Virus record (IMG/VR): IMGVR_UViG_3300030104_002675
Location: 1 to 37,460 of that record
Source of the DNA: a virus
DNA length: 37,460 bases
Strand: one strand, 5' to 3'
Of this stretch, positions 1 to 37,460 are shown one piece after another (positions within the stretch are counted from its first letter, which is position 1; the number at the start of each line of letters is the position of its first letter). Both the position numbers and the translations under genes were made by a program. The notes under the pieces are model-generated. The model did no database searches. It saw only the letters and a list, made by a program, of their open reading frames with translations, and was not told the DNA's origin.

Positions 1-1
1 T

Positions 2-70
2 CAATTAGTATTAATAACAGTGATCGGCGCATACTTCGGTGGTAGATCACTAGAAAAAGTAAAAAAATAA
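2..70 (+). CDS. C-terminal end of a probable 3TM-type holin (5' truncated)
   Basis: Only the last 22 codons are in the window, in frame 2, ending at TAA 68-70. The visible residues are a hydrophobic stretch (LVLITVIGAYF) followed by GGRSLEKVKK. A last membrane helix followed by a small, basic G-R-S-L-E-K tail is typical of the three-transmembrane holins found in many tailed phages and gene transfer agents. Those proteins make lesions in the inner membrane at lysis. The gene runs straight into the next one, one base after its stop. The call rests on about 20 residues, so another small membrane protein is possible. Confidence 0.4.
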   Translation, partial: QLVLITVIGAYFGGRSLEKVKK

Positions 71-71
71 A

Positions 72-407
72 ATGGGATTAAATTCAACAGCAACCGCTTG
101 GAACTTCGGACAGTTAGGCAGCGGATTCAGCGACGAAGCTGCAGAGGTAACACCTCCAACTGGTAAGAAAATAGTAGCTATAACGTTTTTAGAAGCGACG
201 GTGCTTTCTACTCTCGTTGCTTCAACAGACACCCCTGACACTGCTTTCTTTAGTCACACAACTGCTGTGGCAAATAATGGAGGTGGCGCGGCTGAATCAG
301 ATGCCGCAACAAGCTTTCCTGCAGGATTAACTATATACGGTAGATGGGATAGTTTTACTCCTCCAACTTCAACAGCAGGTGGGGTAATCTTTTACTTCGG
401 ATACTAA
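72..407 (+). CDS. Small probable virion protein, 111 aa
   Basis: The protein has no signal peptide, no cysteine, and is rich in Ala, Thr, Ser and Gly (N-terminus MGLNSTATAWNFGQLGSG, C-terminus GGVIFYFGY). The composition suggests a beta-rich decoration, fibre or other small structural protein. I recognise the type from marine phage structural clusters but know no function. The ATG at 72 lies behind an A-rich leader without a Shine-Dalgarno sequence. Its stop overlaps the next start (TAATG, 405-409), implying translational coupling. The minus-strand reading frame covering this region is a shadow. Confidence 0.7.
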   Translation: MGLNSTATAWNFGQLGSGFSDEAAEVTPPTGKKIVAITFLEATVLSTLVASTDTPDTAFFSHTTAVANNGGGAAESDAATSFPAGLTIYGRWDSFTPPTSTAGGVIFYFGY

Positions 408-754
408 TGCCTCTGGGTAACGCTAACACTTCCGCCCAATCTAGGGGTAAAAATAAACCTGTAATAGTAAAATTTCATAAAGAGCACGTCCTAGGAAAAG
501 CATTTACAGGTTATCCTTCTTCTCTAAATGTAGGTGTAGCTAATGCGTGTGCTCTTAAGGCACCTAGTATGGTTACTTATTACCATAACGGTAGCGGTAC
601 AGTTCCAGTAGTTGGTGACACTATATATTCGAAACCTCATGCTAATAAACGTTATATATTGAGTGGAGGGAACTATCAGATATTAGACAATAAAACACGC
701 AAATCAATAACAGTAAACAAGCAAGGTGCAGTAACAGCTACGGCTACTTGCTAA
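407..754 (+). CDS. Small probable virion protein, 115 aa, ending in Cys
   Basis: The N-terminal third is polar and basic (NTSAQSRGKNKPVIVKFHKEH). The rest has a pattern I associate with a small beta domain in Bacteroidetes phage structural proteins: an ACAL segment, then TYYHNGSGTVPVVGDTIYS, a central ILSGGNY, and a closing SITVNKQGAV with a C-terminal cysteine. The gene starts on the TAATG junction with its upstream neighbour, so the two are probably translated together. A capsid decoration, head-fibre or tail role is possible; no enzyme motif is visible. The product being on the virion is inferred from family resemblance and position. Confidence 0.7.
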   Translation: MPLGNANTSAQSRGKNKPVIVKFHKEHVLGKAFTGYPSSLNVGVANACALKAPSMVTYYHNGSGTVPVVGDTIYSKPHANKRYILSGGNYQILDNKTRKSITVNKQGAVTATATC

Positions 755-784
755 TAACAATTTTTAATTTAATACAATTTAATT

Positions 785-1066
785 ATGGGAAAAAAGAAAA
801 AAGAAGAGGTCGTAGACCTAAAGCCAGAGAAGATCTCTGAAGAACAATTGCAGAAGATTCAGCAACTAGTAAATATACTAAATACTGGCCAGATGGAACT
901 TGGTATGCTAGAAACAAAAAAGCATAGAATGCTACATGAAATTGCTGCTTTACAAGATCAACTCAACGGTGTTCAAAAAGAACTTGAAGAGCAATATGGT
1001 ACATTTGACGTCAATGTTCAAGACGGTACCATAAATTACAAAGAAGATGAACCATCTGATTCGTAA
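785..1066 (+). CDS. Small coiled-coil protein, 93 aa
   Basis: The start is MGKKKKEEVVDLKPEK, followed by one long predicted coiled coil (about residues 18-70, heptad-like Leu/Ile spacing, rich in Gln, Glu, Leu and Lys). The tail is acidic and contains EQYGTFDVNVQDGTINYK. I recognise this tail as a conserved feature of small proteins in marine phage structural clusters, but the function is not known to me. It could be an assembly chaperone or a minor virion component. The ATG at 785 follows an AT-only leader and is the only reasonable start. The next gene starts 20 bases before this stop. Confidence 0.65.
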   Translation: MGKKKKEEVVDLKPEKISEEQLQKIQQLVNILNTGQMELGMLETKKHRMLHEIAALQDQLNGVQKELEEQYGTFDVNVQDGTINYKEDEPSDS

Positions 1067-1268
1067 AATCACGATAGGTAAAGACTACAAGAATGACGCT
1101 ATGCACTATGCCGTTGGGCAAGAAGTGTATGGTGGTCATACTATTTGCGATATATTAGAAGAGGAAGATAAATACTCGATCTATATTAGCAAAGAAGAGG
1201 CGGTTATACCTTGGAAAGATTTTAATAAAAACATGGCTATATCCGTTGAATATAACCTAGAGTATTAA
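1047..1268 (+). CDS. Conserved small phage protein of unknown function, 73 aa
   Basis: The start at 1047 lies inside the upstream gene (20-base overlap, different frame), and the stop at 1266-1268 shares its last A with the next ATG. The core IGKDYKNDAMHYAVGQ followed by GGHTICDI looks like a small beta-strand-rich domain, and I recall close variants in marine phage head clusters. No catalytic residues, membrane segment or signal peptide are visible. Tight coupling on both sides suggests the product is needed together with the GroES-like and terminase proteins downstream. The function remains unknown. Confidence 0.65.
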   Translation: MNHLIRKITIGKDYKNDAMHYAVGQEVYGGHTICDILEEEDKYSIYISKEEAVIPWKDFNKNMAISVEYNLEY

Positions 1269-1858
1269 TGCAATCGGTGTACAACTATGTTGTTGCACCG
1301 TTAGGCGGAAGATACAACAATAAGAAAAAGGTAGAAGATAAAGAGCTTATATTAAATACCGAGGTTTTTAATCATCAGTATGTGAATAGAGAGGCTAAAG
1401 TGATATCGATACCTAAGATTGGTGAATCTGAAATACAAGTTAACGATACTGTTACATTGCATCACAACGTGTTTAGAAGGTGGCATGATGTGAAGGGTAG
1501 AGAGAGAAATAGTAGATCTTTCCTTGAAGAAGGTAAATATCTAGTGACGCAAGATCAGATATATCTATACAGACGAGATAGCGATTGGATTTGTCCTAAA
1601 GGATATTGTTTTGTTCAACCTATAAAAAGTAACGATATATTAAACCCAGATAGCGAAAGACCGCTAATAGGTGTTGTAAAGTATTCAGACGGAACTGTAA
1701 AAGAAGGTGAGCTAGTTGGATTTAGACCTAATAGTAAGTTTGAATTTATAATAGACGGTAAGAGACTATACAGGGTTCTTTCTAATTTTATTACAATTAA
1801 ATATGAATATCAAGGAGACGAAGAAGAATATAATCCAAGCTGGGCACAGAGCGGTTGA
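1268..1858 (+). CDS. GroES-like co-chaperonin candidate with two tandem folds, 196 aa
   Basis: Two successive segments each read like a GroES beta-barrel. In repeat 1 (residues about 5-101), a strand YNYVVAP is followed by a loop with a hydrophobic tripeptide (ELILNT, 26-31), like the GroES mobile loop. Then come AKVISIP, IQVNDTVTLHHN (compare VKVGDIVIFND in GroES) and a closing strand VTQDQIYLY. Repeat 2 (residues about 113-180) has YCFVQPIK, a loop with DIL, LIGVVKYSDG, VKEGELVGFRPN and RVLSNFITIKYE. Bacterial GroES is about 97 residues, so 196 residues fits two copies. Phage co-chaperonins such as T4 gp31 replace GroES so that GroEL can fold the capsid protein. That role fits a gene just ahead of the terminase, but it is inferred. 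The last 56 bases overlap the next gene. Confidence 0.5.
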   Translation: MQSVYNYVVAPLGGRYNNKKKVEDKELILNTEVFNHQYVNREAKVISIPKIGESEIQVNDTVTLHHNVFRRWHDVKGRERNSRSFLEEGKYLVTQDQIYLYRRDSDWICPKGYCFVQPIKSNDILNPDSERPLIGVVKYSDGTVKEGELVGFRPNSKFEFIIDGKRLYRVLSNFITIKYEYQGDEEEYNPSWAQSG

Positions 1859-2078
1859 GGAATTAATCAAGGTAGCTAAAGAGGCTATTGTTGATTCGGA
1901 TGATGATATATCAGCTGATAGACTCAAGAATGCCGCTGCTACAAAAAAGCTTGCGATCTTCGACGCCTTCGAGATATTAAACAGAATCCAAGAAGAAGAA
2001 AATCTTTTAGAAGGCAAAGAACCTGAAGAAAAGAAAGAAAGAGTATTTAAGGGTTTTGCTGAGGGTAGATCTAAGTAA
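1803..2078 (+). CDS. Probable terminase small subunit, 91 aa
   Basis: This is a small, all-helical, charged protein lying immediately upstream of the large terminase, with stop and start overlapping (TAATG, 2076-2080). The segment DDDISADRLKNAAATKKLA, followed by IFDAFEILNRI, resembles small terminase or packaging-accessory proteins of related marine phages. Those recognise the phage DNA and regulate the large subunit. No classical helix-turn-helix is obvious. The ATG at 1803 is the only usable start: I see no ATG, GTG or TTG codon further in before the conserved helices. It therefore overlaps the GroES-like gene by 56 bases in another frame. A different packaging accessory function is possible. 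Confidence 0.55.
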   Translation: MNIKETKKNIIQAGHRAVEELIKVAKEAIVDSDDDISADRLKNAAATKKLAIFDAFEILNRIQEEENLLEGKEPEEKKERVFKGFAEGRSK

Positions 2079-4306
2079 TGTACGAGCAGGCTTTATATAA
2101 GATAATAGAACCTATAAAGAAAACCACTCTTACCAGGTTAAACAGGGGTAGGAAATGGAAGTATGGTTATAATAAAGAGCATGATTTAGTTGTTCTTTCG
2201 CGTAATGGAGTTATAGGTGATATATATGATATACAAGGTTTTAAGATAGCTTTGCCCAAAGCACCTAAAAACATATTTAAGCACGAGAAAAATAAATGGG
2301 TTCAAGCCGAGTATCCAAAAGAACTTAAGCGTATTAAAAATATATTCGACTGGAGAGACTATCCAGAAGAACAAAAAGAGAAGTGGTACGACTATATTGA
2401 CGAGGAGTTTAGGCGAAGAGAAGAAGGATTCTGGTTTATGAACAATGGAGTGCCAACTTGGATTACAGGTACACATTATATGTACTTGCAATGGAGCAAG
2501 ATTGACGTTGGAGCTCCAGACTTTAGAGAGGCGAACAGGCTATTCTTTATATTTTGGGAAGCCTGCAAAGCTGATAAGAGATGCTATGGAATGTGCTACC
2601 TTAAGAACCGTCGTTCAGGTTTCTCGTTTATGTCATCAGCTGAAACAGTTAACTTAGCCACTATATCGAGTGATAGTAGATATGGGATACTTTCTAAGTC
2701 TGGTTCCGACGCAAAGAAGATGTTTACAGATAAGGTTGTACCTATATCAATAAATTACCCTTTCTTCTTCAAGCCTATACAAGATGGTATGGATCGTCCA
2801 AAATCTGAACTTGCGTATAGAGTTCCAGCTAGTAAGTTTACTCGTAAGAAAATACAAACTAACGAACAACTTGAGGAGATAGTAGGTCTTGACACAACGA
2901 TAGACTGGAAGAACACAGGTGATAATAGCTATGACGGTGAGAAGTTGAATTTACTAGTACATGATGAGAGTGGTAAGTGGGAGAGGCCAGATAACATATT
3001 AAATAACTGGCGAGTTACTAAAACCTGTCTAAGGTTAGGTAGTAGAATCGTTGGTAAGTGCATGATGGGTTCAACTAGCAATGCTCTTGACAAAGGTGGC
3101 GATAACTTTAAAAAACTATTCTATGATTCTGACGTATCCCGACGAAATGCTAATGGACAAACGAAGTCTGGCTTGTATTCTCTCTTTATCCCAATGGAAT
3201 GGAACTATGAAGGATTTATTGACGAATACGGACTTCCAGTATTTGATAATCCAGGTGATGGAGAACGACTGGGACCAGACGGTGAATTAATAGATGTAGG
3301 TGTAATAACCCATTGGGAAAATGAAGCTGAAGGATTAAAAGATGACCAAGATGCATTAAATGAATTCTATCGTCAATTTCCTAGAACTGAAGAACACGCG
3401 TTCAGGGACGAGACTAAAAACAGTATATTTAATTTAATTAAGATATATGAGCAAATAGATTATAACGAAGGTAGTAGACATAATGCGCCTTTTACTATAG
3501 GAAGTTTTGGTTGGGTTAATGGAATTAAAGACACGAAAGTAGTATTTAATCCAGATCCTACTGGTAGATTTAAGGTAAGTTGGGTTCCTCCGAATCACTT
3601 GCAAAATAAACAATTCACAAAAAATGGAATTAAACACCCGGGTAACGAACACGTTGGGGCCTTTGGATGTGATAGTTACGACATTAGTGGTACTGTTGAC
3701 GGTCGCGGTTCGAAAGGAGCTTTACACGGACTAACAAAATTTTCTATGGAAGACGCGCCTCCAAGCACGTTCTTTTTAGAATACATAGCAAGACCACAAA
3801 CTGCCGAGATGTTTTTTGAGGATGTGTTAATGGCGTTGGTGTTTTATGGTATGCCGCTACTTGCGGAGAATAATAAACCTAGATTGTTGTATTATTTACG
3901 ACGTCGAGGTTATAGGGGATATAGCATGAACAGGCCAGACAAAACCTGGAACAAGTTATCAACCTCTGAAAAGGAAGTAGGTGGAATACCAAACTCCAGC
4001 GAAGACATTAAACAAGCTCATGCTGCAGCAATTGAAATGTATATACAAAACTACGTGGGTCATTTAGGTGACGGTAGTTACGGTACAGTATATTTTAATG
4101 AGTTGCTTAACGATTGGGCTAAATTTGATATAAATAAAAGAACTAAACACGATGCTTCTATAAGCTCAGGTTTAGCTATCATGGCTTGCAATAGACACTT
4201 ATACGCGCCTAACGCCAAAGTCGAAAGAAAACCAGTAAACCTAACAATCTCGAGATATGATAACAAGGGTATGAATTCCCAAATAATAAATAAGAAATAT
4301 GGCTGA
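2078..4306 (+). CDS. terL: Terminase large subunit (packaging ATPase and nuclease), 742 aa
   Basis: The motor cleaves concatemeric phage DNA and pumps it into the prohead. The N-terminal ATPase has a deviant Walker A at residues 176-183 (KNRRSGFS, Phe where Lys is usual). Walker B is LLVHDESGKW, with D296 and E297 as the Mg-binding and catalytic acids, and the coupling motif is GSTSN at 331-335. The RNase H-like nuclease follows: FGCDSYD places the first acid at D532, and KHDASISSG places a late acid at D692. The length suits large terminases with an N-terminal extension; residues 1-150 hold aromatic-rich conserved segments (YDYIDEEFRRREEGFWF). The gene is coupled to its neighbours by a shared A upstream and an 8-base overlap with the portal gene downstream. 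The fold and order are clear; which phage clade it belongs to is not tested. Confidence 0.92.
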   Translation: MYEQALYKIIEPIKKTTLTRLNRGRKWKYGYNKEHDLVVLSRNGVIGDIYDIQGFKIALPKAPKNIFKHEKNKWVQAEYPKELKRIKNIFDWRDYPEEQKEKWYDYIDEEFRRREEGFWFMNNGVPTWITGTHYMYLQWSKIDVGAPDFREANRLFFIFWEACKADKRCYGMCYLKNRRSGFSFMSSAETVNLATISSDSRYGILSKSGSDAKKMFTDKVVPISINYPFFFKPIQDGMDRPKSELAYRVPASKFTRKKIQTNEQLEEIVGLDTTIDWKNTGDNSYDGEKLNLLVHDESGKWERPDNILNNWRVTKTCLRLGSRIVGKCMMGSTSNALDKGGDNFKKLFYDSDVSRRNANGQTKSGLYSLFIPMEWNYEGFIDEYGLPVFDNPGDGERLGPDGELIDVGVITHWENEAEGLKDDQDALNEFYRQFPRTEEHAFRDETKNSIFNLIKIYEQIDYNEGSRHNAPFTIGSFGWVNGIKDTKVVFNPDPTGRFKVSWVPPNHLQNKQFTKNGIKHPGNEHVGAFGCDSYDISGTVDGRGSKGALHGLTKFSMEDAPPSTFFLEYIARPQTAEMFFEDVLMALVFYGMPLLAENNKPRLLYYLRRRGYRGYSMNRPDKTWNKLSTSEKEVGGIPNSSEDIKQAHAAAIEMYIQNYVGHLGDGSYGTVYFNELLNDWAKFDINKRTKHDASISSGLAIMACNRHLYAPNAKVERKPVNLTISRYDNKGMNSQIINKKYG

Positions 4307-6713
4307 GTCAGTACATGTTAATTTTCCTAGGCAAGATGTCGGTGATGACGAAAAAAACTCTATTGAGTATGGTGAGAAGATAGCGAGAGCTATCCATACA
4401 GAATGGTTTAGTAGAGAAACGAGTGGCGCTAGATATCTTACCAATATAAACAACTTCCATAAGCTTAGATTATACGCTCGTGGAGAACAGTCTATACAGA
4501 AGTATAAAGATGAATTATCAATTAACGGTGATTTATCTTATCTTAATTTAGATTGGACACCAGTGCCAATAATACCAAAGTTCGTAGACATTGTAGTTAA
4601 TGGTATATCTGAAAGACTATATGACGTAAAGGCGCACTCGCAGTCACCTAATGGCGTTGAAGAAAGAACGCAGTATATGAAAGATATACTTAGCGATATG
4701 GAGATGAAGCAGTATAACCAACAGGTTATGCAGGAGTTTGGTATGGACACTACGGCGAGTGACGAAAAAGAATTACCTGAGACTACTGAAGAGCTTGAGA
4801 TACATATGCAGCTTACTTATAAGCAAAGTATAGAGTTAGCAGAAGAGCAAGCGATCACTACTATATTAAAAGGAAATAGCTACGATTTAACTCAAAAGAG
4901 ATTGTATTATGATATAGCTACTATAGGCATTGGTGCTACTAAAACAGAGTTTAATAAGAGCGAGGGCGCGGTTGTTTCTTACGTAGATCCAGCAAATCTA
5001 GTTTATTCTCACACTGATTCGCCGCACTTTGAAGATGTATATTATGTTGGGGAAGTAAAGTCTTTACCAATAAATGAGCTAATAAGAGAGTTCCCTGATT
5101 TATCACAAGCAGATATCGAAGAAATCATTAGTAAAAACAACGATATCGATACCTATAGTAATAGATCTCGTAACCGACATAGAGATAAAAACATAATCAA
5201 TATTCTTTACTTCAACTATAAAACATATAATAACGAAGTATACAAGGTAAAGAAAACAAGTAGCGGTGGAGATAAGGCAATAAAGAAAACTGATAGATTT
5301 AACCCACCTAAAGAAAAGAATGGAGATTACGCAAGAACAGCTAAGAAGTTAGAGGTTTTGTATGATGGCGTGTATGTACTGGGTTGTGGTAAGATATTAA
5401 AATGGGAGTTAGCTAAAAACATGATACGCTCAAAGAGCGATTTCAATAAAGTCAAAATGAACTACAGTATCGTTGCTCCTAGAGTTTACGATGGTAGGAT
5501 TGAAAGTCTAGTTGGTAGAATCACTGGTTTTGCAGATATGATTCAGCTAACCCACTTAAAGTTACAGCAAGTCATGGCTAAGATGGTACCAGATGGTGTT
5601 TATCTCGATGCTGATGGTCTTGCTGAAGTTGATTTAGGTAACGGCACAAACTACAATCCGCAGGAAGCGCTTAATATGTTCTTCCAAACTGGTTCGGTTA
5701 TAGGTAGAAGTTTTACATCAGAAGGCGATATGAATCCTGGTAAAGTGCCTATTCAAGAGATACAATCAAGTGCTAAAGGTGCTAAACTACAGTCATTAAT
5801 ACAGACTTACAATTATTACTTGCAAATGATCCGTGACGTAACGGGGTTAAATGAAGCTCGTGATGGTAGTATGCCAGATAAGAACGCTTTGGTAGGTGTT
5901 CAAAAGCTAGCGGCCGCTAATTCTAATACAGCTACTAGGCATATACTTCAAGCCGGATTGTTTTTAACTGCCGAGACAGCTGAAAAATTATCGTTAAGAA
6001 TATCTGATATTTTAGAATATTCTCCTACAAAAGATGCTTTCATACAGGCTATAGGCGCTAGTAATGTTGCTACGTTAGATGAGATAAAAGAGTTATACTT
6101 ATACGACTTCGGGATATTTATAGAACTTGAACCTGATGAGGAGGAGAGACAAATGCTAGAGAACAATATACAAATGGCTATTCAACAGCAAAATATTGAT
6201 CTTGAAGACGCTATAGATTTACGTGAAATAAAAAGCGTGAGATTAGCTAACCAGCTATTGAAGATTCGTAGAAAACGAAAAATGGAAAGAGACCGTCAAG
6301 TGCAGATGGAGAATATCCAAGCTCAAACTCAATCTAACGCTCAAGCAGCTCAACAAGCCGCTCAAGTGGAGTTGCAGAAAAATCAAGCTGTTACTCAATC
6401 GCAAATTCAATTAGAGCAAACTAAAGCTCAACTTGAAAGTAAAAGAATGGAACAAGAGATGATGGCTAAAAAAGAATTAATGGCTTTGGAGTTTGAGTAC
6501 AACATGAAACTACGTGGTGCAGACTCTCAAAATCTCCAACAGCGAGAAACCTCAAGAGAAGACCGTAAGGATGAGAGAACAAAAATACAAGCTTCGCAAC
6601 AAAGCGAAATGATCGAACAAAGAAAAGGTAATGCGCCTGCTAAATCCTTTGAATCTGCAGGTAATGATACTATGGGAGAAGGCTTTAGTTTAGAAGCTTT
6701 TGGCCCTAAATAA
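4299..6713 (+). CDS. Portal protein, 804 aa
   Basis: The portal is a ring at one head vertex through which DNA is packaged and ejected. The call rests on position (between terminase and scaffold), length, and a segment typical of portals of this phage group: VTGLNEARDG (from residue 514), then PDKNALVGVQKLAAANSNTATRHIL. The C-terminal 140 residues form a Gln/Ala/Glu-rich coiled coil (about 660-780) ending in a low-complexity tail, as expected of a long barrel or crown pointing into the head. The ATG at 4299 overlaps the terminase stop (ATGGCTGA), which gives the usual terminase-portal coupling. The gene ends in two adjacent TAA codons. Confidence 0.88.
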   Translation: MAESVHVNFPRQDVGDDEKNSIEYGEKIARAIHTEWFSRETSGARYLTNINNFHKLRLYARGEQSIQKYKDELSINGDLSYLNLDWTPVPIIPKFVDIVVNGISERLYDVKAHSQSPNGVEERTQYMKDILSDMEMKQYNQQVMQEFGMDTTASDEKELPETTEELEIHMQLTYKQSIELAEEQAITTILKGNSYDLTQKRLYYDIATIGIGATKTEFNKSEGAVVSYVDPANLVYSHTDSPHFEDVYYVGEVKSLPINELIREFPDLSQADIEEIISKNNDIDTYSNRSRNRHRDKNIINILYFNYKTYNNEVYKVKKTSSGGDKAIKKTDRFNPPKEKNGDYARTAKKLEVLYDGVYVLGCGKILKWELAKNMIRSKSDFNKVKMNYSIVAPRVYDGRIESLVGRITGFADMIQLTHLKLQQVMAKMVPDGVYLDADGLAEVDLGNGTNYNPQEALNMFFQTGSVIGRSFTSEGDMNPGKVPIQEIQSSAKGAKLQSLIQTYNYYLQMIRDVTGLNEARDGSMPDKNALVGVQKLAAANSNTATRHILQAGLFLTAETAEKLSLRISDILEYSPTKDAFIQAIGASNVATLDEIKELYLYDFGIFIELEPDEEERQMLENNIQMAIQQQNIDLEDAIDLREIKSVRLANQLLKIRRKRKMERDRQVQMENIQAQTQSNAQAAQQAAQVELQKNQAVTQSQIQLEQTKAQLESKRMEQEMMAKKELMALEFEYNMKLRGADSQNLQQRETSREDRKDERTKIQASQQSEMIEQRKGNAPAKSFESAGNDTMGEGFSLEAFGPK

Positions 6714-6731
6714 TAACTTATATTTTATATT

Positions 6732-7928
6732 ATGGAAAACAATCAAACAGACCTCGAAGAGGTAATCAACGAAGTTGAAAATGAAACACCACAAGTAAAA
6801 GAGGTTGCTGAAGAGCAATCTGAACTTGATTTAGAAAAATTCGATAGTAAAGACGACGATGACGTCTTTAAAGTAGATTTATCAAAACCACCAAATAATG
6901 AAACTGAAGAAAGTGACGCTGACGACACAGGAGTGGTTGGAGGCGATGAAGACACCGCAACCACACAAAGTGAAGACGAAGTACAACCGGAAGGAGAAGT
7001 ACAAGAAGAAGTACCAGTACTAGAGGAAATCACTGACGAAGAGACTATAACTGAAGAAGAGGTTGTAGAAGCTTTGGAGGAATCGGAGCAAACTGGGAAA
7101 CCAATACCAGAGAATATCCAGAAGTTAATGGACTTTATGGAGGAGACTGGCGGTGATTTAGAAGATTACATAAAACTAAACCGTGACACTAGCGGCTTAA
7201 ACGACACTGAAGTGTTACGTGAATATTACACAAGAACTAAACCTCATTTAGATTTAGACGAAATCGATTTTCTTATTGATGATCGTTTTTCATATGATGA
7301 AGATCTAGATGAAGACAGAGATATTAAAAGAAAAACATTGGACCTCAAAGAGCAAGTTGCAGAGGCCAAGACCTACTTAGACGGGCAAAAGTCTAAATAC
7401 TACGAAGATATCAAAGCCGGAAGCAAGCTCACAACTGAGCAGCAGAAAGCTATAGATTTCTTCAATCGATACAACAAAGAGTCAGAGCAAGCACAACGAG
7501 TGACGACTCGTCAGAAAAACGTTTTTGACAAACAAACAGAACAACTATTTAACGACAAGTTCAAAGGTTTTGAATACAACGTCGGAGATAAAAGGTTTAG
7601 GTTTAATGTTAAGGACACGAGCCAAGTTAAAGAAACTCAAGGTGACATCAATAATTTTGTGAGAAAGTTTCTCAATGAAGATAACACGATGAAGGACGCT
7701 AAGGGTTACCATAAAGGTTTATACACGGCTATGAATGCTGACGCTGTTGCTCAACACTTTTACGAACAAGGCCGAGCAGATGCTTTAAAGCAAAGTGCTA
7801 AAGAGTCGAAGAATATTGATATGGACCCAAGAAGTTCACATAAAGAAACGACTGTTGGTGGTGTTAAAGTTAGAGTGTTAGGTGACGATACTGATTCTTT
7901 TAAGTTCAAAATTAAAGGAAAAAAATAA
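6732..7928 (+). CDS. Head scaffolding protein, 398 aa
   Basis: The first about 120 residues are extremely acidic (runs of Glu/Asp with VEEVEN-like and DDDDVF segments). A helical region follows (IPENIQKLMDFMEETGGDLE, then LNRDTSGLNDTEVLREYY) and a long Lys/Glu/Gln coiled coil (about 195-270). The C-terminal part has a helical KGYHKGLYTAMNADAVAQ segment and ends in a short basic tail (FKFKIKGKK). An acidic, helical protein with a basic C-terminal end between portal and major capsid protein is the standard profile of a scaffold. Such proteins template prohead assembly and leave before or during packaging. No protease motif is visible in it. Confidence 0.82.
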   Translation: MENNQTDLEEVINEVENETPQVKEVAEEQSELDLEKFDSKDDDDVFKVDLSKPPNNETEESDADDTGVVGGDEDTATTQSEDEVQPEGEVQEEVPVLEEITDEETITEEEVVEALEESEQTGKPIPENIQKLMDFMEETGGDLEDYIKLNRDTSGLNDTEVLREYYTRTKPHLDLDEIDFLIDDRFSYDEDLDEDRDIKRKTLDLKEQVAEAKTYLDGQKSKYYEDIKAGSKLTTEQQKAIDFFNRYNKESEQAQRVTTRQKNVFDKQTEQLFNDKFKGFEYNVGDKRFRFNVKDTSQVKETQGDINNFVRKFLNEDNTMKDAKGYHKGLYTAMNADAVAQHFYEQGRADALKQSAKESKNIDMDPRSSHKETTVGGVKVRVLGDDTDSFKFKIKGKK

Positions 7929-7948
7929 CATTTAAAAACAATTAAAAA

Positions 7949-9391
7949 ATGGCAATTGGAAGTTACACTCCTGCCGGTAAGGACTTTACTCAAAGAGTCC
8001 TAGGACAGGAAAATTACTTAGACATCCAAACAAATGGATGGGCACAGCAATACTTGCCTGACTTGGTTGAAAAAGAAGCTGAGGTTTTCGGAAAGAGAAC
8101 TATCTCAGGTTTTTTATCTCAAGTTAGTGCTGAGGAAGCTATGTCAGCTGATCAGGTTATCTGGTCAGAACAAGGTAGGTTACACCTAGCTTACGAGGGA
8201 ACAATAACATCAGCGGCAGCAAGTACTGTAGAAATCGCTAAAACCATGGATGGAGTAGCTCAAACTGCTGACCACGGTATTAACGTTGGCGACATGGTCT
8301 TAGTTGCAGGTGGTGGACAAACTATCACAGCACGTGTGAGCTCTGCTCCTGATGCAGACGCTAGTGTAATTCTATTACCTTATGGGTATGCTCACATGTC
8401 TGACGCAGGTTTCGTTGATGGTGATGATACTATTAAGATATTAGTATTCGGTTCTGAGTATGCAAAAGGAACAGTTAACAAGACTCGTTCTAACAAACCC
8501 GTGTTCAACGTGTATGATAATAAGCCTATTATCATTAAGGACATGTTTGAAGTTTCTGGATCTGACGCAGCGCAAATTGGCTGGGTTGAGGTTTCTGGTG
8601 AAGAAGGACAAAACGGTTACTACTGGTACTTAAAAGCTGCTGGTGATACTCGTGCTCGTTTCACTGATTACTTAGAAATGGTATGTGTTGAAGCTGAGAA
8701 GAACGTAGCTGCTTCAAATATCGCTCTTAATGCTGGCGCTGCTGTTGATGCAGATGATCAGTGTGGTACTGAGGGTTTATTTAAAGCTATCACGTCTCGT
8801 GGTCACACGTCTTCTGGTGTTAGTGGTGTTAACGCTGCTACTGACTTAGCTGAGTTTGACGCTATGTTAGCTGCATTCGATGAGAACGGTGCTATTGAGG
8901 AGAATATGATGTTTGTTAATCGCGCAACAGCTCTTGCTATCGACGATATGCTTGCATCTATGAATTCTTACGGTGCTGGTGGTACTTCTTACGGAGTATT
9001 CGACAACTCTGAAGCAATGGCGCTTAACTTAGGATTCTCAGGATTCCGTCGTGGATCTTACGATTTCTACAAGTCTGACTGGAAGTACTTAAACGACAAG
9101 CAAACAAGAGGTGGTATTAACGCCGCTGCGACTGGTGGAGAAGCTATTCGCGGTGTTGTTGTTCCAGCTGGAGTTTCTTCAGTATACGACCAATCACTAG
9201 GCAGAAACATGAAGCGTCCGTTCTTACACGTTCGCTACCGTGCGTCTAACCTAGAGAGCAGAAAGTTTAAGACATGGGTTACAGGTTCTGTTGGAGCTGT
9301 TACTTCTGACTTAGACGCGATGACTATGAATTTCTTATCTGAGAGATGTATGGTTACTCAAGGGGCAAACAACTTCTGTCTGCTTAACTAA
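7949..9391 (+). CDS. Major capsid protein, 480 aa
   Basis: The call rests on its place directly after the scaffold, its size, and a profile I associate with HK97-fold capsid proteins of marine phages. The N-terminus is MAIGSYTPAGKDFTQRVLGQ, followed by a helical EKEAEVFGKRT segment. A beta-rich insertion (about residues 80-165, with GDMVLVAG and a TITARVSS strand) resembles an extra surface domain. Conserved segments follow: YDNKPIIIKDMFEVSGSDAAQ and DTRARFTDYLEMVCVEAEK. Arg and Gly codons include noticeably more CGT and GGT than neighbouring genes, consistent with high expression. The leader is AT-only, without a Shine-Dalgarno sequence. A strong terminator hairpin starts 15 bases after the stop. 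I cannot place it in a named capsid family from sequence alone. Confidence 0.87.
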   Translation: MAIGSYTPAGKDFTQRVLGQENYLDIQTNGWAQQYLPDLVEKEAEVFGKRTISGFLSQVSAEEAMSADQVIWSEQGRLHLAYEGTITSAAASTVEIAKTMDGVAQTADHGINVGDMVLVAGGGQTITARVSSAPDADASVILLPYGYAHMSDAGFVDGDDTIKILVFGSEYAKGTVNKTRSNKPVFNVYDNKPIIIKDMFEVSGSDAAQIGWVEVSGEEGQNGYYWYLKAAGDTRARFTDYLEMVCVEAEKNVAASNIALNAGAAVDADDQCGTEGLFKAITSRGHTSSGVSGVNAATDLAEFDAMLAAFDENGAIEENMMFVNRATALAIDDMLASMNSYGAGGTSYGVFDNSEAMALNLGFSGFRRGSYDFYKSDWKYLNDKQTRGGINAAATGGEAIRGVVVPAGVSSVYDQSLGRNMKRPFLHVRYRASNLESRKFKTWVTGSVGAVTSDLDAMTMNFLSERCMVTQGANNFCLLN

Positions 9392-9405
9392 GATTATATT
9401 TAGCG

Positions 9406-9435
9406 AAACTACCTCACCTTCGGGTGGGGTAGTTT
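9406..9435 (+). terminator. Intrinsic terminator after the major capsid gene, UUCG loop
   Basis: A 13-bp stem (9406-9418 with 9423-9435, one G-U pair) closes on the very stable tetraloop TTCG at 9419-9422, and the 3' side runs into a T-rich stretch (TTTTATATTAACTTTTATTA). It lies 15 bases after the capsid stop and before the next ATG at 9462. It would end or attenuate head-gene transcripts and protect the 3' end of the capsid message. Confidence 0.88.
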
Positions 9436-9461
9436 TATATTAACTTTTATTATATTATATT

Positions 9462-10304
9462 ATGGCAAAAAAGAAAACACAAGAGGTTGTAGAAGAACCT
9501 CAAATTGAAGAAACAGTTGTAGTTGAAGCTCCGAAACCGGAACCTAAACCAGAACCAATTGTGGTAGAAAAAGCTCCTAAAAAGGATGCTTGGGAAATAA
9601 AAGATAGATTCTATCTCCTAAAAGGCAATGATAGACCTTTAACAAAATTAATTAGAGGTTGTAACATACATTGGTTTGACGAGGAAAAGGGATATGAGCG
9701 CGAACTTAAATACTGTTCTAATCAAAGGACGCCTTTTGTAGACGAGATGCATGGGGAGCAAAGATTAGAGCATATTATTTTTAGAAACGGCGTTTTAAAT
9801 GTTCCAAGAAACAAAACTGTTTTACAGAAATTCTTGTCTTTACATCCAGATAGCGAAAAAACATTTTATGAGCATAAACCTACTGTTGTTGCTGCTAGTG
9901 AAATTGAAATACTAGAAATGGAGATCAAAGCTCTTACAGCTGCTCAGAATCTAGATATTGATATGGTTGAAGCAGTGATGCGAGTAGAAATTGGTTCTGC
10001 AGTTAATAAGATGAGTTCTAAGGAACTTAAACGTGATTTACTACTATATGCTAAGAGAAATCCTAATTTGTTCTTAGAATTAGTTAATGACGATAACGTA
10101 CAGCTTAGAAACTTTGGTATCAAAGCTACAGAAATGGGGGTTATTAAATTATCCTCTGATCAAAGAACATTTATGTGGGGATCTAATGATAGAAAACTAA
10201 TGACTGTTCCTTTTGATGAACATCCATACTCAGCTTTAGCCGCTTGGTTTAAGACTGATGAAGGAATGGAGATCTACTCCAATATAGAAAAACGATTAAA
10301 ATAA
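9462..10304 (+). CDS. Probable virion structural protein, 280 aa
   Basis: The N-terminal 45 residues are a charged, Pro/Glu/Lys/Val-rich linker (repeated KPEPKPEP), unlike the rest. The body (RFYLLKGNDRPLTKLIRGC, then WFDEEKGYERELKYCSNQRTP) is well ordered and ends in a helical region (EIEILEMEIKALTAAQNL, MSSKELKRDLLLYAKRNPN). I recognise the core as a conserved protein placed after the capsid gene in marine phages, but I know no biochemical role. A head-completion or capsid-associated function fits the position. The gene is unusual in being bracketed by two UUCG-loop terminators, so it may have its own transcription level. The leader is AT-rich with no Shine-Dalgarno. Confidence 0.6.
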   Translation: MAKKKTQEVVEEPQIEETVVVEAPKPEPKPEPIVVEKAPKKDAWEIKDRFYLLKGNDRPLTKLIRGCNIHWFDEEKGYERELKYCSNQRTPFVDEMHGEQRLEHIIFRNGVLNVPRNKTVLQKFLSLHPDSEKTFYEHKPTVVAASEIEILEMEIKALTAAQNLDIDMVEAVMRVEIGSAVNKMSSKELKRDLLLYAKRNPNLFLELVNDDNVQLRNFGIKATEMGVIKLSSDQRTFMWGSNDRKLMTVPFDEHPYSALAAWFKTDEGMEIYSNIEKRLK

Positions 10305-10313
10305 TAATCACTT

Positions 10314-10349
10314 AGTTGGGTGGCCACCCTTCGGGGTGGTCACTAAACT
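10314..10349 (+). terminator. Second intrinsic terminator, UUCG loop
   Basis: The arms are 10314-10329 and 10334-10349 around a TTCG loop (10330-10333). The inner 10 bp pair with a single G-U, followed by a G-T wobble, one mismatch and four more pairs (AGTT with AACT). The arms differ in sequence from the hairpin at 9406-9435, but the loop is the same. The tract after it is A-rich rather than T-rich (TATAAAAAACGAATT), so termination may be weaker or the hairpin may act as an RNA-processing or stability element. Confidence 0.7.
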
Positions 10350-10363
10350 ATAAAAAACGAATT

Positions 10364-11074
10364 ATGGCAGTACTAAGTGTAGATAGAGTATATCAAACAG
10401 TTTTGGCATTAGCCAACAAAGAACAAAGAGGTTATGTAACTCCGCAAGAGTTTAACTTATTCGCCAATCAGGCTCAAAACGAAATATTTGAGCAATATTT
10501 TTACGACCTCAATCAATTTTTAAGGGCGCCAGTAGGTAATAAAACAACTTCTTCAGATTTACGTGATATTATTGAAGAGAAAATAGCTTTATTTCGTGTA
10601 ACTAATCAAACGATTGGTACTAATGCGCTTCCTAGTAATGTTCATAAACTAGAAGGTTTGAGCGCACGATTTGGCAACGATGCTGGAGCGGTGTATTATC
10701 CCGCTGAAGAAGTTAGTAAAAAGGAATATGACGCATATGAGCAGACGGCACTAACAAGACCTTCATTTAAAAGACCGATATTCTATAGATACAACAATAA
10801 CTTTGCTATATCTCCGCCTGATGTATGGGGTGCTTTTCGAATCGACTATATACAAAAGCCGATGCCACCTAAGTGGACATACGTTGTCGTAAATCAGGAG
10901 GCATTATGGAATCCTTCAGCCGCAGATAAACGGGACTTTGAACTACACTCATCTGAAGAGAAAAATCTTGTAATAAAGATATTGCAATATGCTGGTGTTA
11001 CTTTACAAGATTATAACATAACTCAATTAGCTGGTCAAAAAGAAGCGGGAATTATTCAACAAGAAAAATCATAA
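10364..11074 (+). CDS. Probable head-tail connector protein, 236 aa
   Basis: I start the protein at ATG 10364 (MAVLSVDRVYQTVLALANKE). An upstream in-frame TTG at 10316 would put the start inside the terminator hairpin and is not credible. The N-terminal half is helical with a conserved look (PQEFNLFANQAQNEIFEQYF, about 20-45). The C-terminal half holds YIQKPMPPKWTYV and a late LEKILQYAG-like helix (LVIKILQYAGVTL). The protein size, order and overall pattern match connector or ring proteins stacked under the portal in short-tailed phages of this group. No direct homology test was possible. The next gene begins three bases after its stop. Confidence 0.6.
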   Translation: MAVLSVDRVYQTVLALANKEQRGYVTPQEFNLFANQAQNEIFEQYFYDLNQFLRAPVGNKTTSSDLRDIIEEKIALFRVTNQTIGTNALPSNVHKLEGLSARFGNDAGAVYYPAEEVSKKEYDAYEQTALTRPSFKRPIFYRYNNNFAISPPDVWGAFRIDYIQKPMPPKWTYVVVNQEALWNPSAADKRDFELHSSEEKNLVIKILQYAGVTLQDYNITQLAGQKEAGIIQQEKS

Positions 11075-11077
11075 CAA

Positions 11078-12502
11078 ATGGGTTTATTAGACGGAACCAC
11101 GCATAAAGAATATTATCAAGGTAATAATTTCGGTAACTACCAATTTGTATCTTTAGACGATATAATTAGTCAATTCCAAGTAATGTATGTTGGAGAAGAT
11201 AAAATAATCCCTAAAATTAAGCGAGCAGATGTCGCGTTCCATGCTCAACGGGCTTTGGCTGAATTATCATTCGACACCTTTAAGTCGTTTAAGTCTCAAG
11301 AAATAGAAATACCACCAAGTCTCACGATGGTGTTACCTCACGACTACGTGAATTACACTAAACTATCTAGCGTTGATGCTGCTGGAATAAAGCACGTCTT
11401 GTACCCAACCAAGCACACGTCAAATCCATTTGAAATAAAACAAAAAGATACAGGTGAATACGACTTTCCCACCGGTGAAACAACGGTAATGAATGCTGAC
11501 TTTTCTCAAAATTTAGACTACTACCAAAAATCACCAGGTTTTATTAAGGTAATAGACGGCGTTTTAAAGTTTAATCATAAAGTTTTAAACTCTCCAGGAG
11601 GCATTCCTTTTGGCGATTCTTCAGCTGTTTGGCAAGAAATTGACGTATCACAAGTTAACTACGTTGACATATCCGCTGATGGCGTAGCTGCTGCAGCAGC
11701 TCCTGGTGGAGTACTTAGATTTGGTTTAAGTACTAACCAAGGTGATATGTACACTCACCCAAATATTCTAACAGATAATTTAGGTAATAATATACCAGCT
11801 TCACTTAATGCTTCGGAAGATATATTTGATATTGAAGGCGCGATGTTAACTTGGGACTCTACATCTAGTACTCAAGAAGCTTTGAATATAAATGTATCAG
11901 CTTACAATACAGTTTATATATTAATTACATCTAATGCTCCATTTACTAGTTTAACTCAAGCAACTGTTACAAATACTATAGATAACTTATCTGTTACTAA
12001 TGCGCAGTCTGGCAATTCATTAAATCATGCTTCAGATGATGGTTTAAGTTCATCTACTTGGACGAGTTATAAATCGTCTACTATAGCTGAAGATGGTATC
12101 GATGATTACAGATATGAGCAGCATTGGTTAAATCCTAACGAGCGATATGGATTAGATCCAGAACAAGCTCAAGTAAATGGCTCATTTTATATAGATCAAA
12201 GATTAGGTAAAATACATTTTTCTTCTAACATTAACGGTAAGACTGTAATCTTAGATTATATAAGTGATAGTCTTGGCACTGACGCAGAAATGCAAGTCCC
12301 TAAACTCGCAGAAGATGCAATGTATAAACATATTTTATGTGATATAATGAGTGCTAGATCAAATATCGGTGCTGGTAGATTAACTTATTATAAAAAAGAT
12401 AAATTCGCTGCTGTCAGAAAAGCTAAGTTAAGATTATCGAATATTAAATTAGAAGAATTAACTCAAATTCTTAGAGGTCAATCTAAAATAATTAAACACT
12501 AA
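11078..12502 (+). CDS. Probable neck/tail ring protein with inserted beta-sandwich, 474 aa
   Basis: The two ends look like one conserved backbone. Residues about 20-135 include SLDDIISQFQVMYVGEDKII, KRADVAFHAQRALAELSFDT and the LPHDYVNYTKLSS segment. Residues about 330-474 include YGLDPEQAQVNGSFYID, a KIHFSS strand and a helical DAMYKHILCDIMSARSN. Between them, residues about 139-326 form a Ser/Thr/Asn-rich beta domain starting NADFSQNLDYYQKSPGF and containing VIDGVLKFN, a layout like carbohydrate-binding jelly rolls. The backbone resembles ring or tail-tube-end proteins of crAss-like and marine flavobacterial podoviruses as I remember them. The inserted module may be exposed on the particle surface and bind host or environmental glycans; this is inference. 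Confidence 0.6.
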   Translation: MGLLDGTTHKEYYQGNNFGNYQFVSLDDIISQFQVMYVGEDKIIPKIKRADVAFHAQRALAELSFDTFKSFKSQEIEIPPSLTMVLPHDYVNYTKLSSVDAAGIKHVLYPTKHTSNPFEIKQKDTGEYDFPTGETTVMNADFSQNLDYYQKSPGFIKVIDGVLKFNHKVLNSPGGIPFGDSSAVWQEIDVSQVNYVDISADGVAAAAAPGGVLRFGLSTNQGDMYTHPNILTDNLGNNIPASLNASEDIFDIEGAMLTWDSTSSTQEALNINVSAYNTVYILITSNAPFTSLTQATVTNTIDNLSVTNAQSGNSLNHASDDGLSSSTWTSYKSSTIAEDGIDDYRYEQHWLNPNERYGLDPEQAQVNGSFYIDQRLGKIHFSSNINGKTVILDYISDSLGTDAEMQVPKLAEDAMYKHILCDIMSARSNIGAGRLTYYKKDKFAAVRKAKLRLSNIKLEELTQILRGQSKIIKH

Positions 12503-12505
12503 TTC

Positions 12506-15500
12506 ATGCCTGAAATTAAAAACACTTTCATTCAAGGTAAAATGAATAAAGACCTTGATGAAAGATTAATTCCCAATGGTCAATATCGTGACGCTTTAAA
12601 TATAGAGGTCACTTCAGCTGATGAAGGTAACTCAGGGACTGCGCGTAACATATTGGGTAATACTAGAGTAGATGCTTTAGTTGGAGGAGACAACTACACG
12701 TGTGTTGGTAGCATTGCTAACGAGTTGACTAATAAGTTATATTGGTTTATTCATCGCCCTGGTGCAGATGCTGTGTTAGAATATGATAAAGTACAGGGCA
12801 CGAATAAAATAATTTTATATGATCACGATAATACCGTCCCTCTCGCTGAAAATAATCCACTCTATACAGCTTTTTATGGTGAAAACTACGACTATAGTAA
12901 GATATTAAATTTTACAGGAAAACAAATAACTGGTATAAATATTGTTGATGACTTTTTATTTTGGTCTGACGGAGATGATGAACCTAAAAAAATAAATATA
13001 TCTAGATCTTATCATGACGGTTACACAACTTTAAATCAAGCCGCAAGTGCTACAGGTAACCCCTTCGCGTTTGTTCCGCGCTTACACGTAAACGGAGAGT
13101 TAACAGATACGATTTTACACAAAGATCATATTACTGTTATTAAAAAGAAGCCTACCTCAGCTCCTACAATTAAGATGAATCTTTCAACTAGTGGAGAAAC
13201 ATCTATTTTTGAAAAGGTGTTCCCTAGATTTTCTTGTAGATATAAATACAGCGATGGTGAGTATTCTGCTTTTGGTCCATTTACAGACGTTGCGTTTAGC
13301 GCGAAGTATCCAGAACTTGTAAATGCATCAAATTCTTACTCTACAGATGAACCATATAATAAAGCTATGGTTAATTCGATATCTTCTGTCGAGTTATATG
13401 ATTTTATTCCTAGTGATATCCCTAAAGACGTAGTTCAAGTAGATATTCTATATAAGCAAGAGGATTCAAACGTAGTTTACTCTATTACTAATATTAAAAA
13501 CACTGATTCAGAATGGACACATCAAGGGTTAAATGAAAACTCTTCGCATAAAGGTAAGTACGTTATAACATCAGAAAACATCCACGCGGCGTTGCCAGAG
13601 AATCAACTATTACGAGCTTGGGATGCTGTTCCAAAATCAGCTTTAGGCCAAGAAATAATTGGAAATAGATTAGTTTACGCTAACTATAAGCAAGGCTACA
13701 ATTTTGACGAAACATTTCCTACGCCAGATATAAACGCCGAGTATATACAAAGAGCTACTAATTTCGACAATGGAGGAGTTAAGTCTATTAAATCACTTAG
13801 GAAATATCAATTAGGATATGTCTTAGGTGATAAATATGGTAGAGAGACACCTGTTTTTACATCCGATGACGCGGGTATAAATTTAGATTGGTTTAGCCAA
13901 AGTCTTAGTGGTAACGCTAGTTTATCGAACATGTTTAAGGTAAGTTTGTCTAACCAAACTCCTGATTGGGCTTATTATTACAAGTTTTACGTAAAATCTC
14001 CATCAGCCGAGTATTATAACTTACTTATGGATAAGTGTTATTTTCCTTTTACTCACACGGAGTTTGAAAATAAAGACGACCATATATATGTGTCTTTCCC
14101 TTCTTCTGATAGAAACAAAATAATGGAAGACGATTATCTTATATCTAAAAAGATATACGATGGTAGCGACTCGCAAGTGTTTCAAGAAAATAAGTATAAA
14201 ATACTAGATATAAGCAATGAAGCTCCAGACGCTGTTAAATACGTGTTTTTCAACTTGGGAACAGCCGCAAATAATGACAACGCGTTTACTGGAACTAGCG
14301 TAGTAGGTTTTGGTGGAGAAGATAGTGTTTTATTTGCGGGTCCTGGTCATATGACTAGCGCTGGATTGCGTATTGATCAGCAAACAGATATTATTCATAT
14401 ACATAAAACAAGTTGGCTAAGCAGCACTTTTAATGGCGCACCTCTTGTTGATTATAACGAAGAAACTGAAACGCAAGTAGAAAACTACAAAGGAGATATT
14501 TATATGTCATGGAGTTCAGGTAACTTGAGTTCTAATAGATATAAAGTTTCTAGCATACGAGTTAGCAATAACAATACATACATATTAAGATTAACTGAGA
14601 CTATATCCGAAAAAGACGCAAGAATAGCGGCCCTTAACGATACTATAGAAACCTTAAATTTAGATGATTTAGGTCCCGAGAGTTCTAATACTCAAGTTAC
14701 TATGGATTCTGGTCTTACATTAAAATTTGAGAGACGCCAAAAGAGAAGCGAAGAAGATTTTAGTGGTAAGTTTTTTGTTAAAATAAAACACAACGCATAT
14801 CTCACGAGTAGCAGTGGCAGTAGCACCGATAGTTCGGGAAGTGTATTTCCTGTGGCTCAAGCTGGTATACAATGGTTAGTAGGTGTGCACAACTCGGCAG
14901 ATGCAAGTGAAGGTTCAGGTATAGTAAACTCGGCTAGTGCTTCTATAGAATCAACTCTAACTACAGAAACAGCAGTAGCGGGTATAGCGAATTTAACTGG
15001 ATTCGCCACTGAGCCGTCCGATTGGGACGTTATAAAAAGCCATATAGGTAATAGATTTTTCATTGACGATATGAACTTCATCGCATGCAATGTGCATGAG
15101 GATTCGTACGCTAAAGAATCTGGTCCGGCGTGGCGTGGCTTAAATCCTCCAAGTGCGTATAAACCTTTTAAGTGGATGCCAATTGATGGTGACGAAAGCT
15201 CTCAATCCGGTCTTGATACTGGTTATTATTGGCGTATAGATAGCCCAGAGTTAAGTGAGGGCGGTTTGGGTTTTTATGGAAGCTTAAAATCATTTGCTCC
15301 TTCGACGACATCAGCAACCTTTAGTGCCTCTCCTTTTCTTACTAGAATAATTAATAGTTTTGAAGGAATTGTTACCACTACCCTGGCTCATTCCGGTCAA
15401 GGATCGTTTTCAGGTGGTGCTCCAAATAGTGGTGAAAGACGCTTTAATAATAATACGTTATATTGTCATCCTAACGGAAGCACGCAAGGTTTGGATAATA

Positions 15501-18500
15501 CATACGGACCTATAGATTCTACTGAAAAACACTTTATACATATTTCATTTTTAGCTCCAGGCGTAAATTTAATAGATGAAATGAGTGCAGATGATCTTGC
15601 CGATGTAACAATTAAGGGTAAAGACAGCATCGCACGTAAACTCGAGGGAATCTGGGGAGGAGGAGCGTTTACTAAAGTACCTTCTGCGCCCGTTGAAGTT
15701 GGTGGTAGTTATAGCGTAAATTACTTTGGAGACATAGGTGTAGATGGCCATGTTATTGAATTTGAGGGCAATTACAATGAATCAGGAAATGATCAATCCG
15801 GAACTCCAGGTCCTGGTATAGGACAAGGATATGATCTTGATTATGGTTTAAGGCATTCTAATCAATGGAAGCCACAATATTCAGATTCAGGTACAAACGA
15901 AGAGTTAAATAGTTTTGTAGAAAGAATAAAAACCCCTGGCCAGAAGTTTATATTTAAAGGAGACGATTCTGAGACAGTTTATCGCATAGAAAGTGTTACA
16001 GAAAAACATATGTACAATCACACTCCATGGCGTATGAGGTGGTTGTGGGACGATACAAACAGCGAATGGGTTGCCGGTGGCGACAGCGTAGAAGAAGCTG
16101 CTAGCGCGTGGGCTGATTTCACGGACGTTAATTTAACACCGTCTAATAACAGCGGTGATGAGGGTTATTCAACCGCTGCTACAGCACTAGCAGACGCTAT
16201 CACTGACTTTGGTGCCGCGAATAATAGAAGAGTTACTTACATCATAGAACTTGATAAAGATCCTGTAGATCATTATGATCCACGTACAGATTCCGTTGAA
16301 AGTATAGATGCTACAATAGACGATGTTAACGGACAAATTCAATTTGTTAGCGATATAGTTCCTAGTCAAATAGACGCCATATTTAGTCACCCTACTATAT
16401 GGGAGACAGAGCCGCAACAGTTAGCTGATTTAAATATATACCACGAAGCTAGTAATAACATACCAATAAAATTAACCAGTACCACTAATGAGTTGTTCGC
16501 CCCAGTTGGCTCAAAAGTAGATATAGTATCATATGGAGAAAATTATGATGTTGACGTTGACTTTGCAGAAGGAGCAATAGTAGACACGGAATCCTCTTAT
16601 ATTAGTCTCTGGAATAGCGAGGATATTTTTGAAGTTAATCCACCCTTACCTGAAAATAATTATACAGGGTCAGTATTTAGATTTTCTAAAGACGATGGTA
16701 GTTATGTAGAAGCTAAAATTATAGATCAACTAGGTCCAGGTGTACAGTTTAAAGTAAACACACAAGTCGATGTGACTAGAGATGTGGGATTAAGTTGGTT
16801 TAATTGCTTTTCTTTTGGTGACGGCATAGAGTCAAATAGAGTGCGAGATGGTTATAATAAAATGCAAATATCTAATGGAGCTAGAGTTTCAGCGACACTA
16901 GAGCAGCCATTTATAGAAGAGCATAGAACTAATGGTCTTATATATTCTGGAATATACAACTCTAATTCTGGTGTAAATAACTTAAATCAATTTATCGCAG
17001 CAGAAAAGATCACGAAAGACTTAAACCCTACCTATGGTAGTATTCAAAAGTTATTTTCAAGAAATACAGATCTAGTAGCTTTATGTGAAGATAGAGTATT
17101 AAAAATACTAGCTAATAAAGACGCTTTATTTAACGCTGATGGAAATCCACAGCTTGTAGCTACACCAAACGTGCTTGGGCAATCAGTTCCATTCTCTGGG
17201 GACTTTGGAATATCAACACACCCCGAGTCTTTTGCACATGAATCCTTTAGAGCTTATTTTACAGACAAACAAAGAGGCGCTGTCCTTAGACTGTCTATGG
17301 ATGGATTGACGCCTATATCAGACGCGGGTATGCGTGATTGGTTTAGAGATAACTTAGTTGACGAAGCTAATTTTATAGGTAGTTATGACGCCTTTAATAA
17401 GCAATATAACTTAACAATTAAGTCTAAGCCAATTTTGGGATCTATTATTAATGATGATTTTTCAGAGGGAGTTGCTGCAGTTGAATCTTTTAACAATACA
17501 GAATATATAGACAATGGTGCTTTTACTCAGGGGTTAAGTTTCTCTGGAGTTATGCAACTTGAAGACTTAGACTTAGTTGAAAGAAATAAAACAATAAACC
17601 CAGATTTATTCGTAGATGTTACCATAAGGAACCATCCTGAAATATTAGCAGAAAGTTTAGTGGCATCTGTTACCACCACTGAAGAAGTAGACACGGGAGA
17701 AACAGCAACTAGTAGTGAAGACATTGACTTTGGCGATCCTGATTTTGAGATAAATTATATCGATGATCCCGACGCGCCTATAATTATGCCTGACTCTTTA
17801 GATGGCTTTCCAGAAGGTCAAGCACCTGTTATGTTTGGTTTTGACGAAAACTTAAATAGCTCAGAATCTCCTTTTGACGACGTTGGGTCTACAGCGACTA
17901 CTTTTAACATAAAAAGATACAATAATACTGAGGATACAAATCAAGTACCTGCTGTGCTTGAAGAGTATAATGGTTATGGTGGAGATGATACGAATTTGGG
18001 ATTTGGTGTAGGTGCAAGTGGAGGAGGTATTAGTGGCCATACTAATACCACAAGATGGACTAATCCAACAACTATTTTCCATCAAAACGAGAGTGGTTTT
18101 GCGGCTGGTGGCGTGCCTTCAACCCTAGACGATGGAAACAACGATGATTGGCATGCTATTAACAAAGGTATAACTTTTAGAGGAAGCCCTACCGACGAAG
18201 GTTCTGGTGAAGTGCCATGGGGTTATATACAGTTTCCTTCTAATGGATTTATTGAAGGAGGTACTAATCAATTGACAGATAGTATAATTAATAGTGAGCC
18301 AGCTGCTAGAAATAATACTATTTTTAAAGGTGAAGAAATAGAAGTAACAGTTAATTACAGATCAAACCACCTAGGTACAGAGTCAGATAACTTTATTAGA
18401 GTAGAATTATTTGATGGTAACTCGCCATTAGATAGTAGTTATTTTGCTGGAGGTACTACTTTTAGTAATGAAAACATTGAAGGTTGGACTAACTCGCAGT

Positions 18501-20971
18501 CTGTAGATACGCTTAATGTAGGCGCGCAGTATGATAGTGATAAGCTAGAGCGATTTTATTACAAATTTTCATCAACCAACGACACTATTGGCGATATAGC
18601 TGTTCAAGATTTGCAAGTAAGAATAAGCGTATTTATGGCATCTGCGCTCGGTACTAATAAAATGTGGAGGTTGAGCGAAACAGTTATAACATCGTGTGAA
18701 GTAAAGAAAATTTACATGCTTCTTGATCAAGATTACGACACTGGTGATTTTGAGCAAATTATTGATATGGAGACTCAAACAGTAACTACAACTGTTCCTA
18801 TTTATGAAACCGTAATTACCACAACACCTGGTGTTCCGTTAGAAACAATTGACCCTTGGGCTGAGGTTATATTTCCAACTACTGTAGAAGGTTATCAGCA
18901 GATACAGAGTATTGATTATAGTGGTATAGCTTCAACTTTTGGGTTTCAGAACTTAGCTGAAGAAATATCTTATATTGATGCAGATGGTAATGAACAAACA
19001 TACCTGAGTGGACAAGGAAATGGAACTACATCTTATAATCAATACCCTGGGCAAGCTGTAGAGAGCGAAAATTACACTCAAGCTATTGAGAGTGTTGATA
19101 TTGGGCTATTAAGCTTCGCTACAGGGCCTGTACCGTTAATAATAAATTTAGATGAAACTAAATTACCTTTAGATCATACCAAGTGGTATTTATTAGAAAT
19201 AGAGCTTCCAGATGAAATAGATTTTAGCACTATTGGAGATTTTGAACTACCTTTTATACAACTTCTTGATTCAAGTAATCAACCTCAATTGGTTTTTTAT
19301 AACAGTAATAACAATATTCAAATAGGAGACTTCATCGACCATAGTACGCTGAGATTGGAACTTATAGATAATAAGCTAACGGCTCTATTTAACCCAGGAA
19401 CGGGTGATGTAAGTGGAATAGAAAAAATAAGCTTAAGTACGTTTAGCTATCCAAACGTATCAATACCAGGAGCAGGAACAGTACCATCGCTTATGGAAAG
19501 TATAAGATTTACAGACGTAAGCGTTGATTGGTACGGTGGTCATGCGAATAATTGGAATATAAGTCCAGAATTGCGTCACATAGAAAGAGCTGCTATTCCT
19601 GGAACAACGACTATACCTCAATCACATCCTAGCGTTTATTACCAAAACGGACAGATAAACTTCAATTCTAGTTTTGAAAATGTGATTGCTTCGACGTTCG
19701 CAAACGAAAGAAGTTTTACGCAACAGCTACCAGACTTACCAGAAGTAAATGATCATTACGAATTAGTTGTACAATACGGTAATGACGCTATATCTGGTAA
19801 TTTCAATACTAGCGAAATCGCAGGGATAACTATCAATGTTGGTGATTATGAATTCACAAATGCGCTTGGTGGAGATCTAATTCAAGTTGCTGATGATGAT
19901 TCGTTTAGTATTAGCTATTATTATGGTCCTATAAACTTTGATGGTGGACCTGCAGAAATTAAATTTACAGCTGATAATCTGTTTGTAGGTAGTGTAAAAA
20001 GCGTATCTTTAAAAGATATGACTAATTATTTTGAACCAGGAAGTGCAGGATCGTGGATAATAGACGGGTTTGATCAAGGGTTAAATAATTTTATTTCTTG
20101 GTATCAAGGTAGTATAAGCTTTAACGACGCACTGCAAGATCATAGAATATACCAACAAATAGGTGAATTACCAGTAGGACAGAGTTTTAAATTATCTTTT
20201 AATCTTGCGTATACTACCACGTCAATTGCTAATAGTGGTACAGTAAAGGTTTCGTATATTAATGAAGCAGGTTTAGTAGCATTCGAGCGCGTGTTTGGTT
20301 TCCTAGATCAAGGACTTGTTAATCATCAATTTCTCGTAGGCGAAGGATCGGGTGAACCATTAGGTTATTCTAATACTTTTATAATAGAAGCCTCAGGATC
20401 TAATCCTTTAGTAGCTATCATAGATAACCTCAAACTTAGACGTGTTATAACTGACGAAGAGTTTGGTACTCATCCGCTAACTATTAGTTACAATGAAGAC
20501 GTTAAAGGTTGGGTTAGCTTTAAGTCATTTGTACCAGAAAGTGGATTAAGTCTTTCTAGCCAATATTTCACTACTAGTCAAGGTAAATTATGGCAACACT
20601 ATACTAACGAAAATAGAAACGACTTTTACGGTCAACAAGCTGAATCACGTATATCTGTTGTACTTAATAATTCTCCTTCAACAGTTAAAAATTTCAATAC
20701 AGTAAATTACGAAGGGTCTCAAGCTAAGATATTAAATTTCGCAACAGTGGGCGAAAGTACTACTATGCGACCTTATAACGCCGGCGGTTCTATTGATGGC
20801 TGGGAGGTTACGTCAATATTAACAAACCTAGAGGAAGGTCAAGTTCCGGAGCTTATAGAAAAAGAGAATAAATGGTTTAACTATATAAGAGGCTTAAATT
20901 CACTAGATCAAGACACATCTAGTTTTAATTTTCAGGGAATCGGTGTTTTATCTCACACAACAAATGATTAA
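12506..20971 (+). CDS. Giant tail/hub protein with propeller-like core and jelly-roll inserts, 2821 aa
   Basis: The N-terminus (FIQGKMNKDLDERLIPNGQ, then RDALNIEV) is a signature I recall from tail hub or stabilisation proteins of crAss-like and marine flavobacterial phages. Residues about 1500-1640 hold a second conserved part: PTYGSIQKLFSRNTDLVAL, then AYFTDKQRGAVLRLSMDGLT and a closing YDAFNKQYNLTI, compatible with beta-propeller blades. The last 170 residues (LTISYNEDVKGWVSFKSF, then LSSQYFTTSQGKLWQH) look like the end of the same backbone. Between them, about 1648-2650, lie several beta-rich modules: IINDDFSEGV (1647), a domain around 1840-2080, a Thr/Val linker near 2091-2110, WNISPELRHIERAA (2348) and WIIDGFDQGLNNF (2519). 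These resemble carbohydrate-binding folds. I infer a tail-tip/receptor-contact role. Confidence 0.65.
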   Translation: MPEIKNTFIQGKMNKDLDERLIPNGQYRDALNIEVTSADEGNSGTARNILGNTRVDALVGGDNYTCVGSIANELTNKLYWFIHRPGADAVLEYDKVQGTNKIILYDHDNTVPLAENNPLYTAFYGENYDYSKILNFTGKQITGINIVDDFLFWSDGDDEPKKINISRSYHDGYTTLNQAASATGNPFAFVPRLHVNGELTDTILHKDHITVIKKKPTSAPTIKMNLSTSGETSIFEKVFPRFSCRYKYSDGEYSAFGPFTDVAFSAKYPELVNASNSYSTDEPYNKAMVNSISSVELYDFIPSDIPKDVVQVDILYKQEDSNVVYSITNIKNTDSEWTHQGLNENSSHKGKYVITSENIHAALPENQLLRAWDAVPKSALGQEIIGNRLVYANYKQGYNFDETFPTPDINAEYIQRATNFDNGGVKSIKSLRKYQLGYVLGDKYGRETPVFTSDDAGINLDWFSQSLSGNASLSNMFKVSLSNQTPDWAYYYKFYVKSPSAEYYNLLMDKCYFPFTHTEFENKDDHIYVSFPSSDRNKIMEDDYLISKKIYDGSDSQVFQENKYKILDISNEAPDAVKYVFFNLGTAANNDNAFTGTSVVGFGGEDSVLFAGPGHMTSAGLRIDQQTDIIHIHKTSWLSSTFNGAPLVDYNEETETQVENYKGDIYMSWSSGNLSSNRYKVSSIRVSNNNTYILRLTETISEKDARIAALNDTIETLNLDDLGPESSNTQVTMDSGLTLKFERRQKRSEEDFSGKFFVKIKHNAYLTSSSGSSTDSSGSVFPVAQAGIQWLVGVHNSADASEGSGIVNSASASIESTLTTETAVAGIANLTGFATEPSDWDVIKSHIGNRFFIDDMNFIACNVHEDSYAKESGPAWRGLNPPSAYKPFKWMPIDGDESSQSGLDTGYYWRIDSPELSEGGLGFYGSLKSFAPSTTSATFSASPFLTRIINSFEGIVTTTLAHSGQGSFSGGAPNSGERRFNNNTLYCHPNGSTQGLDNTYGPIDSTEKHFIHISFLAPGVNLIDEMSADDLADVTIKGKDSIARKLEGIWGGGAFTKVPSAPVEVGGSYSVNYFGDIGVDGHVIEFEGNYNESGNDQSGTPGPGIGQGYDLDYGLRHSNQWKPQYSDSGTNEELNSFVERIKTPGQKFIFKGDDSETVYRIESVTEKHMYNHTPWRMRWLWDDTNSEWVAGGDSVEEAASAWADFTDVNLTPSNNSGDEGYSTAATALADAITDFGAANNRRVTYIIELDKDPVDHYDPRTDSVESIDATIDDVNGQIQFVSDIVPSQIDAIFSHPTIWETEPQQLADLNIYHEASNNIPIKLTSTTNELFAPVGSKVDIVSYGENYDVDVDFAEGAIVDTESSYISLWNSEDIFEVNPPLPENNYTGSVFRFSKDDGSYVEAKIIDQLGPGVQFKVNTQVDVTRDVGLSWFNCFSFGDGIESNRVRDGYNKMQISNGARVSATLEQPFIEEHRTNGLIYSGIYNSNSGVNNLNQFIAAEKITKDLNPTYGSIQKLFSRNTDLVALCEDRVLKILANKDALFNADGNPQLVATPNVLGQSVPFSGDFGISTHPESFAHESFRAYFTDKQRGAVLRLSMDGLTPISDAGMRDWFRDNLVDEANFIGSYDAFNKQYNLTIKSKPILGSIINDDFSEGVAAVESFNNTEYIDNGAFTQGLSFSGVMQLEDLDLVERNKTINPDLFVDVTIRNHPEILAESLVASVTTTEEVDTGETATSSEDIDFGDPDFEINYIDDPDAPIIMPDSLDGFPEGQAPVMFGFDENLNSSESPFDDVGSTATTFNIKRYNNTEDTNQVPAVLEEYNGYGGDDTNLGFGVGASGGGISGHTNTTRWTNPTTIFHQNESGFAAGGVPSTLDDGNNDDWHAINKGITFRGSPTDEGSGEVPWGYIQFPSNGFIEGGTNQLTDSIINSEPAARNNTIFKGEEIEVTVNYRSNHLGTESDNFIRVELFDGNSPLDSSYFAGGTTFSNENIEGWTNSQSVDTLNVGAQYDSDKLERFYYKFSSTNDTIGDIAVQDLQVRISVFMASALGTNKMWRLSETVITSCEVKKIYMLLDQDYDTGDFEQIIDMETQTVTTTVPIYETVITTTPGVPLETIDPWAEVIFPTTVEGYQQIQSIDYSGIASTFGFQNLAEEISYIDADGNEQTYLSGQGNGTTSYNQYPGQAVESENYTQAIESVDIGLLSFATGPVPLIINLDETKLPLDHTKWYLLEIELPDEIDFSTIGDFELPFIQLLDSSNQPQLVFYNSNNNIQIGDFIDHSTLRLELIDNKLTALFNPGTGDVSGIEKISLSTFSYPNVSIPGAGTVPSLMESIRFTDVSVDWYGGHANNWNISPELRHIERAAIPGTTTIPQSHPSVYYQNGQINFNSSFENVIASTFANERSFTQQLPDLPEVNDHYELVVQYGNDAISGNFNTSEIAGITINVGDYEFTNALGGDLIQVADDDSFSISYYYGPINFDGGPAEIKFTADNLFVGSVKSVSLKDMTNYFEPGSAGSWIIDGFDQGLNNFISWYQGSISFNDALQDHRIYQQIGELPVGQSFKLSFNLAYTTTSIANSGTVKVSYINEAGLVAFERVFGFLDQGLVNHQFLVGEGSGEPLGYSNTFIIEASGSNPLVAIIDNLKLRRVITDEEFGTHPLTISYNEDVKGWVSFKSFVPESGLSLSSQYFTTSQGKLWQHYTNENRNDFYGQQAESRISVVLNNSPSTVKNFNTVNYEGSQAKILNFATVGESTTMRPYNAGGSIDGWEVTSILTNLEEGQVPELIEKENKWFNYIRGLNSLDQDTSSFNFQGIGVLSHTTND

Positions 20972-20973
20972 CT

Positions 20974-22185
20974 ATGAGTAAAAATATTAACGCTATAGAA
21001 ACCTCCGTTCTTAATATACCTAAGATTGGTCAAGCTAGAAACGTAGATATCACGGGCGATGAAGGTGCAGCATTTATATTGCAGTTAGTTGATAGCAGTG
21101 GTAAGTTTTATAATTTCCGTATAGGCGCGTTTGAAACGGCGTCACATACTACTAAGCATTTATTACGTGGTACTATCGGCGGTTCAAGATTTACTACTCG
21201 AATTAATTTTCCAACTGTAGCTGGGACTACTACTTATAGTGTTATTGTGATAGCAGATCCCGCAACAGATACGGTGATATCTAAAAATAGGCAGGTGTTA
21301 AATACTACTTTAACACAGGTCGCTGATACTGTGGTTACTCTAGCATATAACACTGCGAATACAAGTAAATATACGACTAGTCCCCCAGCTGCAAACTTAG
21401 CGACTACGCTATCGTCAGCTAAGAAGAAACTCACTTTTGTGAATGATTCAAAAACGGTAACTAATGCTACGGGAAGTACTAATAATAATGGTCTTAAAAT
21501 AACTAGAAAGCCAGTTGATACAGACTTAGTTTTTAGAATGGAGACAACGCTAGATGGCACTACAAGCGGTTCAAAAACCTTGGTGGCAGATAGTGTAACA
21601 GATCTAGTTGTAGGTATGGTTTTAGTTTCAGGTCCTAATTTATCGGGTACGCCGGTTGTTACAGCGATTGATGAAGCTACAAAAACCGTTACTTTATCTG
21701 CGGTTCAAACTCTGAATTCTGACGGAGCAGCACTGAAATTTGATGCTCAAGGACCAAAAATGATATTTAAAGCAATTGGTATCGCTGTAACGAAGTTTGC
21801 GTGCGGAGCGCTTATACCTAAAGATGCGGCTGTTAGTACGACTATAGCGGCTGACGGAGGTGGAACAGAGGTCACTGATGGGGCTTCAGTAAATATGACA
21901 GTAGCTTCTACGTACGGTATTGCAAAAGACTCGACTGTTAAAGGGGATGGTATTGCCAGCAGTATCACTGTTGCAACTGTTGTAAACACTACGCAGTTAA
22001 CTATTTCTTCGGCTCAGAATCTAAGTTCGCAACCTGGATCTGGCGTAGGAACAGCGGTTAAATTCGGTGGGTTTTTTACAAAAATAGACTTAACAACTAA
22101 GTTTTTTATTCAAAAAGCGGGGACAACTAATAGAACTATAACATTACTTTTAGATAACTTTATAACGCCTGGAGCAGCATCATGA
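20974..22185 (+). CDS. Beta-rich tail or fibre protein with internal duplication, 403 aa
   Basis: The protein starts MSKNINAIETSVLNIPKIGQ and is almost entirely Thr/Ser/Val/Ala-rich beta structure, with very few aromatic residues after the first 80. Two segments repeat: residues 200-260 (TVTLSAVQTLNSDGAALKF at its end) and 303-366 (QLTISSAQNLSSQPGSG, then AVKFGG). Such repeats, with a G-M-x-V-x-G and x-x-V-T-L-S pattern, are common in tail fibre and tail-associated proteins. The start lies two bases after the giant tail gene and the stop overlaps the next start (ATGA, 22182-22185). It probably assembles onto the tail; receptor contact is possible but unshown. Confidence 0.6.
   Translation: MSKNINAIETSVLNIPKIGQARNVDITGDEGAAFILQLVDSSGKFYNFRIGAFETASHTTKHLLRGTIGGSRFTTRINFPTVAGTTTYSVIVIADPATDTVISKNRQVLNTTLTQVADTVVTLAYNTANTSKYTTSPPAANLATTLSSAKKKLTFVNDSKTVTNATGSTNNNGLKITRKPVDTDLVFRMETTLDGTTSGSKTLVADSVTDLVVGMVLVSGPNLSGTPVVTAIDEATKTVTLSAVQTLNSDGAALKFDAQGPKMIFKAIGIAVTKFACGALIPKDAAVSTTIAADGGGTEVTDGASVNMTVASTYGIAKDSTVKGDGIASSITVATVVNTTQLTISSAQNLSSQPGSGVGTAVKFGGFFTKIDLTTKFFIQKAGTTNRTITLLLDNFITPGAAS
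21571..22071 (+). repeat. Two diverged copies of a ~60-residue beta unit inside one gene
   Basis: Copy 1 is 21571-21753 (residues 200-260) and copy 2 is 21880-22071 (residues 303-366), separated by about 42 residues. The match is visible at protein level, mostly in the second half of each unit (TLSAVQTLNSDG against TISSAQNLSSQP, ALKF against AVKF). At DNA level the copies have diverged, so this is an old duplication rather than a recent one. Confidence 0.55.
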
Positions 22186-22520
22186 TAATACACTTACAAT
22201 CAGCAGTAGACAATGCTTCTCTTCAGATAGGAGACACAGCGTGGTACACAAGCACTAACAGCGTCGGTCAAGGATATAATCAACAAGTTGGTAATAATAT
22301 GACACTAATAGGTGAAATCATTGAAATAGGTCCTAGTTATATACGAGTGGCAAGCAATTTTAGTATTCCTAGTGACGCATTTATCATGTTTTCTAAAAAT
22401 AATAATGTTAACACAACTAGTTTGAAAGGTTATTTCGCTGAAATAACATTACTTAACGATACTACTGAGCCGGCAGAATTATTCTCAGTTGGTGCCACTT
22501 CTACTGAAAGTAGTAAATAA
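22182..22520 (+). CDS. Small conserved virion-cluster protein, 112 aa
   Basis: The protein starts MIIHLQSAVDNASLQIGDTA and reads as a small beta barrel: IGDTAWYTST, MTLIGEIIEIG, YIRVASNFSIPSDAFIMFSK, then LKGYFAEITLLND. The C-terminus is EPAELFSVGATSTESSK. I recall this ending (an aspartate/glutamate-rich strand, then ELFSVGSE-like and ESSK) in small proteins between tail and ejection genes of marine phages. The function is unknown; a tail accessory or assembly role fits. It is coupled to the upstream gene by ATGA. After it comes a 48-base intergenic stretch carrying a nested inverted repeat. Confidence 0.6.
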   Translation: MIIHLQSAVDNASLQIGDTAWYTSTNSVGQGYNQQVGNNMTLIGEIIEIGPSYIRVASNFSIPSDAFIMFSKNNNVNTTSLKGYFAEITLLNDTTEPAELFSVGATSTESSK

Positions 22521-22532
22521 TCACTAAAAAAT

Positions 22533-22585
22533 GTAACTATATATGAGTATAATATACTTAAATTAAATATGAATCATATAGTTAC
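22533..22585 (+). promoter_or_regulatory. Nested inverted repeat spanning the start of the acetyltransferase-like gene
   Basis: The outer arms are 22533-22542 (GTAACTATAT) and 22576-22585 (ATATAGTTAC). They pair over 10 bp, and the right arm lies in codons 3-6 of the next gene. Inside is a smaller hairpin, 22546-22550 with 22554-22558 (AGTAT and ATACT), whose middle reads TATAAT. Possible roles are a start-codon-sequestering RNA structure, an operator-like palindrome or a promoter element. I see no good -35 partner and no T-tract, so I do not call a promoter or terminator. Confidence 0.45.
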
Positions 22586-22988
22586 GTTTAGAACTTTCAA
22601 AGAGGGCGATTATGACATGTGCTGTGAGTGGTGGAAGTGGTGGTGGAAAGGTGAAATACCTGTCAAAAGGCAGTTGTTACCTGATGATAAATCGTGTTAT
22701 GTTATAGAAAGTAATAACGTGCCTGTAGCTGCTGGGTTTTTATTTACATTTGAAAATCCTTTAGTTGGTTATGGCCCAACATGGGTTGTATCTAATCCAG
22801 AGTACAAAGAAAAAGATAGACGTCAATTATTAGAACTATTAATATCTAATATAGAAAAAGACGCAAAAGAAACTTTTGGCATGGTGCAATTGTTTACTGT
22901 CTGTGGTAATAAATTTTTACAAGACATACATAAAAAATTAAATTGGTATATGATGCCTGCTAAATACGAGGCATTTAAATATTTATAA
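22569..22988 (+). CDS. GNAT acetyltransferase-like protein, 139 aa
   Basis: GNAT enzymes move an acetyl group from acetyl-CoA to an amine. The fold order fits: strand FRTFKEGDYDMCCEWW, a Trp-rich stretch (WWKWWWKG, about residues 18-25), strands SCYVIESNN and VPVAAGFLF, and WVVSNPEYKEKDRRQLLELL as the motif-A helix. Near the C-terminus, TVCGNKFLQDIHKKLNWY occupies the motif-B position. The usual Q/R-x-x-G-x-G/A loop is degenerate (EKDRRQLL, no glycines), so cofactor binding and activity are uncertain. I recognise related proteins from structural clusters of marine phages. It lies between tail and ejection genes, which suggests modification of virion or host proteins, or a structural role. The leader is AT-rich with no Shine-Dalgarno. 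Confidence 0.55.
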   Translation: MNHIVTFRTFKEGDYDMCCEWWKWWWKGEIPVKRQLLPDDKSCYVIESNNVPVAAGFLFTFENPLVGYGPTWVVSNPEYKEKDRRQLLELLISNIEKDAKETFGMVQLFTVCGNKFLQDIHKKLNWYMMPAKYEAFKYL

Positions 22989-22989
22989 A

Positions 22990-23670
22990 ATGGGAAAAGC
23001 AGCACAAAGACGAAATGAAGAAGCGATAACGCAAGCTACTGATGCTCAGTTAGCGGACGCTAAAGCTATGCTCGCTGATCAACGCACTAGACTTGATGAT
23101 CAAAAACAAAGATATAGAGAATTTGAGATAACAAATCCATTCGCAGGAATGGAAAATCCTTATGAAGATCTAACCGTGAGCCAAGAAGCAGCTAGGTTTC
23201 AGGCAGAGCAAGGTAGACAGCAAAGAGCTAATATCATGGCTAATTTACAAGGTGCTGCCGGGGCATCTGGTATTGCTGGTTTAGCTCAGTCTCTAGCCGG
23301 TCAAGGCGTTATGCAAGCTAGACAAATATCGACAGATATAGCGCAACAAGAGGTTCAAAATAGAATGGCCGCAGCGCAGGGTCAAATGGCTGTTGATCAA
23401 CTTGTAAGACAAGGCGCAGGAGCAGTTCAACAAGCTCAATTCGGTAGAGAATCCACATTATACGCTGCTGAGCTTGGTGAGATGGCTGGGACAAGATCAG
23501 CTTTATCAGGCGCTCAAGCAAATCAAATGGCAGGATTTAGCGCTATATCACAAATGAATGCTGCTCGTATGGGTGTGTTTGGAGATATTATAGGGGGTGT
23601 AGCCGGAGGTATAGCTACAGGTGGTATGAGTAATTTAGCTAAAGGATTAAGTTTCTTTGGAAAAGAATAA
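22990..23670 (+). CDS. Probable internal (ejection) virion protein, 226 aa
   Basis: The protein is Ala/Gln/Gly-rich and largely helical. The N-terminus is a charged coiled coil (residues about 8-50). Then come NPFAGMENPYEDLTV and QEAARFQAEQGRQQRANIM, a helix-rich GAAGASGIAGLAQSLAGQG, and a C-terminal Gly-rich hydrophobic segment (IIGGVAGGIATGGM, about 200-214) that could enter a membrane. The pattern ENP-[FY]-ED-L-T-V followed by Ala/Gln-rich repeats is one I associate with internal virion proteins of podoviruses, similar in role to T7 gp14. Those proteins are released from the particle and form part of the DNA conduit across the cell envelope. The gene begins one base after the upstream stop and ends in three consecutive TAA codons. 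Confidence 0.6.
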   Translation: MGKAAQRRNEEAITQATDAQLADAKAMLADQRTRLDDQKQRYREFEITNPFAGMENPYEDLTVSQEAARFQAEQGRQQRANIMANLQGAAGASGIAGLAQSLAGQGVMQARQISTDIAQQEVQNRMAAAQGQMAVDQLVRQGAGAVQQAQFGRESTLYAAELGEMAGTRSALSGAQANQMAGFSAISQMNAARMGVFGDIIGGVAGGIATGGMSNLAKGLSFFGKE

Positions 23671-23682
23671 TAATAAAGTAAA

Positions 23683-25941
23683 ATGGCAGTAGATTTAAGA
23701 GGACAAGCAGACGCAACAATAGCAAGTGCAGCAGCAAGAGCAGGCGCGGCACTAGCGGGACCAGACTATAGTACGTCATTTCAAAATATAGCCACTGGAT
23801 ACCAATTAGGTATGCAGAAATTGGGTGCCGGTTTAGCAGCGGTATCTCAAGTAGGCGCCGCAGCGGCCACTGATTTAGTAGAAAAAGTAAAAGAAGCGAA
23901 AACCACTTATACTGAAAGCGGGGCGTGGGGATCTGTTATGGGTAACTTTAAGGGTCTTCTAAAAGAAGGTTTTGATATATTTAAGGCTGAAAGAGGAGAA
24001 GATAGAGACGTACAGAAACAAGAGTTTAAAGATAAATGGAACACTAGCGTAGGTAGTCTTAAAAGTATGATTGATAAAACTTTTATGGTTGAGATGGTAC
24101 TAGAGGAAGGTGAATATAATAAAGCATATCTTGAAGAAAACCCTGATAAAGCAGCTCAGTTCTCTATAATTAGATCAACCAAAAAAAATCCAGTAGACGC
24201 ACCAGGACTTCCATATGACGGTTGTTATTCAGACATGGAAGTTGAGGATGGAGCGTGGGTTAAGAAGTATTACGGTCCAGATGGAGCACCAATATCGTCA
24301 TTTGGTCCTGATGGAACACCTATATATGTTGATAAGCGAGACATGCGTCCTGACGCGTCACAAATTGTTGAAGATAAGACTCAAATATTGCGCGAACCAA
24401 GCGGCGAGTATAAAGCAACTGGAGAAGGTAAAGTGGGCTTCAACAACGAGGTCATAAACGAAACTTTGATGAATCCTTTGAAAGAAGGTAGTTTAGACAG
24501 ATTGGCTAAAGAAGGATACACCATATACGTACCTGGCAAGGACGGTATCCCTACTGATGAAATTAAATACCAAAGCAAAGGCCCAGGCGCTATAGGGTCA
24601 GCTCAGATCATGCTCAATAGGATGGGTTATACGGGTGTTGATGGTAAGCCGTTAAAAGTAGATAATTTACTTTACAAATACGACAAAGACGGAAAAAGAA
24701 TTAAATCTAATACTGAGCACGCTTTTGAGCAATTTAAAAAAGATCAAGAAGCGAGAGAGCAAGGTGCTGGTGATTTATTTTCAAGTATACAAACGTATGC
24801 AGATGAAGAAAGAACTCAAATGAGTGTAAACGGTAATGATATATCAAAGCTTATAGTTAGGAAAAATCCAGAAACACAAGCTGGTATTCAAGAATTACAA
24901 CTAGCTGCTATGGAATCAGGTTCGGTAGGTTTGGATTTCAAATCCAATGAGTATAGAAATGCGATGAAGGATATAGTTGATGATAAAGATAAGTTTTCTG
25001 ATATGGCATATACTCCTATTGGAAATGAAGAATATAGCTTTGCACAACTGTTAACGCAACCAAATAAGATGACGAAAGAGATGTTTAATCAAGTTGTATC
25101 AATGGGTAAAAATCTTGCTGGTATTGATCCAGGTGAAGATGGGATTATTGATGAAAACGATTTCCAAGAAGAGGATGCTGCTAATTTAGCTATTCTAAGG
25201 AAAGAAATGTTGAATTACAGCAACCCCCAAGCGCGAGAAATATTTTTTGATTATCTTGTTGATGAAGGAGCTAGTAGACACAAGGAACAATTAGACATAT
25301 ATAACAGGAAATTAAATGCGGGAAATATTACTGATGATGGCGGCGACGGTTTAATAACTTCAAAAAAGAACGTGACTCTCTTTACAGTTAAGGGCGAAGA
25401 TGGTACTACTTATGTTCGTGAGAGTGATATGAACAACAACGCTACAGCGTTCCATCAAATTGAAACTGGGGATTACGCTTCGGATTCTTTCACAGGGTGG
25501 AACGGCGAAACATACTCATTTGAAAATGATCAATGGTATGTTGATGACGTAGATGATGGTGGAGACCCAATGAAAAAACCTATACCAAGGCAAGAAGTAA
25601 TTGATCAATTGAAATTCAGCTCACAACCAACTATAATGGATTATCTAGGTACTTCTTTAGAAGGACAAGACATTGGATTTATGGAGGGTAGTAACGATAT
25701 TTTCTTCCAAAGTCAAACAGGTAAAGGAGCAGCAAATATGGGAGACCGTGATAACTGGAAAAAAGATGATAACGGGTATTGGCAGTTCAAGCAAGAAGAC
25801 GGTAGTTATAAAACAATGATATGGAAAAACAATAAGGGACAGTGGATAGGTACGAAGATAAAGGGTATGCCGGAATTAGCTGCTTCTAAAAAATTAGCAG
25901 AATTCTTAGAGGGATCAATTGACAATACATACGCAGACTAA
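23683..25941 (+). CDS. Probable internal virion protein with possible PG-binding module, 752 aa
   Basis: The N-terminus is Ala-rich and helical (SAAARAGAALAGPDYSTSF, then YQLGMQKLGAGLAAVSQVG), as in ejected virion proteins. Residues about 303-355 (AIGSAQIMLNRMGYTGVDG, then LKVDNLLYK, then HAFEQFKKD) follow the outline of a PG_binding_1 module: helix with LNxxGY, a short G-VDG turn, and a second helix with F. Two loops look like calcium sites: DPGEDGIIDEND at 482-493 and DDGGDGLI at 551-558. The C-terminal part is aromatic-rich and beta-like (FTGWNGETYSFENDQWYVDD; DNGYWQFKQEDGSYKTM). The gene sits between another ejection-type gene and the giant one, with the stop one base before the next ATG. 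I infer a role in crossing the peptidoglycan; nothing here shows catalysis. Confidence 0.55.
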   Translation: MAVDLRGQADATIASAAARAGAALAGPDYSTSFQNIATGYQLGMQKLGAGLAAVSQVGAAAATDLVEKVKEAKTTYTESGAWGSVMGNFKGLLKEGFDIFKAERGEDRDVQKQEFKDKWNTSVGSLKSMIDKTFMVEMVLEEGEYNKAYLEENPDKAAQFSIIRSTKKNPVDAPGLPYDGCYSDMEVEDGAWVKKYYGPDGAPISSFGPDGTPIYVDKRDMRPDASQIVEDKTQILREPSGEYKATGEGKVGFNNEVINETLMNPLKEGSLDRLAKEGYTIYVPGKDGIPTDEIKYQSKGPGAIGSAQIMLNRMGYTGVDGKPLKVDNLLYKYDKDGKRIKSNTEHAFEQFKKDQEAREQGAGDLFSSIQTYADEERTQMSVNGNDISKLIVRKNPETQAGIQELQLAAMESGSVGLDFKSNEYRNAMKDIVDDKDKFSDMAYTPIGNEEYSFAQLLTQPNKMTKEMFNQVVSMGKNLAGIDPGEDGIIDENDFQEEDAANLAILRKEMLNYSNPQAREIFFDYLVDEGASRHKEQLDIYNRKLNAGNITDDGGDGLITSKKNVTLFTVKGEDGTTYVRESDMNNNATAFHQIETGDYASDSFTGWNGETYSFENDQWYVDDVDDGGDPMKKPIPRQEVIDQLKFSSQPTIMDYLGTSLEGQDIGFMEGSNDIFFQSQTGKGAANMGDRDNWKKDDNGYWQFKQEDGSYKTMIWKNNKGQWIGTKIKGMPELAASKKLAEFLEGSIDNTYAD

Positions 25942-25942
25942 C

Positions 25943-28900
25943 ATGGCAGATAAAGAAGTTTACGAATCTGGAGGAAAGCAATATAGAGTAGGGCCTAATA
26001 GTCTGGAAAAGTTCAAGAAGGACCATCCTAATGCAACTAAAGTAGAAGCTCCGAAAAAAGGTTTTATAGAAAAAGGATTTGATGCTACAGCTGGGGCTGT
26101 TACTAGTCTCTTTGGTGGTGGAACTGAAAAAGCGGTTAAAACTGGCTCAACTGATAATGTTGGAAATCAATCTGTTTATGAAGTTGATGGTAAACAGTAT
26201 AATGTGGGGCCTAATAGTTTGGAGAAATTTCAACGAGCTAATCCTAACGCTGTTAAAATAAGTGGTGATGATCCGGGTGTTTCGGGAGGTACAGTGGCAA
26301 AACGCGTGGCTCAAAGTGCAATGTTTATGAATCCCTTCACGCGCACGGCGAGTGTCGCTTGGATGGCGTATGACGCATGGGAGGATCATGAAACGGCGGA
26401 TATGAAGCATAAACAGGAAGGGGCGCATATACTTGAGAATTTTAGTTATGCAGATGACAACGGGGTTCCAAAGAAAGTCAACCACTTAGACGCTAACGCG
26501 TTCGTTGAAGCTACAAGTGGTGAAGGAATATTCGGTATGCGTAAAGAAGGAAACGCTGTTGAGCTGCTTAATAGCTTTTATAAAGAAGCTAACCCAGATT
26601 TAAATATAAGATTCGTTGAATCTAAAAGAGGTAAAGATGCTGTAGAACTTTTATTTGGAGATCAAAAAGAAGGGCAGGGAAAGGAGTTTGATTTAGATAG
26701 TGATTTTGGAATTGATTTTAGTCAAGGGTGGCAAGAATTTATAGGTAAAGGAGATGAAGCATTCACGAACGAAGATGTTTTTGAGAATATAAAACGTACT
26801 ATAGATAACGCTATAAACCCTGAACTTGAAGCTGCTTCAATAGATGCGGTTTTAGATAACATCGATATACATAATCTTTTTCTATCAAATAATCCTGATA
26901 ACAAAGTTCAGTTTCTAAATAATTTAGACGAAAAAAGCGGAGCGCTATTTCAAGACCCAGATCAAGCTACATTGGGTGATCCATTTGCAACAACCACAAG
27001 TAGGTTTATAGTAGATCCTACGGATACTAAGGGTTTTGGAGAATCGGTACTTTGGGGAACTAGTTTTGGTCAACACGATTCTAGAAAGGTTAATATGACT
27101 GGATCTCTTACTTTTGAAGATGAAAACGGAGAGGTTCATAAAGTCCCATATAAACACATTTGGGATAATAGAGAAGTATTCCAACAAGCTGCTCAGCAAA
27201 GAAGTATGGTAGATCACAGCGAGAGGCTTATTATAGAGCATGGCGAAGGAAAATACTCATATGATCCAAATAATATATTAACGGGTGTAAAATCAGAAGG
27301 CGTATACGCGGTTGAAGAGGGCTGGATGAATAATATTCTTAGCGGCGAGGACAAGTGGTTTGATGAAACATTAACCGTATCGAATCGTATTAAAGCAGAA
27401 AAAGAAGGTGATAATCGCGAAGATATTATCAAAGCAGACACTGAACGTTTAGAAAGCTTACTTAAAGAAAGAGGTATTAAACCTTTGTATGATAAAGATG
27501 GGTTTTTAGATATTGAGAAATTAAACGAAGAAATACAAGCTACAGAAACTAAAGAAGAGACAGAGGCAAATTTATTAGCTGACGATCATCCGGCTTCAGT
27601 ATTAGCTGATATGAGACATCAGGAGATCGTTAAACTGATGGCGCAGTCAGAGATTGCGTTATCGGCTAGAGATGACGTAGAGGGTAGCATAAATTGGTTT
27701 ATAAGGAAAGCAGGCGGGGTCTTAGGTCCTAATTTATTTGAACCATTAGGCGCCGCTATGGACGCTATCGCTGGGGATAACAAGCCGAAGGTTCGTGGAG
27801 AAGATATCCGTACCGACATGTTGTATTTAGAAAACATTGTTAATAGCGGTAGTTTGAAAGACCTTGATAGACTTCCAGAACTTGCAGGTGATTCACCAGC
27901 AGCTGTGCAATTTAATGAAACTGTAAAGAATTTAAGAACTATATCGAAAGCTTTAGCTATAAATAGTGACCCTACTAAAATGAAAAGGGATAACCTAATT
28001 GGAGAAATAGTAGACGATCTAAGTTATTCATTCACTGGCGAAAGAATTATAAGTGATCACACTAGAAATATGGAGGTTGAGGCCTTCTCTTACATGCTAG
28101 AAGACGCAGGATATTTTATACCTGGGATAAACGCTAAAGAAGGAGACTATGAAAGACAGGATATTACCCCTGGATCTCCAGGAGAATGGACGTTTAGCGG
28201 GGCGTTAACTAATGCTCGTAGAGCAACAGAAGCTACGTCTCAGGTAATTACAGACATGGGTCCTCTTTTATTGGAACTTTATCTTTTCAAAAAAGCATCG
28301 CCTAGGTTCATGACAACTATGACAAAAGGAGTTGAAAGAACAGCCGCAATAGCTGCTAGACGAGCAAAGAGATTAGCAGGTAAGTTGAATAAAAACTGGG
28401 GCCGCTCAACTACGCTACCAAAAAGTTATAAGTGGTTAACTAGAAACGTTGTAGCACCAGGTGTTGCTACGACGGCAGAGTGGGCAATAGCGGAATCTAT
28501 CGGTGAGCATACTATGGGTTGGAAAGCTCAGACTATCGATTGGGAGACTGGTGAAACAAGATTTACTTTCCCTTTTGCAATGGGTGCTAGTGGAAAACTA
28601 TTCTCACAATTGCAAGCTAATGTTTGGAAAAACCTAAAAGTTAAATCACCAAAATTAGCCGCGAGATTAGAAAACGTTAGTACTACTAGTCTTACCTCTA
28701 GTAAATATAAAAAGGTTCTTCAACCAGTGGCTAACCTTGTTGGTAAATCCGTAGGTCAAGGTGCAACAGCGACTGCGCTTTTAACCGTATCTGAAGGAGC
28801 GCAGTTAATGATAGGTAGTTTAATTGAAGACGGAAATCTAGGAGAAGCTGAAGAGTGGAAAGAGTTATTTGATCCTAAGCATCTAATGACTACTTGGGCT

Positions 28901-31900
28901 GCTATGAGTGTTTTAAGTGGTCAAAAGTTACTACCTGAGTTTAGAAGTTATGTTCGAGAGAGTATCCTATCGCTGGATATGAATACTAGGGCTTCTGCAG
29001 AAGCCTCAGAAACTCTAGGTTTAACACATGAATCAAATAGAAGAAAGGATGGAGGGTATCGTGACTCTAGAGTAGATAGATCTAGTGAATCAAGACAAAA
29101 GAAAATTGATAAGCAAGCTAATAAAGATAAAAATAATGTAGATAAAGAAACAAGGAAACAGCTTGATAAAGTAAACAAAAGCAAAGAACTAACTGATACG
29201 CAGAAGAGAAGGGAGAGAAATAAAATAGGTAAAGAAGGCGCGAAGAAGAAGAGAAAAATCGATGCTGGCGCAAAAAAGAGTAAAGGCGTTGTTGCTGATG
29301 CTGCTAAGGCGCTTAAGTTGCATAACGATGTTATAGCTACCCAAAAGTCCGCAAGAGCAGATAGGAAGTGGGAGGAATATCTAATGAAGGAAACACGTAA
29401 GTTTGACTTAACTAAGAAAAGAGACTTAACGAACGAAGAGAGAGAAGAATATGCTGAATTAGATCGTGGTGATATCGAGAAAATGCTGTATATGAAGGGG
29501 CATACTCCTGGTAGCGCGGGGTATGAATACTATATGCAAGAACACTCGGTTCTTAAACATTTTACAGCACTTGCTAATGGAGCTCGACTTCAAAGCGGAA
29601 AAAATATAACTTTATACGGTAAAAACAATCCTGCGGCTAGAAGAAAATTCATTCAAGATGGTGTAAACGCCTGGAAAAATCAATATAGAATAGAATCTCT
29701 TAAAAAAGAGATGAAAGAGAATCCAGGTGACACTGCTACTAAAATGTTTAATAAAAATAGACTTGAAACTTTAGAAAAGCAAGGAAAGGAATTTCAAGAG
29801 CAAGTTGACGCAAACTTTAAGAACTTTGAAAAATGGGTTGAAAAGAACATAGATCTCGAGATTGCCGCCGCTAAAATAATGGGTGAAAAAATAGGTGCTA
29901 AAGGAGAGTGGGATGTTTTAGATAATAACTCATATAGAGACAAGATCGAGAAACTAGGATTGGGGAAAGAGGCTATGGAATCAGAGGGCGTGTTTATTGA
30001 AGAAACCGGAGAGATTATTCTCAATAGAGATAAAATGAAAGAGCTTGTGTCTTTAGGCACGGCTACCCACGAGCTATTACACAGAGTTCTAAAAGAATCA
30101 CTAAAAGTAAAAAACAAGAATGGAGAAAGAGTTATATCTCCTGAAGGTAAGAAGTTGATAGAAGATTTTTTAGATCGACTTCCTAAAAAAGATAGAGCTG
30201 TACTAGAGGAAAGAATAGAAGAAAACTATAAATACCAAGAGTTTACTCAAGAAAAATGGGATCAGCTAAGCGCTAAGGAAAAAGCGAGATATAAGAAGCC
30301 TGAAGGCGTAGGTGGCCAATTAAGAGCTGAAGTTAAGGAAGAGTACTATTACGAAGAATATCTTACGGCTTTTGGCGATGCTCTAAAAGAAGGTTTAATA
30401 AAGTTTGATAAATCTTCCATTCCATCAGAAATTGGAGATCCTTTTTATGATATACTTAAAGAAGTCGCTCCTAATTTAGGTAAAGGAAGACAGGGTGGTA
30501 CAAGATCTTTTGAATCTGGTAAAGAACTTCATGAATTCCTTACAACGTTCCACGCTTATGGTGAAGTTATAAAATCTAAAATAGAAGCTGGGGAAGTTAT
30601 ACCTGAAGGTGTAAGCTATAAAACTAAAGCAGATATTAAAGTTAAAAAGAAGTCTAAAAAGCCTAAGAAGAAACCTAAACCCAAGTCGCCAAGAGAAGTT
30701 GAAACGGAAAATAGAAGGCAACTATCAGAAGCTGTGTTTGGTAACGCGGATGTTATAGGTGAGCTATCTGGTATGCATGGTGTAAGTAATAGAAGAGGTG
30801 GGGCAGAGTTGCAAGAACTTGTTGATTATATAGAGACCCAAGTAAAAAACTACAACACTCTAAATAAACTTGGGACGGAGAGAACAGTTGATCAAGTTAT
30901 TGAATCTGTCTTTGAGCATTTTGGCATTGGCCGTGGTGGTTCAAAAGGGAAATATGCGCTATCTAGAGTTGCGATGAATAACGCCGTACAATTAAGAGGA
31001 TACATTAAAGGTAGAGCGGCTGAAACAACCCCGAAAGCAGAAGTAAAAGCTAAAACAGCTAAACTATCTAAAAGAAAAAGAATTACAAAAGCAGTTAAGG
31101 TTGAGCAACCGTCAGATATTATAAATAAGTTCGCGGAAGGTATAAAAACACAAGCAGAGTGGAAAGAGAGTGAGGGTGTGCAACAAGCTGTTAAAGCTCT
31201 TAAACCTGGTGGCGTAATATATAATCGTATTGCAGATAAAAGCAAAGGGTTAAGTAAAGAAAAAATAGCTGAAACTGTAGAAGCGTTTAGAGACAGGTTA
31301 AAGAACTTTGATCCTCAGGCAAAGCGAAAGACAGATTCTAAAGAACCTATCACGCTTAATGAGTTTGTAAATGCTAATATTGGCTTTGGTAAACTAGTTG
31401 CTGCTAAAGAGCTATTTAAGCAGTCTGAACAAACGTCTAGAACTCAGAGAATAGACGAAACAACATCTGAAGGTAAACAAGCGTTTGAGCTTGAAGCAGA
31501 AAGAGATGCTAGTTTAGAAGCGTTTGAAGAAGCAGATATGTCTATGATGGCTCAAATAAGGAGGGCTAAATTAGAAGCAGAAGGTGAGCTTGAAGCAGAT
31601 GGACCTAGTTCACCGTGGAAAAAGTTTGTATTTAAAAATAATGCTTTAGCAAATCCAAGCGTGAGTAGCGCGGAACTTACAAATAAAACTGTTGGAACTG
31701 TACAAACCGCTCTTAAAACATCTGGATCTGTAGATGCTGTTAAGAAAGGTAATCCTAAAGTTTTCTTAAGTAACTTAGAAAGTACGTTTGGAAATAGCTT
31801 AACTAACACGGTTAGAGATACCTTTGGAAAAGGAAACAAGTATAAAGAATTTTATAAAAGCGAGGAAACGTTTAAAATGATAAAAACTCTTCCTGTGAGC

Positions 31901-34900
31901 GCACTTGTGAGAGCCGGCATGGAGTTCGCTTATGAGCCAGTTATAGATCCTTCAACTGGCAAGCAAAAGCGAATGACTGTAGACGAAATGTCAAAAGCGG
32001 GATACCCTACTCAAAAGTTTTCTGAACAAGCTAAAGAAATTAAAAACGATAAGAGTTTAACAAAGGCTGAAAGAAATAAAAAACTAAAGGAATTAGATAA
32101 AACTGGATCTGGTCCTGCTGTATGGGAACTTAAAGACTTTACTCAACAAGATTATATTAATTGGGCCGAAGCGAAGGACATCAATCCAAAAACAAATAAA
32201 CCGTGGGGTTCAGGTACTAAGGGTAATCGTAAAACCGCTACAGCTAAAATGGTCGGTGTTGAACTAGCTAAAGATGCTACTCCATCCGTATTGGCAAAGC
32301 CTTTTCAGCAAGCGTTTGATCTTAATGGTAATGCTAAGATGAAAGATGGTAAACCAGTAAAGATTGATTTATTAAAGGAGCTAAATACCATGGAAAAAGT
32401 TGAGTTAGCAGACACAGCTTTATCCAACAGAATCAATGAGATTATACGAAGAGACCCTACAGCTAAATTCTCTTTTAAGAAGAAGGTTGATGCATTTGAA
32501 AAGGAGCAGTTAGGTTTAGGATTTACGGAGCGTATAGAAAACTTAAATAAGCCAGAAAACGCAGATATTAAAAAATACTACGACAAAGAATCTCAAAGAT
32601 TGTTCAGCACTGACTACGAAACCCAAGCTCGGAAAATGGAGATGAAGATGTGGGAAGAGCAGACAATGTATGATCTTGAGTACGCTCAAGCTGAAAAGAT
32701 TCTTAGTGGAGAACAATTAAAAGAACTGACTGAATTAGCTGATAACTCTCGAACTGAATCAGATTTTAAGAAAGTAATAAAAAGATTCAATAAAGAAAAC
32801 CCAGGCCTTAATATACCTATTGATACTCAGAAGTTCGCTTTTGGAACCAAAGGAAAAGAGGCTAGAGAAAACTTCTTTAAGCGTCAAGGGGATATATACG
32901 ACTTACTTCCAGCTGAATTCTTTAATAACCCTAAGCTTGTCACTGCATTATTTAAAACAGGTGGATTAGGTAGCCTTATTACTAGAATGAGGTTTAAAGC
33001 CGATGGTACTCCATACAAACCTGGTGTTAAGCAGAAGTTAGCACCTAGAGGTAAAAAAGGAGATCCGAAGTATATGCTTGACAACTTTGGTAGGCCGCTT
33101 ACGGGTAACGCTAAGATAGAAGTTCCTATGATAAAGGACGCTAAAGGTAATCTTAGGCCACTAACTGACGCTATGAATATAGCTCAAATAGGAGCTTTTA
33201 AAGCTGGTAAAAAAGGTACTGGAAAACGAAAGGGTGAAATTGTTCAAGATGGTATGGTGCAATTCCACGAAAAAAATAAAAATCTCTCTAAAAAAGAATA
33301 TCAAAAAAAGCTATTCGAATGGGGTAGAGAAAATTTAGGAGCTAAGGACTTTACTTATGAACAGACTGAACAAGCCAATAAGTATGTGAGAGATACGTTG
33401 GCTAAAGCATTAGTGGAATACGCTTATGCTCCTAAAATGAAAGTTATTAAAGCCGGTAAGGAAACGATGGTTAAGATGACGAAGGCAGAGTTTGCAGAAA
33501 GAATAAATGTTGTAACTAAGTTTCTTCAGATACAAACTAATATAGGTGAAGGTTTGATTAAAGGTTTAAATACTATTAGATATTTAACTCTTGGAAAACC
33601 TACTCCTTCTAAGTATAGCCCTACTGGCTATCACGCAGAGCACGCATACTTTAATCTCGCTCATACAGCTTCGTTTGTTCACCTTTTAAGTAAACATAGG
33701 AAGTCAGGTAGTGTTAAAGACTTTATGAAGGATTATGAAGGTATTTCAGCTAACATGGAGCAATTTGTTATCCAAGAGCAAACAAGGCAAGGTAATGAAG
33801 GAAGACAAGCTGATGGAACTATATATGGAAACACTGAGTTCTTCAAAGGAGGTAACGTATTCTCTAAATTAAATGTATTAAGTTCGAATCCTAGAATTGC
33901 GTTTGAAATTGTAGATCTTAGAACGGGTAAAACCATTGGGGAAACAATGAGTAAAAACCTTCAGATTGGTGAAGCTGAAAGTATAGCTTTAGCTAGAGCG
34001 TTAGGTAAGAATCTTAATCTAGTTACGAAAGGAGAGAAAAAGTTCGACAAAGTTGACGAAGCTAATAAACGTCAATTAACAGGTGTGTTAAGTAAAAAGA
34101 CTGTTAAAAAAATGACTTTTGAAGAGACGACCGATGCTATTAAAATGGTTAATAAGGCTCTTGCTAATGGTAGAAAAACTGATGGTAAGAAAAAAGGTAT
34201 GTCTACTTTTGACTTTGATGAAACATTGATTATTAAAGGAGAGAATTTTGTTACTGCTACTAAAGGTAAAAATACAATTAAAATTAGTTCTGAGAACTTT
34301 CCATTAGAAGGTCCTAAATTAGAAGCTCAAGGCTACAAGTTTGATTTTAAGGATTTTGTTAATGTTAAAGGTGGGGTTGAAGGTCCTTTATTTAAGAAGT
34401 TGCAGAAACAAATCGATAAATACGGAAGCGAGAACGTTTTTGTACTTACTGCTAGAATGCAAGAATCCGCACCAGCAATACACGCTTGGTTAAAGTCAAA
34501 GGGCGTAGAACTACCTATTAAGAATATTACTGGTCTAGGTAAATCAACGGGTGAGGCGAAAGGATTGTGGATGCTAGAAAAGTTTGCTGAAGGATATAAC
34601 GATATGTATTTCGTTGATGACGCAATGTCTAATGTTAAAGCTGTTAAAAGAGTATTGGACCAATTAGATGTTAAATCTGACGTACAGCAAGTAAGATATA
34701 GTATAAAGAAAAATCTAAATGCTGATGTCAATAAGATGATGGAGCACTCGCTTGGTATTGACGCAGGTAAAACGTTCTCCAAAGCTGAGGGTAGAATGAG
34801 AGGTAAGGATGCTAAGCGTAGAAAGCTATTCTTACCAGATACGGCTGCTGATCTTGATCTGTTATTAGAACCACTATATGGTAAGGGTAAACAAGGAATA

Positions 34901-36757
34901 AAAAACAAAGAATGGTTTGACAAAAACTTTTATAAGCCATTCGAGCGTGGAGTCAATGATTTTAATTCAGCTAAGCAAAAACTCACTAACGAGTACATGA
35001 CGCTTAGGAAAGGAAATAAGGATATAGTTAAAAACCTTGGTAAAGAAGTTGAAGGAACAAGCTTTACGCATGATCAAGCTATGAGAGTTTATTTGTGGAA
35101 TAAAGCGGGGTTTAAAATCCCTGATTTAGCAGAGACCACTAAACAACGATTAATTGATTACGTAGAAAACAACGCTAAGTATAAAGCTTACGCGGAAAGC
35201 TTTAACGAAATGCGTGGAGGTTTGAAAGAACCATCAGCAGAATGGTGGTCTGAAACTATTGCAACAGAGATAAGCGATATTAATCGTGGCGTAGGAAGAA
35301 AAGAGTTTTTAGCAGATTTCATAGAATTGCGTAAGGAAATTTTTTCTGAAGAAAATCTAAACAAAATGGAATCTAAGCTAGGTAAAAACTGGCGAGATAC
35401 TATTGAGGATATGTTTGACCGTATGGAAACCGGTAGAAGTAGATCTGAAAACATAAGTGGCGTAACCGCGGAGCTTGTTAATTACTTCAACGGATCTGTA
35501 GGCACTATCATGAACTTTAATACCCGATCTGGTTTATTACAATTAATATCTAGTGTTAACTTTGTAAATAGCTCGTTTAATAACCCGCTTAAAGCTGCGC
35601 AAGCGTTTGCAAACCAAAAGCAGTATTGGAAAGACTTCATGACAATACTAAACTCAGACATGCTAAAGCAAAGACGAGATGGGCTTGAGATCAATGTTAC
35701 TGAAGCGGAGATTGCTTCGGCTGCCGCGGGTAGCAAAAACCCAGCTAAAGCAGTTATTGCAAAAATATTAAAAGCTGGTTATCTACCAACTAAAATTGCG
35801 GATAGCGTCGCTATAGCTACAGGTGGAGCAATGTATTATAGAAACGCAGTTAATAACTATATGCGTCAAGGCATGAGCAGAGCTAAGGCAGAGAAAAAAG
35901 CTTTTATAGATTTTCAAGCGCTAGCTGAACGAACTCAACAGTCTAGTAGACCTGATTTAATATCAAAGCAACAAACTACTCTTGGGGGTAGATTAATACT
36001 ACCGTTTGCTAACACGCCTTTGCAGATGAATAGGTTAGCTATGAAGGAAATGCTTGATATATCTAAAGGTAGATATAAAAATAAAGCAGACCTTGCTGAT
36101 AAGTTAGGTAAAATAGGTTATTACGGCTTTATACAAACAGCTATATTCGCTGGTTTACAAAGCGCTGCTTTCGCTGTATTTGCGAATAGTGATGACGACG
36201 ACTTAAAAGCTAAGAAGAAAACCCAGATGCTTGATACAATTATGGATTCAACTCTTAGGGGTATGGGTATAGCGGGTTCTGTGCTTAACGGTATTATTAA
36301 ATCTATTAGAGAATTTTATGTTCAAAAAGAAAAAGGTTATGGGGCTGATTATAGCGAAGTAGCAGAGGATTTACTAAGTATATCCCCGCCAGTAGGTTCT
36401 AAGTTTAGAATGCTTGACGCAGCTGGTAATACTTATAAATATAATAAAAAACAAATAGAAGAGGAAGGTGTCAAGTTTAGCTTGGATAGTCCAGGCCTTC
36501 AAGCCACTACCCAAGCGACTGAAGCTATTACTAACGTACCAGTTAATCGAGTGTTCAAGAAGTTAAATAACTTAAAGAACGCGGCGGATAATGATTACGC
36601 TGTGTGGCAAAGAGTTCTTATGAGTCTTGGTTGGTCAAATTGGGATGTAGATCCAGATTTGGCAAAACAAAAAAGTAAAGACTCAAAGAAAGACGATGCA
36701 AGCAAAAAACAAAAAAAGAAAAAAGGAAAAGTAAAACATCCTAAATCATATTATTAA
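25943..36757 (+). CDS. Giant multidomain ejection/polyvalent protein, 3604 aa
   Basis: The start is ATG 25943; an upstream in-frame TTG (25919) would overlap the preceding gene by 23 bases and is less likely. Residues 6-35 and 78-107 are a tandem repeat (GPNSLEKF core). A Lys-rich charged coil lies at about 1043-1119. A zincin-type site THELLH places the ligands at H1376 and H1380, with catalytic E1377; E1471/E1472 (YYEEYLTAF) is a candidate third ligand. A Lys/Pro linker lies at about 1567-1586. A His-rich segment (2564-2586) is followed by a HAD domain with D2757 and D2759 (FDFDET), T2836 (LTAR) and D2892/D2893 (YFVDDAMSNV). The C-terminal block (about 3190-3420: TRSGLLQLISS, DSVAIATGGAMYYRNA, QQSSRPDLISKQQ, ANTPLQMNRLAM) is one I recall from giant proteins of marine phages. 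No RNA polymerase signature was seen. I infer that it is packaged and ejected. Confidence 0.65.
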   Translation: MADKEVYESGGKQYRVGPNSLEKFKKDHPNATKVEAPKKGFIEKGFDATAGAVTSLFGGGTEKAVKTGSTDNVGNQSVYEVDGKQYNVGPNSLEKFQRANPNAVKISGDDPGVSGGTVAKRVAQSAMFMNPFTRTASVAWMAYDAWEDHETADMKHKQEGAHILENFSYADDNGVPKKVNHLDANAFVEATSGEGIFGMRKEGNAVELLNSFYKEANPDLNIRFVESKRGKDAVELLFGDQKEGQGKEFDLDSDFGIDFSQGWQEFIGKGDEAFTNEDVFENIKRTIDNAINPELEAASIDAVLDNIDIHNLFLSNNPDNKVQFLNNLDEKSGALFQDPDQATLGDPFATTTSRFIVDPTDTKGFGESVLWGTSFGQHDSRKVNMTGSLTFEDENGEVHKVPYKHIWDNREVFQQAAQQRSMVDHSERLIIEHGEGKYSYDPNNILTGVKSEGVYAVEEGWMNNILSGEDKWFDETLTVSNRIKAEKEGDNREDIIKADTERLESLLKERGIKPLYDKDGFLDIEKLNEEIQATETKEETEANLLADDHPASVLADMRHQEIVKLMAQSEIALSARDDVEGSINWFIRKAGGVLGPNLFEPLGAAMDAIAGDNKPKVRGEDIRTDMLYLENIVNSGSLKDLDRLPELAGDSPAAVQFNETVKNLRTISKALAINSDPTKMKRDNLIGEIVDDLSYSFTGERIISDHTRNMEVEAFSYMLEDAGYFIPGINAKEGDYERQDITPGSPGEWTFSGALTNARRATEATSQVITDMGPLLLELYLFKKASPRFMTTMTKGVERTAAIAARRAKRLAGKLNKNWGRSTTLPKSYKWLTRNVVAPGVATTAEWAIAESIGEHTMGWKAQTIDWETGETRFTFPFAMGASGKLFSQLQANVWKNLKVKSPKLAARLENVSTTSLTSSKYKKVLQPVANLVGKSVGQGATATALLTVSEGAQLMIGSLIEDGNLGEAEEWKELFDPKHLMTTWAAMSVLSGQKLLPEFRSYVRESILSLDMNTRASAEASETLGLTHESNRRKDGGYRDSRVDRSSESRQKKIDKQANKDKNNVDKETRKQLDKVNKSKELTDTQKRRERNKIGKEGAKKKRKIDAGAKKSKGVVADAAKALKLHNDVIATQKSARADRKWEEYLMKETRKFDLTKKRDLTNEEREEYAELDRGDIEKMLYMKGHTPGSAGYEYYMQEHSVLKHFTALANGARLQSGKNITLYGKNNPAARRKFIQDGVNAWKNQYRIESLKKEMKENPGDTATKMFNKNRLETLEKQGKEFQEQVDANFKNFEKWVEKNIDLEIAAAKIMGEKIGAKGEWDVLDNNSYRDKIEKLGLGKEAMESEGVFIEETGEIILNRDKMKELVSLGTATHELLHRVLKESLKVKNKNGERVISPEGKKLIEDFLDRLPKKDRAVLEERIEENYKYQEFTQEKWDQLSAKEKARYKKPEGVGGQLRAEVKEEYYYEEYLTAFGDALKEGLIKFDKSSIPSEIGDPFYDILKEVAPNLGKGRQGGTRSFESGKELHEFLTTFHAYGEVIKSKIEAGEVIPEGVSYKTKADIKVKKKSKKPKKKPKPKSPREVETENRRQLSEAVFGNADVIGELSGMHGVSNRRGGAELQELVDYIETQVKNYNTLNKLGTERTVDQVIESVFEHFGIGRGGSKGKYALSRVAMNNAVQLRGYIKGRAAETTPKAEVKAKTAKLSKRKRITKAVKVEQPSDIINKFAEGIKTQAEWKESEGVQQAVKALKPGGVIYNRIADKSKGLSKEKIAETVEAFRDRLKNFDPQAKRKTDSKEPITLNEFVNANIGFGKLVAAKELFKQSEQTSRTQRIDETTSEGKQAFELEAERDASLEAFEEADMSMMAQIRRAKLEAEGELEADGPSSPWKKFVFKNNALANPSVSSAELTNKTVGTVQTALKTSGSVDAVKKGNPKVFLSNLESTFGNSLTNTVRDTFGKGNKYKEFYKSEETFKMIKTLPVSALVRAGMEFAYEPVIDPSTGKQKRMTVDEMSKAGYPTQKFSEQAKEIKNDKSLTKAERNKKLKELDKTGSGPAVWELKDFTQQDYINWAEAKDINPKTNKPWGSGTKGNRKTATAKMVGVELAKDATPSVLAKPFQQAFDLNGNAKMKDGKPVKIDLLKELNTMEKVELADTALSNRINEIIRRDPTAKFSFKKKVDAFEKEQLGLGFTERIENLNKPENADIKKYYDKESQRLFSTDYETQARKMEMKMWEEQTMYDLEYAQAEKILSGEQLKELTELADNSRTESDFKKVIKRFNKENPGLNIPIDTQKFAFGTKGKEARENFFKRQGDIYDLLPAEFFNNPKLVTALFKTGGLGSLITRMRFKADGTPYKPGVKQKLAPRGKKGDPKYMLDNFGRPLTGNAKIEVPMIKDAKGNLRPLTDAMNIAQIGAFKAGKKGTGKRKGEIVQDGMVQFHEKNKNLSKKEYQKKLFEWGRENLGAKDFTYEQTEQANKYVRDTLAKALVEYAYAPKMKVIKAGKETMVKMTKAEFAERINVVTKFLQIQTNIGEGLIKGLNTIRYLTLGKPTPSKYSPTGYHAEHAYFNLAHTASFVHLLSKHRKSGSVKDFMKDYEGISANMEQFVIQEQTRQGNEGRQADGTIYGNTEFFKGGNVFSKLNVLSSNPRIAFEIVDLRTGKTIGETMSKNLQIGEAESIALARALGKNLNLVTKGEKKFDKVDEANKRQLTGVLSKKTVKKMTFEETTDAIKMVNKALANGRKTDGKKKGMSTFDFDETLIIKGENFVTATKGKNTIKISSENFPLEGPKLEAQGYKFDFKDFVNVKGGVEGPLFKKLQKQIDKYGSENVFVLTARMQESAPAIHAWLKSKGVELPIKNITGLGKSTGEAKGLWMLEKFAEGYNDMYFVDDAMSNVKAVKRVLDQLDVKSDVQQVRYSIKKNLNADVNKMMEHSLGIDAGKTFSKAEGRMRGKDAKRRKLFLPDTAADLDLLLEPLYGKGKQGIKNKEWFDKNFYKPFERGVNDFNSAKQKLTNEYMTLRKGNKDIVKNLGKEVEGTSFTHDQAMRVYLWNKAGFKIPDLAETTKQRLIDYVENNAKYKAYAESFNEMRGGLKEPSAEWWSETIATEISDINRGVGRKEFLADFIELRKEIFSEENLNKMESKLGKNWRDTIEDMFDRMETGRSRSENISGVTAELVNYFNGSVGTIMNFNTRSGLLQLISSVNFVNSSFNNPLKAAQAFANQKQYWKDFMTILNSDMLKQRRDGLEINVTEAEIASAAAGSKNPAKAVIAKILKAGYLPTKIADSVAIATGGAMYYRNAVNNYMRQGMSRAKAEKKAFIDFQALAERTQQSSRPDLISKQQTTLGGRLILPFANTPLQMNRLAMKEMLDISKGRYKNKADLADKLGKIGYYGFIQTAIFAGLQSAAFAVFANSDDDDLKAKKKTQMLDTIMDSTLRGMGIAGSVLNGIIKSIREFYVQKEKGYGADYSEVAEDLLSISPPVGSKFRMLDAAGNTYKYNKKQIEEEGVKFSLDSPGLQATTQATEAITNVPVNRVFKKLNNLKNAADNDYAVWQRVLMSLGWSNWDVDPDLAKQKSKDSKKDDASKKQKKKKGKVKHPKSYY
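25958..26263 (+). repeat. Two ~30-residue repeat units at the N-terminus of the giant protein
   Basis: The units are 25958-26047 (residues 6-35) and 26174-26263 (residues 78-107). They share VYE, G-x-K-x-Q-Y-x-V, GPNSLEKF and a PNA-x-K ending. The DNA also matches well in the middle (GGGCCTAATAGT in both), so the duplication is visible at base level. The 42-residue spacer is Gly/Lys/Thr-rich. Such a short repeated module often docks the protein to a partner inside the particle; the partner here is unknown. Confidence 0.7.
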
Positions 36758-37460
36758 TGAGAAAAATAATTTTATTACTAACGCTTTTGTTTAGCGTAAC
36801 AGTTCAAGCTCAAGAACTTAAGAAAGCAATTAAGTTTTCTACGTTCTATGCAGCTGTTAACGGAGGTAACTCTGTGTCAGACAGAACTATATACTCTGTT
36901 ACTGATGGATTAACTCAGGAGATTATAGCAACGCCGTTTGACTACAGTCTATCCATGGGTGTACGTAAGATTGCTAGGTTTGGGTATGAGAATAGGGCTA
37001 ACGCTTTCTATGACGGTACCGAATCGTCTTACTCTGCTGACGCTAATATAGGTAAGCGCAATGGTGTAGAGTTTCTTGCAGAGGTTACATACGAAAGACA
37101 GCAAGGCCGGGAGTTCTTCAACCAACATCACTTTTTTCGTTATATCGGAGACAACTTCATGGCAAAGGTCGAGTACCTTGAAGACGGATTTGCTGACATT
37201 GAATACTTTGAAAGCTCACAGAGATATAGACTTAAGCTCGGTAAGAAGTTTTCTCTTCACGCAGGAATTGCTCAACGTATCTCAGAGCCCTATGGATATG
37301 ACCCACTCGCTGAATGGAAACTTGCAAACGGAGATATCCACTATACTTACCTCGCGCTTCAAGAAGGATATACTCACAACCTTACAACTGGAGAATATAT
37401 GGCTCCAGACGGAACAGTTGTCGCTTCAAACACTGAGGTCTGGGAAGCAGTCACTATCCC
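36757..37460 (+). CDS. Exported protein with signal peptide, probably outer-membrane type (3' truncated)
   Basis: The ATG at 36757 shares its A with the stop of the giant gene (TAATG). The first 20 residues (MRKIILLLTLLFSVTVQAQE) are a textbook Sec signal peptide with a cleavage site after QA. The mature part starts ELKKAIKFSTFYAAVNGGNS and contains alternating aromatic/charged strands (FDYSLSMGVRKIARFGYE, VEFLAEVTYERQQ, FMAKVEYLEDGFADIEYF), like an outer-membrane beta-barrel or periplasmic beta-protein. I recall very similar proteins from marine flavobacterial phage genomes, but not their function. A role in superinfection exclusion, envelope lysis or receptor masking would fit the export signal, without direct evidence. 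At least 234 residues are present, and the gene continues past the window. Confidence 0.75.
   Translation, partial: MRKIILLLTLLFSVTVQAQELKKAIKFSTFYAAVNGGNSVSDRTIYSVTDGLTQEIIATPFDYSLSMGVRKIARFGYENRANAFYDGTESSYSADANIGKRNGVEFLAEVTYERQQGREFFNQHHFFRYIGDNFMAKVEYLEDGFADIEYFESSQRYRLKLGKKFSLHAGIAQRISEPYGYDPLAEWKLANGDIHYTYLALQEGYTHNLTTGEYMAPDGTVVASNTEVWEAVTI

Follow-up and report, generated by a model that had tools for sequence, protein, structure and literature searches.

Crassvirus muzzle proteins vary in length through insertions, and the sites reported for these lie in the crass domain and in IG2 (Bayfield et al. 2023, PMC10172136). Parallels are found in the tails of other phages. In the distal tail proteins of lactococcal phages, carbohydrate-binding insertions promote adsorption (PMC10688798), and the nozzle protein of T7, gp12, carries a jelly-roll fibre dock between its propeller and its platform (PMC6702177).

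Here we describe a large insertion in a muzzle protein encoded by a stretch of viral DNA of 37,460 bases, from a marine relative of the crAss phages of the gut (IMG/VR record IMGVR_UViG_3300030104_002675, positions 1 to 37,460; hereafter the window). Relatives are cited by locus number (e.g., L009). The protein shares the crAss_MUZ_C domain with gp44 of phage phiCrAss001, and the related protein of L009 adds the crAss_MUZ family and a structural match to residues 1056-1258 of the phiCrAss001 muzzle. The two differ in where the extra sequence is placed: the insertions described in PMC10172136 are in the crass domain and IG2, whereas that of the window is in a hairpin, probably of the propeller, at about residue 1196 of gp44. 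Open-access passages on crass muzzle proteins do not describe this site, albeit the print literature may differ. The insertion resembles those in the evolved distal tail proteins of skunaviruses, which likewise come and go in a tail protein that is conserved elsewhere and are tied to the host surface polysaccharide; the protein, the phage type and the host are different, the function was tested there and is predicted here, and the abstract of that work mentions no splitting of the gene at the insertion point (PMC10688798). The dock of T7 gp12 is comparable in its placement, as both it and the predicted jelly roll of the insertion would sit on the outside of the nozzle, close to where the propeller ends; the dock, however, comes after the propeller, while the insertion appears to interrupt it (PMC6702177). 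We lean towards regarding positions 17423-20476 as an in-frame modular adhesion cassette carried in one hairpin turn of the late propeller of the muzzle.

The muzzle protein and its neighbours

Judged by its sequence, the 2,821-aa product belongs to the muzzle (tail-tip) proteins of Crassvirales. Pfam detected crAss_MUZ_C near its C-terminus with a score of 31 bits, above the cut-off of 27, and the same domain was present in all 27 insert-free rows of alignment A3. In the PHROGs database, a match to phrog_14478 (virion structural protein) reaches residue 1643, and phrog_18548 picks up at residue 2658. The whole protein matched 87 phage records in tblastn, each at less than 60% identity, and the hosts of these phages are nearly all Flavobacteriaceae (Cellulophaga, Flavobacterium, Tenacibaculum and Maribacter). 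The crAss_MUZ family was not among the matches of the window's protein up to E 0.1; it scored 59 bits in L009 and 61 bits in phage Gundel. Sequence searches of the PDB with the muzzle protein gave no match. The neighbouring genes, a terminase at 2078 and a portal at 4299, fit the muzzle identity. A GroES-like co-chaperonin (1268-1858; phrog_13932, E 1.2e-16) lies directly upstream of the terminase gene. The window also contains an ORF of 3,612 aa (25919-36757), for which PHROGs gave nothing at E 0.001; judging only by its position, it possibly encodes a large virion cargo protein.

An in-frame insertion in a beta-hairpin turn

The insertion is in frame and falls at the turn that joins the two strands of a beta-hairpin (...QYNLTIK // LTISYNEDVKGWVSF), the backbone strand QYNLTIK stopping at residue 1639 and the next strand, LTISYNE, starting at residue 2658 (Table 1). 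We gathered relatives from IMG/VR with the backbone on either side of the insertion (residues 1330-1640 and 2652-2821), and measured the gap between the two parts. The insertion point was identical in every row, namely the turn between the strands ...EYNLTL and TxSYxEDVKGWVSF, and in relatives of the L009-L012 type the two parts are linked by an ordinary short loop. An earlier note, made from the letters of the window alone, had recognised a large insertion ahead of the end of the tail protein and had stated that the two backbone parts lie close together in relatives; the gap between the PHROG matches (1643 to 2658) and the insert-free relatives bear out the former, and the short loop in, e.g., L009-L012 the latter. 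Its starting border near residue 1640 was accurate, and the point at which the backbone resumes has to be moved from residue 2652 to residue 2658.

The same note had the insertion follow the propeller, and here we arrive at a different placement. The best structural match of the model of the insert-free L009 backbone, itself of poor confidence (pLDDT 42.5), was the phiCrAss001 muzzle chain 7qol_P (Z 8.7, rmsd 3.8 over 162 residues), and the match list also includes other podovirus nozzle proteins and gp10-type proteins. Residues 192-393 of the L009 model align with the phiCrAss001 chain across the joint, which is at about model residue 332 and, by interpolation, corresponds to the gp44 position given above. 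In Gundel, the joint lies in the closing stretch of the crAss_MUZ match, ahead of crAss_MUZ_C. Because the low-confidence L009 model matches the phiCrAss001 muzzle on both sides of the joint, the insertion is probably inside the late beta-propeller rather than after it.

Table 1. Positions in the window of the muzzle gene, its insertion and related features (residue numbers refer to the muzzle protein)
Feature	Position	Strand	Residues	Remarks
Insertion in tail-barrel ring-like protein (gene 11078-12502)	11474..12067	+		~198 aa; not detectably related to M1-M5
Muzzle (tail-tip nozzle) protein, Crassvirales type	12506..20971	+		ORF of 2,821 aa; crAss_MUZ_C, phrog_14478, tblastn
First strand of receiving hairpin, KQYNLTIK	17399..17422	+	1632-1639	conserved with and without insert
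Whole insertion	17423..20476	+	1640-2657	~1,018 aa; missing in L009-L012, L099 and many others
Opening segment M1	17426..17731	+	1641-1742	alignment A1, junction list, pLDDT
Module M2	17795..18742	+	1764-2079	low pLDDT, fold not established
Module M3	18839..19543	+	2112-2346	all-beta model
Module M4	19544..20032	+	2347-2509	paralogous to M5
Module M5	20033..20461	+	2510-2652	CBM4-like jelly roll by model
Second strand of receiving hairpin, LTISYNEDV	20477..20503	+	2658-2666	phrog_18548 resumption, junction list
crAss_MUZ_C domain	20612..20890	+	2703-2795	Pfam

Presence and absence among relatives

The gaps between the two backbone parts were bimodal in length, most of them falling into one of two classes, a short one (no more than 159 aa, 50 rows) and one of 441-1,375 aa. 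In 168 distinct loci with the downstream block, the loop was of 40 residues or fewer in 78, of 41-400 in 21 and of more than 400 in 51; the gene was split around the joint in 17 more and cut by a contig end in one (L085, which was assigned to no loop class since its ORF continues past the contig). Duplicates were dropped from this count by identical downstream sequence and near-copies stay, so that the phi13:2 group, for instance, is counted four times. Chance is excluded, insertions of 441-1,375 aa being found at this very turn in about 50 different contigs. These loop classes agree with the earlier expectation that presence and module content vary across relatives: the same 1,000 residues are not carried by all relatives, nor are they uniformly conserved.

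On a backbone tree of 98 rows (the window included; Maribacter phage Panino, L125, omitted on account of a break of its ORF within block A), the distribution of the insert needs three changes, which can be read as one gain in a group of 53 rows followed by two losses, in L009-L012 and in L099. We treat these losses as likely, short of proof, since the AU test did not reject a single clade without any loss (p 0.10). The placement of L009-L012 and L099 among insert bearers would also suit an ancestral insertion, older than the clade of the window, that disappeared from the insert-free phages, instead of a single gain within that clade. This seems very improbable, as the insert is missing from the deeper rows of the tree and from the isolates examined, and the shortest account is the gain with two losses.

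We considered whether the lost modules were relocated to other genes. Ten matches were obtained among 1,145 other ORFs of the loci first collected, and all of them look like muzzle ORFs truncated at locus or contig ends, one being the window's own slice, L001. The whole insert found no relative at E 0.1 in 50,697 phage records, though the whole protein matches 87, and a pattern scan with the single sequence also found none. An alignment-based search recovered 22 loci, in which the newly found contigs, L139 and L140, encode muzzle proteins.

A mosaic of modules

The insert can be divided into an opening segment (M1) and four modules (M2-M5). The start of M1, which is N-x-x-x-N-x-x-x-x-E-G-like, is recognisable in most insert-bearing relatives. 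M4 and M5 are paralogous (hhalign probability 93.7%, E 1.9e-7); profile comparison detected no paralogy for the other modules.

DNA identity with relatives, computed per 60 codons, changes abruptly along the insert. The window and L004 are 88-98% identical over residues 1741-2100, 41-48% over 2161-2340, 72-84% over 2341-2520 and 48-54% over 2521-2640, against about 75% in the flanking backbone. The pattern with L005 is nearly the opposite (44-59% over 1741-2100 and 74-86% over 2101-2640). These switches fall near module borders. In a maximum-chi-square comparison of L004 with L005, the best breakpoint was at residue 2117 (maximum z 13.6; none of 2,000 permutations as high). L002 and L003 show 65-85% DNA identity in nearby backbone and mostly 44-69% within the insert, and the same test between these two gave no breakpoint signal (267 of 2,000 permutations). 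Module exchange between phages is the simplest account of the mosaic, and the earlier suggestion of such exchange is thus supported by both the mosaic identity and the breakpoint at 2117. The module starts then proposed at residues 2115, 2348 and 2519 coincide with identity switches; confidence is lower for the starts at 1648 and 1840, because most of the first half of the insert models poorly.

The same observations bear on whether the modules have a structural task and not an adhesive one, thickening or lengthening the muzzle or docking tail fibres as the nozzle fibre dock of T7 does. In most insert-bearing relatives both the opening segment and the ending of the last module are kept, like a stem. 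On the other hand, the fast mosaic turnover of the middle modules would be unusual for an essential dock, as would two apparent clean losses, albeit the AU test allows a single clade with no loss. We regard a structural role as unlikely, though it deserves serious weight.

Predicted fold and putative function

An AlphaFold2 run on the insert with 19 relatives yielded a mostly beta model (pLDDT 68.6). The values were mostly 65-90 over residues ~2112-2650 and mostly below 60 over ~1750-2080; in M1, they were mostly 60-87 beyond the poor first 25 residues. The predicted M5 matched the carbohydrate-binding modules CBM4 (1gu3_A; Z 10.4, rmsd 2.9 over 121 residues) and CBM22 (4xuo_A; Z 9.7), and a baseplate chain of phage phi812 (9euf_8; Z 10.0) matched nearly the same residues. 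Eph receptors, reelin and insecticidal toxin domains rank equally high in the same searches, and some alignments, spanning residues 38 to 885, were judged untrustworthy. A search of viral folds in BFVD returned mainly long multi-domain proteins with TM-scores of about 0.1. According to its model, then, M5 is a CBM4-like jelly-roll beta-sandwich. The earlier idea of a series of jelly-roll modules holds for the all-beta character and for the last module, and the usable model is confined to residues ~2112-2652. The likeness to CBM4 and CBM22 consists in the predicted jelly-roll fold of M5; unlike these modules, the insert has no sequence match to any Pfam CBM family. Pfam found no family at all in the window's insert at E 0.01, and thus no carbohydrate-binding one, and one of the 20 insert rows gave a weak match to GalBD_like (E 0.0093).

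The fold of M5 and the precedent of the evolved distal tail proteins (PMC10688798) lead us to infer that the insert may bind glycans. Because the hairpin seems to tolerate anything between its strands, the cassette would be on the exterior of the muzzle, hanging outside the hexamer in six copies, each a chain of jelly-roll modules. The modules would bind surface glycans of a flavobacterial host and so help the phage to attach before the muzzle opens, and their exchange would shift glycan specificity. Against an adhesive role, jelly rolls serve also as protein-protein or purely structural modules. Enzymes that degrade polysaccharides contribute, with their accessory domains, many of the fold matches, as one would expect if the cassette were a depolymerase acting on capsule or another polysaccharide. 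Such an activity appears very improbable, as no catalytic family was found by Pfam and the single-module fold matches are binding modules, not catalytic domains.

Other variable regions

A second insertion occurs in the ring-like protein of the tail barrel, and it comes and goes among relatives, the corresponding gap being either 5-31 aa or 108-295 aa. It is kept in L009-L012, which are without the muzzle insert. The earlier note saw one opening pattern in the two insertions, which our comparisons do not support: BLASTP between them gave E 0.33, and the best hhalign probability of the ring-like insert against M1-M5 was 2.1% over 16 columns.

Some muzzle proteins extend at the C-terminus, by more than 200 aa past the downstream block in 12 of 98 rows. 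The extensions comprise repeats of the type GCTDPxAxNYDPxAxxDDGSC (named by eye), leucine-rich-repeat-like stretches and a BACON-like match. The repeats follow the C-terminal domain in L051, L055, L056, L065, L071, L073 and L076, and also occur in the second ORFs of L054 and L078. The C-terminal parts of L051 and L074 have the look, by eye, of leucine-rich repeats, with no Pfam match at E 0.01. We did not accept homology of the insert with the C-terminal extensions seen in other muzzles, the single match below 1e-3 being a weak one (L074-L040, 3.4e-4). Insert and extension appeared to exclude each other (0 of 49 versus 12 of 45; p 6e-5 by Fisher's test). We do not claim this, because a test that takes kinship into account leaves two independent pairs (p 1).

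Muzzle genes split at the same hairpin

In 17 of the 168 loci, the muzzle gene is in two pieces around the hairpin that receives the insertion. They include phage phi13:2 (L122) and Cellulophaga phage phi18:3 (L168), together with L123, L078, L054, L120, L152-L157, L169 and L171; the gene of Manatee Spring virus ctfjg026 is split at the hairpin too, as in the IMG/VR loci L054 and L078. In phi13:2, gp120 extends ~500 aa beyond the first strand and shows Big_9/cadherin-like matches; gp121 starts MPKTITYSEKNKGWTSF, which is the second strand. The candidate start methionine of the second gene is 3-6 codons ahead of the strand in 14 of the 17 loci, and 16, 22 and 128 codons ahead in L054, L153 and L167, respectively. 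The first gene ends within 6 aa of the first strand in four loci and has a tail of 308-507 aa in the other 13; the DNA between the halves reaches 4.5 kb in some. Both halves of phi18:3 are annotated as structural proteins detected by MS/MS.

On a tree of 167 rows, in which the placement of the long-branched L167 is unsure, splitting takes five changes, at least three of which are forced by well-supported branches. The sequences thus indicate at least three lineages in which the muzzle gene came to be divided around this hairpin. The gene is broken upstream of the late propeller (block A) in L109-L111 and L114-L119, and inside block A, the late propeller, in Panino. As these breaks are elsewhere, the hairpin is not the sole break point.

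We see about an even chance that the hairpin is a natural open joint, which may be left plain, filled with kilobase-scale cassettes or divided between two genes. The two split polypeptides would then complete the propeller jointly, and surface domains could be swapped with the channel undisturbed. To our knowledge, host recognition by crassviruses is largely unknown. If the joint is the point at which the muzzle exchanges its adhesins, candidate host-range modules could be read from many uncultured genomes by means of one short loop. Cellulophaga phage phi18:3, with its split muzzle, is a deposited isolate genome and hence a phage in which this is testable. If the reading is true, two separate proteins would together complete one beta-hairpin in the split muzzles, which is unusual in nature.

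Follow-up and report, generated by a model that had tools for sequence, protein, structure and literature searches.

A candidate ejection protein from a marine podovirus related to crassviruses combines a predicted zincin, a HAD phosphatase-like domain and a constant C-terminus

Introduction

An open reading frame in the structural module of a marine podovirus related to crassviruses encodes a protein of 3604 residues, which we interpret, with a probability of about 0.68, as a large internal virion (ejection) protein of the polyvalent kind that is built of two pieces, a constant C-terminus and an exchangeable payload. The gene was found in IMG/VR record IMGVR_UViG_3300030104_002675, of which positions 1 to 37,460 were analysed (the window; all features described below lie on its plus strand). 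For many of the largest genes in phages of marine Bacteroidota no function is known, and the protein family presented here provides a handle on one of them: a probable delivery module can be distinguished from the payload, and a catalytic site outlives the replacement of nearly all surrounding sequence. Should ejection be confirmed, new injected phage proteins could be sought with the C-terminal module as a marker.

Genomic context and virion evidence

The giant reading frame (25943–36757) is open throughout and begins with ATG; an alternative start at a TTG codon (25919) is possible and would yield 3612 residues. The genes of the window encode, in this order, TerL, portal, capsid and ring-like proteins, the muzzle protein, several small proteins and a trio of 226 (22990–23670), 752 (23683–25941) and 3604 residues. 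The muzzle protein (12506–20971) matched the Pfam model crAss_MUZ_C (3.6e-7), and the crassvirus muzzle C-terminal domain was present in 10/10 longer relatives searched and in 0/14 control genomes. The source is a crassvirus-related marine podovirus and the window its structural module. The C-terminal part of the giant protein is encoded at 47 viral-contig loci of IMG/VR and at 18 loci in genome contigs, many of them metagenome-assembled genomes labelled Bacteroidota, while the nearest cultured TerL sequences belong to Elemovirus (Flavobacterium) and to phages of Cellulophaga, Tenacibaculum and Maribacter. Because of these labels, the TerL neighbours and the crassvirus muzzle domain, a Bacteroidota host is likely. 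The giant protein itself had no match among the INPHARED phages (tblastn, 1e-5), nor did its full length match any PHROG at 0.1. One 70-kb relative (G001, L048–L051) also codes for GroEL, ribonucleotide reductase, a sigma-70-like factor and Thr/Ser-rich repeat tail proteins.

The trio has the same order as gp14, gp15 and gp16 of phage T7 (196, 747 and 1318 residues), and its first two members are of similar size to their counterparts (PMC8954989). In the position of gp16, the giant protein shares with it a C-terminal hydrophobic helix and a basic tail (PMC8954989), but it is nearly three times longer, has no recognised peptidoglycan hydrolase domain and shows one hydrophobic stretch instead of two predicted membrane regions. 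A profile of the 226-residue protein matched gp099 of Cellulophaga phage phi40:1 (3e-12), a Gundel_1 protein (2e-14), phi46:3 and elemo, with E-values that refer to a small sequence set. According to the phi40:1 record, gp099, gp100 and gp101 are structural 'based on experimental MS/MS proteomics analysis'. Only gp099 is detectably homologous to a member of the window's trio; gp101, in the slot of the giant protein, contains no HExxH and has no detectable sequence similarity to the window's protein. The proteomics data are evidence for the gene position and not for the giant protein itself. By analogy, from the position, the homology of the 226-residue protein to gp099 and the slot of gp101, we infer that the giant protein is packaged and ejected.

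Giant 'structural proteins' are likewise encoded by Gundel_1 (gp074; Tenacibaculum), elemo (gp18) and MW202828 (both Flavobacterium), and phi38:1/phi40:1 (gp101; Cellulophaga). As in the window, they come after a short (~200–300 residues) and a mid-size (~450–650 residues) virion candidate, although in Gundel_1 the trio precedes TerL, unlike in the window. HExxH is found in the giants of Gundel_1, elemo and MW202828 (two), but not in phi40:1 gp101, and similarity of these giants to the window's protein is weak or absent, with no HAD motif set seen. In the first three (L066, L067 and L068; cultured or circular), HExxH stands beside a GNAT-like stretch (sub-threshold) or DUF3293 (1e-12), or occurs as two HEFGH sites. 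With filters off in a tiny database, our C-terminal profile hit Gundel_1 at 29 bits and our zincin profile hit elemo at 23 bits; neither hit survived default filtering, and both were rejected.

The zincin domain

The preliminary description of this DNA, made from its letters alone, had placed a zincin-type peptidase site at the HELLH of residues 1376–1380 (30068–30082), with an E-E-Y-L-x-A-F segment about 95 residues further on. Both elements were borne out. HExxH is expected by chance 0.03 times in the giant protein, given its size and composition, and 0.011 times on average in its relatives; of the 44 homologous ORFs with 2000 residues or more, 42 carry it, some of these 42 being near duplicates (e.g., L029/L032 and L007/L016). 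The two ORFs lacking the motif are L017, which is cut by the contig end, and L034, a true exception whose HAD domain is intact. Alignment A1 (37 sequences, the relatives being 10–31% identical to the window's protein) had only four invariant columns in the zincin region: H1376, E1377, H1380 and E1472. The two histidines are the putative zinc ligands and E1377 the putative general base, while E1472 (30356–30358), which lies 96 residues past H1376 and opens the following helix (E-E-Y-L-T-A-F), is proposed as the third ligand. Across the aligned sequences, this glutamate lies 51 to 96 residues from HExxH and often has an acidic residue at +7, as judged by eye.

The AlphaFold model of the zincin fragment (mean pLDDT 77.5, core about 90–96) placed a three-stranded sheet (strands 138–141, 164–167 and 172–176 of the fragment) ahead of the HExxH helix (188–202), and a second helix began at fragment residue E287, which is E1472. 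A Foldseek search of the model against the PDB, which was dominated by long helices, returned nothing at E ≤ 0.001. A BFVD search gave a single strong match, the uncultured virus protein A0A218ML07, which is uninformative on function. Profile–profile comparison of the region favoured M78 peptidases (P = 73%, E = 3e-5) over SprT (30%) and MPTase-PolyVal (17%); in controls, unrelated families scored 0.1% and known zincin families 46–90% against each other. The M78 alignment covered HExxH and the strand preceding it, and the Pfam model MPTase-PolyVal (PF18818) did not match the window's protein. Judged by motif, predicted topology and profile, the HELLH region is a zincin domain with its core at residues ~1300–1500 (29840–30442), as outlined by the alignment, the AlphaFold model and the profile comparison. 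Catalysis by this domain is presumed, and so are the substrates considered below. A Lys-rich linker (residues ~1551–1590, 30593–30712) lies behind it.

The HAD domain and its kinase insertions

Motifs and profiles located a HAD phosphatase-like domain at residues ~2748–2925 (34184–34717), with the motif order DxDx(T/V), T/S, K, DD. Its acidic residues and threonine are highly conserved (D2757 in 46/47 sequences, D2759 in 47/47, T2836 in 47/48, D2892 and D2893 in 47/48) and were correctly named in the preliminary description, which had looked for the lysine near 2867. This position is Asn in most relatives, and the motif lysine is K2873, which is invariant. The HAD-IA model matched 7 of 32 members (best 1e-4), and no curated HAD model exceeded its own cut-off for the window's protein (DUF2608: 20.2 bits, cut-off 22.6). 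Eighteen of the 32 members were matched by PHROG 415, a phage polynucleotide kinase family (best 3e-7), which aligned along the HAD stretch even in kinase-free members (about 1e-6 in L025 and L042) and weakly with the window's own HAD (0.033). Comparisons of the HAD profile with HisB- and NT5C-type phosphatases and with SAK, for which the set comprised one usable sequence, were not significant, and a Foldseek search of a second AlphaFold model against the PDB found nothing at E ≤ 0.001. The combination of zincin and HAD in one giant protein is well supported by motifs, model and profiles.

In three relatives (L013, L028 and L039), an AAA_33/zeta-type P-loop kinase is inserted into the HAD domain, starting 35–38 residues past motif I. 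A nearly identical kinase occurs in L038, placed after the zincin rather than inside the HAD, so that four relatives carry HAD and P-loop kinase in one chain; the window's protein has no kinase. A HAD phosphatase and a P-loop kinase form a usual pair for nucleic acid end healing, one example being the repair of RNA in jumbo phages (PMC7824862). The family shares with the polynucleotide kinase-phosphatase HAD proteins (PHROG 415; jumbo-phage PNK-HAD, PMC7824862) the HAD profile match and, in these four members, the kinase in the same chain, but the kinase is not N-terminal. The insertion in three relatives points to polynucleotide end repair, as far as can be read from sequence. We tentatively regard nucleic acid end repair, with the predicted phosphatase acting on 3′-phosphate ends, as the likeliest role of the domain, at slightly less than even odds.

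A constant C-terminus and a probably exchanged N-terminal part

Compared with L001, L002, L003, L016 and L043, the window's protein showed homology (60–62%) only from residues ~2443–2472 to the end, and before ~2443 no similarity was found except that L001 and L016 each gave a single short, weak match. The constant module consequently comprises residues ~2443–3604 (33269–36754), where homology to close relatives starts. Other pairs behaved alike: L030 is 87% and 86% identical to L037 and L041 in the C-terminal part with about one tenth of the N-terminal part covered, and L001 and L002 share 79% C-terminal identity with no N-terminal coverage. L004 is 43% identical to the window's protein over the whole length. 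Forced pairwise identities to the window in the N-terminal, zincin and middle parts were mostly 20–27%, near random. These similarity patterns suggest that the N-terminal ~2450 residues have been exchanged between close relatives. The union of a constant with an exchanged part, which tells most about the protein, was out of sight in the preliminary description. The adjacent 226-residue protein is 48–66% identical in several of the mosaic pairs and 28–43% in others; because this neighbour also varies between pairs, general divergence of ejection genes may account for part of the contrast between the gene ends. The zincin site survives replacement of the N-terminal part, L034 being a relative without it. 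Since mosaic ejection proteins have already been described in T7- and P22-like phages (PMC8954989), exchange itself is not new; what stands out is how far it goes and that one catalytic site outlasts it.

Within the constant module, a His-rich element (residues 2563–2586, 33629–33700) contains a near-invariant E2566-H2567 pair, which 90% or more of the relatives retain amid otherwise variable sequence and which possibly marks a further active site or metal site. Behind the HAD domain follows a conserved block that is predicted to be all-helical (residues 2930–3604, 34730–36754), with one hydrophobic helix (3396–3414) and a Lys-rich tail (3571–3600). The Lys-rich and His-rich stretches and the conserved helical block had all been seen in the preliminary description.

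The N-terminal part proper (residues 1–1299, 25943–29839) is variable and without recognised domain. A ~35-residue motif (GKQY-x-VGPNSLEKF...NPNA) occurs twice at its beginning (25955–26270). In a Pfam scan of the N-terminal and middle parts of the family, only the P-loop kinase of one relative was convincing. The motif D-A/S/T-x..A-S near residues 45–60 was found in 14/36 relatives versus 2.9 in shuffled sequences, and Y-x2-x-G-x-x-Y within the first ~130 residues in 9/36 versus 0.1; both patterns were picked post hoc, after inspection of the sequences, and offer no more than a hint of a signal for packaging or processing. Two ORFs replace the single giant gene in L004, with the break after the zincin, and in L007 and L040, with the break between the HAD and the C-terminal block.

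Comparison with polyvalent proteins and the N4 virion RNA polymerase

Among described proteins, the polyvalent proteins with a zincin-like MPTase (Iyer et al. 2017, PMC5512222) are similar in being giant multidomain phage proteins encoded beside late genes and in uniting a HExxH zincin and its downstream Glu with disparate enzymatic domains in one chain (PMC5512222). Such a combination near virion genes is what marks a protein as polyvalent, and the giant protein displays it with zincin and HAD behind the muzzle genes. Unlike these proteins, it matches no Pfam LPD or MPTase-PolyVal model, and it differs from those reported in 2017 by a constant C-terminus with an exchanged N-terminus. The word 'phosphatase' does not appear in the main text of that survey (PMC5512222). 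The polyvalent-protein idea put forward in the preliminary description is supported as an analogy. Its further statement that such proteins enter to disarm host functions exceeds the evidence, self-processing being as likely as an attack on host proteins, and so does the designation as an undescribed system, for zincins were the commonest domain among the polyvalent proteins described in 2017 (PMC5512222).

The N4 virion RNA polymerase gp50 (PMC12633501) resembles the giant protein in size (about 3500 residues), a HExxH domain and a large helical C-terminal part; the window's protein, by contrast, has no recognised polymerase but a HAD domain, and its zincin is roughly central, well away from the C-terminal part. 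The HExxH/C-terminal region of the N4 enzyme is reported to be required for encapsidation (PMC12633501, PMC5512222), and the available text of the structural study notes the HExxH motif but demonstrates no proteolysis by it (PMC12633501).

Proposed function and alternative explanations

As a two-piece ejection protein, the giant protein would use its constant C-terminal ~1150 residues (His-rich element, HAD and helical block) for packaging and for anchoring in the ejection machine, for which the C-terminal parts of T7 gp16 and the N4 polymerase serve as a model. The N-terminal ~2450 residues would form an exchangeable payload around the zincin peptidase. At infection, the protein would leave the virion together with the 226- and 752-residue proteins before the DNA; the zincin would cut after entry, and the HAD would work in the cytoplasm as a phosphatase whose likeliest targets are 3′-phosphate ends of nucleic acid. 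The domain pairing in this family suggests nucleic acid end repair at entry. For the zincin, self-cleavage that frees the payload from the C-terminal anchor is the option we favour, if at just under even odds; cleavage of host proteins is somewhat less probable, and a structural or inactive role appears doubtful.

Several other explanations were weighed against this two-piece ejection protein. The zincin could lack a host target and process its own chain while the virion is assembled, so that the giant protein is cut either inside the capsid or before it gets there. Self-processing has been proposed for P1 DdrB, as discussed by Iyer et al. (PMC5512222), and because the gene is naturally split in L004 (after the zincin) and in L007 and L040 (between HAD and C-terminal block), breaks at these places may be tolerated. 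We nevertheless hold processing at assembly to be unlikely: the N4 polymerase with its comparable HExxH domain is packaged unprocessed (PMC5512222), and the split in L007 is probably a sequencing frameshift error, because its near-identical relative L016 is intact. Alternatively, the N-terminal part may be an arms-race effector whose zincin cleaves host defence or envelope proteins, so that exchange follows changes of the host. N-termini swapped where C-termini are up to 87% identical, with only catalytic residues retained, would agree with this explanation, which we rate a little higher than processing at assembly and still rather improbable. No effector domain of a known kind turned up in the Pfam scan of the N-terminal parts, and exchange could equally track changes in receptor, envelope or ejection partners, because the 226- and 752-residue neighbours vary too.

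That the HExxH and HAD sites are inactive relics in a mere ejection conduit seems quite improbable. A virion protein confirmed by MS/MS in the same slot, phi40:1 gp101, does lack HExxH, but the catalytic residues are the most conserved ones of the zincin region and belong to the invariant ones of the HAD. We rate lowest the idea that the giant protein is an unrecognised virion RNA polymerase akin to N4 gp50 or to the cargo polymerases of crassviruses, with HExxH and HAD as accessory parts. The likeness to N4 in size, HExxH domain and helical C-terminal part (PMC12633501) and the slot, which is that of crassvirus cargo (PMC10172136), would fit; however, profiles of the N-terminal and middle parts matched no polymerase in PDB or Pfam, and exchange of this region between relatives would be odd for a polymerase, and this candidate was rejected. 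On inspection by eye, no RNA polymerase gene was seen in the 70-kb relative, and none of the other ORFs large enough for a polymerase in four longer relatives looked polymerase-like.

An extension of the two-piece ejection protein, which we regard as unlikely, is a scheme for diversifying injected effectors. The constant C-terminus, as the module for packaging and ejection, would carry a swappable N-terminal payload whose zincin is retargeted each time, an arrangement like that of polymorphic toxins turned end for end, and the HAD at the junction, sometimes with a kinase, would heal ends against nuclease damage at entry.

Directly behind the giant gene, the window contains a gene (36757–37458) whose product has a signal peptide and the look of an outer-membrane beta-barrel. 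Homologues of this gene follow the giant gene in two relatives as well (G001, 48222–49415; G010, 44281–45318), and such a phage-coded surface protein could contribute to superinfection exclusion.
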